A stretch of 64,000 nt of DNA from Sulfurisphaera ohwakuensis (GTDB lineage: Archaea; Thermoproteota; Thermoprotei_A; Sulfolobales; Sulfolobaceae), in assembly GCF_009729055.1 (NCBI RefSeq), contig NZ_CP045484.1:930001-994000 (forward strand). Reading direction: 5' to 3'. Position numbers and translations under genes: made by a program. A model generated the notes under the pieces. It did no database searches, had not been told where the DNA came from, and saw nothing but the letters and a program-made list of their open reading frames with translations. Position 1 is the stretch's first letter. The number at the start of each line of letters is the position of its first letter. Positions 1 to 64,000 of the stretch are shown here, in pieces.

Positions 1-56
1 GGGATACGTGCACAATGATCAGAATAAACGAGTGCACGGGGATACGTGCACAATGA
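1..56. repeat. 18-bp direct repeat pair at window edge
   Basis: The sequence gggatacgtgcacaatga occurs at 1-18 and again at 39-56, with a GTGCAC palindrome in and between the copies. A related, diverged version (gggtatacgtgcatgat, followed by a similar ggtaat stretch) lies at about 2437-2470, on the other side of the thermopsin-like gene. The function is unknown. It could be the remains of a mobile-element end or a protein-binding site. The left context is cut by the window edge. Confidence 0.5.
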
Positions 57-115
57 GGTAATTTGAAATTTTTGTGCAATAATCTAATTAGAAAAATTTC
101 TATCAAAAGATAAAA

Positions 116-138
116 AAGCCTTGCCACCCTGAGCGAGG
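116..138 (-). other. Possible remnant of an IS200/IS605-type right end
   Basis: Read on the minus strand this stretch resembles the conserved end found after the tnpB pseudogene at 35.9 kb: both start CCTCGC, carry a GC-rich centre and end AGGCTT. No transposase gene adjoins it. The rest of 57-546 is AT-rich and shows no convincing gene; it must hold the promoter of the thermopsin-like gene. The resemblance is short, so this is a weak call. Confidence 0.3.
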
Positions 139-546
139 ATAATTTAAATATACCATTTTTCTAACGAGTAATTTAATGGTTAGGGGAAGGAAACTTAATC
201 AAAGTAACAGTTTTCTATAAAGATTAGGCTTACACATTCCCATCCTAGCCTTCTAAAATCGTCGTGTTAAAGCATTAAAATACTCTTCCGCCGGTTAAGA
301 AAAAAAAGGATAAAACCCAAATGAAAATGATGTGTTAGAAATTATTCACCAAAAGTTGTAGGAGAAGTTAAGGGAGGAATCCAATCTATTATAAAAGGTT
401 ACTGAGGATTGTCATAGGGATTACCCTCTTAGTATACAAGATTTGGTATAACAAACCAAGGATTAGTAGGTTCTCAGGCGTATATAAAGAAAGTCAGCTA
501 TTAGGGATAATAATGCTTTTTAATACCTAGCTATTATAACTCTACC

Positions 547-2349
547 ATGAGAAAATACTTAACGTTGGCTTTGATAACGGTTTTTTTAATCCCCCTAATC
601 TCGGCTTACGCCTTAATCTTACCTCAAGGTTATTTTTTATATATACCAATAAATGTGAACTCTCTATCAGCCTTAATATATGCAACAAAGAGTAATGTTA
701 CTGTTAGTGTTGCAGTGATGACGCTTTCTCAGTTTAATACTTTTAATGAGACGGGTGTATTGAAAGGTTTGGTGGTACAAAACAGTAGTTTAGTGGTTAA
801 CGGTGTTTTACTGAATCCAGGTGAATACTATCTTGTGGTCTACTCTCCTACACAAACAGCTAATATCACTTATTACTATAACCTAACACAAATTAAAGCT
901 GAGAACTCATCAATGTATGTTGAGGAGTTCATAACAATACCGGGAAATAGTTATTATAAATTGCCAATTCACCTATCAACACTAGGCTCACCTTCTCAAC
1001 TGTTACTAACAGGAGTATCAAACGAGACTGTAAAATATGAAGTTTATAATAATGAGTCACAATTAGTGTTTGAATCGTCTCAAGTAACCCTTACTTTTAA
1101 TTATACTTCGTTCACATGTTACTATAATGTAAGCCTACCTAAGGGAATGTATTATTTATATATAGTTAATCCTAGCACAACTCCGGCACTTGTAGCCTTC
1201 GAATACAGATTATATCCAATATACGTTAATCCGTATTTAAGGTCGACTTTATACAACACAACTGCCCTTCCATACGGAATAGCATCTTATGGCGTTACTG
1301 GTGATAAGACTTACTCTATAAATACTACTTCAGTTAGAGGTTTCTATAATATTTCGAGTATCCTAGCCTATAATGGTAGTCAGAGTATAGTACCACAATA
1401 TGGTGCTTCGCTTCAGCTAAATGCTATATTAGTTATTAATAATAAGGATAACACTTCGCAAATATTGTGGGCACAAAACGTGATAAGCTTCATTACTAAT
1501 GAATCAGCAATGAATTATTGTATAAATATATGGAATTTTACTTATCCTTCAGCCTCAGTCATAAATTCAAGCATAATAGGAAAAGGGAATGTATACAATT
1601 CCTCAAACCAATACTTCTACGCCTATGGTACACCATACACGGTCTATAATTTGCCTCTTTCTGGTTTCTTAGAGATTAACGAAACAGTTATGCCGGGTAA
1701 AGGAGTTGAAATTATCTTCTCTGAGACTGAAGTCGAAAATGGAACTTACACGTCTTCATCTGCAGTAATTGACGAAGTGCTTGTTAAAGATCCTAACGTC
1801 TCTTCAGCTTATTTCTTAGTTGATGGGTCTCAATATACTCCAGCTGGAGTAAAAAGCAGTTTTGGAGCATTTTATGATGCAGAACTTGTGTTTGGAGGAT
1901 TCGCAGATGGAGAAATAACTAATTTCAAGTCACTAATAGCTACCCTTTCCTTATGCTATTTTAACGGGACGGACTATGAAAAATTCCCTTCTTATTATAC
2001 TTTTGGAGCTGATACAGCAGAGGCTACTGGAAACCTTCATGTTACAATAACCAGTCAAGGAATTGCTGAAGTTACAGTTGGTACTCCAGATCTTGAATAT
2101 AGTGTAGTAAACTCAATATCCCCAGTAGTCATTCACTATCCTACGCAAACCGAAGTAAAGACGACCACTATAAATAAAACTACTACAACTACCATGAGCC
2201 AGAATACTACAACTACTGTAAGTCAAGCTGCTGGAATTAACACACAGAACTCTTCAAGAGGATCATCATCACTAGTAGATATTATAATTGGAGTACTGGT
2301 CATTGTACTGTTCCCTATAGTATACATAATAGTGAGAAGGAAAAAGTGA
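547..2349 (+). CDS. Thermopsin-family (peptidase A5) secreted, membrane-anchored acid protease
   Basis: Predicted extracellular protease of 600 residues. Residues 1-20 form a cleavable signal peptide. The body carries stretches typical of thermopsin-family peptidases: an LPYGIASYG segment near residue 240, an 'ILWAQNVISF' segment near 303, and 'AELVFGGFADGEI' near 445. Many N-x-S/T sequons suggest glycosylation. A Thr-rich linker (about 545-570) leads to one transmembrane helix (about 578-595) and a basic RRKK tail, so the enzyme is probably tethered outside the cell with its catalytic domain in the acidic medium. Family members act at high temperature and low pH. The family call rests on motif resemblance; the catalytic residues were not verified. 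The gene stands alone between long non-coding stretches. Confidence 0.75.
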   Translation: MRKYLTLALITVFLIPLISAYALILPQGYFLYIPINVNSLSALIYATKSNVTVSVAVMTLSQFNTFNETGVLKGLVVQNSSLVVNGVLLNPGEYYLVVYSPTQTANITYYYNLTQIKAENSSMYVEEFITIPGNSYYKLPIHLSTLGSPSQLLLTGVSNETVKYEVYNNESQLVFESSQVTLTFNYTSFTCYYNVSLPKGMYYLYIVNPSTTPALVAFEYRLYPIYVNPYLRSTLYNTTALPYGIASYGVTGDKTYSINTTSVRGFYNISSILAYNGSQSIVPQYGASLQLNAILVINNKDNTSQILWAQNVISFITNESAMNYCINIWNFTYPSASVINSSIIGKGNVYNSSNQYFYAYGTPYTVYNLPLSGFLEINETVMPGKGVEIIFSETEVENGTYTSSSAVIDEVLVKDPNVSSAYFLVDGSQYTPAGVKSSFGAFYDAELVFGGFADGEITNFKSLIATLSLCYFNGTDYEKFPSYYTFGADTAEATGNLHVTITSQGIAEVTVGTPDLEYSVVNSISPVVIHYPTQTEVKTTTINKTTTTTMSQNTTTTVSQAAGINTQNSSRGSSSLVDIIIGVLVIVLFPIVYIIVRRKK

Positions 2350-2436
2350 AGAGTAGTTAAATGGAAAATAAAGAATTTTTAAGATTTTATTTTAGTGCTT
2401 TATTGGATCTTTCAATTTTCTTCTCAGATAGTGCAA

Positions 2437-2476
2437 GGGTATACGTGCATGATAGGGTAATCCGAAATTCTAATTA
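2437..2476. repeat. Diverged copy of the repeat at 1-80
   Basis: The stretch gggtatacgtgcatgat, followed by agggtaatccgaaattct, parallels positions 39-75 (gatacgtgcacaatgag, then gtaatttgaaattttt). The two copies flank the thermopsin-like gene. The rest of 2350-3045 is very AT-rich and shows no gene I can support. Confidence 0.4.
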
Positions 2477-3045
2477 CTAAGATATTTAGGAAGATTTTCT
2501 ATTATACTTTCCGATACTTTAAACAATAAGATCTTCTCTCTCAGAAGGAGTTTTGTATAATGTAGAGGATTTTGTTCACCTTTAAACTATGTAATTGTTG
2601 ACATGAGGCAAAAGAATAAAATGCCCTATCATTTAAGTTCATAGAGGTTTACAGTTCTTTTGCGAATTCGCTTTATTTTCTCATTTCGAGATTGAATAAT
2701 TGATTGTACATTGATAATTGGAGAGACCAAGGAGTTTATACCACAGACTTAATGGGGATAATGACATCTCATCAATTATTTCTTCATACAATTATACTAA
2801 GCAAGAGAATATTACAATTCATAATAAAACGTTGAAACGCACATCTATTAACATAAATGATTTTAATCAAAGTATAATAATTTAAAGATATATTTCTTCA
2901 TAATAAAAATTAATAATATTTATTTAATAGTTAATAAATATTTTTATTTTAATTTTTATTCCTATTACTAAATTCCTTTTCTTGTAAGTGAAATTATTTT
3001 CCATGTATGTCTTTAGTATAAAACTAGATTTTTTATCGATTCATA

Positions 3046-3234
3046 TCTAATTAGCATTTATTGGAAAATCGTTGCACAAGATAGTTCTTACAAAGAATTT
3101 TCTAATACTTATATCTAATTTTAGTAAATAGGATAAGTTATATCGTTTTTATAGTAACAGTATTCATTACTTAAGCTGATGATTTAAAAATTATCTTATC
3201 GTTAGGATTTTACGTAAACTGCTATTTGAATTAG
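3046..3234 (+). repeat. Dispersed repeat, copy A (partner at 19537-19725)
   Basis: About 185 bases align with 19537-19725 at roughly 85 percent identity by eye, including an identical core around aataggataagttatatcg. In the partner copy the reading frame is open and would encode a hydrophobic peptide; here the frame is broken. It ends about 25 bases before the decayed MFS gene. It may be a fragment of a membrane-protein gene or a non-autonomous element. Confidence 0.6.
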
Positions 3235-3260
3235 GAAATGCGGTTTGGAAAGAAGTAATA

Positions 3261-3705
3261 TTACACAAGAGGCGAGAATATGACCGGTAGCCCGGCAATT
3301 GTCATGAACCAACCTACGTTAGTAACCTGTTTATTTTCTTCATCCTTCATTATTAAATACTGTCTAGAAACGTTTGAAAGAGGATAACCTATTCCCAAAT
3401 CTATTATGAATCCAGAAGGTACAAGGATTGGAGAGAAGGTGATATCATGAGAATTGAAATGGATCTGATCATTCCTCCTATTATAATCCCCTTTTTCGAA
3501 CCCAATCTTAAGAACTAATCTTCCAGCAAAAACGGAAAGAATTGAGGATAATACAGTAGAGGCCCCATAAAATATACCTATAGTGACTATAGAGTATCCA
3601 ATTTGTTTAAATATAATTTGTAAAAAAGAACATCCATGAAGCAGAGAAGAAAGTTGGTATAGCTGAAGTTAAGCCTAAAATTAGCGTATTCCTTGAAGGT
3701 AACAT
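3261..3705 (-). pseudogene. Decayed MFS transporter gene (N-terminal part, several frameshifts)
   Basis: On the minus strand, successive frames give MFS-like text: a start at 3705 (MLPSRNTLILGLTSAIPTFF), then after a shift a stretch with GIFYGASTVLSSILSVFAGR, then IIIGGMIRSISILMISPSLQ in another frame, then NVGWFMTIAGLPVIFSPLV. The helix, GR-loop and helix order matches the first half of sugar/drug-type MFS permeases of Sulfolobales. At least three frame changes and a stop at 3261 show it is dead. The stretch 3706-4030 has no gene that I can recognise. Confidence 0.6.
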
Positions 3706-4030
3706 AATAAAAAGTAATTATGCAAATTATTAAGCCTTCACGGTATAAGAATAATGAAATGAGGACGAAGTATAGTGTTTTTCATAGTAAATGCGAAGGA
3801 TAAATAACGTTTATCAGTACAAAGCATATCTTGTCGCCTCTATTGTTTAGCCCACTTTTAACGTCTTAAGATAAAACTTGTTCCTTACAACTACTATAAA
3901 AAAGATTATAATTCTACTATTCCTAATTTACAATTTACCATCGGTTAATATATAGACTATTTTACGTATTTGAAGGCTTAAAGAGTTCTATGTATATATT
4001 GTGATTTAAATCTATCTCTGAAGAAAGTAA

Positions 4031-4375
4031 TTAAATACTTTTTGTAGCAACAACAGCAGTTCCATATGCTATTATCTCATCCATATTTTGAGCCAATTCA
4101 TTAGAATCGAACCTAACGTTAATTACAGCGTTTGCTCCTAGTGCTTTAGCTCTTTCAATCATTCTTTCTAAAGCTTGCATTCTTGCTTGTTCAGCCATCT
4201 CCACATACTCTTTAATCTCTCCTCCAATTAAACTTCTAAAAGAAGCTGCTATATTACCTCCTAGCCCTCTAGATCTCACTGTTATTCCAATTACAACTCC
4301 TTTAACTTCAACTATCTTATACCCTGGTAATTCTTGAGCAGTAGTAATCAGAATATCGCTTTCTCTAAAGCTCAT
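4031..4375 (-). CDS. YbjQ/UPF0145-family protein
   Basis: A 114-residue protein of the YbjQ/UPF0145 (DUF74, putative heavy-metal-binding) family. The full-length family pattern is visible: an N-terminal 'ITTAQELPGYKIVEVKGVVIG' strand-turn-strand, 'ARMQALERMIERAKALGANAVINVRF' as the central helix, and a C-terminal 'EIIAYGTAVVA' strand. Family members form pentameric rings; no biochemical role is established. It stands alone. The call is confident, the function is not known. Confidence 0.85.
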   Translation of the reverse strand: MSFRESDILITTAQELPGYKIVEVKGVVIGITVRSRGLGGNIAASFRSLIGGEIKEYVEMAEQARMQALERMIERAKALGANAVINVRFDSNELAQNMDEIIAYGTAVVATKSI

Positions 4376-4639
4376 GAATATTATAAATATCTATATGAAT
4401 TTAAAGTTTACTAAGATAGAAGATTAATATGTATATGTTAAATAGATTTCCAATTCTATGATTACTTGATTATATTGGTTTAATTTTCTATTAAATTATA
4501 TTTTATAGAAAGAGATTGGTTTATTTTCTAAAAAACTTTATATTTTAAAAGCAATAATGATCAAGCTAGATTCCATTTAAATAAACATTAATTTTCCTAT
4601 TCTATTACTGGAATTCTCTCAAGAACTAGTTTTGCGGGT

Positions 4640-4876
4640 TCACAAAACTGTGGGTATCTTTGCCTTATCCTTCGCAAAATCCACAAATTCATCTACAGCC
4701 ATTCCTGCTAACTGTGAAGCACCCCTATAATCACCTGTTTCCACATAATATTCTAGTGCTATTCTTATTTTTGTTGGTTGTGATTTTATGAAATCCCAGT
4801 CAGCATATTTCCTCCTAATCTCCCTAGCCTCCTTAAACCTCTCAATCCACTCCTTCAACGCTTTCTCATCAATCAT
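4640..4876 (-). CDS. Second VapB-like antitoxin, without its own toxin
   Basis: A 78-residue paralog of the antitoxin at 5391-5621. The first half of the protein is almost identical (residues 1-43) because the DNA is an exact repeat, whereas the C-terminal toxin-binding half differs (ASQLAGMAVDEFVDF...KIPTVL against ASRLAGMTMEDFNEL...RIPSV). No toxin gene follows. After the stop, another frame reads EPAKLVLERIPVIE and then a stop, which could be the tail of a further antitoxin lost by frameshift. It lies 5 bases after the PIN toxin gene, so it may be cotranscribed as a third gene and give immunity to related toxins. Confidence 0.7.
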   Translation of the reverse strand: MIDEKALKEWIERFKEAREIRRKYADWDFIKSQPTKIRIALEYYVETGDYRGASQLAGMAVDEFVDFAKDKAKIPTVL

Positions 4877-4913
4877 ACATTCTAAATTAAACCATAACCA
4901 CTTAAATCTTTAG
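4749..4913. repeat. 165-bp exact direct repeat, copy 1
   Basis: Identical to 5494-5658. It covers the first 43 codons of the antitoxin gene (minus strand) plus 37 bases upstream of the start codon, including the presumed promoter and start region. Identity across promoter and coding DNA, with abrupt divergence in the C-terminal half, points to recent duplication or gene conversion. Confidence 0.9.
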
Positions 4914-5394
4914 ATGAAAATCTGTGCCCAGTTTGTTTACTGTACTCCTCGATCTCATATTTTATATCCGTAATTAAACCTTTATTGCGAAGTTGAATTA
5001 GAACTTCTAATGCCCTCATTACTTTAACGTCTCCATACTCTTTATAGTAATTTACTAAAGCAACAGCACCACCGTTTTCTGTAAGCACTGTATAACCTTC
5101 TACCTTACCTATTACCACACAATAAGCTTCGGGATAATCAACTGCTCTTATCGGAAGTCTTCTAGTCTCATAAACTAACCTTAAAGCTTCTTCCCTTATT
5201 TGTGGTAACTCGGGATATATTGCAAGATTATTATTTTCTAAACCTTGAGCTATCCATAAGAGGGTTCTTTCATTCCTTACTTCATTAAACACCGAGTCCG
5301 GTAGATATATGAGGTCAAAAAGTTTGAAAATTAGATCGCGTTTCGAATATCTAACCCAATCTATTAAAAATGAAGTATCTGCAACTGCAATCAT
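4882..5394 (-). CDS. PIN-domain ribonuclease, VapC-like toxin
   Basis: A 170-residue PIN-domain protein. The N terminus IAVADTSFLIDWV gives the first metal-binding Asp, 'DSVFNEVRNE' the Glu-containing second motif, and 'VDYPEAYCV' with 'VLTENGGA' the later acidic positions, so the Mg-dependent RNase site looks intact. Its start overlaps the end of the antitoxin gene at 5391-5621 by 4 bases (ATGA), the standard antitoxin-first layout. It is slightly longer than most VapC proteins because of a C-terminal extension of about 30 residues. Expected role: an RNA-cleaving toxin held in check by the upstream antitoxin. Confidence 0.8.
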   Translation of the reverse strand: MIAVADTSFLIDWVRYSKRDLIFKLFDLIYLPDSVFNEVRNERTLLWIAQGLENNNLAIYPELPQIREEALRLVYETRRLPIRAVDYPEAYCVVIGKVEGYTVLTENGGAVALVNYYKEYGDVKVMRALEVLIQLRNKGLITDIKYEIEEYSKQTGHRFSSKDLSGYGLI

Positions 5395-5621
5395 ACACTG
5401 GGTATCCTCGCTTTTATTCTAAGTTCATTAAAGTCCTCCATTGTCATACCGGCTAGTCTTGATGCATTATATAAGTCTCCCGTCTCTATATAGTATTCTA
5501 GTGCTATTCTTATTTTTGTTGGTTGTGATTTTATGAAATCCCAGTCAGCATATTTCCTCCTAATCTCCCTAGCCTCCTTAAACCTCTCAATCCACTCCTT
5601 CAACGCTTTCTCATCAATCAT
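5391..5621 (-). CDS. VapB-like antitoxin (UPF0175-like tail)
   Basis: A 76-residue protein directly upstream of the PIN toxin and translationally coupled to it. The N-terminal half is a charged helical segment (WIERFKEAREIRRKYADWDF). The C-terminal half, 'YNASRLAGMTMEDFNELRIKARIPSV', matches the toxin-binding tail of UPF0175-type and related archaeal antitoxins. It lacks an obvious ribbon-helix-helix motif. Its first 43 codons and upstream region are copied at 4749-4913. Confidence 0.75.
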   Translation of the reverse strand: MIDEKALKEWIERFKEAREIRRKYADWDFIKSQPTKIRIALEYYIETGDLYNASRLAGMTMEDFNELRIKARIPSV

Positions 5622-5658
5622 ACATTCTAAATTAAACCATAACCACTTAAATCTTTAG
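5494..5658. repeat. 165-bp exact direct repeat, copy 2
   Basis: Identical partner of 4749-4913, offset by 745 bases. It contains the N-terminal coding part and upstream region of the antitoxin at 5391-5621. Confidence 0.9.
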
Positions 5659-5682
5659 TGATAAGTTTTTCTTCAGTGCTTA

Positions 5683-5811
5683 ATGCAGAATGAAAATAAA
5701 TTAAGGAAAGCTTGTTTAGGGCAATTTCTATATATACTTCCGTATATTGCTGATAGCCATTATAAAAATTCATCTAACATTATAAGCTTGCAACCATCAG
5801 ATCCTAACTAA
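5683..5811 (+). CDS. Possible 42-residue ORF or gene fragment
   Basis: An ATG-initiated frame reading MQNENKLRKACLGQFLYILP and ending SLQPSDPN. The composition looks coding-like, but no family is recognised and no clear promoter or ribosome-binding site is seen. It is the only candidate in the 386-base gap 5622-6007; the remainder is AT-rich and featureless. Confidence 0.25.
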   Translation: MQNENKLRKACLGQFLYILPYIADSHYKNSSNIISLQPSDPN

Positions 5812-6007
5812 TTGATAATACTGGTGCTCCTTAATAATCTATTTCATATTATAATAATTTTCATCATAGAATTTTAATAAATTATTCTCAAAAAGATATT
5901 GGATCTGCACCAAATAGAAAGGAGATTATCCATAAAACTGATCTTAAATGATATTGCAGCACTCTAAAAATAGAAAATCTTATCTTTTAAGGGTTGAGAA
6001 AATCTGC

Positions 6008-6268
6008 TTATGTTTGCTTTTCTTTATATATCTTCACTATATTTTGTAGAATTTCATCAATATTATTCACATTAGCATACTTTTTCTTAATATCTTCGAG
6101 TTGCATTTTATGTTCCGTAAAGTGTTTAATTAATACGTCATTAACTATTTCAGAGAGAGTAGAGATCTCAAGATTATACTTATTTTTTAGCTCGTCAATA
6201 ACTTCATCTACTGTACATGTCTTTTTAGAGTTTAAGGATATTTTACCAGATTTAAAATTCCAGCTCAT
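6008..6268 (-). CDS. Small charged helical protein of unknown function
   Basis: An 86-residue, mostly helical, Lys/Glu-rich protein (VDEVIDELKNKYNLEISTLSE, then a long helix ending IYKEKQT). No cysteine, signal peptide or membrane segment is present. The size and the TVDEVIDEL segment recall small regulators or antitoxins, but no specific motif supports this. It is divergent from the zinc-ribbon gene at 6349, with an 80-base intergenic region that must hold both promoters. The opposite-strand ORF over the same bases looks like a shadow. Confidence 0.5.
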   Translation of the reverse strand: MSWNFKSGKISLNSKKTCTVDEVIDELKNKYNLEISTLSEIVNDVLIKHFTEHKMQLEDIKKKYANVNNIDEILQNIVKIYKEKQT

Positions 6269-6348
6269 ATGAATAACTGACCGAGAAAGTAAATAAACTA
6301 TAGCTTATTAAGCTAAAAATATAAGCTAGAAAAATCATATTATAACCA

Positions 6349-7296
6349 ATGGCTTACAATCCTTATGGAGGATACCCACCACCACAACAGCCACCAGGCG
6401 GTTATCCACCACCCTACGGACAATCGCCCTACGGACAGCCGTCATCAATATTTATGTGCGAACAAAATATGGGATTAGGTGGACAACAACAAATGGTACC
6501 ATTACAATACCCAGTAAATTTACAATATGTTGTCCAACAAGTCCAAATGTACTTAATGGGTCAAGGTTTTAACGTTTTTCCCTTCGTAGGTCAAAATATG
6601 GCTGTTATACAAGCGCAACATAATAGTTTACTAGGAATGTTAACTGATAAAAACGTGAGCTACACAATAAGAATTTGCCAAGGCAATATGGGTGGACAAT
6701 GGGTTGCTGTAGTCGAAACTGGAATAACTAATTTAATGCAAGATTTACTAACTTTAGCTGGTGTTGGTGGCGGAACTTTTCTTTTAGGTGATGAGGTTCT
6801 TCATAATAAACTGGTAGAACTATTGGGTGGCGGTCTTACGGCATATGATGCTTACAATCTTTATAAAGACTATGCTAATGAGCAACAATTAATTAATACC
6901 GTAATGATGGCTCTAATGAGTGCACCACCACTTTATCAATCTGGTATGTATCCACAACAACCAGGAATGTACCCGCAAGGTGGAATGTATCAGCAACCAG
7001 GAATGTATCCACAACCTGGATACCAGCCTAATCCTTATGTGCAACCTACTAATCCTGCATACCCAGCTCAACAGCCTCAACAACAAAAACCAGTTGTACC
7101 TCAGCCACAACAACAAGTAAAAAAGATAAAATGTTGGAAATGCGGTGAAGAAGTTGATGCTGATGCAAAATTCTGTCCTTATTGTGGTGCATCATTAACT
7201 CCAGTAAAATGTCCTAAATGCGGTTATGTAAATCAGGCTGGAGCAAAGTTCTGTTCCAACTGTGGTTACCAACTTACGCAGACACAGACACAGTAA
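6349..7296 (+). CDS. Pro/Gln/Gly/Tyr-rich protein with tandem C-terminal zinc ribbons
   Basis: A 315-residue protein in three parts. Residues 1-30 are a low-complexity Pro/Gly/Tyr/Gln segment (repeats of PPPQQPPGGYPPP type). About 40-190 is a folded domain with a glycine-rich patch (LAGVGGGTFLLGDE) that I do not recognise. About 200-260 is a second Q/P/G/Y repeat region (GMYPQ and GMYQQPG units). The end carries two C4 zinc ribbons: CWKCG...FCPYCG and CPKCG...FCSNCG. The repeats resemble prion-like or adhesive linkers; the ribbons suggest nucleic-acid or protein binding. Role unknown; no signal peptide, so probably cytoplasmic. Confidence 0.8.
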   Translation: MAYNPYGGYPPPQQPPGGYPPPYGQSPYGQPSSIFMCEQNMGLGGQQQMVPLQYPVNLQYVVQQVQMYLMGQGFNVFPFVGQNMAVIQAQHNSLLGMLTDKNVSYTIRICQGNMGGQWVAVVETGITNLMQDLLTLAGVGGGTFLLGDEVLHNKLVELLGGGLTAYDAYNLYKDYANEQQLINTVMMALMSAPPLYQSGMYPQQPGMYPQGGMYQQPGMYPQPGYQPNPYVQPTNPAYPAQQPQQQKPVVPQPQQQVKKIKCWKCGEEVDADAKFCPYCGASLTPVKCPKCGYVNQAGAKFCSNCGYQLTQTQTQ

Positions 7297-7297
7297 G

Positions 7298-7753
7298 TTA
7301 TGCATATATCTGCTTTAGATAGTTAAGGTATTCATTTGTGAAATTTCCAGTTATATGATAGTGCCTAACTACCATAGTATTTATACTACTTATTATATTT
7401 ACAGTAATTAAAACAGTCATGTTTACCCAACTTTGATTAACTATTTGATCAGCAACAGAATTTGGTATATTAACATTTATCTTTTCAGAGGCAGAAGTTG
7501 TGTAAATACAGTAGGACTTAGAAATGTTATACACTTTACCCATAACTTCAATATCAGTAACGTTTACCACGTAGTAACAATCGAAGGGTTTTTTAACATC
7601 AATATTTAACGTAAAGCAAACAAGATCATAAAAATATCTCGAATTCTCAATACTTATTTTTATACTAACGAAGTAAGGATAAAAATAACTCGCAGCGATA
7701 AGTGAGAGTAATATAAGGATCAGAATTGCTGGAACAATAAGAAGTTTATCCAT
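7298..7753 (-). CDS. Membrane-anchored extracellular small protein, unknown
   Basis: A 151-residue protein with an N-terminal hydrophobic helix (residues 5-25, LLIVPAILILILLSLIAASY) and a beta-rich outside domain. That domain holds two cysteines (VCFTLNIDV and FDCYYVV), a third in SYCIYTT, and several N-x-S/T sites. It ends one base after the zinc-ribbon gene, facing it. The 230 bases upstream (7754-7983) show no gene. Confidence 0.6.
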   Translation of the reverse strand: MDKLLIVPAILILILLSLIAASYFYPYFVSIKISIENSRYFYDLVCFTLNIDVKKPFDCYYVVNVTDIEVMGKVYNISKSYCIYTTSASEKINVNIPNSVADQIVNQSWVNMTVLITVNIISSINTMVVRHYHITGNFTNEYLNYLKQIYA

Positions 7754-7983
7754 AAGATAGATGAAGAGAGAGCATTAATAAAACTCATCAGAAGTTTATA
7801 ACGATTCTATTTTATCAGATAAGTATTCACGCGGGCATAATTTACTTTGAATCAATCGGTTTGTATCTCTTTAGAGATCATACACAGCCACTTATTGGAG
7901 CGAGTTGAGAAGAACAACATATACATAATGATGAGAAGTGGTGATTAAAATAATAGTTAAAAATTATACAAAAGTACTATAAA

Positions 7984-8325
7984 CTAGGACTTTATAACAT
8001 GCTTTTCTTCATTTAAAACCTCACAACCCAATATTGACTCACTATAATCCTTTATAATCCTCATAGCCACTTTTATCAACTCTGCAACATTGTCACTTGC
8101 GATAGAATACAAAGAATACTTTCCGTCTTTTCTCACCTTAACAATCCCACAGTTCCTTAAACAAGATAAATGGTGAGAAATTAGAGACTGAGACTTTTTC
8201 AGATCCTTACTGATCTCATCTACAGTTAACTCTCCTTTTTCTAGAAGTAAAAGTGTTATACTTAATCTAGTCCTATCTGACAAAGCAGAGAATAATCTTT
8301 CCAATTCAGTTAGTAAAGGCTCCAC
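7984..8325 (-). CDS. merR: ArsR-family repressor of the mercury operon (MerR of Sulfolobales)
   Basis: A 113-residue ArsR/SmtB-type winged-helix protein: 'FSALSDRTRLSITLLLLEKGELTVDEISKDL' leads into the recognition helix 'SQSLISHHLSCLRNCGIVKVRKDGKYSLYSI'. Cysteines in CLRNCG (about 60-64) and GCEVL near the C terminus (about 102) could bind Hg(II). It is divergent from merH and merA, and a perfect inverted repeat lies between them. In Saccharolobus solfataricus the equivalent protein controls merHA, which fits this layout. Despite the name it is unrelated to bacterial MerR. Confidence 0.85.
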   Translation of the reverse strand: MEPLLTELERLFSALSDRTRLSITLLLLEKGELTVDEISKDLKKSQSLISHHLSCLRNCGIVKVRKDGKYSLYSIASDNVAELIKVAMRIIKDYSESILGCEVLNEEKHVIKS

Positions 8326-8360
8326 AAGTATAATCTTAATTAGAACTTAAAAAATATTTG

Positions 8361-8378
8361 TATGAACAAATGTTCATA
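8361..8378. promoter_or_regulatory. mer operator palindrome and promoter
   Basis: A perfect inverted repeat TATGAAC-AAAT-GTTCATA lies in the merR-merH intergenic region. It resembles ArsR/SmtB operators. A TATA-like stretch (cttaaatatttttaa, about 8385-8400) follows about 25 bases before merH, so a bound repressor would sit over the BRE/TATA region and block it. Confidence 0.75.
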
Positions 8379-8422
8379 TGATAAACTTAAATATTTTTAA
8401 ACAAAGAGTATTATGACCAAGA

Positions 8423-8578
8423 ATGAAATTCAGAATAAATACCTCAGAACTAAAATGCGAAAATTGCGGCGTAGAACTAACTGAAGACAATATTTATGTT
8501 AGAGTAATAAATGGAAAAGAACATTATTTCTGCTGTTCGCATTGTGCTGATAAATATGAACAGAGGATTAAAATGTGA
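8423..8578 (+). CDS. merH: MerH, TRASH-domain metallochaperone of the mercury operon
   Basis: A 51-residue protein too short for ordinary ORF cut-offs: MKFRINTSELKCENCGVELT, then a C-terminal YFCCSHCADKYEQ. The CxxC (12, 15) and CCxxC (37, 38, 41) cysteines form a TRASH metal-binding domain. Known merH genes of Sulfolobales sit in this same place, 6 bases before merA, and are thought to traffic Hg(II) to the regulator or reductase. The ATG at 8413 is in another frame and was rejected. Confidence 0.85.
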   Translation: MKFRINTSELKCENCGVELTEDNIYVRVINGKEHYFCCSHCADKYEQRIKM

Positions 8579-8584
8579 CTAAAA

Positions 8585-9946
8585 ATGAGACTAGTAATAT
8601 TAGGTAATGGGGCAGCAGCATTTGCAGCATTAATAAGGGCTAACGAACTTGGAGTTAAACCAGTAATGATTAGTTACGGAACTATAGGCGGAACTTGCGT
8701 TAATGTGGGTTGCGTACCTTCAAAAAGAATGTTAAGAATAGGTGAAATATACGACTACACAAGAAAAACTTTAGGAAAAGATGTATACCCAGATTTTTTC
8801 AAAGCATTTGAAGATAAACAGGAAATAGTAGAGACTTTGAGAAAAGAAAAATATATAGACGTTTTGTCCTCCTATGACGTGGAATATGTAGAGGGAAAAG
8901 CACACTTTATATCTCCTAGGGAGGTAAAAGTTAACGGTAAAATAATTGAGGGGGATAAGTTCATAATTGCAACGGGTTCTTCTCCTCAAATACCAGATAT
9001 ACCGGGATTAAGAGAACTCGGTTATTGGACTAATGTGGAGGCTTTGTCACCAGACAGAAAAATCTCCTCACTAGCAGTCATTGGTGGAAGAGCTCTAGCA
9101 CTAGAATTTGCACAGATGTATAAAAGATTAGGAGTAGACGTTTTAGTACTCCAAAGAAGCAAAACAGTAATACCGAATTGGGAACCGGAAATTGCACTCG
9201 CTGTCCAAAACTATTTGTCAAAAGAAGAGGGCATATATATTGCTACTGACGTTAAAATTAAAGAAATTAAAAAAGGGGATGAAGGAGGGAAAAAAATAGT
9301 AACTGATAGGGGAGAAGCAGAAGTAGACGAAATTTTAGTTGCAACCGGAAGAAGACCTAATGTAGACTTAAACTTAGATGTAGCAGGAGTAAAACTAAAC
9401 GATAAAGGAGGGGTATTGGTTAATGAAACGCTTCAAACGACAAACCCTAATATTTACGCTGCTGGAGATGTAATTGGAGATTTAATGCTTGAATCTTTAG
9501 CCGGTAAAGAAGGTTCAGTAGCTGCTGAAAACGCTATATTAAATTCTGGTAAAAGGATAGACAGACTTAGTATACCACAAGTAATATTCATAGAACCTAA
9601 CGCCGCTAGAGTAGGACTTACCTATCTTGAGGCACAACGCGAATATGAAGTCGAATCAAGAGTAGTTAAGATGAGTAGTGTTGCTAAAGCCAGAATATTA
9701 AGGGAGTCCCAAGGGCTAATAAAAATGAATGTTGAGAGAAATACAAAGAAAATACTGGGAGTACAGATGTTTGGAAAGTATGCTGCAGAAGTAATAAATG
9801 AGGCTGCATTAGCAATTAGATTAAGGGCGACAATAGATGATATAATAGACACTGTCCACGTATTCCCTACAATGGCTGAAAGCTTAAAACTAGCGGCAAT
9901 GTCGTTTTACAGAGATGTGGATAAAATGAGTTGTTGCGTTGACTAA
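8585..9946 (+). CDS. merA: Mercuric reductase MerA
   Basis: A 453-residue flavoprotein disulfide reductase that reduces Hg(II) to Hg(0) with NAD(P)H in the cytoplasm. It has an N-terminal FAD-binding GNGAAAF loop, the redox-active pair in GGTCVNVGCVPSKRM (about 39-44), an NAD(P)-binding 'AVIGGRALALEFAQ' (about 162-175), the 'YAAGDV' FAD motif, and a dimerisation domain with HVFPTMAES. It ends MSCCVD, the vicinal C-terminal cysteines that hand Hg(II) to the active site of MerA and separate it from lipoamide dehydrogenase. The N-terminal NmerA domain of many bacterial enzymes is absent; merH probably serves that role. Confidence 0.93.
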   Translation: MRLVILGNGAAAFAALIRANELGVKPVMISYGTIGGTCVNVGCVPSKRMLRIGEIYDYTRKTLGKDVYPDFFKAFEDKQEIVETLRKEKYIDVLSSYDVEYVEGKAHFISPREVKVNGKIIEGDKFIIATGSSPQIPDIPGLRELGYWTNVEALSPDRKISSLAVIGGRALALEFAQMYKRLGVDVLVLQRSKTVIPNWEPEIALAVQNYLSKEEGIYIATDVKIKEIKKGDEGGKKIVTDRGEAEVDEILVATGRRPNVDLNLDVAGVKLNDKGGVLVNETLQTTNPNIYAAGDVIGDLMLESLAGKEGSVAAENAILNSGKRIDRLSIPQVIFIEPNAARVGLTYLEAQREYEVESRVVKMSSVAKARILRESQGLIKMNVERNTKKILGVQMFGKYAAEVINEAALAIRLRATIDDIIDTVHVFPTMAESLKLAAMSFYRDVDKMSCCVD

Positions 9947-10056
9947 GAGTTTTTTAAACTAACTTAGAATCTATTGATAATTACTAGTCTTTTAATAATA
10001 TTAGGATTTTTATAGAAACAATGATATTATTAGATAGATAATAGTTATTAAAAAAA

Positions 10057-10521
10057 TTATGAAGTTACGGCAGTTTCGTTTGGTTGGAGAAGAACAAATA
10101 CCGTAGAATTATATGCTGTAATTTGAAGTATAAGCGGATAGGAAAAGATTTGTGTAGGAATTGTGAAGTTATAAACTAGGGGCTTAGGTAGATTTCCAAT
10201 TATTTGCTTATATTGATTTACGGCTAAAACTCGGGTTGTTATATTGATTATACCCCCCTTGTAGATGTAATATACAGCATCTAGGGTAAAGTTCCCATTA
10301 GGTTTATAGACAATAATATAGCTATACTTAGGATTATTTGAAGAATTATAATAAAGCAAAACTGAGCCACCGTTTATTTGTAAGTTCGCTAGTCTATTGT
10401 AATTTACCGGTTTAGCTGAAGGAGAGGAAATGGTAATTAGATAAAACATTAGCGGGATAAGAAGAATAGTTATTATTATTAGTGCAATTACGAAACCTAT
10501 ATATTCTGACTGAGCTTTCAT
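10057..10521 (-). CDS. Pilin-like surface protein with class III-type N terminus
   Basis: A 154-residue protein that begins MKAQSEYIG, followed by a hydrophobic helix (FVIALIIITILLIPLMFYLI). Lys-Ala before a polar/hydrophobic helix fits cleavage by the archaeal prepilin peptidase PibD after MKA or MK. The rest is a beta-rich, Asn/Tyr-rich domain with N-glycosylation sites. It is the last gene of a four-gene minus-strand operon (14129 to 10057), 9 bases after the gene before it. It may be a minor pilin or filament subunit; no named family is recognised. Confidence 0.6.
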   Translation of the reverse strand: MKAQSEYIGFVIALIIITILLIPLMFYLITISSPSAKPVNYNRLANLQINGGSVLLYYNSSNNPKYSYIIVYKPNGNFTLDAVYYIYKGGIINITTRVLAVNQYKQIIGNLPKPLVYNFTIPTQIFSYPLILQITAYNSTVFVLLQPNETAVTS

Positions 10522-10530
10522 TTTATCACC

Positions 10531-11937
10531 TTACAAAGGTTGATATTGCACCTCTGTATAATACACGGTAATTGTACCTGGTTCTGTAATATCTATTGGA
10601 AATACTAGTAAGGGAGGTTCTAGTGATATTTTTTCATTTAAGTAAGTTATATATGAAGGATTATAGGCTAATCCAGAATAAGAATTAAAGGATCCGGTTG
10701 GATTAGCTTCATAGTATCCTGCCATTATCCAATAAGACTTTCCGTAATTATACTGTGTACCGTTTAAGTGTAAAACCATTCCACCAGGGCCATTCACACA
10801 ATTAATTGTTATATAAACATAGTATGCATACTCAGTATAGTATATGTATAACGTAGGATTAGAGGCTGTAGGGGATATAAACAATATGTAAGACGGAATA
10901 TTATATATCTTATTCTGATATTCTGAGTATTGGTATTTGTACTCATATATATATCCATTTGATTCTGAAAGTGTGTTATTGAATAGTTCATAATTTTGTG
11001 GTATGTATACAGATATATACCCAGCATCTACTCTAATATTAGCTGGGACTTGATAGGATTGTCCATTAATCTCAATTGTAATTGGAGCTATCGAAGGTGC
11101 ATTCGGTTCTATGACTTGAACATTAAGAGTTATAGGAACTATTAACTCCGTATAATTCGCTATAAGCACTACGCTAGAACCTTCAAGAGTTACCTTAATT
11201 CCTTCTGAAGAACTGGAATTTAAGATTGCTTTTCCTATGACATACCAATTATGAAATATTCCTGTTATTACGGTGCCATTGGGCAATTCATAGTACACAT
11301 ATTGAGGAACCTTAGCTGCAAAAGTTCCAGTCTGGTTTGGAAACATAATTGGAAGAGAATAGTTTTTGAACTGTCCCGTTATATTCGTACTAATATTCGC
11401 TATTGGAGAATAAATATTATTCTTCATATAAATCTGTGCGGCTATTTCTACTCCTCCTTTACTGGCAGGTGAATAAGGACCTAATGAAGAGTTGGGGGTC
11501 AAGTAGAATATATTACCTAAGCTTGTCACTATAACTATTGGAACGTTGGATGCATAAGGAGGAAGCGATAATGCTGCAGTCTGGTTTATCACAATAGGAT
11601 ATTTAAAACTAGTAATATTTGTCCAAACACCGTTATTTAAATAAAGTATACTTATTACAGTAAGATTTACTGGAGGCACAAAAGTCCCGTTTGTATACTC
11701 GAAAAATATAGAACCCTTTACAGTACCACCTTCAAAATATATTGCAGGATGTCCACTTACCACTGCACTTTGTTGCAATTGTTTTAAAACCGCATAATTG
11801 TTTACAACTGCGCTAGATACTTGAGAAGACTGTTGTAAATATTGTAAATACATCAAAAATGGTACTATAACTACTAATAACACAATTATTAAAATAAGTA
11901 GTGCTATAGTAGATGTTAAACCTTTTTTCTTAGCCAT
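10531..11937 (-). CDS. Large pilin-like surface protein with class III-type N terminus
   Basis: About 468 residues when started at the ATG at 11937 (MAKKKGLTSTIALLILIIVL). That start overlaps the previous gene by 8 bases and gives a textbook class III signal: a short basic head KKKG, then a helix of about 20 hydrophobic residues with no helix break. An upstream ATG at 11967 would add 10 residues and spoil the signal. The body is beta-rich with a Tyr/Asn-rich composition, over 10 N-x-S/T sites and a C-terminal TVYYTEVQYQPL strand. Likely an extracellular filament subunit or adhesin. Confidence 0.6.
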   Translation of the reverse strand: MAKKKGLTSTIALLILIIVLLVVIVPFLMYLQYLQQSSQVSSAVVNNYAVLKQLQQSAVVSGHPAIYFEGGTVKGSIFFEYTNGTFVPPVNLTVISILYLNNGVWTNITSFKYPIVINQTAALSLPPYASNVPIVIVTSLGNIFYLTPNSSLGPYSPASKGGVEIAAQIYMKNNIYSPIANISTNITGQFKNYSLPIMFPNQTGTFAAKVPQYVYYELPNGTVITGIFHNWYVIGKAILNSSSSEGIKVTLEGSSVVLIANYTELIVPITLNVQVIEPNAPSIAPITIEINGQSYQVPANIRVDAGYISVYIPQNYELFNNTLSESNGYIYEYKYQYSEYQNKIYNIPSYILFISPTASNPTLYIYYTEYAYYVYITINCVNGPGGMVLHLNGTQYNYGKSYWIMAGYYEANPTGSFNSYSGLAYNPSYITYLNEKISLEPPLLVFPIDITEPGTITVYYTEVQYQPL

Positions 11938-13546
11938 TAGAGAGTTCACCCCACTCCCATATTTCATAAACCGTGATATATGTAGGAGATATTATAAGAA
12001 ACGAGGAAGGGGATGCGCATAGACCTAGTACGTTATATACTGTGTATGGAATTTCAGCATGTTCCGCAATTAATGAAATGTATGTATGATCTACATAACC
12101 GAAAGAATTCAAAAATTCTAGCGTGAAATTTCCGAAATATACATGTAGATATACATAATTAACTGATATCTCAGTACCATTAGATAAATATAACTTCTCA
12201 TAAGTATAAGCTTTAGTTGGTCCTAACACGACTGCTTGACTTGAGTTAGATGTAATAATAGTTACATTTAACTGTTGACCTGCAATATCTCCTAAGACTG
12301 GTGTTGAGTTAGACACCAACTGCACATTCGAAGGAAGACTAAAACTATTATTCACTAAAACTAAGTAATAGTAAGTTATTGGTTGAAATTCTACATATAC
12401 TGTACCGTTAGACATCACGTCTATCTCATACGGATTGCATATTAATATACCCTGAGCATTACTTGTTATGCTTTTTAACGTATACTTTATCATTTCTCCA
12501 TATGGCACAAAGAAGTTACTATAACTGTAATTAAACACTAGATTGAAGACTTGTGAATAGTTTATAAAGTGATAACCATAAGTTAGAGTTAAATTCAGCA
12601 CATAATTTTCATAGTTAATCTGATATGGCTTACTATCAACATAGACAGTCATTGAACTATTAACATTAGTCAGAGTAGCTCCAGTATTAGGATCGGTAGT
12701 GTTACTTCCGATGGGTATAGGCTGGCCGTTAGGAAGTGAAAATACTATCTTAACGTTAAACTTTTGGAGAGACACATTATAAATCAAAGTCAGTACAGTC
12801 GGGCCAGTGATTGTAACTAGTGTAGAAGCAGCATTAGGAGATGATAGTGAACCATATCCAGCTAAGGACCACTGTGCAAATTTCCCAGTAAGTCCATATT
12901 GGCTAAGGTAAACCTCAACTTCTTTTGCAGAAATTGAATAAGTACCGGGGTTAACATATAGTATGAATGGAGTGTTATATATAGAGGATGCAAACTGCAC
13001 TGGAACACTTACTGGGATTATATTATATGAATTCGAGGTTTTATTATACGCAAAAGAAGTTATATAAATTGGAATCTTTCCCGTAGGGCCACTAATAGTA
13101 GATGTAGTAATTGATGTGTTTGGGTTCAAGAAGTAAATATTAGCGAGACCGCTGACTAAAATTATAGGTTGATTAAATGCTTGTTTAGGTAAAGGTATAA
13201 TGTTCTGATTTCCGGGTAGTAAATATAATATCAAGGAGCTGTTAAGTACTGGAATCCACTGACCGTTATAGAAGTAATAAATTTGTGTTATATTTAATGG
13301 TGTACTTACAGTCTGTGCTTTTATTTCCACATAAGGTGAAGTACCAGAGCTGTAATATATTATTGGATTCCCCTTCTCCACATTATTTAATTCAAGTTCC
13401 TTCTGCTGTTGATAAGCTTGAGCAGCAACACCTCCCTGATTAGAGTAGTAAGGTGTATTATAAATTATGATAAAGAAAGGAATTAAGACAGAAAGAAGTA
13501 TTATTAAAAGTATAAGTAATGCTATTGATGTAGCTAATGCCTTCAT
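11930..13546 (-). CDS. Large pilin-like surface protein with class III-type N terminus
   Basis: A 538-residue protein starting MKALATSIALLILLIILLSV, which matches the prepilin pattern (Lys-Ala, then a long hydrophobic helix). The large ectodomain is rich in Ser, Thr, Asn and Tyr with many sequons and no cysteine pairs. It shares its N-terminal style and size with the next gene (10531-11937), suggesting an old tandem duplication. A single base separates it from the gene upstream. Confidence 0.6.
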   Translation of the reverse strand: MKALATSIALLILLIILLSVLIPFFIIIYNTPYYSNQGGVAAQAYQQQKELELNNVEKGNPIIYYSSGTSPYVEIKAQTVSTPLNITQIYYFYNGQWIPVLNSSLILYLLPGNQNIIPLPKQAFNQPIILVSGLANIYFLNPNTSITTSTISGPTGKIPIYITSFAYNKTSNSYNIIPVSVPVQFASSIYNTPFILYVNPGTYSISAKEVEVYLSQYGLTGKFAQWSLAGYGSLSSPNAASTLVTITGPTVLTLIYNVSLQKFNVKIVFSLPNGQPIPIGSNTTDPNTGATLTNVNSSMTVYVDSKPYQINYENYVLNLTLTYGYHFINYSQVFNLVFNYSYSNFFVPYGEMIKYTLKSITSNAQGILICNPYEIDVMSNGTVYVEFQPITYYYLVLVNNSFSLPSNVQLVSNSTPVLGDIAGQQLNVTIITSNSSQAVVLGPTKAYTYEKLYLSNGTEISVNYVYLHVYFGNFTLEFLNSFGYVDHTYISLIAEHAEIPYTVYNVLGLCASPSSFLIISPTYITVYEIWEWGELSNG

Positions 13547-13547
13547 C

Positions 13548-14129
13548 TCATGTCACTCCCGGTAACCCGGTATATGCATATCCTATTCTAAAACTGTTTA
13601 TTCCATTAGTATAAATCAGCCAGACGATAATATAATACCCGTTGCCACTGTTAGGCACATTTTGAATATTTATGGTAACTGGAGTATTTGAGGGGATTTC
13701 ATAAACACTTAAAGATCCTTGATATAATTCATTTCCGTTAATATCATATACTGAAGTTATCGTGGTCTGGGTAGCCAAGTTTCCATTAGCCAAATATACT
13801 TGGAAAGGTAAATTGACTGCAAACTGATCATTAGGAGTAACCACACCAGCAGAAGTAATTAGATATGAGGGTATAAGAAATACATAAACATAATAGTTCC
13901 CAGAATAAGAAGGATCATAAGCTTCAATAACAAGACTACCTTGACTATTAGAGACTAGAAAAGGACCAACTGATATAGTTGTCTGTGAGGCAAGTTGAGC
14001 TGCTTGATGTTGAGCAATTGCGAATGCTTCCTTAGGAGCTAAGAGTGCTGAGGAAAACCCGAAGATTACTAGACCAATAACCAGAACTGCTATAACAATC
14101 ATAAATGTAGTTACTATTCCTTCTGCCAT
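13548..14129 (-). CDS. Pilin-like protein, first gene of the surface-protein operon
   Basis: A 193-residue protein starting MAEGIVTTFMIVIAVLVIGL, with a helix of about 25 hydrophobic residues and then a beta-rich domain. The head EG before the helix could be a prepilin cleavage site. It leads a four-gene operon and is divergent from a similarly built gene at 14178; the 48 bases between them hold both promoters (TATA-like aaatataaatataaa). Confidence 0.6.
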   Translation of the reverse strand: MAEGIVTTFMIVIAVLVIGLVIFGFSSALLAPKEAFAIAQHQAAQLASQTTISVGPFLVSNSQGSLVIEAYDPSYSGNYYVYVFLIPSYLITSAGVVTPNDQFAVNLPFQVYLANGNLATQTTITSVYDINGNELYQGSLSVYEIPSNTPVTINIQNVPNSGNGYYIIVWLIYTNGINSFRIGYAYTGLPGVT

Positions 14130-14177
14130 ATTAGTTTATCCGATAAATATAAATATAAATTTTTCGAAATAAGATCT

Positions 14178-15533
14178 ATGGAAAACTCAGTTACTACGCT
14201 GATGGTCGTTATCGCCACACTTCTTATTTCACTGGTAGTTTTGAGTCTTTACTCCTTTTACATACCTTATACTAACGCATACTTGACTACTACAAACAAT
14301 TTAGAAGCTATTTCAAAGTCAGTCGAGTTCAGCATTTCTCCTCTCGCATACAAAGCGTATCTCACTACTAAAAACGTAATATTTAACGTAACTTTTCTAG
14401 CTACGGTTTCTGTTAAACAATTTAACGGACAACTTATTTTAGTAGCATTTGTAACGAAACCTGTTGCGAACCTTTATTATTTAATTCCTTCTGGAAATCA
14501 AAACGCCACTATAAATTATAACAAAGGCTTAGTAAAAATTAGCGGAAATGTGTATTTACCCGATGGTAAACTATTAGGATCTATGAGTGTAAATGGTTAT
14601 CAGTTAAACAATGGTGAAGTATTTAATGTAAGTGCTAACGTAACTTACACAGAAATAATAGTCTTATGGGTACTTATAAATTATCATGGTGAATATTATA
14701 GAATAGGATATACATATATAACTCCAGAAGACGCTGGAATAGGACTCTTCATAACTTCTTCTTCTGGTAATTACTATGGAAATAATAAAGAGATTAATGT
14801 AAAGCCACCCCTTTACTTTTCGAGTAATAAAGGGCTTATGCTTGGCATGTGGTTTGAGCCCTATTTAATTTCTGACTCCAGGTCATTACTGGCTAACATA
14901 ACCTTTTATATAAATAACTTAAAGGAAAACGTATCAGTAGAGATCTTCACACAAGGCAATACTTTATATATTTCTGAAACAATACTTCCGTCGTTACCAA
15001 CAACATTCTACCCACTCTACAGCGGTCTTAAACAAGGCCAGTGGTATTTTCTCAATTTTAGTACTGGTTCTCAATTAGTTAAGCCTGGACTCGTTATATG
15101 TGTAACCCTATATACTTCTCAGGGAAAATTACTTAGTAAACAATTGGTTTCACCATCTTACTTTGGCTTACCTAATCTTGGTAGTGGAAACGGTTATGCC
15201 TCAATAGTCCAGTTCGGAAACACAACAGCTCCAGTAAATATTATATCTCAAGTAGTTATGTCTTCGATTCAGTCTAGCAGTAATCTCAACTTAGTATATA
15301 ACATTACGAAACAATTACTAATTAACCCATATTACTATAACAATACTAATAATCTTTACTGGATCATAAGTCATGGCTCAGGAATTATTTATTCTATTGG
15401 TTATTGGTACTTTGTATCACCTTACTATCCTCCCCCTACTCAAATTAACGCAGCTATTTGGTATTATAGTAGTAATACACTTGAAGAAACCTATCTATAT
15501 GAATATGGAAATAATTCGTGGATTGTATCGTGA
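14178..15533 (+). CDS. Pilin-like surface protein, divergent partner
   Basis: A 451-residue protein starting MENSVTTLMVVIATLLISLV, with the same N-terminal design as the divergent gene (E-x-x-V/T-T-T-x-M-V-I-A). The ectodomain is beta-rich and Asn/Tyr-rich with many sequons. Since both genes of the divergent pair begin with near-matching heads, they are probably assembled into or onto the same filament. No secretion ATPase or platform protein is encoded nearby, so assembly would need machinery from elsewhere in the genome. Confidence 0.6.
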   Translation: MENSVTTLMVVIATLLISLVVLSLYSFYIPYTNAYLTTTNNLEAISKSVEFSISPLAYKAYLTTKNVIFNVTFLATVSVKQFNGQLILVAFVTKPVANLYYLIPSGNQNATINYNKGLVKISGNVYLPDGKLLGSMSVNGYQLNNGEVFNVSANVTYTEIIVLWVLINYHGEYYRIGYTYITPEDAGIGLFITSSSGNYYGNNKEINVKPPLYFSSNKGLMLGMWFEPYLISDSRSLLANITFYINNLKENVSVEIFTQGNTLYISETILPSLPTTFYPLYSGLKQGQWYFLNFSTGSQLVKPGLVICVTLYTSQGKLLSKQLVSPSYFGLPNLGSGNGYASIVQFGNTTAPVNIISQVVMSSIQSSSNLNLVYNITKQLLINPYYYNNTNNLYWIISHGSGIIYSIGYWYFVSPYYPPPTQINAAIWYYSSNTLEETYLYEYGNNSWIVS

Positions 15534-15583
15534 AATTAGGGATTTTTTATTATTTACGTAAATTCTAATTTTCTTGATTTATA

Positions 15584-15712
15584 CCATAAAAAATCATAAT
15601 ATTTTCTCATGAGCTAATAAATATTTTTAATTTGTTCCCTTTATCCCTTAATGAAAAGAAATCTTCAGTAAATGAGAGAATCTTTCTTATATGTTTTAAC
15701 GTAAAAATGTAA
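15584..15712. repeat. Dispersed repeat, copy C (partner at 27237-27370)
   Basis: Aligns with 27237-27370: both begin ccataaaaa(a)tcataatatt, continue ctcatgag-taataaat, and end atatgttttttagagtaaaaatgt-like. The identity is clear but diverged. Both copies lie in intergenic DNA between unrelated genes. The rest of 15534-15891 shows no gene. Confidence 0.5.
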
Positions 15713-15891
15713 GATTTTCCTACAAGTCCTATCTTGGATTTTGCAAATTAGGAGTTGCACTAAAAATTTCATTCTTCTCATGCCCAACTATATATAGAGT
15801 ATTTACTGCAAGAAAGTAATTGACAAAAATATAGGAATGGGCGTTCATATAAATCTTATGCCCGTAATATTCTCCTACTGTTTTTTAAAAT

Positions 15892-16704
15892 TCAGAACAT
15901 TCTTTGTTCTTCTGCTTGTCTTAGATATATTTTTCTTAGCAGTAATATATCGACTGCAGTTAGTGCCAAAACCCACGGTAAGATTCCGAGGAATAAATAG
16001 GGGATCGAGAGTGTGGAATTATAGTCCCGTGCACTTATGGGCAAACTATGGCCATAATAGGAATACACGGTTAAAAGCATTGATGATAAGAACGGATTTG
16101 CATAGTCCACTATTGGGTTACTGTAAGGATACACAGTATATAAGAAGTACGAGGCTATGGCTATAAACATTGGTATATAAAGTAAGAAGAGTGAGTATTG
16201 TAATATCTTTATTTTAATTAGAGAGAACAGCTCAATAAGAATGGCTATAGATATTAGGAACAATCCCTCAAAGAATATGCCTACTATTAAAAGTCCAGCA
16301 TTTGACGGCAAGACAACATTACCCTCCAACTTAGTAAGTATTATAAATACTAGTATTGAAAATATGCCAATAATTTCAGCATCTAGAAGATTTGCTGAAT
16401 AGAAGGCTAGTATGTATTTAAGTGGTGTTAATTTAGAAAACTTAAACATAAACGGTAAAGCTTGCGCGTTAAAGAATATTGCAAATGCTATGCCTATTGC
16501 GAATGTAGAAAGAGCTATTAACGTAGTCGAGCTATATCCTAAAGAGATGTAAAGTGCGTACTCTCTGAAATTTGAAGGCTTATAAACGTTAATAAGTAAC
16601 ATTGAAAGAATACTCCAGAATATTAGAAAACCTAATACCCAACTCAGATTAGCCTTTAGTACGAGTCTTCTTATATAGTGTATGAACAGATTCTTCATGT
16701 TCAC
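15892..16704 (-). CDS. ABC-2-type transporter permease
   Basis: A 270-residue membrane protein with about six transmembrane segments (for example WVLGFLIFWSILSMLLINVY, LIVGIFFEGLFLISIAILIE, YLFLGILPWVLALTAVDILL), of the ABC-2/export permease type. It overlaps the ATPase gene at 16701 by 4 bases (ATGA), so the two are translated together and form one transporter. Context with a small Ser/Cys-rich peptide gene and shared operators suggests export of, or immunity to, that peptide. This is inference from position. Confidence 0.7.
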   Translation of the reverse strand: MNMKNLFIHYIRRLVLKANLSWVLGFLIFWSILSMLLINVYKPSNFREYALYISLGYSSTTLIALSTFAIGIAFAIFFNAQALPFMFKFSKLTPLKYILAFYSANLLDAEIIGIFSILVFIILTKLEGNVVLPSNAGLLIVGIFFEGLFLISIAILIELFSLIKIKILQYSLFLLYIPMFIAIASYFLYTVYPYSNPIVDYANPFLSSMLLTVYSYYGHSLPISARDYNSTLSIPYLFLGILPWVLALTAVDILLLRKIYLRQAEEQRMF

Positions 16705-17468
16705 ACCCCGTAAAGTCTATCTATAGTGCCTAACAAGCCTATTTTTATCCCCTCTTTACCTTTGACTAAGGACACTTTCTTACCAGATACTTGCAAAGTT
16801 AAAATAGCGTCTTCGCTTTCCCCTTCTATTACTGAAGACTCTAAGAAGTCTTTAACCGTTATAGGACCATAAAGACTGCTATCTGATAAAACATAGAGCT
16901 TATAGTCTGGGAACTTGCTTAGTATATCCAAGTTGTGAGTTGTAATTATTCCTTCTTCTCCAAATTTCTTTATCCACTCGGCTACTATAATCTTCCTTGC
17001 AGGGTCTATGTTTTCGAAAGGTTCGTCAAGTAAGATGATCCTTGGCTTCGACGAGAAAGTTAAAATATTGCGCAGTAACAGAGATTGCCCAGTTGAAAGC
17101 TTGAAGAGCGGCGACTTTAAATCAATGTCTAACTCTACCTCTTTCAACAATTCTGAGAAGAGCTCTTTATCCACGTTCATTTCTTCTGAGTAGATGTCCA
17201 ATATGCTATCAATGCTATAACCTAGGTTATACACTTCTCCTAGATTTGTAGATAGACCTAGGTAGTTCTTAATTTCTCTGACCTCTTTTCCGTCAATACG
17301 TATCGAACCTTTATATGGGAGTAAACCAACAGTAGCCTTAATTAGTGTTGTCTTTCCGGAACCGTTTTTACCTATGATGAATACTTTCCCATCTATTTTT
17401 GCCGTTAGATTTTTTATAACATTCCATTTCCAGTAGCTTATTGTAACGTTTTGATACTCAATCATCAT
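16701..17468 (-). CDS. ABC transporter ATPase subunit
   Basis: A 255-residue nucleotide-binding protein with Walker A GKNGSGKTT, signature LSTGQ, Walker B IILLDEPF and a switch His in ITTHNLD. The start at 17468 (MMIEYQNV) is chosen because a TATA box (ttatatat on the minus strand, about 17488-17496) lies 24-26 bases upstream, so the message would be leaderless; a longer frame from 17504 would run into that box. It pairs with the permease downstream. Operator-like palindromes lie just upstream (17509-17546). Confidence 0.88.
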   Translation of the reverse strand: MMIEYQNVTISYWKWNVIKNLTAKIDGKVFIIGKNGSGKTTLIKATVGLLPYKGSIRIDGKEVREIKNYLGLSTNLGEVYNLGYSIDSILDIYSEEMNVDKELFSELLKEVELDIDLKSPLFKLSTGQSLLLRNILTFSSKPRIILLDEPFENIDPARKIIVAEWIKKFGEEGIITTHNLDILSKFPDYKLYVLSDSSLYGPITVKDFLESSVIEGESEDAILTLQVSGKKVSLVKGKEGIKIGLLGTIDRLYGV

Positions 17469-17508
17469 GATATAATGTACAAATCTGGATATATAATGGT
17501 TCAAAATT

Positions 17509-17546
17509 GTTCAAAAAATTGACCGTATAGTTCAAAAATATGAATT
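17509..17546. promoter_or_regulatory. Two operator-like palindromes between exporter and regulator operons
   Basis: Two TTCA/TGAA-type inverted repeats lie side by side: GTTCA-N6-TGACC at 17509-17524 (imperfect) and AGTTCA-AAAATA-TGAATT at 17529-17546 (one mismatch). The same element occurs as a perfect palindrome upstream of the peptide gene (18859-18876). The most likely binder is the winged-helix protein at 18243-18575. Confidence 0.6.
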
Positions 17547-17586
17547 AGTATATCAATTTAAATAATAGGAAGAAGAGAGGTTTACA

Positions 17587-18250
17587 ATGAGTTATGGTAT
17601 TGTCGATGAAGCTAAGAAACAAACTTACAAGTTCTTATTACGTAAAGGAAGAAAAACAATTTCTATGTACTATTTGATGTGGGGTCTTTACTCTCTCTCT
17701 GTCTGTTAGTATTCCACTGTCATATTCATTAATTCCCCAATTTTACGTTCTTCTCTTTATTTTAATCCTTATGTCTATACCTAATTATTATACTGCAAAA
17801 ATATTTTATATATCAATTAGGAGTTACCTATTACTTTATATAAATAGTATAACTGCAGAAAGAAAATTTAGAAAAAATTACGTTAGGTCTTATATTATAA
17901 GAAGTATAATCACGTATCTTGTTATACTTCTTTCCTACTTCTTTAAACCTCTCTTATTCTTATTTGTAATGGTGTCAATACCATTATTTATAGTTATTGA
18001 AAGAAATCTTTATAGATATTTATTTGTTAATGAATTTAGAATTACTATGGGAAAGTACTACGATAAGATTGCAATATATACGCTAAATCTAATACCAGTT
18101 ATGCTAGTCTTCTTTTACTTATACTATATATCTGAAAATACTCTATTTTACTTTACTTCAATAGTTATAGGTTATATCTTCGGAATTTTATGGCTCATAT
18201 TCTTTGCACTCTCAATGACTGATCTAGTGGAGGTTGATAAAGATGAGTGA
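17587..18250 (+). pseudogene. Membrane protein split by a frameshift in a CT repeat
   Basis: The ATG at 17587 opens a frame (MSYGIVDEAKKQTYKFLLRK...YYLMWGLYSLSVC) that stops at 17707-17709. Shifting one base forward inside the CTCTCTCTCT tract at 17691-17700 restores one continuous protein to 18250: residues ...SLSVSIPLSYSLIPQFYVLL, then the frame encoding MSIPNYYTAKIF to DLVEVDKDE. The joined product is about 220 residues with roughly five hydrophobic helices and soluble ends. Loss or gain of a CT unit would switch the gene off or on, so this may be phase variation rather than decay. It leads the operon with the regulator at 18243. A separate internal start at 17771 is possible. Confidence 0.65.
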
Positions 18251-18575
18251 TGAGAGAAAAGCACAAACAATTAAGGAAATTATGGATCTTCTAAAGGATA
18301 ATTCATTAACTACTAACATTAGGCTAAGTATACTCCTTATCCTTTATATTTACGGCAAAATCACCTTCAGCGAACTGTTAGCTTATACTTCTTTGAAAAA
18401 GAACACTCTTTATGTAAACTTACAAATTCTAGCAGATAATGGACTGATAAAATATAAAAAGGCTTTCTCGCTAAAGGGTGTAATTAGTGTAGTAGAGATA
18501 ACGCCTAAAGGTAGGGAAGTAGTAGAGAAATTGTTTGAAATAATTGAGAATATAAAAGAGAAGGAGAAGAAATAG
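18243..18575 (+). CDS. Winged-helix transcriptional regulator
   Basis: About 110 residues (start ATG at 18243, overlapping the membrane-protein gene by 8 bases; a TTG 9 bases earlier is less likely). The helix-turn-helix is 'ITFSELLAYTSLKKNTLYVNLQILADNGLIKYKKAF', followed by a wing (VISVVEITPKGREVVE) and a Lys/Glu-rich C-terminal helix for dimerisation. It resembles the DUF2250/MarR-like archaeal regulators with a 'growth/no-growth' style wHTH, but no subfamily is claimed. It probably binds the palindromes at 17509-17546 and 18859-18876. Confidence 0.8.
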   Translation: MSDERKAQTIKEIMDLLKDNSLTTNIRLSILLILYIYGKITFSELLAYTSLKKNTLYVNLQILADNGLIKYKKAFSLKGVISVVEITPKGREVVEKLFEIIENIKEKEKK

Positions 18576-18858
18576 TCTCGCTTTTCTTACTTATGTTAGC
18601 TAAGAATTTTATAGGGAAATTCTCTCTACTTTTTAACGGCTTCGATAGTGTCGTTATTAAGCTATTTATATTTCTATATTAGAATAGAGCGTAATAAAGC
18701 GTTATTTTGAACCTACTATTTGTAGAGATTTCTCTTATTTAATAAATTTATATACTAATGACAGTACTATTTCCTGTATAGAACATCACACCCAAGCTTT
18801 GCTATGTTTACTTTATCCATATAAAAAAGTTAAAGTGTTTCTTATAGTGTTATTTGAT

Positions 18859-18876
18859 AGTTCAAAAAAATGAACT
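18859..18876. promoter_or_regulatory. Perfect operator-like palindrome before the peptide gene
   Basis: AGTTCA-AAAAAA-TGAACT is an exact inverted repeat with a 6-base spacer. It lies 53 bases before the start codon of the 56-residue peptide gene and just before a TATA-like run (attattaaatatta, about 18883-18897). It shares sequence and spacing with 17529-17546. Apart from this, 18576-18928 is AT-rich without a gene. Confidence 0.7.
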
Positions 18877-18928
18877 CATAACCATTATTAAATATTAGAA
18901 TCTAGGATAAAATATTGAGGATAGAGGT

Positions 18929-19099
18929 ATGAAAATAACAAATAGAAAAGAGGTTAAATCTACCACTAGTAGTATTGAAGATAATATGGAGGTAAAGTTA
19001 GCTCCTGGTGCATCTAGCATAACAGATATACTTTCATCATCCTCTTCGTGCTGCAGTAGCGGCAATGTAAAAATAGAAAATTTACTGAAGAAAAAATAG
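18929..19099 (+). CDS. Small Ser/Cys-rich peptide, possible RiPP-like or toxin precursor
   Basis: A 56-residue protein absent from standard ORF lists. A GAGG-type ribosome-binding site (gaggatagaggt) precedes the ATG. The first 30 residues are charged and leader-like (MKITNRKEVKS...EVKLAPGASS); then comes DILSSSSSCCSSGN (residues 33-46), a Ser5-Cys2-Ser2 core, and a basic tail ENLLKKK. This layout (acidic/charged leader, Ser/Cys-dense core) resembles thiazole/oxazole or lanthionine-type precursor peptides, but no modifying enzyme is seen within the window. It could instead be a metal-binding or redox peptide. Its promoter carries the same palindrome as the exporter/regulator promoters. Confidence 0.6.
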   Translation: MKITNRKEVKSTTSSIEDNMEVKLAPGASSITDILSSSSSCCSSGNVKIENLLKKK

Positions 19100-19134
19100 A
19101 AATATATAAACTGGACACTATCAGGTGATATATA

Positions 19135-19413
19135 ATGGCTAAGAGACCTCTAAGAATTATAGTTAACCAAATATATTCTGCTTTAAAGGACGGCCCGTTA
19201 AAGGTAAGTGAGCTTAGGGAAAAAACTACAGCTTATGGTTGCTTTTTTGATTTTGCAATAAGTTATCTGTTAACATATGGAATAGTTAGGAAATATATGA
19301 AAGGTAATGAGGAGTATTTTGAGCTTACAGATTTTGGTAAGAATTTGCCTACAGATCCAGATAGATGGATCTCTGAATGGATTTATAACTGGTGGATCTG
19401 GATAGGTTGGTAG
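19135..19413 (+). CDS. Small winged-helix protein with a tryptophan-rich tail
   Basis: A 92-residue protein. Residues 1-70 form a winged helix of the archaeal 'PadR/ArsR-like' kind (IIVNQIYSALKDGPLKVSELREKTT...YLLTYGIVRKYMKGNEEYFELTDFGKNL). The last 15 residues are striking: W-I-S-E-W-I-Y-N-W-W-I-W-I-G-W, with six tryptophans. It lies 35 bases after the peptide gene, behind its own TATA-like sequence (atatataaac), and is probably functionally linked. The tail could bind a membrane, or the modified peptide, and so act as a sensor. Confidence 0.65.
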   Translation: MAKRPLRIIVNQIYSALKDGPLKVSELREKTTAYGCFFDFAISYLLTYGIVRKYMKGNEEYFELTDFGKNLPTDPDRWISEWIYNWWIWIGW

Positions 19414-19488
19414 GACTTTATTTTAATTTCACAACCTTAGTATAATTATAGTTAGGGTAAAAAACACAACAAGCACCCTCACTCCTCT

Positions 19489-19506
19489 TAAGGGTTACAA
19501 CCCTTA
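19489..19506. other. Perfect hairpin downstream of the Trp-tail gene
   Basis: TAAGGGTT-AC-AACCCTTA is an exact 8-base inverted repeat with a 2-base loop, 76 bases after the stop of the winged-helix gene. It has no T-tract, so it is not a typical archaeal terminator. It may be a structured RNA element or the scar of a mobile-element end. Confidence 0.4.
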
Positions 19507-19536
19507 GCCTTGAGATTTAAAGGTTTCTTCAAAATT

Positions 19537-19725
19537 TCTAACAGCATTTATCGGAAAATCGATATGCATCAAATAATTATTATGAAGAATTTTTTAATAC
19601 TTATATCTAATTTAGTAAATAGGATAAGTTATATCGTTTTTATAGTAATAATATTCATTACTGAAGCTGATGTATTTAAAAACTATCTTATAGTTAGGAT
19701 TTTACGTAAACTGCTAATCGAATAG
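19537..19725 (+). repeat. Dispersed repeat, copy B (partner at 3046-3234)
   Basis: Here the frame from about 19510 to 19725 is open for 71 codons and reads as a hydrophobic peptide (MKNFLILISNLVNRISYIVF, then IIFITEADVFKNYL), which resembles the first helix of an MFS transporter. Since the other copy is frame-broken and adjoins a decayed MFS gene, I regard both as transporter-gene fragments and do not annotate a gene. The remaining bases to 20136 are non-coding as far as I can see. Confidence 0.55.
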
Positions 19726-20136
19726 TACTTTTTAGAAAGATCGTTACATTTTTACGTTACGTTAAAAAAGAAATAATTCTTATTAACTGAAGTTGGGAGT
19801 TTTTAACTGCTTTACAATTAAAAGCAATCTAAACGTAATATAATACCCACAATTTATTTATGAGACTAATAGGAAAGGACTTAGGACTATTAAACTAATG
19901 CAAACAGCAAATTTAATTTTTATAAGGGGTTTGCAGAATTAGGGCAATTCTAAAAACAATCCCTTGTTATGGGTGAGCAGTTAAGAATAAATTTTATAAA
20001 GATGGCGAATTATTAAGTTTTACGATCGATTTAGAAGAGAGCCTTAAAGAGTTTTTCTCAGTCTGTATCGAGATATCTTCTAGACTTCAATCTATATTAG
20101 TAATATTACTATCTTAATTGATTAAGAAAAAAGAAA

Positions 20137-21912
20137 TTACTTTTGCCTTTTAAAGACTATAAATAACACAGCTGCTACTATTACAACTACAACTATGATA
20201 CCGACTACTAGTGTTGTAGGAATACTCAAAGATGATGAAGACATGTGAGCTGAGGTAGTAGTTTGAGAAGTTGTTGTTACGATTGGTGGAGAGGGTTTGG
20301 GGAAGTTAACCTCATAAACTTGAAGCTCTGTATTGCCTTTTGTAGATGTAGTACTTGTCATACTTACGTTATAGTATGCTTTAACCATGTAATATGTATA
20401 TGGACTAACTTCGATTACGCGTATGTTAGGAGAAGAGATTATACCAAATATTGATGAAATACCTAGTTGTCCTACATTTACACTACCTCTCACAGTACCG
20501 TTATTGTTCAAGAATATCAGAGAGAAATTATCAGACTCATTTAATAATAACACGTAGTTCTCTGGTGTTATTTCGTAATTGCTTACGTTTTCGGCTAAGG
20601 CATAATTTGTAATTCCACCATAATAAAGATCTGTTACATTTGTTCCTTTTGATGTCGGATTTGTAATTAACAAATACTTACCATAATCGTAGAAGAATCC
20701 AGATAAGATGAAAGTCTCATTACGCGTAACGTTCTGTATTTGAACTTGGCCATTATTTGTGACCGGAACTTGTTCAGTTACTTGTTCTACTTTTACGGTA
20801 AGCGGAATTTTAGCTACTGTAGTTAGATTGGTACCATTATACATCTCTATTGTCACAGATTTCTCGCCACCTATTACTACATAAAGCTTCCCACCAAGGT
20901 TTAATAACGCTATGTTAGGTATTATGTTGTATAACTGTAACCTAGTAGTTATCTTTCCGTTATTGAGATTTACTCCAAGTATTGTTACATTAACTTTAAT
21001 GACTGGCGAGCTGGTAAATAATGGTATAGGTGTGGTGTTAATAATAAATATTTGATCTCCTACAACAGTAGTGTATGCTTGACCCATTAATGTATATAAG
21101 TTTGAGTTTGCTATAGTAGACAAACTTCCAAAAACGAAGGTACCTAAGAGTAAAGGATTATATAACGTAATATTCTCACTCCATATTATCTTGCCGTTAT
21201 AGTTAAACATTGTAATGTTGAATAGTAGGAGTTTAGAAGGACCAAAACTGTAAAAATTTGAGAGATTTTCGGATAGTAGAAGGATTCCTTGTGGTAACTG
21301 GATCTCTGTAAATGGATACTGGTTAACAAGAGTAATGTTAGTATTGTTAAGTAATATGATAGTACTCATTGAAAATCTCATTGGCGATGACGTGTTTAAT
21401 TTAATAATTTGAGGGAAAGATAAGTTAAAAGGAGGAAGTCCGTACTCTTTTCCGTAATTTAATAGCAAACCGTTGATTGTGTAAGTATTGACTAGCTTCA
21501 AGCCATTAAAGACATATACGTAACTCTCAACTTGTTCTTGATTGAGGTAAGATGAAGAAGAATCTATTACTATATATAGTTCTCCGTTTTTGATGAATGG
21601 TATCACTACTGAAATACTAGTTAAAGTTGCTTCATATAATAGCAAGTGCATGGTAGAATTAAAGAAGTAAATGTATAAGACTGTGGAAGGTTTTTGATTA
21701 AATCCACCGGGCGTAATAGAAAAGTTAACATAACTCATTACAATTACAACGCCGTTATCATAAGGTATCATACTCTGTATAGAAAGGTTGGGTGTGTTAA
21801 TAGTCTCAGTGGCTATCAGATTCATTTGAGGAGAAACTTGTGCTATGGCCACAGAAGTACTTAAGAAAATTATTGAGAAGAGCATTAGAGCTAATATCTT
21901 ATTCTTTCTCAT
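20137..21912 (-). CDS. Large secreted, C-terminally anchored surface protein, unknown
   Basis: A 591-residue protein with a cleavable signal peptide (residues 1-24, ending SVAIAQ). The beta-rich ectodomain contains repeated 'hydrophobic-NG-hydrophobic' strands typical of a beta-propeller, and many N-x-S/T sites. A Thr/Ser-rich stalk (about 545-565) leads to one transmembrane helix (TTLVVGIIVVVVIVAAVLFIVF) and a KRQK cytoplasmic end. The architecture is like the thermopsin-like gene at 547, without protease motifs. It might bind sugars or serve as a solute-binding or adhesion protein; no family is recognised. Confidence 0.65.
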   Translation of the reverse strand: MRKNKILALMLFSIIFLSTSVAIAQVSPQMNLIATETINTPNLSIQSMIPYDNGVVIVMSYVNFSITPGGFNQKPSTVLYIYFFNSTMHLLLYEATLTSISVVIPFIKNGELYIVIDSSSSYLNQEQVESYVYVFNGLKLVNTYTINGLLLNYGKEYGLPPFNLSFPQIIKLNTSSPMRFSMSTIILLNNTNITLVNQYPFTEIQLPQGILLLSENLSNFYSFGPSKLLLFNITMFNYNGKIIWSENITLYNPLLLGTFVFGSLSTIANSNLYTLMGQAYTTVVGDQIFIINTTPIPLFTSSPVIKVNVTILGVNLNNGKITTRLQLYNIIPNIALLNLGGKLYVVIGGEKSVTIEMYNGTNLTTVAKIPLTVKVEQVTEQVPVTNNGQVQIQNVTRNETFILSGFFYDYGKYLLITNPTSKGTNVTDLYYGGITNYALAENVSNYEITPENYVLLLNESDNFSLIFLNNNGTVRGSVNVGQLGISSIFGIISSPNIRVIEVSPYTYYMVKAYYNVSMTSTTSTKGNTELQVYEVNFPKPSPPIVTTTSQTTTSAHMSSSSLSIPTTLVVGIIVVVVIVAAVLFIVFKRQK

Positions 21913-22113
21913 AGGTTACATATTAAGGCTTCAGTTTATAAATTTTATCATAGTAATTAGCGGATAAAATTTTAAGAAAATTTGCAAAATAGTAGAACTT
22001 ATATTCTAAATTAATATTACTAATCGACCGGGATAATTTATAAATAATATAAGAATATTAAGGTATTTAAATTCTATTTTGATTTCAAAATAGTTTACTA
22101 AACATCTTTATCT

Positions 22114-22992
22114 TCACGATCTTATCAATTCCACTATGACCCTATAAGCGTCTTTCCATAATACTTCATCCTCATGACCCTCAATTGCTTTTGCCAGTTC
22201 TTTAATACTTAGTATATTTTCGAAGCCTTTAGGCGTTTCTTTAATTCCCAAAAAGTCGGTTCCAATTGCTACATATTCCCATCCGTAGCTTTCACCAATA
22301 TACTTTATACTTTCAACCATTCCTTGAATTGTAGGTTCTTTAAGAGTATAAGGAATTGCACTAATTCCAATTACTCCTCTTGTTTTTACAACTAACTCGA
22401 TTTCTTCATCATCTAAATTTCTATTATGATCCTTTAACTTCTTCACATTTGTATGAGAAACAATTACCGGTTTCTTAGATATTGATACTACATCAACTAC
22501 TGTCCTTTTGCCCGCATGAGCTAGGTCAATAAGCATTCCAAGTTCATTAGCTAATTTAACGATCTCTTCACCCTCACCAGTCAAACCGTAATCTTTTTTT
22601 GAAAAACATGATGATGCAAACTTATTATCATAATTCCACGTTAAACCGATATTGTATATGTGAAGCTCTTTCAATATATATAAATCTTCATTAGATCTCA
22701 AAGAATCTAATCCTTCTAGAGAGAGAAGAAATTTAATTCCAGGTTTGTTAAGGTCCTCTATACTTCTTACTATTTTCACATGACCTTTCCTCTCTAAATC
22801 ATAATAGAATTTTATTTGATCTAGAAGAAGTTCTAAAGAAAAACCTTTAGATGCATGGGGAAATATTGATGCAAAAATTATAGGATCGAACTCTTTTAGT
22901 AATTTAATACTTGATTGAATGTCACCGTTTATCACATCAATACCAATCTGGTGTGAATACGCAAAATCTTCATGCAAATCTATTATTCTCAT
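22114..22992 (-). CDS. Membrane dipeptidase (renal dipeptidase) family, peptidase M19
   Basis: A 292-residue zinc-dependent TIM-barrel dipeptidase. Motifs in order: 'IIDLHEDFAY' (metal His/Asp near residue 5-7), 'LLSLEGLDSL' with the bridging Glu, 'IGLTWNYDNKFASSC', 'LIDLAHAGKRTV' (His), 'KPVIVSHTNVKKL' (His), and 'VAIGTDFLGI' (Asp). All M19 metal ligands seem present. It lacks a signal peptide, so it should act on dipeptides in the cytoplasm. It is somewhat shorter than bacterial homologs (about 320-350). Confidence 0.88.
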   Translation of the reverse strand: MRIIDLHEDFAYSHQIGIDVINGDIQSSIKLLKEFDPIIFASIFPHASKGFSLELLLDQIKFYYDLERKGHVKIVRSIEDLNKPGIKFLLSLEGLDSLRSNEDLYILKELHIYNIGLTWNYDNKFASSCFSKKDYGLTGEGEEIVKLANELGMLIDLAHAGKRTVVDVVSISKKPVIVSHTNVKKLKDHNRNLDDEEIELVVKTRGVIGISAIPYTLKEPTIQGMVESIKYIGESYGWEYVAIGTDFLGIKETPKGFENILSIKELAKAIEGHEDEVLWKDAYRVIVELIRS

Positions 22993-23018
22993 AAACTAAT
23001 GAAGGAGTAAGAAGATAA

Positions 23019-23546
23019 TTAATCTTCTCCTTCTCCAGAAACAGGGGAGATAAACTGTAAGTATAAGCCTAAATCATTAACTATCTGTGTAGGAGTTAAG
23101 TTTTCATTTGTTGAACCGTATATGTAAGCTGTAACTTCGACTTCTTTATCTGTAATGGTTATGTTAGCTGAAGTAATGTTTAAGTTCAAGGATACAGTTT
23201 TACCATCATCGAAATATAACAATACGTATAGTGAGGAGAAGTTCACTTTAGGTTTTATTCCTATGATGTAGATTCCAGACTGATCAACCTTTAGGTGGAA
23301 TTTAACTTTAAACGAGAAGTTATATGTTAGACTAGATGTTATAGATTGTGTTGTTGTTTGCGTTACTGATGTGGTATTTTTTTGAGAAGTTGTTGTAGTT
23401 ATTATCTGGACACCGGTTAAATTCAAAGGAACTTGGCTAACTGGTTTTGATGACTGGTGAAGTGCTGTGTAAAGTTCTATTCCTAATACTACATTTACAA
23501 TTAATGTCACTATAAGTAAACTTATTAATAAAGATTGTCTTGCCAT
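23019..23546 (-). CDS. Secreted Ser/Thr-rich small protein with acidic tail
   Basis: A 175-residue protein with an N-terminal membrane helix or uncleaved signal (LLISLLIVTLIVNVVLGIEL). A Thr/Ser-rich stalk (TTTTSQKNTTSVTQTTTQS) leads to a beta-sandwich-like domain of about 100 residues and a terminal GEGED. It is divergent from the membrane-anchored regulator at 23649, and the intergenic region carries TGAAAC motifs also found before the secreted protein at 24757. It has no known family that I recognise. Confidence 0.6.
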   Translation of the reverse strand: MARQSLLISLLIVTLIVNVVLGIELYTALHQSSKPVSQVPLNLTGVQIITTTTSQKNTTSVTQTTTQSITSSLTYNFSFKVKFHLKVDQSGIYIIGIKPKVNFSSLYVLLYFDDGKTVSLNLNITSANITITDKEVEVTAYIYGSTNENLTPTQIVNDLGLYLQFISPVSGEGED

Positions 23547-23588
23547 ATGTATAATCTATCTCATTATTTCATTTAAACCTTAGTTCCA

Positions 23589-23612
23589 TTTCAGAATGAA
23601 ACAGAGTGAAAC
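23589..23612. promoter_or_regulatory. TTTCA-GAA-TGAAA palindrome with extra TGAAAC
   Basis: A perfect inverted repeat TTTCA-GAA-TGAAA (23589-23601) is followed by a GTGAAAC half-site (23606-23612). It sits between the divergent genes at 23019 and 23649. The same half-site recurs upstream of 24757, suggesting one regulator, probably the product of 23649 itself. Confidence 0.5.
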
Positions 23613-23648
23613 ACTAAACTAATAAACCTCTAGCCAAAAGGTTTTCTT

Positions 23649-24440
23649 GTGATAAAATTTCTATTGATTATAATTATCATCTTAATTTCGCTTGCTCTCC
23701 TTACAAAAGGAGACAGTGGTATAATTAATATTTACTATAATGGTACAGTAGTAGCTGAACTTCATAATGTGAGTGAGTTTAACCTTATAGGTGACTACGC
23801 TGGTGGTCTAAAAGTTATAGGGGCAGAATACAACTTGTCCAATGGACACTTATTTTTAAAAGGAAATGGTACAATTTATGTGTACTATAGGGCCACTCTA
23901 CCAAAAGGAGTTATACAAATCCAGGAGAATAATAACTTTACCATAAGCATTTATCTACCTACAAACTCGACTATAACTTATGTAACACCACAACCTTATA
24001 GTTTTACTGCTATAAACGGACTTTATAATATAACTTTTGTTAATGTTTCTAAGGTTATATTACTTTATGTAGAAGCTCCTTTACCAACGCAAAAAAGTGA
24101 GAGTACTGAGTACCAACTTATTATATTACTCTTGATCGCAGACATTGTTCTTATATCTCTCATAGTTTACTTCTTCTTTAGACGAAGGAAGGAAGCAAGA
24201 AAAGTAGAACTAGAAGAGGAAGAAAATACAGAATTAGTTACTGATGTTTTGGATGAAAGAGATAAGCTTGTGCTTAACGCATTAAAAGACGGTTCCTCCA
24301 CTTTAGCTGAGATTATAAGAAAAACTAATTTACCTAAAGCAACAGCTTATAGAAGGTTAAAAAAATTGGTTAAACTTGGTTATGTTGAAGAGGTTAGAGA
24401 GAGAGGTAAGATTAGATATGTATTAAAGAAAAAAGATTAG
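23649..24440 (+). CDS. Membrane-anchored winged-helix regulator with extracellular domain
   Basis: A 263-residue protein, GTG start. Residues 1-18 form a signal-like helix; about 20-155 are an outside beta domain with N-glycosylation sites. One transmembrane helix follows (YQLIILLLIADIVLISLIVYFFF, about 158-180), then a basic stop-transfer RRRKEARK, an acidic linker and a C-terminal MarR/IclR-like winged helix: 'DERDKLVLNALKDGSSTLAEIIRKTNLPKATAYRRLKKLVKLGYV'. It looks like a one-component sensor that reads the outside of the cell and binds DNA from the membrane, as ArnR-type regulators do in Sulfolobus but with the DNA-binding domain at the C terminus. Confidence 0.8.
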   Translation: MIKFLLIIIIILISLALLTKGDSGIINIYYNGTVVAELHNVSEFNLIGDYAGGLKVIGAEYNLSNGHLFLKGNGTIYVYYRATLPKGVIQIQENNNFTISIYLPTNSTITYVTPQPYSFTAINGLYNITFVNVSKVILLYVEAPLPTQKSESTEYQLIILLLIADIVLISLIVYFFFRRRKEARKVELEEEENTELVTDVLDERDKLVLNALKDGSSTLAEIIRKTNLPKATAYRRLKKLVKLGYVEEVRERGKIRYVLKKKD

Positions 24441-24694
24441 AAAAATACCTTGTGTCCAGATGTCGCTATAATTATTAGATCTATTAGCACTTCTATTGCA
24501 ACACCTATTATTAACCCTATTGTTATTAGTTTTGTATCAATCCAATATTCTGTTACATCTTTTTCTTTTTCTACGGCTTCCATCGAGTTAATAACCGAAA
24601 ATGCTCCTTTTAAGAGACACGTTTCTAAAGCCTCCTTTTTTGAAGTTTTAAGAATAACGAAAAAGTTTCGAATATAGTGAAACGCTTGAAACAT
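24437..24694 (-). CDS. Small single-pass membrane protein, uncertain
   Basis: Up to 85 residues; a shorter start at 24583 (MEAVEKEKDVTEYWIDTKLI) would give 48 residues and is perhaps likelier. The C-terminal half is one transmembrane segment with two charged positions (IGLIIGVAIEVLIDLIIIAT), ending SGHKVFF. It faces the regulator gene and overlaps its end by 4 bases. Its promoter would lie in the TGAAAC-rich region shared with 24757. Confidence 0.45.
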   Translation of the reverse strand: MFQAFHYIRNFFVILKTSKKEALETCLLKGAFSVINSMEAVEKEKDVTEYWIDTKLITIGLIIGVAIEVLIDLIIIATSGHKVFF

Positions 24695-24741
24695 ATAGAA
24701 TTTTATAGTAGCGAAATTGTATCTTTTAAGGATGAAACGCG
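24666..24741. promoter_or_regulatory. Cluster of TGAAAC half-sites before the secreted-protein gene
   Basis: GTTTC-N9-GAAAC (24666-24684) is followed by a further TTGAAAC (24688-24694) and GATGAAACGCG (24732-24742). The half-site matches that at 23589-23612. Spacing from the ATG at 24757 places the sites around or upstream of the TATA position. Confidence 0.5.
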
Positions 24742-24756
24742 TAGCTTACTTTAGCC

Positions 24757-25248
24757 ATGAACAAACCACTACTACTGGGCCTATCCCTAGCAATATTAGC
24801 AGTAAGCGGACTAGTAATAGCTGCACAAATATATGGAACATTAGCAACAGTATCATATAACGTAATAAGTAATAACTCTAGCAATCAACAAATCCAAGTA
24901 ATTCCTATTAATTTTAATTTGGGTAATATAACTGCTGGGCAAAGTGGTAGTCTTAATGGATCTACAACAGTATACATACCTTCCAACGGTACCTATGATT
25001 TAGAATTAAAAGAAGATGTGTTGGATAATGTGTTTTCTCAATTTATAGCGACAATCACTATTGGAAACCATACCATAACTCTACAATTACATGAAAATAA
25101 CGATTATCAAATATATTTAACTGCTGGAAAATATACTGTTACCGTAAAAATAACATACACAGTATCCCAGAATCCAGAGGCTAAATCAGTGAGTAATGCA
25201 CCTCTTCTATTGCTAAAATACGAAGGAGAAAGTGATGGAGACTCTTAA
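24757..25248 (+). CDS. Secreted beta-rich small protein with acidic tail
   Basis: A 163-residue protein with a signal peptide (LLLGLSLAILAVSGLVIAAQ). The mature part is a beta-sandwich-like domain with N-x-S/T sites, including 'GSTTVYIPSNGTYDLELK' and 'YQIYLTAGKYTVTVKITY', and ends GESDGDS. The acidic end recalls the GEGED end of 23019-23546. Both flank the membrane regulator and share candidate operator sites, so both may be its targets. No known family. Confidence 0.65.
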   Translation: MNKPLLLGLSLAILAVSGLVIAAQIYGTLATVSYNVISNNSSNQQIQVIPINFNLGNITAGQSGSLNGSTTVYIPSNGTYDLELKEDVLDNVFSQFIATITIGNHTITLQLHENNDYQIYLTAGKYTVTVKITYTVSQNPEAKSVSNAPLLLLKYEGESDGDS

Positions 25249-25263
25249 AATGTAAATAAAATA

Positions 25264-25287
25264 AGGTATTTTTTTATTTTATTTTTA
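25264..25287. terminator. T-rich terminator between convergent genes
   Basis: The run atttttttattttatttttatt lies just after the secreted-protein gene and before the convergent pckA stop. Archaeal termination uses such U-tracts; the complementary A-tract could serve the opposite strand less well. Confidence 0.5.
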
Positions 25288-27084
25288 TTCTAGAGTTAAT
25301 GGAGATATTCTTTTCCCGTACTTATCTATATATTTGAGAATCCTTTCCTTCTGTTCCTCTAATTCTACTATAACTTCTTTAGGAGCTTGAATATCTTTAT
25401 ATAATTTGAGAATCCTTTCGGTTTTCTCTAAATATTTGTCAAGTTTAAGAGTAAACTGTCTCTCATAATCTTCTATTTTATATTCTTTATTTAGCATATT
25501 TCTAAATAATATCTTTAGATCTTCATAATAAGGAACTAGCCCAATAGGTGTATAAATTGCATCTACACTCCCTTCAACTCTTTTTACAGTCCATTTTATC
25601 CAAACTTTTTTATCCTCTTTTGTATTAAGAAACCTATTCCCCTCTTTAAGAAAGTAATTAAACCCGAAAATTTTAGGGACTTTTTTAAGTTTTTTACAAA
25701 ATTCTAGGTAATTCCTCAAATATTCTCCTAAATGAATAGGCATAAAATCTAGTATAGCCATGGGATTAAACTCATATTCATCTCCTTTTCCTATTACAGC
25801 ACTGGTCCTTGCAGATTCCATTGATGCACCAATGGTTACTACTCCATGAGAACAAGAAAAAGCTTCAATAACCGGAATTAGTGTGTCATAATCCCTTACT
25901 CCAAATATTATTCCCTCGATTTCAACCCCATCTGGGTTATCATAATTTTCATCAAGGTTCCTAAAAGCCGTTAAAGGTACTGTAAACCTTGCATTCGGAT
26001 GAGATGCAGGTTTATTCATGTCACTACTCCAAAAACCTTCATAATTTATCCCCCTTTCCGGTCTCTTATCATCACTACCTTCCCAATATACAGAACCGTC
26101 CTCGGTCATTAATACATTTGAAAATATCACTTCATTAGGCTTATGCAAAACCTCCCATATTATAGGATCGTCCTTAGAGTTAATCCCTTGAATTATCCCA
26201 AATACACCAACCTCTGGATTCACAGCTCTAGCTACTCCATCAATCTCCCTTATAAAGGCCAGATCATCACTTATTAGTTTCCCCATCATTGACGTTGACG
26301 TCTTTCCACTGCCAGATGGAAAAGAGGCCGTAAAATAATGAGTTCCTTTATCACCTTCAAAGCCTATAATCGCCATATGCTCTGATAACCATCCTTCCTT
26401 TACAGCCTTATTAATGGTTAACCTTAATGCCAATTTCTTTAATCCAACACTATTACCAGCATAAGTTGTGTTTACGCTATAAACAGTATCTTCCTTAAGG
26501 TCTATCATAATCCTTCTCTTTCTTATATTCAATTCTCCTTTAGAATGAACAAATTTCAAAAATTGTTTATTTCCTTTAAAATCATCAAAATCAAGTCTAT
26601 AAAGGATATTCTCGCTATGAATCACATAGGGAGAATCTGATATTTGAATAGCTAAATGCTGAAAAATCGAGTTCTTGGGACCTAACGAATAAAATCCCAC
26701 ATACATCTCCCTTCCTTTCATTGAGCCTTTTAACAGAGAAAGAACCTCTCTTAGTCCTTCTTCCCTCTTTTTAGTATTTACAAACGGAATTTTCTCGTCA
26801 GTAAGTATAAATGTATCATCTCTAGCCCTAGCTTGATCTAAAGGATGATCGAAATGTATTGTATGCCCTAAAGTTTTTAACGGTATTTCTTCTTTTGTCT
26901 CTATCGCTTTTCTTCGTATATAATCTTTATCTTCTTCTGAGGTAACCAGATATATTGAGTAAGGATTACATAATTCGGCAGTTTTTTCAATAAATTCCTC
27001 CACATTCGGATTATTTAATATTTCTATTTTTTTAATCATTTTATCTGAAACTAACAAGTTTAAAAAATTAAAACTTGATCTCAT
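25285..27084 (-). CDS. pckA: Phosphoenolpyruvate carboxykinase (GTP)
   Basis: A 599-residue GTP-type PEPCK that interconverts oxaloacetate and PEP in the cytoplasm, at the start of gluconeogenesis or in anaplerosis. Motifs: '[19 protein letters not shown]', the kinase-1 P-loop '[14 protein letters not shown]' (about 260-272) with the reactive site nearby, the kinase-2 '[11 protein letters not shown]', and '[20 protein letters not shown]'. A TATA-like gatataaa (27106-27113, minus strand) lies about 25 bases before the first ATG at 27084, which fits a leaderless message from that start; MIKKIEIL at 27039 is the alternative. Confidence 0.95.
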
Positions 27085-27236
27085 AATATATGTATAGTAT
27101 TAAATGATATAAATCTTTCTAGGTGATATATCGATCAGCCTTAAAGTACGATATCATAAGAACTAGTATTAAATATTGATATAACTGGAGTATGTCGATT
27201 AACTAATATTCGTACAGTAGTTTGGAAATTTCCTAG

Positions 27237-27370
27237 CCATAAAAATCATAATATTCACTCATGAGATAATAAATACTTTGAATTTACCCCTTATTTTTAT
27301 TACTTATCATATAGATTTTCTCAGTGAGTAGAAGATCTTTCATATATGTTTTTTAGAGTAAAAATGTCAT
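27237..27370. repeat. Dispersed repeat, copy D (partner at 15584-15712)
   Basis: Diverged copy of 15584-15712 in the 487-base gap between pckA and the amidohydrolase gene. The rest of the gap holds the two divergent promoters and no gene I can support. Confidence 0.5.
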
Positions 27371-27592
27371 TAGCTTAGAAGATCTATATGAGACATTAAA
27401 TTATCCCTTTCGGAATTGACATGAAGAGAACTTTTAAGAAACCGAAGTAATTATCCTTATCTATCTTAATAGCAAATATAGATATAAATTGCATATTTTA
27501 ATAAAAGAAATTATTGAAAACAATAGATTGTTCTTTTTATATCTACCAATAATCATTATAAATTAATAGTATTGAAAATTAACACGTATCTT

Positions 27593-28399
27593 ATGATTAA
27601 AGTAATTGATGCTCACGTTCATTATCATATTTTTGCCGGAAAAATACCAGATCATTGTAAGGAGTTTTTAGAATATGTTAAAGGGACAAAGTATACGTTA
27701 AAGAATGAATATGTCGAGCTTGAAAAAATTATTTTGGTTCCTTCTCATCCTTGCCATAGTGATGAATGCTCAGATGGTTTTTACATTGATTATGAAGAAA
27801 GGAGAAAAAATCCCGATCTCTATTTACAGTGGGGTGAAGTAAACCCATTAAAATGTAACGTTAAAGAAGAGCTAGGAAAACAGTACTCTTTGGGTATAAT
27901 AGGCATAAAACTTCATCCAGTACATAAGGGATTTAAACCTAATGCTTATAGAGAGGAAGAAGGCGGATTAAAGAGTTTACTCTTCGTCTACGAATTTGCT
28001 GAAGACCATGACTTACCAATTATGTTCCATACGGGAACTAGTATAGGTGTTGGAAGCAGGAATAAATATGCTGATCCTATTTACATAGACGATGTTGCTA
28101 AAGATTTTCCTAAATTAAAAATAATCTTAGCCCATGCCGGAAGGCCATTATGGTATGAGACAGCATTCTATCTAGTTAAATCTCTAAATAACGTATACTT
28201 AGAAATTTCATCAATACCTCCAAAGAATTTATTGAAATTGTTGCCAAGAATAAATGAGATTGCTGAAAAAGTAATCTATGGTAGCGATTTTCCTGCATTT
28301 AAGGGTCAAGATTTAGCTGAATATGCTTTTCAAGTTTACAGTATTCTGAAGGAAAAAAAGATCATGAGAGATAACGCTAAAAGAATATTGAAAATTTAG
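27593..28399 (+). CDS. Amidohydrolase-family metal-dependent hydrolase
   Basis: About 268 residues (start ATG at 27593, MIKVIDAHVHYH; an in-frame TTG 21 bases earlier is less likely). It has the amidohydrolase_2/TatD-like TIM-barrel signatures: N-terminal 'DAHVHYH' (two metal His), 'GIIGIKLHPVHKG' with a Lys/His, 'PIMFHTGTSIG' (His), 'KIILAHAGRPLWYE' (His), and 'VIYGSDFPAFKG' (Asp). A Cys-rich loop SHPCHSDECSDG (about 50-60) is unusual. The substrate is unknown; relatives are decarboxylases or hydrolases. Confidence 0.8.
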   Translation: MIKVIDAHVHYHIFAGKIPDHCKEFLEYVKGTKYTLKNEYVELEKIILVPSHPCHSDECSDGFYIDYEERRKNPDLYLQWGEVNPLKCNVKEELGKQYSLGIIGIKLHPVHKGFKPNAYREEEGGLKSLLFVYEFAEDHDLPIMFHTGTSIGVGSRNKYADPIYIDDVAKDFPKLKIILAHAGRPLWYETAFYLVKSLNNVYLEISSIPPKNLLKLLPRINEIAEKVIYGSDFPAFKGQDLAEYAFQVYSILKEKKIMRDNAKRILKI

Positions 28400-28778
28400 T
28401 GTTTTTAGGATTTCATAAATTACTATTATTTCACAATTCACTAAAATCATGGAAACTACACAATCTAGATTTTAATATTTAATAGTTTTTAAAAGATTTC
28501 TTGTTTTAAGTATAAGTTTCTATCTTGAAAAGACTAAATATTATTCTTATCACTAAATAAGAACTAAATATTAACATAATTGTTTATAAGAATTATATAT
28601 TTGCTTATAAATCATTTAAAGATAATAGTATCTCTAAATTCGCATAAGATCTCAATAAGAATATTTTACATTTTGAAATTCTAAGAAATATAAAATGATT
28701 TTCTATTCGAAAATTGTATATCATAGGTATGGCATAATGAGCTTTCTTACGCTAGATAACATAAGACTGAATAGCATT
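28400..28778. other. AT-rich gap before the transposase
   Basis: I find no gene here on either strand. It should contain one end of the insertion sequence at 28779-29846, but I could not match terminal inverted repeats by eye. Confidence 0.4.
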
Positions 28779-29846
28779 TTACGTCTTTTTCCTTCTCTTA
28801 AAAAGTTTCTTAATCCCGCCCAAAGATTGATAAATACTTTTTATCACCCTTGCTATCCTCTTGGCACCCAAATACAAACCAAGAGAGTACTTAAACAAGA
28901 GTACCAAGAGCAGGGAGAGAGCCTTAAGGGTTATAAACCCCTTATTCCTAACCCAAGTGAGGAAAGAACCTTTCTCCAATCCCAAGGCTTTAAGCTCCCT
29001 AATCAAAACCTCAATATCCCAACGATTCTCCCATGTAGTTATTATTTCCTCCGCAGTATCATTAACGTTTGTGGAGAAGAAGTACCTCCTTCCAAAACCC
29101 TTATAATCATCTATTACAAGTAATTTTATGGGAATACCTAAATACTCAACTAGGTATTCCCCCTCGGGGAACTCGCCAACTGGCACAAGCCTACCACCCT
29201 CGGTGACCCGTGAGTTGGCCTTGAGTTCCCCGACGGTATCATCCAAGAGAGTTTTAGAATTAACATACCAAGAATCAAAAACCTTGCACACAACATTAAA
29301 CTCCTTCTCGAGAATTGGCAATGTTTCCAAGTATTCTTGTATCTTTGTCTTGAACTCAACCTCCTCTCCCCTCTCCCTTAATATCTCAACAACCTTTTGT
29401 GGTATGTAGGGTATTATTGTTACTATGTAGGTTTCGTTTGTTTTCAAGTCTTTTATTGCTATTATGAGTAGTTGTATTGTTGGTTCGTATCTTTTGTGTT
29501 CTCTGCAGTAAAAGACTTGTGCTCCGTTTCTTGATACTGGTAGTGCTCTTGCGTGTTGTTTGTGATCATGTGTGTCGTCTATTATTAGTTGTACTGGGTG
29601 GTCTTGTACTATCTCTTTTACTATTTTGATCAGGTTTTTGTTTGCTAGTTTGTTAAGGTTTTTTAGTACTGTCTCGTAGTCCATGCCCGTTGCTTGGGCT
29701 ATTTCTGTTGCTGTTCCACCCATTACTCCTCCAAGTACTAGTTTTGCTAGTGTGTCTTTTCTCAAGCTAGTCAAGGCGGTGAATATTTGTTGGAGTGCTT
29801 CTTGAAGTGCATTGTAATACGCTTGGAGTAATGAGTTTGTATTCAT
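28779..29846 (-). mobile_element. DDE transposase of an insertion sequence (IS4-like; perhaps ISC1217 type)
   Basis: A 355-residue transposase with an intact frame. An N-terminal helical DNA-binding part contains 'GGTATEIAQATGMDYETVLKNLNKL'. The catalytic domain has 'QLIIDDTHDHK' (first Asp), 'VCKVFDSWYVNSK' (second Asp) and 'WENRWDIEVLIRELKALGLEKG' (Glu in the YREK-like motif of IS4-type enzymes). It ends KRRKKT. Codon use is richer in G (TTG, GTG, GGT) than in its neighbours, which is usual for a mobile element. The subgroup label is from memory and not tested. Confidence 0.85.
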
Positions 29847-30009
29847 CCGATATTTTGTTTGGTTAATTTTTAAAAAGTTTTCAAGGTGCCCTTAAACTGC
29901 AAGGATTTTCCTATAAATGCTAACTGAAGTTTTATCTATTTAAACAAAGTTAATGCTTAAAGTCTTTTAAGGGAGAAAATTTTACTGATTTTCACAAAAG
30001 ATTAAGTGT

Positions 30010-30687
30010 ATGATTGTTTATACTTTTCCTACACTATATGAGGAGATTGTGAAAGCTAGGGTTAACCGTTTTACAGTCGTAACAGAGAGTGAGAAAATTT
30101 GTCACCTTCACGATCCTGGAAGACTTAAGGAGCTTATTTACCCTGGTAACAAGATATTAATAAGAAACGTTAACGGAAAAAGAAAAACCAATTGTCAAGT
30201 TACAGCTGCATGGAGCGGTAAAGAATGGGTTGTAACAGATTCCAGCATACATAATGAGATAGCTAGAAAGTTTTTACCCACTGATGTTAAATCTGAAGTA
30301 ACGGTAGGGAAAAGTAGGATTGACTTTGCATTTGATAATACATATGTTGAGGTTAAGGGTTGTACTCTTGCGAGAGATGGTATAGCTCTTTTCCCTGACG
30401 CTCCAACTAAGAGAGGAAAAAGACATCTAGATGAACTGATAGAGCTTAAGAGAAAGGGATATTCAGTTTTACTCATGATTCTCGTTTTTAGAACTGATGT
30501 TGTGTGCTTTTCTCCTAATTTTGATACAGACCGAGAGTTTTCTAATACATTTATTAAAGCATTAAAAGAGGGCGTAAATGTTGAAGTTAAAGTGTTTCAA
30601 TTAGATAAAGAAAATATAGTGTATAAGGGAGAAATTCCTATTTGTCACCAAATTCTTGAAAAATCAACTAATTTCTCCTTACCCTAA
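30010..30687 (+). CDS. sfsA: SfsA-family protein (putative DNA-binding nuclease-like)
   Basis: A 225-residue protein of the SfsA (sugar fermentation stimulation) family. Visible hallmarks are 'CHLHDPGRLKELIYPGNKILI' (an OB-like N-terminal part), and a nuclease-like core 'SRIDFAF...YVEVKGCTLARDGIALFPDAPTKRGKRHLDEL', which contains the D-x(n)-E-V-K pattern of PD-(D/E)XK nucleases. It ends normally. Homologs are widespread and probably bind DNA; the cellular role is not settled. Confidence 0.9.
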   Translation: MIVYTFPTLYEEIVKARVNRFTVVTESEKICHLHDPGRLKELIYPGNKILIRNVNGKRKTNCQVTAAWSGKEWVVTDSSIHNEIARKFLPTDVKSEVTVGKSRIDFAFDNTYVEVKGCTLARDGIALFPDAPTKRGKRHLDELIELKRKGYSVLLMILVFRTDVVCFSPNFDTDREFSNTFIKALKEGVNVEVKVFQLDKENIVYKGEIPICHQILEKSTNFSLP

Positions 30688-30812
30688 ATAATTCACGAAA
30701 AATTAGATAAAGACCAATGCCTTATTGATTATGTGATTTTTACAGAATAAGTATTACATTTCTTAACAGTTAGAAAGCAAACTTTTTAGCTATAGAAGGA
30801 TAACCTTATAAC

Positions 30813-31907
30813 ATGTCAAAGTTTCTTTCGTCTATTTCAGTCCTAATCCCATTCCTACTATCTGCTTATGTGATGTATACAATTTCTTTCGTAATAGTAC
30901 CTTTAGCTCATTACCTATCTACAAGTGTTCCTAATGTTGTCTTCGCAATAACCTTATCATGGATTGGTGGAGGAATTGGTGGATTTGTTTTTGGAAGACT
31001 TTCAGATCTAATAGGAAGGAAAAAAGCTTTGATAATTTCCTTCTTTCTTTTCTCTATTCCCGCTATATTATTGTATTTTGTTAATAATTTATTAGAACTT
31101 TACATATTGTGGTTCATAATAGGTTTTGGAGTAAATGGTGAAAACGGTATTAGTTACGTTATAGTAGCTGAGTTAAGGTTAACGAACTTAAGGGGTTTTT
31201 TAGGTGGAATGATGCAAGGTTTTTACGCTTTAGGGGCTTTATTAGGGGCTATAACTGCCACATTCATGGGTGATAGGTTTTTATTGATATTTTTAATAGC
31301 AGGTATTATTTCTCTTTTATCATTTATATTTTATCCTTTTATTCCAGAAGAAAAAGTGAAGTACGAGAGTAGGAGTAGATTAACAGATATATTTTCACAA
31401 AAAATGATAGGGCTAACAACAATAAGTTCAATAGCATCATTAACATCGTTTTTATATATTATTTCAGCTTTTGAACTCCTCCCTACGATACTTCAGAATA
31501 ATGTATTAGTAGCTATAGGTGATATAATTGCTGTCTTATCCTTCTCTCTTTCTGGTTACATCTCAGATATAAAAGGAAGAAAATTTTCTGCCGTAATCTT
31601 TGGTATTTTAGCTGTAATTTCCTCAGCTCTTTTCTTACTTTCCAACATTTTAGCGTTAACGATATATTTCTCTTCAGCGTTTTTTGCATTCTTCGGAGTT
31701 TGGTTAAGTGAATTATATCCACCACAAGTCAGAGGTACTGGGAGCAATTTTGCTTTGCTGATAGGTAGAATAATAGGTGGAGGATTTGGTACTTTCATTG
31801 TAACGTTACTACCATTCCCGTTAAAGATCTCTTTAGGAATTGTGCTAATTATCGCATCAATAATTAGTGTAATCAGTATGAATTTACTTAGGCCTATAAC
31901 CAACTAA
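30813..31907 (+). CDS. MFS transporter, sugar-porter-like
   Basis: A 364-residue permease with about 12 helices (slightly short for MFS). The loop 2-3 motif 'GRLSDLIGRKKALI' and the equivalent second-half motif 'GYISDIKGRKFSAV' are clear, as is 'WLSELYPPQVRGTGSNFA' typical of metabolite:proton symporters. The helix 4-5 segment 'YVIVAELRLTNLRGFLGG' also fits. Substrate unknown; an organic acid or sugar imported with protons is plausible. Confidence 0.85.
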   Translation: MSKFLSSISVLIPFLLSAYVMYTISFVIVPLAHYLSTSVPNVVFAITLSWIGGGIGGFVFGRLSDLIGRKKALIISFFLFSIPAILLYFVNNLLELYILWFIIGFGVNGENGISYVIVAELRLTNLRGFLGGMMQGFYALGALLGAITATFMGDRFLLIFLIAGIISLLSFIFYPFIPEEKVKYESRSRLTDIFSQKMIGLTTISSIASLTSFLYIISAFELLPTILQNNVLVAIGDIIAVLSFSLSGYISDIKGRKFSAVIFGILAVISSALFLLSNILALTIYFSSAFFAFFGVWLSELYPPQVRGTGSNFALLIGRIIGGGFGTFIVTLLPFPLKISLGIVLIIASIISVISMNLLRPITN

Positions 31908-32100
31908 AAGATCTTGAAAATTAACGAAATATTTTTTATGAGATGAATACAAAAATCGAATAAAAATGGAACAATTTTATATTATTAATTAACCAGTTTC
32001 TCAGCCTTTAAGGACTGAATTTCCTGGCTTTCTATGTAATTTCGGAGTGAGAGTAGTCACTTAAATTAAGAGCAAATATAACTTGAGCTCTACTAGTTAC

Positions 32101-32241
32101 TTAAAAAGGTTCTTTCATTTTCATTATTGTTTCGAACCATGAAATTAGTGTCATTAGTATTGCTAAAAAACTATTTAAGTTTTCTAGATAAGAATCTCGA
32201 TTCAACCATTGTCTATATTTAGATTCATTTTTTGGGTAAAA
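32101..32241 (-). pseudogene. Coding-like fragment, unrecognised
   Basis: On the minus strand this frame is open for 46 codons and looks coding (ESKYRQWLNRDSYLENLNSF, then LISWFETIMKMKEPF), but it has no good start codon. Probably the C-terminal remnant of a lost gene. The rest of 31908-32309 shows only the promoter region of the next MFS gene. Confidence 0.3.
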
Positions 32242-32309
32242 TTAATAATTATAAAATCATTTGTCATTTAAAGTTAATCATAAATTTTTATAACTCTCAG
32301 TAGGAGTTG

Positions 32310-33437
32310 ATGAATAAGAATATAATACTAGGCTGGTTCGGTACGTTCTTACAATTATTCTTAAGGTTAAGTTGGGGAGTTATATCCGTTCCTATAGCAA
32401 TTCTTCTTCATTTAAATACAGTAGAAATAGGTTTCGTAGCCACATCATTCTATGTAGGATATGTAATATCATCAATACCTTGGGGGTTAGTGATAGATAA
32501 AATAGGACCTAACAAGACAATAACGATTTCAGCACTAATTTTAGTACCTCTCAATTTATTATTATTCTTTTCTCTTAACTCTTACGTTCTTCTTGTTATA
32601 GTATATTTAATAGATGGAGTAGTCGCTGCTGCTATATTTCCATCTGCGATGAAGATTGTTGCCATTTCTCATTCTAGTGAGTCTAAATTTACCTTTTACG
32701 TAGCATTAGTTGAAAGTGCAGCTCCTATAACTATCCTAGTATTAAGTCTTATCGCAACCATATTGCTACACTTATGGAAGTTTATCTATCTTCTAATGGC
32801 AATAGGCTTCCTATTACTTGGAATATTCAGTTCTAAGATTAATTCAAATGCCACATCTACTGAAATAAAGAGATCACTAAGAATCATATTTGATAAACGA
32901 ATAGCTCTATCAACACTCATTAGACTAGGAGAGTTATGGGCTACATGGGGTACTACAACATGGATATTTCCTATGTTAGTACTCTATAGGGACATTTCGC
33001 CATCATTATCTGCATTATTCCTTTTACTATTTGGGCTAGGTCAACTAGTAGGGATAATAAACGTGGATAAGTTAGTTCAATTAGCAGGAATCGTAAAGGT
33101 TATATTGTTTAATCTAATCGGTTTTATTATAATATCCTTAGTGCTTACAATATCGAATGGTCTTCTAATACTATCAGAAGCATTTTTGTTGGGCATATTT
33201 TCTTTTCTATATAGACCACCAACTGATTCCCTCATTATGAAAATTGCCGGAAATAGTAGTGCGGCGACTTCAATAGGTTACGCTAATGCAGTATCCCAAA
33301 TAGGTACAATGATTGCTCCTACTGTAATAGGATTAGTACTATACTTAACTAAGAGCTTTACTTTTTCAATGATAACTTTAGATATAGGTTGTGTAATATC
33401 AATTATTTCTCTCCTAGTTCTTGAAAGTTGGTTATAA
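32310..33437 (+). CDS. MFS transporter
   Basis: A 375-residue permease with about 11-12 helices (start ATG at 32310; a TTG precedes it directly). It has the loop motif 'WGLVIDKIGPNKTI' in place of the usual G-x-x-x-D-R-x-G, and 'RPPTDSLIMKIAGNSSAATSIGYANA' in the second half. A GGAG ribosome-binding site lies close upstream (agtaggagttgatg). It differs from the MFS gene at 30813 and belongs to another subfamily. Substrate unknown. Confidence 0.8.
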   Translation: MNKNIILGWFGTFLQLFLRLSWGVISVPIAILLHLNTVEIGFVATSFYVGYVISSIPWGLVIDKIGPNKTITISALILVPLNLLLFFSLNSYVLLVIVYLIDGVVAAAIFPSAMKIVAISHSSESKFTFYVALVESAAPITILVLSLIATILLHLWKFIYLLMAIGFLLLGIFSSKINSNATSTEIKRSLRIIFDKRIALSTLIRLGELWATWGTTTWIFPMLVLYRDISPSLSALFLLLFGLGQLVGIINVDKLVQLAGIVKVILFNLIGFIIISLVLTISNGLLILSEAFLLGIFSFLYRPPTDSLIMKIAGNSSAATSIGYANAVSQIGTMIAPTVIGLVLYLTKSFTFSMITLDIGCVISIISLLVLESWL

Positions 33438-33604
33438 AATTTAACGATCTGAGAAACTCTTTAGATATAGTGTTCCATAGATATATTCCTAGATCCGATA
33501 AGGTTCGAGAGAAACTAGAAGGGAAATATCCCATTTTATTTTTTATCTCTGATGATTTCTATAATACTTCTCATCCCCTAATTAATTCTGTGAAGTCCGC
33601 ATAG
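33428..33604 (+). pseudogene. Short coding-like fragment overlapping the MFS stop
   Basis: A TTG-started 58-codon frame overlaps the last 10 bases of the transporter gene. It reads ...LRNSLDIVFHRYIPRSDKVR, then KLEGKYPILFFISDDFYNTS. The 'KYPILFFI' strand followed by a charged turn recalls the beginning of an alpha/beta-hydrolase-type domain, but the frame stops at once. Possibly a truncated gene, formerly cotranscribed with the transporter. Confidence 0.3.
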
Positions 33605-33667
33605 ATTTTGTTACTCTATTATGTGCAACTACATTCCACAAATACTTAAAAATTTGTTTACTTTAAT

Positions 33668-34020
33668 CTAGTGGAAGCCCATAAATAAAAGGCCAACTGC
33701 TCTCTTAAATTGATCGTGCGATACTATCATCTTACTCAATAACGTCTTACCTAATGAATCCTTATCAATCGATATTTTTGAAAGTTCTCTTTTTCCTAAA
33801 GCCAATGCTATTTTTCCCAATTATTCTATGAATTGTTGTTAAAGAATTCTCAATTTAAAAATATTTAATAAAGAATTTCTCTTGCTCGTTTAACATGGAT
33901 TAAAATCTTCTCTCTCCCTACACCTCTAATCATTTTTTCTTTAATCTGAATACGAACGGTTTATAAGAGATTTCTTCTAGATATTTACTTAACAAACTCT
34001 TTTTAAGAAAAGAAATTTTC
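33668..34020 (-). pseudogene. Degraded gene fragments on the minus strand
   Basis: Three coding-like minus-strand stretches follow each other: KSLLSKYLEEISYKPFVFRL (about 33945-34005), MIRGVGREKILIHVKRAREI (about 33880-33945), and a TTG-started 50-codon frame at 33668-33820 (LGKIALALGKRELSKISIDK...GLLFMGFH). Stops and frame changes separate them. They may be one dead gene or several small ORFs; no family is recognised. Confidence 0.3.
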
Positions 34021-34066
34021 ACTTTTTAATAGTCGAATTTAAAAACTCAAACTATATTTTCATTTT

Positions 34067-34678
34067 ATGAAAATAAATAATGCTTCTATTTCGGCAATAT
34101 TTAATAGAAATTTTAACAAAAATGATGTTGCCATACTAATAAACAAAGGGGTTATAGAGCAAGAGTTAGTACCACTAATCCTTAATTTAATAACTACTAG
34201 AACAAGACTTCAAAATTTACTAAGGCTTTACACTTATGAAAACTCAACACTATATCTAATCAACCTGGATCAAGTATCGCTTCTTCAATTATCCTTTGGA
34301 AAGGAAGTTAAAGAAGAGGATTTAGTTTCTGGGTTTGAAAAAGTTAAAAATTTAGCTGAAGATGTATTTAGAGAAAACATTATGACTTATGAGTTAGCAT
34401 TTTCTGGAATAGTGGAAAGACGAATAAAGGGATTGCCAATTTCAATGCCATCTCTGAATAATCCAAAAATTATGGGATTTAGAATAATATCTGGATTGCA
34501 AGATTCCTCAGATGATATTAGATATAAAGACCTATTGGAAATTATATTAGAACCTGTAGTTAACAACTTAAATCAGACATTCGTAAGTGTAACTTACAGA
34601 GATAAAAGTTTAAACCAAGATAGAATTAGTTCGACTTTTAAAGATGTTGAGGATATTATAAATTATCTATGTGAATAA
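34067..34678 (+). CDS. Unknown protein, first gene of the hypAB operon
   Basis: A 203-residue soluble protein with mixed alpha/beta composition, no cysteine motif and no membrane segment (opening MKINNASISAIFNRNFNKND; ending DVEDIINYLCE). It lies 35 bases before hypA and in the same direction, so it is probably a hydrogenase accessory protein specific to this lineage. No family is recognised. Confidence 0.6.
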   Translation: MKINNASISAIFNRNFNKNDVAILINKGVIEQELVPLILNLITTRTRLQNLLRLYTYENSTLYLINLDQVSLLQLSFGKEVKEEDLVSGFEKVKNLAEDVFRENIMTYELAFSGIVERRIKGLPISMPSLNNPKIMGFRIISGLQDSSDDIRYKDLLEIILEPVVNNLNQTFVSVTYRDKSLNQDRISSTFKDVEDIINYLCE

Positions 34679-34713
34679 AAAGGTATAATATGCTGCGAGG
34701 TAAAATATAATTT

Positions 34714-35142
34714 ATGCATGAGTGGTCAATAGCTTATTCGGTAGTTAAGACTTTGACAGAAAATTTTAATAAAAAGATTTCTAAAGTCACGTTAGTAATT
34801 CCATTGTTTTCCTTTCTGGATATAGAAATTTTAAAGGAAGCTTTCAATGAATTGAAGAAAGAGAATCCAATAGTGGAGAATGCTGAATTAGAGGTTAAAA
34901 TCCAAGAACCTACTTTCAGATGCAGAAATTGTAATAGAGAATTTAAATTCTCGGATATTCAGCAACAAGTTGGCGAGGTTAAAAATTCGTATGGTGAGGA
35001 ATATCCTTTACATTTAATGCCAGAATTGCTTCCAGCATTTATTAAATGTCCTTATTGTGGATCTCATGATATTGAAGCAATAGGTCAAGAAATTTATATA
35101 GAAAAGGTTGAAGAATATGGAGCCGTTGAGAGAGTTAGCTAA
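34714..35142 (+). CDS. hypA: Hydrogenase nickel-insertion protein HypA
   Basis: A 142-residue Ni-metallochaperone that delivers Ni to hydrogenase precursors. It begins MHEWSIA, with His2 and Glu3 of the Ni site. The zinc-binding cysteines are CRNCNREF (about 70-73) and CPYCGSHD (about 112-115), separated by an insertion of about 35 residues, as in the Thermococcus type that binds an ATPase-type HypB. The next gene encodes such an ATPase and overlaps this one, which supports the pairing. Confidence 0.93.
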
Positions 35143-35818
35143 AGAGAAACTAAAAGATAAAAAAGTAATTGCTATTATGAGTGCTAAAGGTGGTGTTGGG
35201 AAGAGTGTAATATCAGCGTTGATATCTCTATCCTTACCTTCAGATGTAACGTTAATTGATCTTGATATACATACAATGGCAATAGCAAAATTATTTGGAG
35301 TAGAAAATGTTCCTTTAGAAGTCAGCAAAGAAGGAATAGAGCCTGTGAAAATAAGAAATGTTAATTTGATTTCTCTTGCAGGAATAGTAAGAGATAGATA
35401 TGTTATTTTACCTGGGAGAAATCAAAGTAATGTTATGAAGGAGCTAATAGCTTATTCTAGCATAAAAGGAAAATACGTTGTTTTTGACTTACCTCCTGGT
35501 CTTGGCGATGAAATATTAGTACTTGAAGAGCTAAGCGATTTTAAACCAATAGTGGTCACTACACCTTCAAAAGTATCATTAAAAGTTGTAAAATACTTGT
35601 TAGATTATTTAAACGAGAGGAAAAAGAAAGCACTAGTAGTTGTTAACATGTCATACTTTACTTGTAATGATCAAAGAGTTAATCTGTTTGGAAATTATAA
35701 TGGAGATGTAAATTTACCGATAGATCCCAATCTAGAGGACTACATAGGAAAAATTCAGGAATACGAAGGAGAAGTAAAGAAGGTTATTGAGAAAGAATTA
35801 ATACCTCAATTTATGTAG
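35117..35818 (+). CDS. hypB: ATPase-type HypB (MinD/Mrp-like P-loop protein)
   Basis: A 233-residue SIMIBI-class ATPase started at ATG 35117, inside the end of hypA. It has the deviant Walker A '[15 protein letters not shown]', switch I-like 'LIDLDIHT' and Walker B '[14 protein letters not shown]'. It has none of the GTPase signatures of bacterial HypB. In Thermococcus kodakarensis an ATPase of this family (HypB-AT) partners HypA and tunes its Ni affinity; overlap with hypA here supports the same job. Two cysteines, one in SYFTCND, are too few for an NBP35-type cluster site. Confidence 0.85.
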
Positions 35819-35899
35819 ATTTTTATTCTTTTTTATACAAAAGTTTAAAATCAGCATCAAAAAGCACACTATTCTTATATTTTCAAGATCTATTAGTTT

Positions 35900-35945
35900 C
35901 TCAATAAGTTGGGGACAATGTGAGCTACCTCGCCCTGAAGGGCTA
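35900..35945 (-). other. Right end / guide-RNA-like end of the tnpB element
   Basis: The stretch gagctacctcgccctgaagg followed by gctaggcttcctg directly abuts the tnpB end and has a palindromic core (GCCCTgAAGGGC). This matches the conserved ends of Sulfolobales IS200/IS605 elements, which form hairpins for transposition and the scaffold of the omega RNA. Confidence 0.55.
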
Positions 35946-37142
35946 GGCTTCCTGATTCATAGCCCCACCTTGCCCATAACTTTTCGCCATGGGTAGAGGG
36001 CGGAGCTCCACAGGCACTAAGGATGGCTCCCACCCCGATCTCCTTAGAATGTTTAAAGAAGCATTATAGTCACGGTCCCCAACCCAACCACATTTAGGGC
36101 AAATGAAGATACGATCAGAAAGACTTAGATCCTTTTTCACATACCCACATTTGGCACAAGTTTTTGAAGTATACGCTGGGTTTACCAAGACTAACTTCTT
36201 ACCGTATTTTTCAAGTTGATATCTTATCATCTCCTTGAATTCGTGGAATGCTATATCATGTAACCTCATCCTCAACTTCCTCTCCGACTTGTCAACAAGC
36301 TGTTTAACATCTATATCCTCCATTACTACAACATCATAATGTTGTGCGAACCACTTGCCCAACTTCATGTAAAGATCTTCCCTCAAGTTCTTCAAGTATT
36401 CATAAGCCCTAGCTAACTTCACTTTTACCTTAAACCAGTTCTTTGAAAGAAACTTCTTCCTTGAAAGAGCCTTGTGGAGTCTCCTTAACTTTACTAACGC
36501 CTTCTCATATGGTTTCAAGTTGGGGAAATAGTACCCATCACTCGTAGTTAGGAGTTTCTCAATCCCAACATCTATGGCTACTACTTTGTTCGTTTTTTTC
36601 CAGTTGAGGAAACTCAGCTATGAAGGAGATATACACTCGCTCTGAACGTGTTAGCTTAACTACCACCCTCTTAACCTTATCTAGCGGGAAGTCCCTATGC
36701 ACTACCACCTTGAACACACCGAGGTTTGCTAACCTCAAAAGTACCAGCTTCTTCTTGTTCCTCCTACTCTTATTTCTCTTGTTCCTACTATCTTCCACCC
36801 ACTTTGCGGGTAAACGAGGGAGTAGTACTTATGTGGTTTCTTCTCCTTAGGGAAACGTGCTAGACTTTTGAAGAATCTATCCCTAGCCTCGTAATAACGG
36901 TCGGCGATTTGCTGTACTACTTGGGAGTATAGCTGTTGGTACTCCTCATCTTGTTTTCTCAGATCCAGAGTGAGCTGTCTTAACTCTGTTTGTGTGAGAC
37001 CTTTTCCATCCCTCTGGTAGAAATAGATATCTGCCCAGCGTAGGGTATTATATATCTCACATGCTAACTTCAACTGGGCTTTTAACGCCCTAAATGTTTG
37101 CTCGTTAGCATATGCACGGAAGCGGAACCCTACGCTAGGCAT
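35943..37142 (-). pseudogene. tnpB: TnpB (IS200/IS605 family OrfB) broken by two frameshifts
   Basis: Three frames cover a single RNA-guided nuclease gene of about 400 codons. The N-terminal part is 37142 to about 36760 ([15 protein letters not shown]...[14 protein letters not shown]). The frame then shifts near the gtaggaggaac tract to one ending at 36559 ([20 protein letters not shown]...EFPQLEKN). A second shift in an A-run near 36595 restores a frame carrying RuvC-I 'VVAIDVG', RuvC-II 'VVMEDIDV', the zinc finger CAKCG...CPKCG and RuvC-III '[11 protein letters not shown]', to 35943. All catalytic residues remain, so the inactivation is recent. No tnpA adjoins. The element lies between hypB and the group 1g operon end. 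Confidence 0.85.
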
Positions 37143-37267
37143 TAACAGAATGTTTATGAGTGAGTTAAAAAAATGTTTCTACAAAGGAGACTATTCATCC
37201 CAGTCTCAGAGAGGCGAGGTTTTCCGTCCCCTTTAAACCCCAATTTCTATAAGTTTCCTCTGAAAAA

Positions 37268-37672
37268 TTACGTTAGGGACAGCTTGTCTAGTATCTCCTT
37301 AGGTATTTCAACAGATTTCCAGATCTTTGGATTAATTGCAACCTGTATTAAATATCCTTCAGTAGTTAGATCACCTTTATTCAATATTTTCAAATCAAAT
37401 CTTATAACCTTCTTTGAAAGTAACTTAACGCTAAGTAACACTGTTAATCTATCCCCTAGTTTTACAGGCTTATGGTAAACAGCATGAGATTCAACCATCA
37501 CAAACCAAAGTTCTTCATTAACGTTAGGATAAGGTATTCCTACTTTCTCGTTAAAGAATTTTTCAATAGTGTTTGTAAAGAAACGATAATATGCAGCATA
37601 ATGTGCTATACCTTGTGCATCTGTATCATAAATCCTTACCACGTCCTCAAATACGTATTCCAGATTTTGCAT
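37268..37672 (-). CDS. 4HBT-family acyl-CoA thioesterase (YbgC/FadM-like)
   Basis: A 134-residue hotdog-fold protein. The catalytic motif 'VRIYDTDAQGIAHYAAYYRFF' has the Asp and the following His/Tyr of YbgC-type thioesterases; 'PVKLGDRLTVLLSVKLL' and the central strand 'VMVESHAVYHKP' complete the fold. It is expected to hydrolyse short-chain or aromatic acyl-CoA in the cytoplasm. It is the last gene on the minus strand after the group 1g hydrogenase accessory genes; a link with hydrogenase is not evident. Confidence 0.85.
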   Translation of the reverse strand: MQNLEYVFEDVVRIYDTDAQGIAHYAAYYRFFTNTIEKFFNEKVGIPYPNVNEELWFVMVESHAVYHKPVKLGDRLTVLLSVKLLSKKVIRFDLKILNKGDLTTEGYLIQVAINPKIWKSVEIPKEILDKLSLT

Positions 37673-37741
37673 AAATATATTTTTTCGCTCTCTGTAAAAT
37701 GATTTTGGTTATATAGAGAGAAAGAGCTAATATAGGCTTAT

Positions 37742-38374
37742 CTAAATTTTCTTCTTTATTAAATATTTTATTTCTCCTTTCCTCAACAGGTTAATGTCTC
37801 CTAAAGTTCTTATAACTTTACCATTGTTAAAAGATATTCTAACTATTGTATCACCATCAGATAAAACTAATTCTGTTTCTGAATTTACACTCTCAATTGA
37901 CGCTAGATCTATCACATCTTTAAATTTATCATCCTTAATTACACCCTCTTTTATTACTATCATGTTTAATTCACTTAATTCTTCAAAGATCTTATCATTT
38001 AGGTTTTCAAGGAATTTCTGTGCTTCTCTCCTTACATAAAACTCAAATGGTCCTTGATATTTGAAAATAATTATTACTTTTGTACTTTGCTTTATACTTG
38101 CTAAAAAGTGTGTGAGTTGTGCATGTATTCTAGGTATACTATCTCTATTTACTAAATATGTTATCTCATTAGTAGATTTCTGAAAGATCCTTATAACTTC
38201 AAAGTCTACAGAGAACAACCATTTTAATGTTACTTTAAACGTATTCTCATTAATTTGATGGATCTCTTTAAAATATGGTATGTATTTCATGATATTACGA
38301 GGATTCATAAAATAGGATAATAGTAAATCTAATGATTTATTAATCATAATTTCTTTTTTAACTTCAAGCATCAA
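37742..38374 (-). CDS. SRPBCC/CoxG-like protein in the hydrogenase operon
   Basis: A 210-residue protein. The first 145 residues look like a START/SRPBCC domain: 'VKKEIMINKSLDLLLSYFMNPRNIMKYIPYFKEI' matches the beginning of CoxG-type domains, and the later long helix 'EAQKFLENLNDKIFEELSEL' the closing helix. About 65 extra residues follow. CoxG proteins recruit CO-dehydrogenase to the membrane, so this may help localise or mature the hydrogenase. The domain call is moderate. Confidence 0.5.
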   Translation of the reverse strand: MMLEVKKEIMINKSLDLLLSYFMNPRNIMKYIPYFKEIHQINENTFKVTLKWLFSVDFEVIRIFQKSTNEITYLVNRDSIPRIHAQLTHFLASIKQSTKVIIIFKYQGPFEFYVRREAQKFLENLNDKIFEELSELNMIVIKEGVIKDDKFKDVIDLASIESVNSETELVLSDGDTIVRISFNNGKVIRTLGDINLLRKGEIKYLIKKKI

Positions 38375-38427
38375 TATATATTCTGTTAAGAAAAAATAAA
38401 AATTTTATTAGGTTTATCTTAAATTTA

Positions 38428-39062
38428 TTATTTTAACTTTTTAACAACTTCTCTTAATTTTTCGTAAGTCTCTATTTCAATTTTACTAGCATTTTTAAAA
38501 AGACTAATATAAAAGTCAACTGAAATATTCAGATTCGAATATGGTAATCCTAGCTTTTCAGCTTCAGATTTATACATTACTTTAGGAATGTTAGACGTTA
38601 ATTCTCTAATCTTGACATAACTAAAATCAGTCTTATGATCTTTACCACACTCAGCTATTAACTTCTTTTGAAATAATTTGGAAGATAAATCAAAGGAGTT
38701 TATTGCTATAACTTTTTCTTCACATATATTCTTAGATAAAGTAATTACTATTTGCTCACTAATAATTTTCTCATTATGAATTATTAAATCCCATTCCTTA
38801 AGTGTTTTTATAACATAGTAAGGAGCAATAATAATACTAGGTTTAGATATAGAAATCACTAATTTTCCAAATCTTATTTTATCATTAAATATTTGGGCTA
38901 ATATAACTTCTGAAGGAACATATTCGATTAAATATCTAGCAGTTGGAATAGTAGATATAATATTAACAATTTCGTCTTCTATAGTCCAAAAATTATAGTT
39001 CGATATTAGTAATAGATTGTACGGAATTTCACCAACTATATCGAAAATTTTATCATTATCAT
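38428..39062 (-). pseudogene. Hydrogenase accessory gene with a probable frameshift near its start
   Basis: The frame ending at 38428 is open and coding-like upstream of its first normal start (GTG at 38859): it continues back through FGKLVISISK, VPSEVILAQIFND and IFDIVGEIPYNLLLISNYNF to about 39050. The expected start, ATG at 39062, overlaps the stop of the protease gene in the usual ATGA way, but from it the frame hits a stop after eight codons. One missing base in the AAAATTTT run (about 39046-39053) would join them into a protein of about 210 residues. It is either a true mutation, a sequencing error, or programmed. If only the GTG is used, the protein has 143 residues. No family is recognised; two cysteines, one in NICEEK and one in AECGKD. 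Confidence 0.6.
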
Positions 39063-39601
39063 TTGTTAGATCCAGAATCCTTTATCACCAGCTTAAGTTT
39101 TTCTATTGTTTTTTGCGTATCAAACTCAATCCCAAATTTCTTTAAAAAATTATATAAAGAGGTAACAATTTGATCTAATTTACTCATTAGTTCATCAGAT
39201 ATACCCATTTTTACATCTAAAACATAAGGCTTGCACCCAAAGACATACACTTCTGGTGTATAACCTAAAATCCTTAAGGTAGTAATTACACTTTGAATTC
39301 CTAGGCCATGAGAACCAGAATATTGAAAGTCAACAACAGTAGAAGTTATTTCCTCACTATCTATTTCTTGATCCATTTTTGTTATAAAAATATCTTTGTT
39401 ATCTTCCAACATTATTGCATCTATTAGTATAATAACATCATAGTCTTTTAATATTTCTAATGATGATATTCCTGAAGCGCCTAAGTCAATAACATCACAA
39501 CCCTTAACATTTCCTTCTAATGCCTCTGCTAAATAAGACCCGAAACCATCATCACCCATTAACCTATTACCTATTCCTACAATTGCTATTCTCCTCATCA
39601 A
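39059..39601 (-). CDS. Hydrogenase maturation protease (HupD/HyaD family)
   Basis: A 180-residue Ni-dependent endopeptidase that removes the C-terminal peptide of the large subunit after Ni insertion. It has '[14 protein letters not shown]' (Asp at the Ni-binding Glu16 position of HybD), 'VIILIDAIM' (Asp) and 'SGSHGLGIQ' (His), so all metal ligands are present. It lies in the group 1g operon and presumably processes HynL, which has a 34-residue tail. It overlaps the upstream gene by 4 bases and the following reading frame likewise. Confidence 0.92.
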   Translation of the reverse strand: MMRRIAIVGIGNRLMGDDGFGSYLAEALEGNVKGCDVIDLGASGISSLEILKDYDVIILIDAIMLEDNKDIFITKMDQEIDSEEITSTVVDFQYSGSHGLGIQSVITTLRILGYTPEVYVFGCKPYVLDVKMGISDELMSKLDQIVTSLYNFLKKFGIEFDTQKTIEKLKLVIKDSGSNK

Positions 39602-40404
39602 AAATCACGCCAATATTTCTCGCCTTCCGGTATGGGTTTCCAACTTAGTTTTTTAGGATAATTCATAATTCTTCCATGAAGTTTAACAAGTCTTGAAATA
39701 ACTGGTGCTAACTCTTCTCTTTCTTTGACCTCATCTGCAATTAACCTTCCTATTAAATCCCTTGCTTTTAATAAATTATCTGTAACATCTTTCCATAATC
39801 CCCAATCAGATGACGTTAGTTCAACTATCTTATTGCCTTCCACATTAAATTTTAAGAGTAAAGCTATAACGTCTGATAAATGTTTATCTAATGTGAAGTG
39901 AATTTGTAACTTTGATAAAAGTAAATCTTCTTCACTGAATGTAAATTCTGAATTCCAGTCAACAGGAATTATATGGCTAAATCTCATTTCATTAAAGTAA
40001 TAAACTTTAACGACTTTCTCTTCTTTAAAAAACATTCCAGCCACATCGCCCATAGTTTTTTCCAAGTGGAAGTATGGTGTATATTCTAGGCTATACATTA
40101 TTTGCTTAAACTTATCCCTATCTTCATTTCTTACTAAAAAATTAATATCTTGTGGTCCACTTCTTCTATATAGTTGAATAATTTGAGATGCTAATGGGTT
40201 ATCTTTTACTTTATGATAAACTCCTATGGAACCATAAAGTAGTATTCTCACATTTTCTTTTTTACATGCGTCATATATTCTTCTCGCTTCAGTTAGATAG
40301 TCTTCAAACATTTTATTTACATCAACTTTTCTTGTTTGGATGTCAAAGGGAGTTATACCAGACATCATAATTATATTGTTCTTAGTAATATATAATCTTA
40401 TCAT
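39598..40404 (-). CDS. Nucleotidyltransferase-fold-like protein in the hydrogenase operon
   Basis: A 268-residue protein. 'RILLYGSIGVYHKV' followed by 'RRSGPQDINFLVRNEDRDKFKQIM' resembles the G-S and D-x-D region of nucleotidyltransferase-fold proteins (AbiEii/MNT-like), though the second acidic residue is replaced by Asn in DIN. 'HIIPVDWNSEF' could be the third strand. Function in hydrogenase biogenesis is unknown. The gene overlaps the protease gene by 4 bases. Confidence 0.5.
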   Translation of the reverse strand: MIRLYITKNNIIMMSGITPFDIQTRKVDVNKMFEDYLTEARRIYDACKKENVRILLYGSIGVYHKVKDNPLASQIIQLYRRSGPQDINFLVRNEDRDKFKQIMYSLEYTPYFHLEKTMGDVAGMFFKEEKVVKVYYFNEMRFSHIIPVDWNSEFTFSEEDLLLSKLQIHFTLDKHLSDVIALLLKFNVEGNKIVELTSSDWGLWKDVTDNLLKARDLIGRLIADEVKEREELAPVISRLVKLHGRIMNYPKKLSWKPIPEGEKYWRDF

Positions 40405-40412
40405 TCAATTTT

Positions 40413-40973
40413 TTAAATTTTTAATTTATCTAATAAATCTTGTAGATCTCGTAACAAGGAAGAAATATTAATATAGTCTTGTGATCTCTTAATAAGTCTA
40501 ATACGTTTATCTATCTGAACTGTAGTGAAATTCCTTGAGATCATTTTAAAATCTTGGTCGTTAGTTATGATTATTCCATAATTGGTTACATTTCCAATTA
40601 ATGGGAGCACGGAAGGAATATTTAAATTAATTTTCTTATTATTATAATCACTTTCTAGTTCTAAGTAAACTTCATAACACCATACGATATCTTCTAATTT
40701 CAGAGAAAATTTTTCCTTTAAGTATATTAGAAAATATTCAACCCATTTTTGAACTTCATCACCAGTAAAAATAATTTGCTTAACAAAATTGTTATTTCTC
40801 TCATCTAACATTAAATTTACATTAGTATTGCCAATCTTGAATTCTAGTGAATTAGTCATAAAAATTGTACTAAAAAGATTTTGTGGAAGAGGCCTTACAA
40901 AGTTAATAGAGTAGACAAGATCCCTTATTTTCGAATTCTTTTCAAAACTTCTTTCTTCATCATTTCCTTGCAT
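40413..40973 (-). CDS. Unknown hydrogenase-operon protein
   Basis: A 186-residue soluble alpha/beta protein (SLEFKIGNTNVNLMLDERNN..., ending LLRDLQDLLDKLKI). No motif is recognised. It overlaps the gene before it by 49 bases and is followed after 8 bases by the nucleotidyltransferase-like gene, so it is surely cotranscribed. Confidence 0.6.
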   Translation of the reverse strand: MQGNDEERSFEKNSKIRDLVYSINFVRPLPQNLFSTIFMTNSLEFKIGNTNVNLMLDERNNNFVKQIIFTGDEVQKWVEYFLIYLKEKFSLKLEDIVWCYEVYLELESDYNNKKINLNIPSVLPLIGNVTNYGIIITNDQDFKMISRNFTTVQIDKRIRLIKRSQDYINISSLLRDLQDLLDKLKI

Positions 40974-41371
40974 ATTTTACCCCATTCACTAATTTCTCCT
41001 TCTTCATTTATAACTTCACATTCAATAACTGTTAAATTTGAAGGAAGGGCTCCTAAGACTCTCGCCATTCGTAAAAAACTATCCACGTCCATATAATATG
41101 CCTTTAGGTTAGAATATACATCAAGAAAATCTGAAAAAACACTGTCTTCAAATTCAGGCTTATAAATCCTTAATTCTTGTTTACCTCTTTTTTCACTCGC
41201 TAAAAGAATAAGATTATCAATATCAAGTTCAGATAAAAAAGTGGATGCCTTAATAGCTCCTAAACTGAAATCAATTACATCTATATTTTCTTTTCTTAAT
41301 TCTTCCATTACTAGTAATGGTATTTGGTAATCTCCCTTATACCAATAACCTATTGATCCGATTTTTGGCAT
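40925..41371 (-). CDS. Degenerate maturation-protease-like protein
   Basis: A 148-residue protein whose strand order matches HupD-type proteases: 'KIGSIGYWYKGDYQIPLLVMEEL' in the place of '[21 protein letters not shown]', then 'IDVIDFSLGAI', then 'LILLASEKRGKQE' in the place of 'LILIDAIM', then 'MARVLGALPSNLTVIECEV' in the place of the HGLG helix and final strand. The Ni-binding acidic residues and the His are lost (N-R-L-M-G-D-D becomes Y-W-Y-K-G-D-Y; the Asp becomes Ala; the His is missing). If the match holds it is a non-catalytic paralog, perhaps a chaperone of the large-subunit tail. Confidence 0.5.
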   Translation of the reverse strand: MPKIGSIGYWYKGDYQIPLLVMEELRKENIDVIDFSLGAIKASTFLSELDIDNLILLASEKRGKQELRIYKPEFEDSVFSDFLDVYSNLKAYYMDVDSFLRMARVLGALPSNLTVIECEVINEEGEISEWGKICKEMMKKEVLKRIRK

Positions 41372-41667
41372 TTCCTCAACCCTTTAGGCTTTATAGCTTG
41401 AGCAATCTGCCATAATATATCCTCCGGGTTTTCAATATTTAATGGAGTCATGTTAGAAGCTATTGAGGTTAGTCTCCTTCTTTCATCAATTAAACTTCCA
41501 CCTTCCTTTAATTCAATATTTATATTATATTCCTTCAATATTTCTTTTAAAATTAAGAGAGAATCTTCTCTTGAAACTTTTATAGGATATATTATCTTTT
41601 TTGTTTCCTCTTCTATGTCTTTTATTATTTTATCAACGCCTAAAAAACGAAATAAAAAATCACTCAT
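41350..41667 (-). CDS. Small unknown hydrogenase-operon protein
   Basis: A 105-residue charged, mainly helical protein (MSDFLFRFLGVDKIIKDIEE..., ending GLRKCQKSDQ). It overlaps isp2 by 4 bases (ATGA) and the next gene by 22, so it is part of the operon. No family is recognised. Confidence 0.6.
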   Translation of the reverse strand: MSDFLFRFLGVDKIIKDIEEETKKIIYPIKVSREDSLLILKEILKEYNINIELKEGGSLIDERRRLTSIASNMTPLNIENPEDILWQIAQAIKPKGLRKCQKSDQ

Positions 41668-42941
41668 ACCTTTATACCCCTATCTATAAGTTCAGTGAAA
41701 TACACTACTTTAAAATCAGCTTGCTTCTCTCTAACAGCATTTTCTAAGGATAACTTACAATTTGGATCAAACACTATAACACTTTTACCTCCCCATCTCT
41801 TCAATTGCGTAATTACGTAATTCCTTACTTTTCTAACTATATCCTTCTTCTCTTCAATCAATTCTAAATGATGCGGACAAGTATATAGTTTGTCTGATGA
41901 AGGACTCTCCTTAGGTTCAATAAATTGTGGTGCAGTTAACCTTAATATCTCTCTTGGTGGTTCTTCTACTCCTCCTAATCTACTCAGGAATTCTGAATAA
42001 TGAACAGTTGTAGGTGAAGCTATGTCAGCTTTTTCTAACTTTACTTTTCCTTGTTTATACATATCATATACGTTCTTAGTTAAATGTTCAACTGGTAATG
42101 GAGGATTCTCTTTTATACTTTTAGGTCCTTGCCATCTTAACCAGAAATAGGCAGAACCATCAGTAGTTATTATTTTCTTCACGTTTAATTCCTTAGCAAC
42201 ACTATATGTGTTTTCTAATAGCTCTCTACCTGTCTCAAAATCTCCTACGAAATATGCATAGTATCCAGGATCACTGACTTTAGAACTAACTGTTACACTT
42301 ATTTTTAATTTATTAAATATATTTAACACTGAACTTAATACATTATTATCTTGAATTTCTAATGGTGATGGAACAAATAATACCTCACTACCTTTCTTAT
42401 CAACATTAAAACCTATTTTGCTGGCAATTTCGCTCCACTTACCCATATCTATGCCCAAAGCGTTCTTTATCTCTTTAGAATTCTTAGACAATTTTTCAGC
42501 ACTTTCGTAATTAAATCCAGAGTAATGAAGTATTCTTCTCATTAAAAGTGCTGTATACCAATTAGGTACTTCCATTGGAGATGTAAAAGTACATGCACCA
42601 CATGCGGTACAATCATATGCAGATTCCGTCCAATGAGTAAACTCTTTACCACTTATTTTTCTCAGTCTTAGGTACCTAGCTACTATACCATAAGCAGTAT
42701 AGAACATTGAATATAATTTGTTAATTTCATAGGTCCTCCATGCTGGGACATCATAAAATTTCTTAGTCTCTAACCAGAATGGACAACTATAGCTACATAT
42801 TCCACATCTCATACAATTTTCAATACCCATTACATCAGAGGGCGATAGTTCATCTAGGGATCTTGAAGCTAATTTTCTATTTATTTCAATCTTACCTTTA
42901 CTCACTCTAAATCCCCCACATTTAAACTCTTCTTTTACCAT
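41664..42941 (-). CDS. isp2: Isp2, HdrD/DsrK-like iron-sulfur protein of the hydrogenase
   Basis: A 425-residue cytoplasmic-side Fe-S protein thought to carry electrons between the hydrogenase membrane arm and quinone or a sulfur enzyme. Its first [4Fe-4S] motif 'CMRCGICSYSCPF' is complete. The second, 'CTACGACTFTSP', has Ser in place of the fourth Cys. The C-terminal half has the HdrD-like fold, but typical CCG motifs are replaced by 'TCPHHLEL' and 'FDPNCKLSL'. The start is taken at 42941 (MVKEEFKCGG); the open frame continues 25 codons upstream into isp1. It overlaps isp1 by 20 bases. Confidence 0.85.
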   Translation of the reverse strand: MVKEEFKCGGFRVSKGKIEINRKLASRSLDELSPSDVMGIENCMRCGICSYSCPFWLETKKFYDVPAWRTYEINKLYSMFYTAYGIVARYLRLRKISGKEFTHWTESAYDCTACGACTFTSPMEVPNWYTALLMRRILHYSGFNYESAEKLSKNSKEIKNALGIDMGKWSEIASKIGFNVDKKGSEVLFVPSPLEIQDNNVLSSVLNIFNKLKISVTVSSKVSDPGYYAYFVGDFETGRELLENTYSVAKELNVKKIITTDGSAYFWLRWQGPKSIKENPPLPVEHLTKNVYDMYKQGKVKLEKADIASPTTVHYSEFLSRLGGVEEPPREILRLTAPQFIEPKESPSSDKLYTCPHHLELIEEKKDIVRKVRNYVITQLKRWGGKSVIVFDPNCKLSLENAVREKQADFKVVYFTELIDRGIKV

Positions 42942-43809
42942 ATACACTACCAGCAAACCCTTTCTGTACATAATACCAGAACATATGGAAGGCTTTACTA
43001 AATGGTGTATACCCAATAAATATTCCCACTAGAGCTATATGTAAACCATACCAGTTTGCTTGATTTGGTATTCCTAGATATGGGAATGACCAGTCGTATG
43101 CAGCTCCTAATCCAGTAACTATGATTGCAGCTAGTAAGATTAAGAATACATAATCTCCAACACTACTTATAACTCTATGCCTTGTTGCGTCATCAATGAC
43201 CCTAGTTACTATATAACCTACTAGACCGGCTAAAGCCAATAATGCCATAAAACTACCATTAACAATTACAGATAATATACCCCATGGGGATATGGTATTT
43301 GTAGCTACCTCGGCTGAATTCCACGCACCTACTGGATTTAAGATACCACCGTGGGTAAATGAAGAGGAACCTAAAACGCCTAACTGATACCCAGATGTAA
43401 ATGATTCTGGAACCGAAGCTGGCATCAGCCAACCTAGAATATTTTGAATTCCAGTTAACCCACTAAAGATATAATTCCATGCTATTATATGAATACCCAC
43501 TACTATAATTAATCCTAGTATAAAGATATGGTTAAAGATCGTCTCTATAATAAGTAGCGGATCCCTTCTCGCTGCTCTTCCAAATGGTCTAGGAATAGCA
43601 CTTACAGCTTCTTTAAACTCCCTAGTAAATCCTACTTCCCCTTTAACGCTAGCTCTTGAAAATAAAAATTCTCTAGCTATTCTATAAATTACGCCGAACA
43701 CAAAAAATACTATTCCCAATGGAAAAATTACGTTTAACCCCCACCAATAAAGGCTTAATGGAGTGCTTGGACCCCCGTTAGCACCTATTGCCGCATGAAC
43801 TACTATCAA
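42922..43809 (-). CDS. isp1: Isp1, cytochrome b-like membrane subunit of the hydrogenase
   Basis: A 295-residue NarI/DsrM-like protein with five transmembrane helices (for example VIFPLGIVFFVFGVIYRIAR, ILGLIIVVGIHIIAWNYIF, FMALLALAGLVGYIVTRVI, YVFLILLAAIIVTGLGAAY, LHIALVGIFIGYTPFSKAF). Histidines in helices (IFNHIFIL, VGIHIIAW, GLHIAL, AFHMF) can bind two b hemes. It takes electrons from HynS on the outside and passes them to the quinone pool or Isp2. It starts one base before the end of hynL. Confidence 0.9.
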   Translation of the reverse strand: MIVVHAAIGANGGPSTPLSLYWWGLNVIFPLGIVFFVFGVIYRIAREFLFSRASVKGEVGFTREFKEAVSAIPRPFGRAARRDPLLIIETIFNHIFILGLIIVVGIHIIAWNYIFSGLTGIQNILGWLMPASVPESFTSGYQLGVLGSSSFTHGGILNPVGAWNSAEVATNTISPWGILSVIVNGSFMALLALAGLVGYIVTRVIDDATRHRVISSVGDYVFLILLAAIIVTGLGAAYDWSFPYLGIPNQANWYGLHIALVGIFIGYTPFSKAFHMFWYYVQKGFAGSVYGKRRV

Positions 43810-46071
43810 TTACTTCACCCTCATTGCAAATTTGTAGAATGCCTTTATAGATTCACTTAGGTCTATTGGAGCACCTAGTGTTATATATCTTACTTTCCCA
43901 TTGGGTAATACTACATGTACACCACAAACGAAACATGGGTCAAATGATCTTAATGTAGCTGCAAATTCAAACCCATCCCACTGTTCTAATGGAGTTACCG
44001 TTAGTTTTGGTACTCCTTTTATGTTATACCCAGGATTTCCTTGAATAACTTCCTCAAATGTTCCAGCACCATCATTTTGCGCTAATAACGGATATGGCGA
44101 TATTGTACCAATAACATCTGAATAGGAGTTCTTAACTCTAGGACCTGAATTAACAGTTGTTGGTTGTATTTGTTGTGGATTTATAGTAGGTACTGTTGGA
44201 CCACTACCTAACGCTATTACTTCTGAGTGCCATTGAGCTCCTCTAGGAGCTTCTTTAAGCCCAACACCTATTGCAACATCTGTATTAGTATTCTTCTTAT
44301 AAGTCCAATCATATTGATTACCTCTACTTACAGCAGTCTGTCCATTTTTGATATAATTAACTGCTGAGAACCAAGCAATCCAGGCTCCCCCAGCATCTAA
44401 TGCACATGCATGAGCTCTTGCTCTCATTCTCTCTACAGCGTTAGTTGTTACCGTAATACTTCCATTAGATAACTTAGATGAAACCATCCATGGAGATACA
44501 TATTTAATTTCTATCTCACCTTGTAATTCCTGTGGTAAAGCTATTCTTGATGAGATAGTTTGTGGTAAATTCCATGTAACTGACTGTTCGTTACTATTAT
44601 ATTGTATTTCTATTCCAGCAGAAGAATATACAGCAGTATAAATTGGTTCTGGTGCTTGTGGCTGTAATACTTGAGCCCACATTACTGCTTGTGGATCTGC
44701 TTCAACATTAAAGAAATAATTCATAACAGGTTTATGACCCGCATAGGGAACAAGCCTAGGTGACATTGCCCAACTATACTTATTTTGTGAATTGCCACTA
44801 CCAAATGGATACCCTCTAGCTAGTGGATTTGGTATAGTCCATTTCCTCCATGGATGATAAGGACTTACAGAATTACCAATAGGATCTTGAGAAATACCAG
44901 ATACTTCTGGTGGAACTTCTGAATTATTTACCCAGTCTTCATAAAATGATGACTCAACAAATTCTCTCATTCCTAAAGTAATATCAATTAGACTATTAGT
45001 CACTAATTCTGGTGGTGAATTGGGACTCTTTTGTATAACTAAACCAGGTTTTACTACTCTTGCCCTTCCCCATGCACCCATATTCTCATAAGTTGCATCA
45101 TAAGGCATGACGCTTGTAGAAGACGGCGTGACACTAGGAGCTTCAGAGACATCGCTTTGTCCGTAACATAAGAAATTACCCGGCCTATTACCCATTTCAG
45201 CAAAACCTAAGTTGTTAAAGTATTTATCATAATATGCTTGTACACCGAAAACATTACCATAATCATTTAGGAACAAGTTTAATACTTCCCAATAAGCCAC
45301 TTGCTTCTTTGCATATGCAGTACCATCAACTAACCTATATAAATATCTTTGTAGGTTCTCAACAGTAGCTGGAACTCCTATTCCACCTGGGACCATAGTT
45401 ATGGGGTGTGGAATTCTTAAGTAGTATAACAATTCTGCCTCGTGCATTATTCTCCATACATAGGCTCCTTCTAACCATATAGCACCTATTATTGGCACTA
45501 ATCCATCCATTATATCAGCTACAGTCCTCATTGTAACTCCACTAAACTTTAACTCACTAGGTGCTCCATTTGGAAAAGCCTCAGAATATTCTAAAACCTT
45601 ACTTATAGGTGTTTGCTGTGCTAATTGGTAAATTTCTGGGGGATAATAACCAGCAATCTTAAAGAACAATGAGCTCCAATCTGGTCCTCCTAAAGCTGTA
45701 AGATGAGTTGTAGCATCATAAACCATTGCAGCATCGTTAGATAACATGATAGTCTCTAGTCCTAATGGTGGTGGTGCATATCCTCCCATTGCCATTTCTT
45801 GTGCTATTCTCTCTATGAACTGATGATGTTCTCCACATATTCCACATTCTCTTGAGCTTAACATTATTACATCTGGTGCTGGCTTATTTCTCATAAAGAT
45901 TTCAAATCCTCTAAACATTCCCGCTCCAGCATACGCTTCAGTAGCTCTTACCTGATTCTCTCCTTCTATACTTACACTAACTTGAATACCTAACTCTGGT
46001 TTAATTCTAACAATTGGTTCTATTACAACTGGTTTAGTCCAATCATATTTAAATAGATAGGAAGAACCCAT
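43810..46071 (-). CDS. hynL: [NiFe] hydrogenase large subunit, group 1g-like
   Basis: A 753-residue catalytic subunit, longer than the usual 550-600. All four Ni-ligating cysteines are present: C76 and C79 in 'RECGICGEHHQ', C713 and C716 in 'FDPCFVCGVH'. After His719 there is a 34-residue tail to be cut off by a maturation protease. It should be exported folded, together with the Tat-signal-bearing HynS. The extra length lies in the middle (about 330-560), with many Pro/Asn-rich loops that may protect it in the acidic periplasm-like space. It oxidises H2 for respiration on sulfur, O2 or Fe(III). Confidence 0.95.
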   Translation of the reverse strand: MGSSYLFKYDWTKPVVIEPIVRIKPELGIQVSVSIEGENQVRATEAYAGAGMFRGFEIFMRNKPAPDVIMLSSRECGICGEHHQFIERIAQEMAMGGYAPPPLGLETIMLSNDAAMVYDATTHLTALGGPDWSSLFFKIAGYYPPEIYQLAQQTPISKVLEYSEAFPNGAPSELKFSGVTMRTVADIMDGLVPIIGAIWLEGAYVWRIMHEAELLYYLRIPHPITMVPGGIGVPATVENLQRYLYRLVDGTAYAKKQVAYWEVLNLFLNDYGNVFGVQAYYDKYFNNLGFAEMGNRPGNFLCYGQSDVSEAPSVTPSSTSVMPYDATYENMGAWGRARVVKPGLVIQKSPNSPPELVTNSLIDITLGMREFVESSFYEDWVNNSEVPPEVSGISQDPIGNSVSPYHPWRKWTIPNPLARGYPFGSGNSQNKYSWAMSPRLVPYAGHKPVMNYFFNVEADPQAVMWAQVLQPQAPEPIYTAVYSSAGIEIQYNSNEQSVTWNLPQTISSRIALPQELQGEIEIKYVSPWMVSSKLSNGSITVTTNAVERMRARAHACALDAGGAWIAWFSAVNYIKNGQTAVSRGNQYDWTYKKNTNTDVAIGVGLKEAPRGAQWHSEVIALGSGPTVPTINPQQIQPTTVNSGPRVKNSYSDVIGTISPYPLLAQNDGAGTFEEVIQGNPGYNIKGVPKLTVTPLEQWDGFEFAATLRSFDPCFVCGVHVVLPNGKVRYITLGAPIDLSESIKAFYKFAMRVK

Positions 46072-46072
46072 T

Positions 46073-47422
46073 TTAACTCACCCCCTTAGCTTTAGGAACC
46101 ATGGGTTTACCTCTTCTTCTAGATAAGAAATAAGAACCTACACCTACAACTATACCGGCACCTACAGCTGCAGCTAATAAAGTTGTAGATGGTAATGTTG
46201 GTGCATTAGGTGGAGCATAGAAGGGTTCATATAAGTCTGGAAATCCCGGTGCAGTACAAGCAATACATACACCCCCTCTAGTACATCCACCAACACCACC
46301 AACCCAACCTAGACGTGGTGCTGGACTATTAGCTTCTGTACCTTTACATCCTAAGCTATATGTACATTGTGGATCTCCGAAATTCTTCGCAAATATACCC
46401 TGAGCGAAGAATCCAGCTCTGGGGCAATTTTGATGAGTTTCGTTACCGTAGAAATATTTTGGCCTATTAAATATGTCAATAGTTGAAGATGGTGGAGGAG
46501 CTAATCCTCTAACATATAAAACTCCAGCAACTAGAGTTCTCATTATCCAGTCACCCGCTGGAGGATCTGCTGCTATGGCAACTATTGGTTGTCCTAATTT
46601 ACTTTGCCAATGATAACTAGGCCCTGGATATGCAGTATTATACGGAGAATTAGTAGCAGAATATATATCTTCATCTATAACTTGCTCACCTCTAAAGTAA
46701 CCTAAGTCTTTCTCGTAAACTTCATGTAAATATGCTGGAAAACCTAATATTCCCCTATAAGGATCATCCAACATGCCCATTGCATATGTTGGGGATCTAT
46801 ATCCTAATCCATTAGTTGTAGCAGGAATTCCTCCATAGGTTGCACAAGCTCCAGTAGCATAAACGAGTGCAGCTCTCTTCATTAAATTAAACACAAATTC
46901 ATCGCATAATAGTACATGACCACTTGGTGTTCTTCCAGCAGAACACCAGAAAGAATCTGATGGTTTTTTATAATATAGTCCAAATTCATCAAACATTGTA
47001 CCTTCTACTACCAATACGTAAGGATCAAATACTCCAGCTAATGCGGCTTCCATTGTAGGATATGCCATATCATCTTGAGGCATTAAGATTGGGTGATAAA
47101 CTAAGTTTATGTTTCCAACATTCGCTATTGATGGACTTCTTAATGTTATTGGCTGTAAATTAAATGTTACTTGTGTTACTACATCTTCTACCGCTGGGTT
47201 CATCGCATCTATAAATGCTATAGTATTTCCTCCACACCATCCGTTCCCAGTCCATATAATGTTTATTGGATCTGATAATGCATCATTAGCCATGTTAAAT
47301 AAGTCCTTCCATGTTAATCCTTTTTCAACCATCCATGCAGTAAGCCCAGTTATGCCAGCTAATTTCATGAAGTCTCTTCTGGTTATCCCTACCTTAACTT
47401 GTTTAGGCTTCGGCTCTTCCAC
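46073..47422 (-). CDS. hynS: [NiFe] hydrogenase small subunit with Tat signal and C-terminal anchor
   Basis: A 449-residue Fe-S subunit, GTG start with a GGGG ribosome-binding site; a TATA-like element (about 47459-47470) lies upstream, making this the operon's first gene. The Tat signal is RRDFMK (residues 15-20). The proximal-cluster motif is 'GNGWCGGNTIAF' (Cys63, and Asn66 where a second Cys is normal), 'GACATYGG' is usual, but the normal G-C-P-P is 'AADPPAGDW' (Asp for Cys). Distal/medial ligands appear in 'HQNCPR', 'CTYSLGCKG' and 'GCTRGGVCIACTAP'. A helix at about 415-436 followed by RRRGK anchors it in the membrane. Confidence 0.95.
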   Translation of the reverse strand: MEEPKPKQVKVGITRRDFMKLAGITGLTAWMVEKGLTWKDLFNMANDALSDPINIIWTGNGWCGGNTIAFIDAMNPAVEDVVTQVTFNLQPITLRSPSIANVGNINLVYHPILMPQDDMAYPTMEAALAGVFDPYVLVVEGTMFDEFGLYYKKPSDSFWCSAGRTPSGHVLLCDEFVFNLMKRAALVYATGACATYGGIPATTNGLGYRSPTYAMGMLDDPYRGILGFPAYLHEVYEKDLGYFRGEQVIDEDIYSATNSPYNTAYPGPSYHWQSKLGQPIVAIAADPPAGDWIMRTLVAGVLYVRGLAPPPSSTIDIFNRPKYFYGNETHQNCPRAGFFAQGIFAKNFGDPQCTYSLGCKGTEANSPAPRLGWVGGVGGCTRGGVCIACTAPGFPDLYEPFYAPPNAPTLPSTTLLAAAVGAGIVVGVGSYFLSRRRGKPMVPKAKGVS

Positions 47423-47502
47423 TTTAATCCCCTTTACTAGGTATATTATAGTATAGTGTATTTATAAATTTTTCTTATAAACTTAGGATATCATATTTTT
47501 TA

Positions 47503-48510
47503 TTAGTTATATTGAAATTTATTAAAATAGTAATAAAGTATAGGTAAAAGTGATATAATGAAAGACGAAGAAGATAAAGCATATGTTATAGAAACCAAAT
47601 TATAAAAATAACTAACTGAGGCACCGTAAAATATTTCGGCTATCGATGGTAAAAAACACAAATAGGGCAGTATTTTTTTATCATTTACGTTATCTTTTTT
47701 ATCAACATAATAAAACAATAATGCAATTCCTAGTAAGGTTATTACTGCGTATGGTATCTCATTTAAAGTTAATGAATAATAAAATTCTGTTACTGAAATT
47801 GCAATGGTTAGCAGACTAAACAGAAGAAAATAAAAGAAATTTATTCTTCCTCTTATATAATTAATAGAAAAATATATAGATAAACAAACGGAGATAAACA
47901 ACTCTAATAAAGATGCTTCATTTATAGGATCGTGAGATAGTGGCAAAATTGAATGAGTCATCTCCGAGGCTATATTTGGGCCTGCAAAGACTAAGAACGA
48001 AAGAAACAACACATACTTATTTCGATACTTGTAACTTAAATAAGCGATTTCTGGAAAGATCATAAGAAAGAACATGAAAGAGTTTACAACCTCTAAAACT
48101 GCTGGAACTATAATCTGCGGTATTTGTAATGAGAAGCTTGGAATATCAGTTCCATAAAAATATAAACTATATAATGCGTTAGTTAAATCTCCTCTAACAA
48201 TTTCATAATAGAGTAGGCTCATAAGAATTTCTTGGAATACTACTGAAGATACTATTGCAAATTTATATTTTCCCAAATTATAACCTAATTGCATAATCAA
48301 CCAGAAGTAGACGGAAATAAGCGATGATATAACTAGGTCTTGAGGTGATAGAAGAATTAAAAATATAGCAGTAGTTATATAACTTACTAAGAGAATAAAA
48401 TATCCTATCTTATTCTTTAGAGAGAATTCATAAGATATAGTGACTATTATAGTCATCAGTAGTATATAGATTATATAAAGGATAATTAATGAGTGGGTCT
48501 CACCATTCAT
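47503..48510 (-). CDS. Polytopic membrane protein, unknown
   Basis: A protein of about 335 residues when started at MNGETHSLII (48510); the longer frame to 48618 would overlap the divergent gene and its promoter. It has about 10 hydrophobic helices. It contains 'AGPNIASEMTHSILPLSHDPINEA' with two His, resembling the membrane part of some Sulfolobales proteins next to hydrogenase or sulfur genes. It lies 80 bases upstream of hynS in the same direction. Function unknown. Confidence 0.65.
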   Translation of the reverse strand: MNGETHSLIILYIIYILLMTIIVTISYEFSLKNKIGYFILLVSYITTAIFLILLSPQDLVISSLISVYFWLIMQLGYNLGKYKFAIVSSVVFQEILMSLLYYEIVRGDLTNALYSLYFYGTDIPSFSLQIPQIIVPAVLEVVNSFMFFLMIFPEIAYLSYKYRNKYVLFLSFLVFAGPNIASEMTHSILPLSHDPINEASLLELFISVCLSIYFSINYIRGRINFFYFLLFSLLTIAISVTEFYYSLTLNEIPYAVITLLGIALLFYYVDKKDNVNDKKILPYLCFLPSIAEIFYGASVSYFYNLVSITYALSSSSFIISLLPILYYYFNKFQYN

Positions 48511-48594
48511 ATAATTACATTTCACAGAAATAATTATAAAGTTTACTATAATATACCTAGTATTGCTTATTAACCTCGAAAATAAATTATATTT

Positions 48595-49848
48595 ATGAAC
48601 TTTCTTTCTTGGAATCAAGCAATTAATGAGAATAAAGATTTAATTTTACTTTTCATGACAACGAGTTGGTGTGAAACTTGTGAAGAACAAGAAAGAGAAT
48701 TAGAAGGTGTATATAATGAGAGAATTAGTATAGTTAAAGAAGATGCTGATGAAAGAATAGATTTAGGAATTCGCTATACACCCCAGATATATCCTTGTAT
48801 TAGTTTTATACATAAAGAATCAGTTCTAGGCGGAACTTACGGTTTAGTAAAAAGGGAAAAAATTCACGAAATGATTAAACAAGCTTTAGACCTAATTGAT
48901 AAAAAAGGTAAAATTGTAAACCCACCAAAATTATCTTATAGGCTTGATAAGTTTTCTCCGCAATATGCTTTAAATCACATACTGAAGGTTTGTGAAGGTT
49001 ATTTCGATTGGAAGGAAGGAGGCTTTGAAAAGGAGCCAAAATACGTTTCTCCAGAAGTTTTACAACTATTTTTACGTTTTAAAGATTATTATCATAAATT
49101 AATGGTAGAAGTAACATTAGATAATGCTATTGAATACTTATGGAATGATGGCTTCTATTTATTCTCTAAATCTATTGACTGGAAAGAACCTTATACTGCA
49201 AAACTACTAGATTATAATGCTGAAATGAGTAAGACATTATTTAAAGCTTATGAGGTTTTAAAAGAGGATACATACTTAGATTATGCTATAAAAACTGTAG
49301 ATTGGATGATAAAAAGAAGAGGAAAGTCAGGGTATTTTATTAATTGTGAATTTCAAGGAAAAGAAGACAAAAGGCCATTTTTAAATGTGAATGCCAATGT
49401 AGGTGATGCTTTATTGCAAGCCTATAAATTTACTGATAATAAGAAGTACTTTGAAATAGCAAAGGATTTGGAAGAAAAATTGATAGTTTCACATAGACTT
49501 GATAAAGAGACTACTCCATATCTAATAGACATAGCTTCTTATCTGAGATTTTTATCAAAAATTGACCAGAATAAAGCGAGAAAGTTACTTGTGATTTTAA
49601 ATGATTATGAGGGAACAGAAGCATATTATGACGTAACATTAAAATATGCTAAGGATAACTTAATTGGCCGTTATTATTTCTTATACGATAATTCAATTCT
49701 AGCCGAGACATTCATAAATCTAGGTTTTTTAGATAAAGCTAGAAAAATAGTTGACTCTTTCCTCAATTCGTATGGTATTTTCACTTACTTTAATCAAGCT
49801 AAATACGCGTTACTCTTAGGTGAGCTATATGGTTTATTCCCTAACTAA
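48595..49848 (+). CDS. Thioredoxin-domain protein of the YyaL/DUF255 type
   Basis: A 417-residue protein. Residues 1-105 form a thioredoxin-like domain with 'FMTTSWCETCEEQERELEG' (redox-type WCETC) and a Pro in 'RYTPQIYPCISF'. The rest (about 115-417) is helical with repeats like the six-hairpin glycosidase-like part of YyaL/SPATA20 proteins ('GGFEKEPKY' is diagnostic). It is shorter than YyaL (about 650). Possible role in disulfide chemistry or cofactor handling for the exported hydrogenase. It is divergent from the membrane protein at 47503. Confidence 0.7.
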   Translation: MNFLSWNQAINENKDLILLFMTTSWCETCEEQERELEGVYNERISIVKEDADERIDLGIRYTPQIYPCISFIHKESVLGGTYGLVKREKIHEMIKQALDLIDKKGKIVNPPKLSYRLDKFSPQYALNHILKVCEGYFDWKEGGFEKEPKYVSPEVLQLFLRFKDYYHKLMVEVTLDNAIEYLWNDGFYLFSKSIDWKEPYTAKLLDYNAEMSKTLFKAYEVLKEDTYLDYAIKTVDWMIKRRGKSGYFINCEFQGKEDKRPFLNVNANVGDALLQAYKFTDNKKYFEIAKDLEEKLIVSHRLDKETTPYLIDIASYLRFLSKIDQNKARKLLVILNDYEGTEAYYDVTLKYAKDNLIGRYYFLYDNSILAETFINLGFLDKARKIVDSFLNSYGIFTYFNQAKYALLLGELYGLFPN

Positions 49849-50296
49849 GGTATTGTTTGGATTAATAGCATTAGACCAAATACTTTTCATATACCAACTT
49901 TGGGGTATACTTAGTAATACGTTATTATCTCCCTTAACTGTTGTTAACTATGCTTTTGGCTTGATTACAATTGGCATATTAATTTTTAGAATATATTCTA
50001 TTGTGGACGGATATTCAAGATACTTATCGTTCCTTCTCATATTACCAGTTGTTAATGTTTTTGTTGTACCATTTTTATCATATAAATTAACATCATCGAA
50101 AATCTTAGCTTCTATTACTTTTGCTATATGGTTCGCTAATCTATTCTTTACCTTATTATCTAATATACCACCTATAATCTATTTTGATGAAGGATCATAT
50201 TTCCTTAGCCAATTCATAATTCTTGATTTACTTTCATTGGCGTCATTACTAAGTATTACGTTTTGCATAGTATACAAAGAGAAAAGAAGAAATTAA
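49829..50296 (+). CDS. Small four-helix membrane protein
   Basis: A protein of about 155 residues with four transmembrane helices (VLFGLIALDQILFIYQLWGI, VNYAFGLITIGILIFRIY, FLLILPVVNVFVVPFLSYKL, ILASITFAIWFANLFFTLL) and a basic end EKRRN. It overlaps the thioredoxin-domain gene by 20 bases, so it is cotranscribed and probably works with it. Start ATG 49829; a GTG at 49820 is in frame. No family is recognised. Confidence 0.65.
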   Translation: MVYSLTKVLFGLIALDQILFIYQLWGILSNTLLSPLTVVNYAFGLITIGILIFRIYSIVDGYSRYLSFLLILPVVNVFVVPFLSYKLTSSKILASITFAIWFANLFFTLLSNIPPIIYFDEGSYFLSQFIILDLLSLASLLSITFCIVYKEKRRN

Positions 50297-50409
50297 TTTA
50301 CTCAGAATAATTTTTCTTGCTTTACAGCTGAGAGTTAATTATATTTATTTTAGCATAATACTTTATTCATTTAACGAAAATTTTTATATTGCTAATATAA
50401 CAAGTAAAT

Positions 50410-51345
50410 ATGCGTTTACGAGGATTACTACTCATACTCTTTATTGTTATTCTTTTGTTAAATTTTACTTCTCATGCGAGTTTATACGAGATAAATCATT
50501 CACTCATGATAATCAATAAGAAAAACCTGGTAATTTCTGGGATTAACGTAATTAATGGGAATATAACAATTATAAACTCCAGTAATATAATTATAAAAGA
50601 TGATAGTATTTACAACGGCTCTTATTTTGGAATATTTGTATATAACTCAAAAAATGTGACTATTGAAAATAATCATATAGATCGTTCTTATTATGATGGT
50701 ATTTCTATCAGAAAATCACAGAATGTGACTATTGAAAATAATATTATAGCTAATAATTCTAACGGTAACGGAATATCTGTATGGGATAATAGTAATCATA
50801 TAATTATAGCCAATAATATTCTATCAAATAATGGTTATGGAATTTTTATTCTTATGAGTTCTAATGTTACAATGTTAAATAACAGTATAGTTAAGACTTA
50901 TTACTATGCAATTTATCTTTATCAAGCTAACTTCATTAAAATAATAAATAATACAATCTTGTTATCAGACATAGGATTAGAAATTGAATATGGGAGTTAT
51001 ATCCAATTAGAGTTCAATGTTATAAAAAATGATTTAGTAGGTGTTTATTTGGGAGATGGCATTGGAAGTCTTAATCTGATTAATAATATAATTCAAAACT
51101 CTCGGTACTTTGGCGTACTTATTAAATATTACCCTAATATATTTAATTATAATAAAAATACATTTATAAATAATACAGCAAATATTTTCTATGAATTTAA
51201 TAATACATTACCAGAACAAACTAACGGATTAGTACCTCCTATAACAATTACCAGCAAGTCCAACATTTTGTTCAACTATTCGTATCTTACTATCCTTTTA
51301 TTAGTTATACCAGTCATCTATTTACTGAGGAGAAGAAGAAAGTAG
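50410..51345 (+). CDS. Secreted right-handed beta-helix repeat protein
   Basis: A 311-residue protein with a signal peptide (LLLILFIVILLLNFTSHA) and about ten turns of a parallel beta-helix. The turns show the NosD/PbH1 pattern: 'SKNVTIENNHIDRSYYDGISI', 'SQNVTIENNIIANNSNGNGIS', 'SSNVTMLNNSIVKTYYYAIY'. A C-terminal membrane helix with RRRRK anchors it. It is close to NosD-type proteins that help insert metals into exported enzymes, so a link with the exported hydrogenase is possible; it could also bind polysaccharide. A TATA-like sequence sits about 26 bases upstream, giving a leaderless message. Confidence 0.75.
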   Translation: MRLRGLLLILFIVILLLNFTSHASLYEINHSLMIINKKNLVISGINVINGNITIINSSNIIIKDDSIYNGSYFGIFVYNSKNVTIENNHIDRSYYDGISIRKSQNVTIENNIIANNSNGNGISVWDNSNHIIIANNILSNNGYGIFILMSSNVTMLNNSIVKTYYYAIYLYQANFIKIINNTILLSDIGLEIEYGSYIQLEFNVIKNDLVGVYLGDGIGSLNLINNIIQNSRYFGVLIKYYPNIFNYNKNTFINNTANIFYEFNNTLPEQTNGLVPPITITSKSNILFNYSYLTILLLVIPVIYLLRRRRK

Positions 51346-51555
51346 TCTTCTCATTTCGATCTCATATTCTATCATTTCTTTAAATTCCTCTTCAGAAATC
51401 TTGCTTACTATCATCCCGTAGCTAACTACAACGTAATCTCCTTCTTTTACATCATCAACATTATTTATCACCGGCTCTATTACACCATTACCATAATCTA
51501 CAAAAGCAATCATTCCTTCAATTTGAACAACTTTCGCAGGTAAACTTATACACAT
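51322..51555 (-). CDS. hypC: HypC-family chaperone, copy 1
   Basis: A 77-residue HypC/HybG/HoxL-type protein. It starts MCISLPAKVVQIEGMIAFVD, with the essential Cys2 that carries the Fe(CN)2CO group between HypD and the large subunit. Ala replaces the usual Gly in MCxxxPG. It is divergent from the large-subunit-like gene at 51599 with 43 bases between them, which matches the pairing of HoxL with HoxV in Ralstonia. The end overlaps the beta-helix gene by 24 bases in the opposite direction. Confidence 0.88.
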   Translation of the reverse strand: MCISLPAKVVQIEGMIAFVDYGNGVIEPVINNVDDVKEGDYVVVSYGMIVSKISEEEFKEMIEYEIEMRRLLSSSPQ

Positions 51556-51598
51556 AATATAATAATGTTTTTTATACTTTTAAATCTTCATATATTTT

Positions 51599-52762
51599 AT
51601 GAGTTTATATGATTTAGAGATAATTGATTTAGACGTTTATGTTAGTGAAGGAAAAATAGTTAGAGCTAGATGTTCTGGGAATAAAATAAGAGGTTTTGAA
51701 AAATCATTTATTGGAAAAGACGCAAATACTTTCTATGAAATAATCCCTAGAATCTTAGCTACTTGTAGTCAATCTCACGTTTACGTATATATAAAGCCAC
51801 ACATTAATACAAAAGTTACGGAATTACTTATGGCTTTAGAAATAGTAGATAGTCACTTAAAACATCCCTATGCCTATTGGTTTCCACACTTAATTAAAAA
51901 CGAAGAATATTCTTTCCCTTCGGGCTCAAAATTCAAAAAAGTAAGTTTAATATCTAGACGAATAAAAGAAATAATGGAAAAAATTGGGGGTAAATGGCCA
52001 CATACTGATTATTTAAGGAAAGAAAAAGAGATTAAGTTTAATAAAGAGGAATTGAAAGACGTAATAAATTTCGTTGAAAGCGAGGTTTTAGGAATGAATA
52101 TTGAGGATTTCTTGAATGTAAAAAGATTAGAGGAACTTAGGGGTGATCTTAAGTTATTAGTTGAAAAGGGAATTGACGCACTTAGTTGGGGCTTCGGATT
52201 AAGGGACTATTTAGTAGTAGGCTATCCATTTAATGGTAGTTTTGATTTTGGTAAAATTGAAGATAAGGGTATTGAAGTAATGTACAATAATAAGAAAGTA
52301 GAAGTAGGACCTTTAGCTCAGGCATTAACTTTTGATGAACTAATAAAAACTTACTTTAATAAATATGGACCTTCACCATTACTTAGAGAAATTGCAAGGA
52401 TTAAAATTTTAGCAAAATTATTAAGTGACATTAAAGAAATTGACATTCATACTGGTACATTTGTAGCTAATGAGGGAGAATTTATATCATTTGCGGAATC
52501 AATTAGAGGTTCATTAATACATAATTATGAAATTGAAGGAGGCAAGATTATTAAGTATAAGATAGTTCAACCTACAACTTTTATAGCTTCCCCTGGTGGA
52601 GCATTAGAAAGTGCAGTAGTAGGTTTGCCTATAAGAAATCCTAAAGAACCTATTGAGTTGTCATTAACAGTCTCGTCATTAGATACTTGTTTTATAACTA
52701 GAGTTAATGTGTTTGAAAACGAAAAAATTGTAACTACAAAAAGAATTGGTGGTTTTTGCTAA
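51599..52762 (+). CDS. Hydrogenase large-subunit-like protein lacking Ni ligands (HupK/HoxV-like)
   Basis: A 387-residue paralog of [NiFe] large subunits. The N-terminal motif is '[13 protein letters not shown]' (Cys56), where a working subunit has C-x-x-C-x-x-x-H. The C-terminal motif is '[13 protein letters not shown]' (Cys364), where D-P-C-x-x-C-x-x-H is normal: the second Cys is Thr367 and the His is Asn370. The conserved 'GPLAQAL' segment is kept. So one Cys of each pair remains, as in the assembly scaffold HupK/HoxV, and it cannot hold a NiFe centre. The protein ends with GGFC, a further Cys. It may be the platform on which the Fe(CN)2CO unit is built or checked. It converges on hypF with a 4-base overlap. 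Confidence 0.75.
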
Positions 52763-54990
52763 AAGAAGGTAAGATAGTATGATTGTCCCAAAGCTATTCC
52801 ACCATCGCCAGCTGGAATCCTTCTTGGAGTTAATACTTCTACTCCTTCAGAATTATCTATAATCCCTTTAAGAATATACTCATTTACAGCTGCACCGCCA
52901 GATACTAAAATTCTTTCGGGGTTTAGTTTAAGAGAAGCTTTAACTAAGCTCTCACCTAGCTTATATTGAACAGTAATTGCCAAATCATTTATAGGCTTAT
53001 CTCTATTTTGTAAGAGCCATTTAAATATTACTGTAGTATCTATTTCCTCTCCAACAATCGGTATTTCAAGGCTATCTAAAATCTTTCCACCTCTAGCAGA
53101 AGCCTCGAGTTTCATTGCTGGTTCTCCTTCATAAGTCCTATATTTACATATTCCTAGAAATGCTGATACAGCATCTAGAACCCTACCGGTGCTTGACGTA
53201 AATAATGTTGACCTTTTACTAATCTTTTCTAGGATTTCTAATTCTCTATCGCCTAAACTAACAATTCTCCTAATTTCATCCCAGTTCATAAAAGTTGATA
53301 AAAATAATGCTAACATTCTTTCTGGTTTAAGAGCATTTACATCACCTCCTACATAAGGAATATACTTTAAATGATATTTTCTCTCATATCTTTCCCTATC
53401 AAATTTAATTATCTCACCTCCCCAACCATTCCCATCATCACCATAACCTATACCATCAATAGCAATTCCAACTCCTTCTTCATAACCATAATCAGCAGAA
53501 ACACTTAATATATGAGCATAATGATGTTGAATTTGTACTAAATCTGCTGAAAATCTTTCAGCTAACTTATGAGCTAAATAAGTGCTCTGATACGCTGGAT
53601 TCTTATCAGCAATAATTACTTTAGGTTTAATGTTATACCATGAAATTAAAAGAGAGAGAGCTTTATCAAGTTCGTTTAAAGTTTCTAACTCGTCAGTATC
53701 TCCAATATATTGAGTTAAGACTACTTTATCATCAAAGGCTAAAGCACCAACATTTTGTAACTCTGCGCCAACAGCAACTATAGGTTCTTTGACTTTCCTT
53801 TTTAACCTTATCCATGTTGGTGCATAACCTCTACTTCTTCTTAGCATCATTATTCTACCAGAAGATACACGAACAACACTATCATCTACTCTATTTGCAA
53901 TTTCTCTATTGTGATAAAGAACATAATCCACAACGTCTTTGAGTTTCTTTTTTACACACTCCTCACTTATGCACATAGGAAAACCATGTTTATTCCCACT
54001 GGTCATAATAAGTATATTATTTTTTACATTGCTTAACAGTAAATAATGAAGGGGAGTATAATATAAGAAGAACCCTTCTCTATCTAGCCCTGGTGAAATA
54101 TGTTTAGACAACTGATATGGTTCTCTTTTCTTAAGAAGAACTATAGGTCTTTGAGGAGATGTTAATAAGCTTCTCTCGATAGACGATATATAAGTATATT
54201 TTTCAATTATATCTAGATTCAAAGCCATTACGGCAAAGGGTTGTTGAGGCCTATTTTTTCTTTCTCTTAATTTTAATACTACATCATCATCAAAGGGATT
54301 TGCAGCAATATGAAAACCTCCAATCCCCTTTACAGCTACTATATATCCTTCGTTTATTATTTTCGCTGTAAGCTCTATAGGATCACCGTTAACTTTTTCA
54401 CCATCTATAGTTTCAAGATATAAACGTGGACCGTCCCTATTACAACTAATTCCTTGAGCATCAAATCTTCTCTCATTATTAGGATCATAGTATTCATGCT
54501 TGCACTCATCGCATAATGGGAAATGCTTCATTGATGTGTTCTCTCTATCATATGGTAATTTGTACATCATAGAAAATCTAGGACCACAATATGCACAACT
54601 ATTAAATGCGTACTTATACCTTCTAGGATTATTAGGGTCTAACACTTCTTTCATACATTCATCACATACTGCGAAATCTGGGGGAATTTGACTAGGAGTT
54701 CTTATCTCATTTCCACTAGCTAGAATTTTAAAATCATTAAATGATTCAAATTCACTTTCTTCTATCTTAATTTCCTCTATCTCTGCTACTGGTGGTAATT
54801 TTGAAAAAAGTAATCTCATAAATTCAGCTATCCCTTCTTTATTACCCTCTATACGTACTTCTACCTCACTTCCACCCAAATTTCTTACATAACCTTTAAC
54901 ATTAGCCTTAGTTGCAATTCTATAAATAAACGGTCTAAATCCCACGCCTTGAACAATCCCGCTTATGATAATTCTGTAACTGTACTCCAT
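52759..54990 (-). CDS. hypF: Carbamoyltransferase HypF
   Basis: A 743-residue protein that turns carbamoyl phosphate into a thiocarbamate on HypE for cyanide synthesis. Domains in order: acylphosphatase (residues 1-90, '[16 protein letters not shown]'), two zinc fingers ('CDECMKEV...CAYCGPR' and 'CDECKHEY...ISCNRDGPR', about 108-185), a YrdC-like domain (about 200-390, '[17 protein letters not shown]' and '[12 protein letters not shown]'), and a Kae1-like carbamoyl transferase ('[13 protein letters not shown]', '[18 protein letters not shown]', '[12 protein letters not shown]'). All are complete; length is normal. Confidence 0.96.
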
Positions 54991-55337
54991 AATTAGTTTT
55001 TAACAAAAAGAGGATATTAAACGTTAATAGAAGCAGTTAGTACTGAATAGAATTTTATGGAAATAAATCTATGTATTTTATCAATAAGGATACTAGGAAA
55101 TAAATTAAGAAATCTTTAAAATTATAAACATTTATTTTTCTGATAAATGATTTTAACATGCTGTGTTCTTAACGCCACATAATTTTACCTTCTTACCTAA
55201 CATTTAGCCAATTTCTACTTATGTATTCGCATCTTTTAAATTATAAGTTTATATAGTTCATTTTAATTACTAAAGTTTGAACACCTTAATATACTAATAA
55301 AAAAATTTATATTTTTGATAGTAAAGCTACTATAGCT
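54991..55337. other. Intergenic region before the DUF1641 gene
   Basis: AT-rich; it holds the hypF promoter and a TATA-like stretch (aaaaatttatatttttgata, about 55302-55321) next to the DUF1641 start. No gene is supported. A minus-strand 16-codon frame (MLGKKVKLCGVKNTAC) was noted but is too short to call. Confidence 0.4.
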
Positions 55338-55844
55338 ATGGCGGAAAACTATTTTGAAGATGAAGATTATAAGGAGGGAATAAGAAAGCTTGCGGAAATT
55401 GTAATTTACCTTAATAGTAGCGGCATTCTCGATTCTATACTAGATTTCTTAAAATCTGATAAACTGATAAAAATAATTAAGTCGCCTACGTTTAAGGCAG
55501 TAATAGAGCTCTTAGGTGATATACAACAAATGATAGATTCTGGTGAGGTTAGTTCAGATGATTTTATAAATGGAATTATAGCAATTGCGAAACATCTTGA
55601 TAAACTGGGTAAAATAGTGAGTACTTTAGATAAACATGGCGTTCTTGACGTCGTTACTAACGGATTATCAAAAGCCGCAGAGAAAATTATCAAGGAAAAT
55701 AGTGAATCTAATATAGTCCAACTTTTAGCATCATTTGATGATCCAGATGTAAAAATGACTTTAGCATATTTACAATATATGTTAAAAGAACTAGGAAAAT
55801 CTACAAGACCTTTAATAGAAAAAGGTAACAATCAACATAAGTAA
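55338..55844 (+). CDS. DUF1641-family protein
   Basis: A 168-residue helical protein with the DUF1641 pattern ('YLNSSGILDSILDFLKSDKLI', 'LDKLGKIVSTLDKHGVLDVVTNGL', 'DDPDVKMTLAYLQYMLKELGKSTRPL'). Members lie beside formate dehydrogenase and hydrogenase genes in bacteria and archaea and are thought to be accessory or membrane-recruiting subunits; the exact role is not known. It converges on the HxlR-type regulator with a 13-base overlap, and is probably part of the group 2e hydrogenase system. Confidence 0.8.
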   Translation: MAENYFEDEDYKEGIRKLAEIVIYLNSSGILDSILDFLKSDKLIKIIKSPTFKAVIELLGDIQQMIDSGEVSSDDFINGIIAIAKHLDKLGKIVSTLDKHGVLDVVTNGLSKAAEKIIKENSESNIVQLLASFDDPDVKMTLAYLQYMLKELGKSTRPLIEKGNNQHK

Positions 55845-56188
55845 GCGTCCTTATTATTATCTAATAAATTAGCTAAGCTAACTAAAATTTGCATTGCATT
55901 TTTAACTGCCTTCCCTTCAGTAGTTATAGTATAATACACCTTCACTGGTTCTGAAGGCTCTACGACTCGCTTGATTAACTTCACTTTTTCAAGTTCTTTT
56001 AATCTTATAGATAAAGTTCTTTGTGTTAAACCTAGAATTTTTCTCTGTATTTCATTAAATCTTAATTTCCCATATTTATCTAAAACTACTAGGATAGCAT
56101 ATGTATATTTTTTCATTATTAATTCTAAAAGTCTAGAGGAATAAAAGATACATAATTCTTGATCTTCTCTAAAGCAACATTCCTCCAT
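55832..56188 (-). CDS. HxlR-family transcriptional regulator
   Basis: A 118-residue winged-helix protein: 'KYTYAILVVLDKYGKLRFNEIQRKILGLTQRTLSIRLKELEKVKLIKRVV' is the HxlR core. An N-terminal 'MEECCFREDQELCIF' has three cysteines in the first 13 residues, suitable for a redox or metal switch. It follows the group 2e large-subunit gene after 22 bases and is in the same direction, so it may sense redox state or metals and control the hydrogenase. Confidence 0.85.
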   Translation of the reverse strand: MEECCFREDQELCIFYSSRLLELIMKKYTYAILVVLDKYGKLRFNEIQRKILGLTQRTLSIRLKELEKVKLIKRVVEPSEPVKVYYTITTEGKAVKNAMQILVSLANLLDNNKDAYLC

Positions 56189-56210
56189 AAGAATATCTAT
56201 TAATATTTTG

Positions 56211-57725
56211 CTAAATAAGTTTTAACATGTGAACATTGCATACCATACATGCATCATGACTCCTAACTATGTGATGAACTTCTATAGGATTATTAACATC
56301 AGAGACTTCAGTACCTATTAATGCTAAAGCCATATGACTCTTATTACCTAAAGGGTCTTCAGGGCTCATATTAATTTGTGTAGGAGTCACAATTTGATAA
56401 TTCAAAATTTTCTCATTCTTTACTACAACCCAATGTCCTAAAGCACCCCTAGGTGCTTCAACCAAACCATAACCCATACCTTCCTTAACCTCTGAAGGCT
56501 TCTTGTATGTAGGTTTACCGAACTCAAAACTATTTAGCTCTTGAAGCATCAACTCGTTATAAATTAAAACCCTAACTAATCTAGCTATAACTCTAGAAAG
56601 AACACTAGGTCCTATCTTATCTATAAGATCTAAAATTAGTGGATTACCAGACACAGTTAACATTGCTAAAGCACCTGCTTCCGGAGCTATAAGTTTACCA
56701 TCCAGTTTATATCTAAAGCATTTAGTTAACGAATATTTGTTTTTATTCTTCTCATCTAAATTGGGATTCGTCTCACCCTCGAATGGGTGTAAACCCGCTT
56801 GATCTCCCTTACTATAAATGTAATAGGAAGAGTTTACGAACTCTAGAACATTACGCTGATCAAACTCTTTGTACTCTTTCTCTTTTGCAAAATAAATTCC
56901 AGGTTTAAAATACTTCTTTCTTGGAATACCAACATATTCCTCAATTGGTAAATGACCATAACTCAACATTATTCCAGAACCATAACCTAATTTATGCCAG
57001 TTAGCCTCTAATCCAAACTCCAGTATTTTAGCTAAATCTCCCTCCTTGTAATCTTCAGCCCATTGTAGTAAATCATTATAACTTTTAACAGTATCTAAGA
57101 ATTGATCTATAGGACCTCCTAAAATTACCTTTTCTAGATAATTCCTCTTTATATCTAACAGTATGGAGATAGCTCTCTGAATTTCATTTGGTAAAGGATC
57201 AGCTGTTATACCTCCTGGAACAATAGCTGAACCATGAGGCCATTGACCACCAAATATAGCATAAACCTCAGTATATTTTTTCGACCATCTAAAACATTCC
57301 TTATAAGACGAACCTTGAATAGGAGCCCATCTCCTTATAACTTCTTCAAAATTCGCATAATCACGGTATTTATTATTTAGAACATCGATCAAAAACATAA
57401 AATAAGTATGTCTAAGATCATTCTGACAAGTCTCTGCCATACTTAATACATTTCTTAACCTTATTGCGTTAATTGGAACTTCAGCATTGTAGATCATGTC
57501 AAGGGCTGAAGCTGATGCATATAAATGCGAGGCACCACAAATACCACAAACTCTAGGAGTAATAACCAAAGCGTCTAAAGGATTCTTCCCTTTGAGAATT
57601 ATTTCTATACCTCTAAACAATCTTGAGATAATTTTGGCATCAACAACTTTATTTCTCTCAAATTTCACCTCAACATCTAAATCTCCTTCAACCCTATTAA
57701 ATGGAGAAATTATTTTACTACTCAA
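56211..57725 (-). CDS. [NiFe] hydrogenase large subunit, group 2e-like
   Basis: A 504-residue catalytic subunit with all four Ni-binding cysteines: C60 and C63 in 'RVCGICGASHLY', C493 and C496 in 'HDACMVCNVH' (Ala for the usual Pro). After His499 only MLKLI follows, five residues instead of the usual 12-30. It pairs with a small subunit lacking a Tat signal, so the enzyme is cytoplasmic, as in group 2e enzymes of Metallosphaera and Acidianus relatives that oxidise H2 at low levels. The start overlaps the small-subunit gene by 8 bases. Confidence 0.92.
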   Translation of the reverse strand: MSSKIISPFNRVEGDLDVEVKFERNKVVDAKIISRLFRGIEIILKGKNPLDALVITPRVCGICGASHLYASASALDMIYNAEVPINAIRLRNVLSMAETCQNDLRHTYFMFLIDVLNNKYRDYANFEEVIRRWAPIQGSSYKECFRWSKKYTEVYAIFGGQWPHGSAIVPGGITADPLPNEIQRAISILLDIKRNYLEKVILGGPIDQFLDTVKSYNDLLQWAEDYKEGDLAKILEFGLEANWHKLGYGSGIMLSYGHLPIEEYVGIPRKKYFKPGIYFAKEKEYKEFDQRNVLEFVNSSYYIYSKGDQAGLHPFEGETNPNLDEKNKNKYSLTKCFRYKLDGKLIAPEAGALAMLTVSGNPLILDLIDKIGPSVLSRVIARLVRVLIYNELMLQELNSFEFGKPTYKKPSEVKEGMGYGLVEAPRGALGHWVVVKNEKILNYQIVTPTQINMSPEDPLGNKSHMALALIGTEVSDVNNPIEVHHIVRSHDACMVCNVHMLKLI

Positions 57726-58698
57726 GCCAATTCCCCCTATCTTCTTTTTTCTTTATAAGTGGCTTTACTAAAAATTCTGGTGCTGAAGCTCTAGCTACTG
57801 CTGAAAGTGTTGTATAAGCGCCTCTGCTAACACCAAGTGGTAATCTCTTCGGTATCCCGCTTCTGTTCTTCTCTGTAACAAAGAAATTAAATGTTGGGAA
57901 ATCAAATTCAGTACAGCCAAAACATGGTGTACCGACCCTAGTTTTGCTACTTTGCTTATTCCATAAGATAACATTACAAGGACTCTTAGTATATGAACCT
58001 TTACAACCTAAATCAAAATATAAGCATCCTTCCCTATGACCAAATTCCTTAAGAGCTACTTTATAAGAGAAATATATGTTCCTAGGACAACCAAATTGTG
58101 TTGTTGTACTATAGATAATTTTTAATCTTTGATATTCGTCCAGATCCTCTTCTGTTAGTTTATCATTAATAATCATAGAAAGAGTGGTAATTATCCATTC
58201 AGGATGAGCAGGACATCCTGGGATGTTTATTACAGGCAAATTTTTTCTAGATCTAAAATCCTTACCAAGAAATCCTCCCTTTTCCTTTTTATGAAATTGT
58301 AGCCCGGTAGATTCTGTAGGATTTGGTTCTGAAGCAGGAACTCCTCCAAAACTAGCACAATCTCCCACGGCTACGACGTAATTAGCAACTTTAGATATTT
58401 CATTAACCCAGTCTTTCATTGGTCTACCAGCAAACATATTAAATTTCCCAGAACCATTAGGACCTAATACTACGGTACCCTCAAAGATAAATATATCTAG
58501 ATTGATTTTCATATCAACTATATTGTTTAATAATTCTCTGACTTTATCACCAGACTCTAAAGACAAAGAGGGATGCCATAATACTTTTACATCATAATAA
58601 CTGAAGAATTCTAATACGTCAGGATTCTCTGCATTTAGGAATGAGAGAGTATTGCCACCACATGCACCGCCTTGAAGCCATAAAATTGTTTTCATCAT
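57718..58698 (-). CDS. [NiFe] hydrogenase small subunit, group 2e-like, cytoplasmic
   Basis: A 326-residue Fe-S subunit without a signal peptide or membrane helix. The proximal-cluster ligands are 'LQGGACGGNTLSF' (Cys13; Asn16 where a Cys is usual), 'VGDCASFGG' and 'NIPGCPAHPEW'. The distal cluster has 'TQFGCPRN' with Gln at the normal His position, a feature also seen in cyanobacterial uptake enzymes, and 'CLYFDLGCKG'. The medial cluster has 'SPCN' and 'TPCFGC'. First gene of the unit with its large subunit and HxlR regulator. Confidence 0.93.
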   Translation of the reverse strand: MMKTILWLQGGACGGNTLSFLNAENPDVLEFFSYYDVKVLWHPSLSLESGDKVRELLNNIVDMKINLDIFIFEGTVVLGPNGSGKFNMFAGRPMKDWVNEISKVANYVVAVGDCASFGGVPASEPNPTESTGLQFHKKEKGGFLGKDFRSRKNLPVINIPGCPAHPEWIITTLSMIINDKLTEEDLDEYQRLKIIYSTTTQFGCPRNIYFSYKVALKEFGHREGCLYFDLGCKGSYTKSPCNVILWNKQSSKTRVGTPCFGCTEFDFPTFNFFVTEKNRSGIPKRLPLGVSRGAYTTLSAVARASAPEFLVKPLIKKKEDRGNWLE

Positions 58699-59032
58699 AT
58701 AATTTTCATAAATTATAATATAAAACTTTACATTATATAAAGCCTAACCATTAAGGTTTTACAATTGAGTCATCTCAAACTAAATCCAATACATCTAGCT
58801 TTTAAGCACAAATTTGTAGAGCTATAACAATATAGAAGTTATAAACGTTATAAAAGATCGTGAGATAAGAAATAGTTTTTTACCTTTTTTCTCGGGTTAA
58901 TTAACGAATTCTAAATACCTTATTGTTTATTTGATTTTAACTCTAATCTTATTTATTTTATTTAAAAATCAATATTTACTATAATATAATTTTTGAGGAA
59001 ATCCTTAAATATTAGGTAAAACTACTTTAATA
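58699..59032. other. Divergent promoter region of hydrogenase and hyp operons
   Basis: A gap of 334 bases with no gene. TATA-like stretches lie at both ends (tttataatat-type sequence before the small-subunit gene at 58698, and ccttaaatatta about 25 bases before hypE at 59033). Because both operons start here, joint control is likely. Confidence 0.5.
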
Positions 59033-60100
59033 ATGAGAGATAATATGAGTGATCCTAAAAGTGTAATAACTTTGCTTCACGGAGCTGGAGGAGCTTACAT
59101 GCACAATCTCATTAAAGAGTACTTTCTTCAGCTATATGACGGCTTTGGAGAAGTTGGGCTAGATGTTCTAGATGATGCGGCTGTTATAAATGGAGTAGTA
59201 TTTACTACTGATTCCTACACTGTAAGACCTATATTTTTCAAAGGGGGAGATATTGGAAGATTAGCAGTTAGCGGAACTGTAAATGATATTGCAATGATGG
59301 GGGGAGATCCAATAGCTCTAAGCTTGGCAATAGTAATGGAAGAAGGTTTCCCAAAATCAGATTTAGCCAGAATAGTGGAAAGTATAAAGAAAACTGCTGA
59401 AGAAGCCAATGTGCATATAGTTACTGGTGACACAAAAGTTATGGAAAAAAATGCATTAGATAAAATTGTTATAAATACCTCTGGAATTGGCGTAGCATCT
59501 GAAGAACTAAAACACAACTTTAACGTGTTGAGGAAAAATAGGAATGTTAAACATGAATGGTTAGTTCCAATGAATATTAGAGATGGAGATAAAATAATAG
59601 TTTCAGGAACTATAGGGGATCATGCAATAGCGATCCTATCATCTAGGGAAGGCGTAGGATTTGAGTCAAATATTCAATCTGATGTGACTCCATTAAATAA
59701 AATGATGAAAACAGTTCTAGAAGTTGGTGGAGTAGCTGATGCAAAAGATCCTACCAGAGGTGGATTAGCAGATTTATTAAATGATTGGGCTGAAAAATCA
59801 GGTTTAGGAATTTATATTAGAGAGAGTGAAATACCGGTAAAAGAAGAAGTTAGTAGTGCAATAGAATTCCTCGGATTAGATTTGCTTGAATTAGGAAATG
59901 AAGGAAAAGCCGTCTTAGCTGTCTCGCCTGAAATGGCTAGAGATGTTTTAGAAGCTCTCCGTAGTACACCATGGGGTAAAGATGCAAATATTATAGGAGA
60001 AGTTAGGAAGGATATTGAAGGAGTAATATTAGAAACTGTAATTGGAGGTAAAAGATTAGTAACTAGACCTACTGGAGACCCCGTACCCAGAATTTGCTAA
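59033..60100 (+). CDS. hypE: Carbamoyl dehydratase HypE
   Basis: A 355-residue PurM-like ATP-dependent enzyme that dehydrates the C-terminal thiocarbamate to a thiocyanate, giving the CN ligands of the NiFe site. It has 'LLHGAGGAYMHNLI', the ATP-binding 'LDDAAVINGVVFTTDSYTVRP', 'VSGTVNDIAMMGGDPIALSLA' and 'KDPTRGGLADLLNDWA'. It ends PRIC, the functional C-terminal cysteine motif. An alternative start at 59045 is possible. It leads the hyp operon. Confidence 0.96.
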   Translation: MRDNMSDPKSVITLLHGAGGAYMHNLIKEYFLQLYDGFGEVGLDVLDDAAVINGVVFTTDSYTVRPIFFKGGDIGRLAVSGTVNDIAMMGGDPIALSLAIVMEEGFPKSDLARIVESIKKTAEEANVHIVTGDTKVMEKNALDKIVINTSGIGVASEELKHNFNVLRKNRNVKHEWLVPMNIRDGDKIIVSGTIGDHAIAILSSREGVGFESNIQSDVTPLNKMMKTVLEVGGVADAKDPTRGGLADLLNDWAEKSGLGIYIRESEIPVKEEVSSAIEFLGLDLLELGNEGKAVLAVSPEMARDVLEALRSTPWGKDANIIGEVRKDIEGVILETVIGGKRLVTRPTGDPVPRIC

Positions 60101-60111
60101 AGGTGATTTTA

Positions 60112-60366
60112 ATGGCTAAATTGGTTTGTATGATTTGTGAGCATGAGGAAAAAGTACCAGAACACTGTGGAATAGAAATGGAGTACGTTTTAAAAGGAAC
60201 CTTTAGAAAGATAGAATATCTTAAATGTAAAGTATGTGGTAAAGAGCTTGTAGTCCCAAAGCATTGTGGGATTCCTATGCTTTATGTTGATGAAGATTAT
60301 CTACCGGTTAGTAAGTTAAGTAAGACGGAAATTGAGGAGATGAGAAAACTTTATTCTGGTGAATAA
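60112..60366 (+). CDS. Double His-Cys-Gly metal-binding protein in the hyp operon
   Basis: An 84-residue protein made of two similar halves: CMICEHEEKVPEHCGIEMEY and CKVCGKELVVPKHCGIPMLY, each with C-x2-C-x8-(H)-C-G-x-x-M. Four to six Cys and two His could bind one or two Zn or Fe ions, rubredoxin- or zinc-ribbon-like. The start ATG at 60112 is preferred over an earlier in-frame TTG inside hypE. Rubredoxin-like HoxR/HupI proteins protect hydrogenase assembly from O2 in bacteria; a similar task here is a guess. Confidence 0.7.
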   Translation: MAKLVCMICEHEEKVPEHCGIEMEYVLKGTFRKIEYLKCKVCGKELVVPKHCGIPMLYVDEDYLPVSKLSKTEIEEMRKLYSGE

Positions 60367-60368
60367 GA

Positions 60369-60647
60369 ATGTGTGTGGCTTATCCGGGTAAAATAATAGA
60401 AATTAACGGAGAATTCGCTAAAGTAGATTTTGGTGCTGGTACAATTAGAGATAATATACTAATAAGTTTAGTTAATGCTAAAGTTGGTGATTATGTTCTA
60501 GTCCATGCTGGTTATGCAATTCAAGTAGTGGATGAAGAGGAGGCTAAAAAAACTATTGAAATGTGGGAAGAAATGACAAAGGAACTAGATGAGGAACAGA
60601 AAAAGAGAGATCTTTATGAAGCTATAGGGAGTGGTGGAAATGAGTGA
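60369..60647 (+). CDS. hypC: HypC-family chaperone, copy 2
   Basis: A 92-residue HypC that starts MCVAYPGKIIEINGEFAKVD, with Cys2 and the Pro-Gly turn of the family. The core 'ISLVNAKVGDYVLVHAGYAIQVVDEEEA' is typical. It is followed by a charged C-terminal extension of about 25 residues. It lies 2 bases after the metal-binding gene and overlaps hypD by 8 bases; it is the general partner of HypD. Confidence 0.95.
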   Translation: MCVAYPGKIIEINGEFAKVDFGAGTIRDNILISLVNAKVGDYVLVHAGYAIQVVDEEEAKKTIEMWEEMTKELDEEQKKRDLYEAIGSGGNE

Positions 60648-61770
60648 AGATCTTCCGAAAATATTAAAATATTATAGAAATCCTACATTAGCAAAGAGTA
60701 TTACAGAGAAGATTAATGAATTAGCAAGAAAGATAGAAGAAAACATTGCAATAATGCATGTCTGTGGTTCCCATGAATGGACAATAACACATTATGGTAT
60801 AAGAGCATTATTACCCGAAAATGTCCAAGTGAGGGCTGGACCAGGATGCCCAGTATGTATAACTCCAGCTAAAGATATTGATGATGCTGTAAAATTGGCC
60901 TTAGACGGTGTAGTAGTTATGACATATGGTGATATGAGTAGATCAAAAGGAACTAAAATGAGTTTGCAAGATGCTAAAGCATTAGGTGCTGATGTGAGAA
61001 TAATTTATGGAGTCCAAGATGCTGTCCAAATGGCTAGAAAGGAACCAAATAAAGAGTTCGTATTTTTCGCTGTAGGAATGGATACTACAGCACCAGCAAC
61101 GGCTTATGAAATACTTTCTAATGTCCCACCAAACTTAAGTTTTCTAGTTTCTTATAGATATACGCCATCAATACAAGGCTCTGTTATGGAGTCAAACGTG
61201 CTGGGAATAGACGCATTTATCTCTGCTGGGCACTCAGCAACTATAACTGGCATGAAACCCTACTACGAGTACTTTTTAAGGACTAAAAAACCTGTAGTAT
61301 TTTCTGGTTTTGAACCGCTGGACATTTTACTTTCAGTGTATATGTTATTAAGACAAATATATGAGAATAAACCCAAATTGGAAAATGAGTATACGAGAGC
61401 TGTAACTTGGGAAGGAAATGTTAAAGCTCAAACTGCTATGGAGAAAGTATTTGATCTTGAGGACGGATATGTAAGAGGAGTTGCTGTTTTTCCTAAGGCT
61501 GGATTTAGGCTTAAGGAGGAATTTAAACATGTAGATACTAGGGAAAGATATGGGTTAAAGAAGGGTATATCCACTGAGGATGAGTATGTAACTGGGGCCA
61601 GATGTGGAGAAGTAGTAATGGGGCTAATTGACCCACCAGAATGTCCATTATATATGAAAGTTTGTAAACCAGAAGATCCTAAGGGCGCACCAATGGTATC
61701 CCAAGAAGGAACTTGTTGGATATGGGCTCATCATAAAATTACTAATTTAGTACCTAAATGTAAGAGGTGA
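60640..61770 (+). CDS. hypD: Hydrogenase maturation protein HypD
   Basis: A 376-residue scaffold, started at ATG 60640, that assembles Fe(CN)2CO with HypC. Family motifs: 'IMHVCGSHEWTITHYGIRALLP' and 'VQVRAGPGCPVCITPAKDID' (thiol-redox CxxC), 'TYGDMSRSKGTKMSL', 'FFAVGMDTTAPATA', 'GFEPLDIL', and C-terminal [4Fe-4S] cysteines in 'GARCGEVVMGLIDPPECPLYMKVC' and 'GTCWIWAHHK'. Complete and of normal length. Confidence 0.96.
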   Translation: MSEDLPKILKYYRNPTLAKSITEKINELARKIEENIAIMHVCGSHEWTITHYGIRALLPENVQVRAGPGCPVCITPAKDIDDAVKLALDGVVVMTYGDMSRSKGTKMSLQDAKALGADVRIIYGVQDAVQMARKEPNKEFVFFAVGMDTTAPATAYEILSNVPPNLSFLVSYRYTPSIQGSVMESNVLGIDAFISAGHSATITGMKPYYEYFLRTKKPVVFSGFEPLDILLSVYMLLRQIYENKPKLENEYTRAVTWEGNVKAQTAMEKVFDLEDGYVRGVAVFPKAGFRLKEEFKHVDTRERYGLKKGISTEDEYVTGARCGEVVMGLIDPPECPLYMKVCKPEDPKGAPMVSQEGTCWIWAHHKITNLVPKCKR

Positions 61771-61783
61771 GAATACGGTTTAT

Positions 61784-62497
61784 ATGATAGGAAACACTTA
61801 TTGTAAATTATGTCAAACTAATGAACAACAACTAAAGGAAGAGTTAGTAAAAACTGTAAGGGCATTCTATTATAAAGGATTAGTAACTAACGCTGGTGGA
61901 AACCAAAGTGCTAGATTACCCGGTAGTGATAAAATTTGGATTACTCCATCAGGTTATCCAAGGATGAGTTTAACTGCTGAAGACTTAATTGCTGTGGATA
62001 TTAACGGAAATGTAATAGAAGGAGATCTAAAACCATCAATAGAGGTATATGCACATTTAGAAGTATACAAAAAAAGGCCAGACGTTAATGCAGTAATTCA
62101 TGCTCATGTACCATACGTAATGGGAGCAACAATATCTGGCTTTTTAGAAACTACTCACGGAGAAGCTGCAGCAATTTTGGGTGAAGTTAAGATTATACCT
62201 TACTATCATCCTGGAACTAAAGAATTAGCTAAAGCAGTAGGAGAAGCTTTCCAAGGAGTAGGAATGAAAGTACCTAGAGTAGTAATTACATTAAATCATG
62301 GGGCTTTTTCAGCTGGGGCTTGTATCCATGAAGCAAGAGCTTTTATGGAAATCTTAGATGAGTGGGCAAGATTTAATGTTGCTGCTAAGACACTTGGTGG
62401 AATAAAGCATAAATTAACTTTATTAGACTTAAGAAAGCCTGGGGCTGGATATATTAGGGCGGTGAAATTTGGAGGAAGAGCTGGTAAAATGTCTTGA
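61784..62497 (+). CDS. Class II aldolase/adducin-family protein in the hyp operon
   Basis: A 237-residue enzyme of the L-fuculose/ribulose phosphate aldolase class. Metal ligands are intact: 'NAVIHAHVPYVMG' (two His), 'TLNHGAFSAG' (His), and the catalytic Glu in 'ETTHGEAAAIL'; 'NAGGNQSARLPGSDKIWITPSGYPRMSLTAEDL' is the usual substrate-phosphate region. An extra N-terminal 'YCKLCQTN' (CxxC) is atypical. It is 13 bases after hypD and overlapped by the next gene, so it belongs to the hydrogenase maturation operon, an unexpected place for a sugar aldolase. Confidence 0.85.
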   Translation: MIGNTYCKLCQTNEQQLKEELVKTVRAFYYKGLVTNAGGNQSARLPGSDKIWITPSGYPRMSLTAEDLIAVDINGNVIEGDLKPSIEVYAHLEVYKKRPDVNAVIHAHVPYVMGATISGFLETTHGEAAAILGEVKIIPYYHPGTKELAKAVGEAFQGVGMKVPRVVITLNHGAFSAGACIHEARAFMEILDEWARFNVAAKTLGGIKHKLTLLDLRKPGAGYIRAVKFGGRAGKMS

Positions 62498-62774
62498 AAA
62501 TTTAAAAAATGTAGTAGAACCAGAAACTGGAATATCAATTGTAGACTTAGGCTTAGTTAGAGTTAGTAAAGAGAACGGTGAAACTACAATATATTATATA
62601 CCAATTTCTGCTTACACATCACCAATTTTAGTAATTGCAGTTGGAATTCAGATACTGAAAGAATGTAAGGCAAAAGTTAAGGTTGAAAATTACTACCTTG
62701 AGGAGGAGATAAATAAAAGGCTTGAGGTGTTAATAAATGAACTCTCACGCTTACCTAGCCAAACAACTACTTAA
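62469..62774 (+). CDS. DUF59/MIP18-family small protein
   Basis: A 101-residue protein, TTG start, overlapping the aldolase gene by 29 bases. 'ENLKNVVEPETGISIVDLGLVRVSKENGETTIYYIP' fits the DUF59 (MIP18/PaaD) fold, which helps place Fe-S clusters. The usual conserved Cys is perhaps that in ILKECKAK. In this setting it may feed Fe or Fe-S to HypD or the small subunits. Confidence 0.7.
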   Translation: MEEELVKCLENLKNVVEPETGISIVDLGLVRVSKENGETTIYYIPISAYTSPILVIAVGIQILKECKAKVKVENYYLEEEINKRLEVLINELSRLPSQTTT

Positions 62775-63045
62775 AATATCTGAAAATACAAATGACAATA
62801 CAGTAAAAATGCAAGCTATTATGAGATGCATAGAAGAAATTGCGACTTATAAATATAATTTAGATGATTCATCACAAGATTACAAGAAGATGCTAGTGGC
62901 TACTATAAGGAATGATAAAGAACTTTACCCTCTTTATTCACAGATTTTAGATATGATATTCTACTATTTGTTGGGAGAAGAAGTTAAAATAGATGATATA
63001 AAGAAAAAAGTAGAGGAAATAGTTAATCAGATAAAAGAGATTTAA
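62737..63045 (+). CDS. Small helical protein ending the hyp operon, unknown
   Basis: A 102-residue all-helical protein (MNSHAYLAKQLLKISENTND..., ending IVNQIKEI). It overlaps the DUF59 gene by 38 bases and converges on the Cys-less HypC-like gene with a 23-base overlap. No family is recognised; it is likely a lineage-specific hydrogenase accessory protein. Confidence 0.6.
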   Translation: MNSHAYLAKQLLKISENTNDNTVKMQAIMRCIEEIATYKYNLDDSSQDYKKMLVATIRNDKELYPLYSQILDMIFYYLLGEEVKIDDIKKKVEEIVNQIKEI

Positions 63046-63253
63046 GTTTATTCTTTAAATCTTCCTCAACTTCTTCGGCGTTTAAAACTTTAATAGCGTA
63101 ACCGGCATGGACTAGAACATAATCACCAACTTTAGCATTAACTAAAGAAATTTTAACATTCCTAATAATTCCATTAAAATCAACCCTAGCCTCTTCACCT
63201 TGAATTTCTATGATCTTCCCAACATGTGCAATATCATAGGGATCATATTCCAT
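63023..63253 (-). CDS. HypC-like protein without the essential cysteine
   Basis: A 76-residue protein plainly related to HypC at 60369 ('GKIIEIQGEEARVDFNGIIR', then 'ISLVNAKVGDYVLVHAGYAIKVL' almost identical). Its N terminus is MEYDPYDIAHVGKII instead of MCVAYPGKII: Cys2 aligns with Asp7, the Pro is Val, and no Cys occurs anywhere. It cannot carry Fe(CN)2CO through a thiolate. It lies 2 bases after the maturation-protease gene of the third hydrogenase, so it may guard or release that large subunit. Confidence 0.85.
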   Translation of the reverse strand: MEYDPYDIAHVGKIIEIQGEEARVDFNGIIRNVKISLVNAKVGDYVLVHAGYAIKVLNAEEVEEDLKNKLKSLLSD

Positions 63254-63255
63254 AA

Positions 63256-63747
63256 TTATTCACTCTTTTCCGGGTTATATACACATTTCTCTTTAATATA
63301 TCTTATAATATCTGGAATGTTAAAGTTCGTTTTTATTCCCTGCTCCTCTAAAAAATGTTTAAAAATTGGTAATAATTTTTCGATTCTGTCTATACATCTT
63401 TGTGATAATCCTTCCCTAATATCTATGCTTTCTGGCTTACAAGCTATCAGATAAAACTTCTTATTATCATACATTTTAAGCAAAATAGATAGACCTAAAT
63501 CATGAGATAAAGGTTCTAAGTTTTGACTAGCTTTAAGCTCATATATTCCATATTCATCATTTATATTAGCTATATCTAAAATAATTATAGTACTATATTT
63601 ATCTAACTCAATATCGAATAAAGGTGACAAACCCAAATCAATTATATCCGCATCAAAAACAAATTCTTTAAGTATCTCAGCTAGACATGAACCAAAACCA
63701 TCATCACCCATTAACCTATTACCAACGCCTATAATTATTTTGCTCAT
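63256..63747 (-). CDS. Hydrogenase maturation protease, second copy
   Basis: A 163-residue HupD-family peptidase. It starts at ATG 63747 ([20 protein letters not shown]), whose start overlaps the large-subunit stop by 4 bases; the open frame extends further upstream inside that gene, which I reject. The Ni ligands are '[13 protein letters not shown]', '[10 protein letters not shown]' and '[10 protein letters not shown]' (His, with D for G after it). It presumably processes the 12-residue tail of the adjoining large subunit. Confidence 0.92.
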
Positions 63748-64000
63748 ATTAACTTCTCCAAAACGTAGTCTTTGCCTATAATATGTACGGCACATGCGGA
63801 GCAGGGATCAAAACTTCTTATCACACGTAAAACATCTAAACCAGAAGGTTTTTCTACTTCCTCAGTAACTCTTTGCCCAATGATGCTTACTTCTACTGGT
63901 CCGTCATTGCTACTAAAGTTCCTATCTGTGGGAGTTATAATTTGATATCTTGTGATTGTGTCACCCTTTGATATAACCCAATGAGCATTACCACCTCTAG
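63744..64000 (-). CDS. Third [NiFe] hydrogenase large subunit, C-terminal part
   Basis: The last 85 codons of a large subunit run off the window edge. They read '[20 protein letters not shown]', then '[12 protein letters not shown]' (the usual H-W-x-x-x-x-x-G-x-I-x-x-Y-Q-x-x-T-P-T block), and end '[19 protein letters not shown]...LEKLI'. Both Ni-binding cysteines and the His are present; 12 residues follow the His and would be removed. It is distinct from the group 1g and 2e subunits in this window. The group cannot be fixed from this fragment. Confidence 0.9.

Follow-up and report, generated by a model that had tools for sequence, protein, structure and literature searches.

A HoxV-like large-subunit paralog and its adjacent HypC in a hydrogen-metabolism region of the Sulfolobaceae

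It is an open question why hydrogenase maturation should in some organisms depend on a dead large subunit, and the role of the bacterial HoxV class was listed as unresolved in a 2025 review (PMC12134894). An archaeal form of the same question is raised by the 64,000-nucleotide stretch of DNA analysed here (the window, G000:C1:930001-994000 of a 2.80-Mb Sulfolobaceae genome), which carries a large hydrogen-metabolism region and, within it, the following features:

51599..52762, + strand: HoxV-like large-subunit paralog, 387 aa (ORF list, PF00374 match, alignment)
51322..51555, - strand: HypC_a, 77 aa (PF01455 match)
51556..51598: AT-rich divergent intergenic region of 43 bp between HypC_a and the paralog, probably holding overlapping promoters

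The first-pass annotation of this DNA had described the two genes as divergent and 43 bases apart, which is exact, and had read them as an archaeal HoxV/HoxL-like pair accompanying a group 1g hydrogenase. What, then, is the paralog, how far does the bacterial comparison carry, and which hydrogenase does the pair serve?

With PF00374 the paralog scores 54.9 bits (cut-off 25.8), and when a better match to a non-hydrogenase family was looked for, an outcome that the annotation had named as counting against its reading, no other family came above cut-off. The protein has 387 residues, where the window's catalytic subunits have 504-753, and no small subunit of its own adjoins it. In a 64-sequence alignment, whose motif columns line up cleanly, C56 corresponds to L1 Cys2 and C364 to L2 Cys1, so that one Cys of each nickel-binding pair is indeed kept; L1 Cys1 has become Leu and L2 Cys2 has become Thr in all orthologues compared. 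The accompanying claim that the motif His is lost holds for the L2 His, which is replaced by N, E or K, and fails for the L1 His, which is kept as the invariant H60. The four Cys ligands plus L2 His that characterise a catalytic [NiFe] large subunit are not all present, and the CN-pocket residues R303, P325-T326 and D362 are kept; since the Fe-ligand pocket is retained and there is no complete Ni site, the paralog would hold Fe(CN)2CO without nickel. L2 Cys1 is a terminal Ni ligand in the catalytic enzyme, not an Fe ligand, so that Fe coordination in the paralog is not self-evident.

The window paralog contains four Cys, of which C56, C364 and C387 are invariant in the eight full-length orthologues; C387 is the last residue, and the truncated copy in one further genome (G131) also ends in Cys. 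An AF2 model (pLDDT 83.8, pTM 0.86) has the group 2a Huc large subunit (7utd) as its nearest PDB fold (TM 0.73 by query length) and shows a C-terminal hairpin (366-373/376-383), and, judging from this predicted secondary structure, C387 probably returns to the side of C364 and may replace a missing thiolate. This invariant C-terminal Cys387 is a new feature, absent from HoxV/HupK.

The pair sits between the SUL2 and group 2e genes of the window, and its surroundings, together with the group 1g cluster elsewhere in the genome, are:

41664..43809, - strand: SUL2 Isp1 (42922-43809) and Isp2 (41664-43016), downstream of the S and L genes
43810..46071, - strand: SUL2 (HsuL2) large subunit, candidate client (gene order as SUL2 in PMC11018855, tree)
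46073..47422, - strand: SUL2 small subunit with Tat signal
52759..54990, - strand: HypF (TIGR00143, 748 bits), convergent with the paralog, 4-bp overlap
55338..55844, + strand: DUF1641 protein of the 2e system, similar to HysM (PF07849 match weak, under the cut-off)
56211..57725, - strand: group 2e large subunit HysL, candidate client, with the full four-Cys set
57718..58698, - strand: group 2e small subunit HysS (name after PMC11018855)
59033..60100, + strand: HypE (TIGR02124)
60369..60647, + strand: HypC_b, canonical (Cys2 and His), next to HypD
60631..61770, + strand: HypD
63023-63253, - strand: HypC_c, a HypC paralog whose N-terminal Cys is missing
L138:599-10594 (G000:C1:1153.6-1163.6 kb): true group 1g cluster, S-Isp1-Isp2-L, with its own HypD, HypC, HypE and protease

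The window has three large subunits, those of SUL2, group 2e and, running off its right end, SUL1; a fourth, that of group 1g, is encoded about 0.18 Mb beyond the window. The hydrogenase with the Tat signal had at first been taken for group 1g; its gene order S-L-Isp1-Isp2 and its place in the tree identify it as SUL2 of PMC11018855. The HysM-like gene is encoded on the strand opposite to hysLS and adjoins hysL or an HxlR gene across the compared genomes; a DUF1641 gene also stands upstream of a Thermus group 2a cluster (L173). Among other neighbours, a thioredoxin-domain protein (48595-49848, +) stays close to the SUL2 block wherever the pair occurs, in 9/9 genomes. A small Cys-rich ribbon-like protein (60094-60366, +), encoded between hypE and hypC_b, has no Pfam family above cut-off and is kept in every genome of the set having the block, and a class II aldolase (61784-62497, +; PF00596, 156 bits) follows directly after hypD. 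The order of the hypE-ribbon-hypC-hypD block and the aldolase is kept in eight genomes, and a role of the aldolase in CO-ligand supply is only a guess.

Could the paralog be nothing but a group 2 large-subunit duplicate that is degenerating without function, as its nearest profile (2e) and the loss of two catalytic Cys might suggest? An order scan of 197 genomes, a family scan of 31 and a profile scan of 398 Thermoproteota brought up nine genomes with an orthologue, all of them Sulfolobaceae and belonging to four genera, with identities of 48-94%. The reading frame is open in eight of the nine, being split by an insertion sequence in G131; 105 columns are invariant across the four genera, and the paralog has a dN/dS of 0.07-0.12, HypC_a one of 0.07-0.10. 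In 9/9 genomes the paralog is flanked by a divergent HypC_a, with an intervening ORF in two and a spacing of 43-44 bp in six, and the two stay together while HypF, HypC_c and the SUL2 block change place. HypC_a orthologues (at least 59% identity) occur in exactly the nine paralog genomes and in no other of the 31 Sulfolobaceae. Purifying selection contradicts decay, which we consider hardly credible, and the nine orthologues in four genera, the dN/dS values and the constant HypC adjacency argue that the pair is not a product of chance. A Burkholderiales candidate (L005) was rejected as a chance peptide match in a chemoreceptor-like protein, and weak matches outside the Sulfolobaceae (L014, L019 and others) proved not to be orthologues: they are catalytic subunits in which the CxxC motifs are complete.

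The partner is equally distinctive. HypC_a matches PF01455 at 61.3 bits and is one of four HypC copies in the genome, the others being HypC_b, HypC_c and the group 1g copy. The N-terminal Cys and the conserved His of HypC act in Fe(CN)2CO handling. Both residues are present in HypC_b and the 1g copy; HypC_a keeps Cys2 (MCIS/MCLS in 9/9 genomes) and has Ser45 in place of the His, again in 9/9; and in HypC_c the His is present and the N-terminal Cys missing (the sequence begins ..YDPYD.A) in 8/8 genomes compared, this copy being still present in G175, a genome without HypD. Like HoxL and HupF, HypC_a is an extra HypC paralog tied to a pseudo-large subunit and keeps Cys2, and like HoxL it has lost the His, which Rhizobium leguminosarum HupF keeps. 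The proposed likeness to HoxL therefore stands for these residues and does not extend to the C-terminal extension of HoxL/HupF, which HypC_a does not have: its 77 aa stop where a canonical HypC stops.

How far the paralog itself resembles its bacterial counterparts was assessed against 13 proteins, namely HoxV from pHG1 (L035:7381-8532) and 12 HupK/HoxV from other plasmids. HoxV of Cupriavidus necator and HupK of R. leguminosarum are likewise large-subunit-like proteins of about 380 aa without a small subunit of their own, accompanied by hyp genes and an extra HypC and associated with hydrogenases made in air. All 13 keep L1 Cys2 and L2 Cys1 and have lost L1 Cys1; L2 Cys2 is also lost in nine and kept in four, and the L2 His is present in none. 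R509, P531-T532 and D574 (HyaB numbering) are invariant in both groups, which also share an Ala or Ser after the lost L1 Cys. The differences are no less clear, in that the archaeal paralog has D[TS]C and PTTF where HoxV/HupK have the signatures DPC and PTEWNF. HoxV is reported to carry a nickel-free Fe(CN)2CO and to work together with proteins of the HypC family, and HupK to bind HypC/HupF (PMC12134894, PMC3534401). In most proteobacteria the HupK gene belongs to an operon in which it lies between hupF and hypC, near hypA (PMC3534401), whereas the paralog, although it adjoins HypC in 9/9 genomes, is divergent from it, and hypA/B are located elsewhere.

The shared Cys pattern, the Ala or Ser after the lost Cys and the similar length would all be explained if the paralog were a true member of the HoxV/HupK family by common ancestry, its function being then unchanged. 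Trees leave room for this: the AU test rejects neither a paralog+HupK clade (p 0.569) nor paralog+2e (0.396) nor paralog+2a/2e (0.439), both groups standing on long branches, and the tree constrained to paralog+HupK has a likelihood 3.8 above that of the free tree. The profiles point the other way. The paralog HMM scores 105-128 bits on 2e, 86-119 on bacterial group 2 and only 14-39 on HupK, so that the profile search suggested by the annotation does not support membership in the HoxV/HupK family; the HupK HMM gives 152 for the group 2b subunit HoxC, 121 for an Ideonella group 2 subunit and 33-78 for the paralogs, below many catalytic subunits. Profile-profile scores of 259.8 for paralog-2e, 137.9 for paralog-HupK and 85.9 for HupK-2e again favour 2e, yet place the paralog nearer to HupK than HupK is to 2e, with the qualification that length affects them, since short group 3 subunits also score high. 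By profile, then, the paralog is not nearer to HoxV/HupK than to catalytic subunits; its best fold match is also with Huc, and PTEWNF and DPC are missing. No HoxV/HupK model of NCBIfam fires, HoxV itself matching only large-subunit models, and in a limited search of the open literature no HoxV/HupK named in archaea was found.

With the profiles against membership and the trees undecided, we file the paralog as a protein that works like HoxV rather than as a member of the HoxV/HupK family, which is the sense in which the earlier HoxV label, borne out in the two-Cys pattern, is retained. Common ancestry with HoxV/HupK appears somewhat unlikely to us, and a separate derivation from a group 2 subunit is the more likely course. 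The nearest relatives by profile and fold, the group 2e/2a large subunits HysL and HucL, differ from the paralog in having all four Cys, the L2 His and a small subunit, and in being about 120 aa longer. Bacterial HoxV is itself, by sequence profile, nearest group 2b. As a tentative proposal, the archaeal lineage might have invented a HoxV-type Fe(CN)2CO carrier on its own from a group 2 large subunit, reaching the two-Cys solution of bacterial HoxV and adding both a HypC without the conserved His and a C-terminal Cys that would serve either as a replacement ligand or as a thiol for transfer.

What can be seen directly is homology, a ligand pattern, conservation, purifying selection, a private HypC and co-occurrence with 2e and SUL2. 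From these we propose, with a probability of roughly two in three, that the pair is an accessory to [NiFe]-cofactor assembly serving the 2e and/or SUL2 enzymes, in which the paralog, alongside a HypC of its own, acts in the manner of HoxV as a carrier or scaffold of Fe(CN)2CO. Following the known pathway, HypC_b-HypD would make Fe(CN)2CO, which would be handed to the paralog docked with its private HypC_a; the paralog would hold it by C56 and C364, and perhaps also by C387, together with the Arg/Pro-Thr pocket, and would pass it to the apo large subunit before nickel insertion, the direction of this transfer being presumed, and the pair might also give protection against O2. That last point could be the whole of its function, the paralog being a storage protein or O2-shield in which Fe(CN)2CO or HypC_a is kept while conditions are oxic, and not an obligatory relay. 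Storage or protection was proposed for some HoxV/HupK in the 2025 review (PMC12134894), and the pair is tied to hydrogenases of aerobic-type hosts; sequence does not separate storage from the carrier reading, and we judge it distinctly the less probable. More improbable still is a regulatory pseudo-enzyme that never carries Fe(CN)2CO and titrates HypC, or HypA/B, tuning which hydrogenase matures: a dead large subunit offering a HypC-binding surface could compete with clients, and HypC_a is private to it, but titration has no need of the invariant pocket Cys pair, the CN-pocket Arg, the Pro-Thr or the C-terminal Cys, and the cluster already has an HxlR-type regulator.

On the carrier or scaffold reading, a dead large-subunit copy and a specialised HypC look to have been kept together in hydrogen-oxidising hot-acid archaea, where they would aid the building of the metal centre of hydrogenases compatible with air. 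Such a large-subunit-like assembly aid has so far been described only from bacteria, as far as a limited search of the open literature goes, and an archaeal counterpart, sharing the ligand pattern and paired with a private HypC, makes it possible to test independently which of the residues and partners are important. The hosts oxidise H2 in hot acid; for A. brierleyi at least, this extends to trace levels.

The remaining question is that of the client. The expected tie to group 1g dissolves on comparison: 1g occurs in six Sulfolobaceae, three of which lack the pair, and among the nine pair genomes it is present in three and absent from six. In 28 genomes of other families of the order, searched for both, 1g is present and the pair absent. 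The correlation with 1g that had been anticipated in related genomes is accordingly not seen among these 28 or the 31 Sulfolobaceae, and the 1g maturation set, which in this genome has, like the paralog, a HypC of its own, includes no such paralog. The broader claim, of a tie to hydrogenases of aerobic-type Sulfolobaceae, is upheld with other enzymes: 2e and SUL2 large subunits are found in exactly the nine pair genomes (2e frameshifted in G131), that is, in 9/9 genomes with the pair against 0/22 without it (Fisher p 5e-8; p 0.0014 among the 13 genomes having any hydrogenase), these p values being optimistic because the genomes are related.

Two genomes are natural losses. G114, a natural knock-out, has only a 2e remnant and fragments of the SUL2 block; it lacks the SUL2 large subunit, the paralog and HypC_a and retains intact 1g and SUL1 and two HypD. 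G175 has only 2e remnants and no SUL2 large subunit, paralog or HypC_a. From the state of G114 and the distribution of 1g it follows that the pair goes with 2e, SUL2 or both, and not with 1g or SUL1; the likely clients differ from the group 1d enzymes of HoxV/HupK. The pair is also a practical marker, lost where 2e and SUL2 are lost while intact 1g and SUL1 persist without it, and it should be included in heterologous production of SUL2 or 2e enzymes. In G131 the hydrogenase region is in decay (L123:11652-14266 and L123/L124 around 17612-19124): HypD is absent, the paralog is split and hysL is frameshifted, and SUL2 is still open.

Between the two candidates, the perfect co-occurrence of 2e and SUL2 means that distribution does not separate the client. 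The paralog lies about 0.7-4.3 kb from 2e as against 5.5-20 kb from SUL2, nearer to 2e in every genome, and because its profile is also nearest 2e, the 2e enzyme is our first guess. In A. brierleyi, SUL2 makes up 97.6% of hydrogenase subunits during aerobic growth on H2; 1g is the anaerobic enzyme, and the 2e enzyme is the least abundant (PMC11018855), so that a helper chiefly of 2e would play only a small part. The tie of the pair to O2-exposed hydrogenases is only a correlation, the O2 physiology being taken from PMC11018855. A further large subunit of 604 aa in another genome (L122, G050:C1:100260-101948), about 41% identical to 1g, groups in the tree with a Streptomyces 1h-type subunit.
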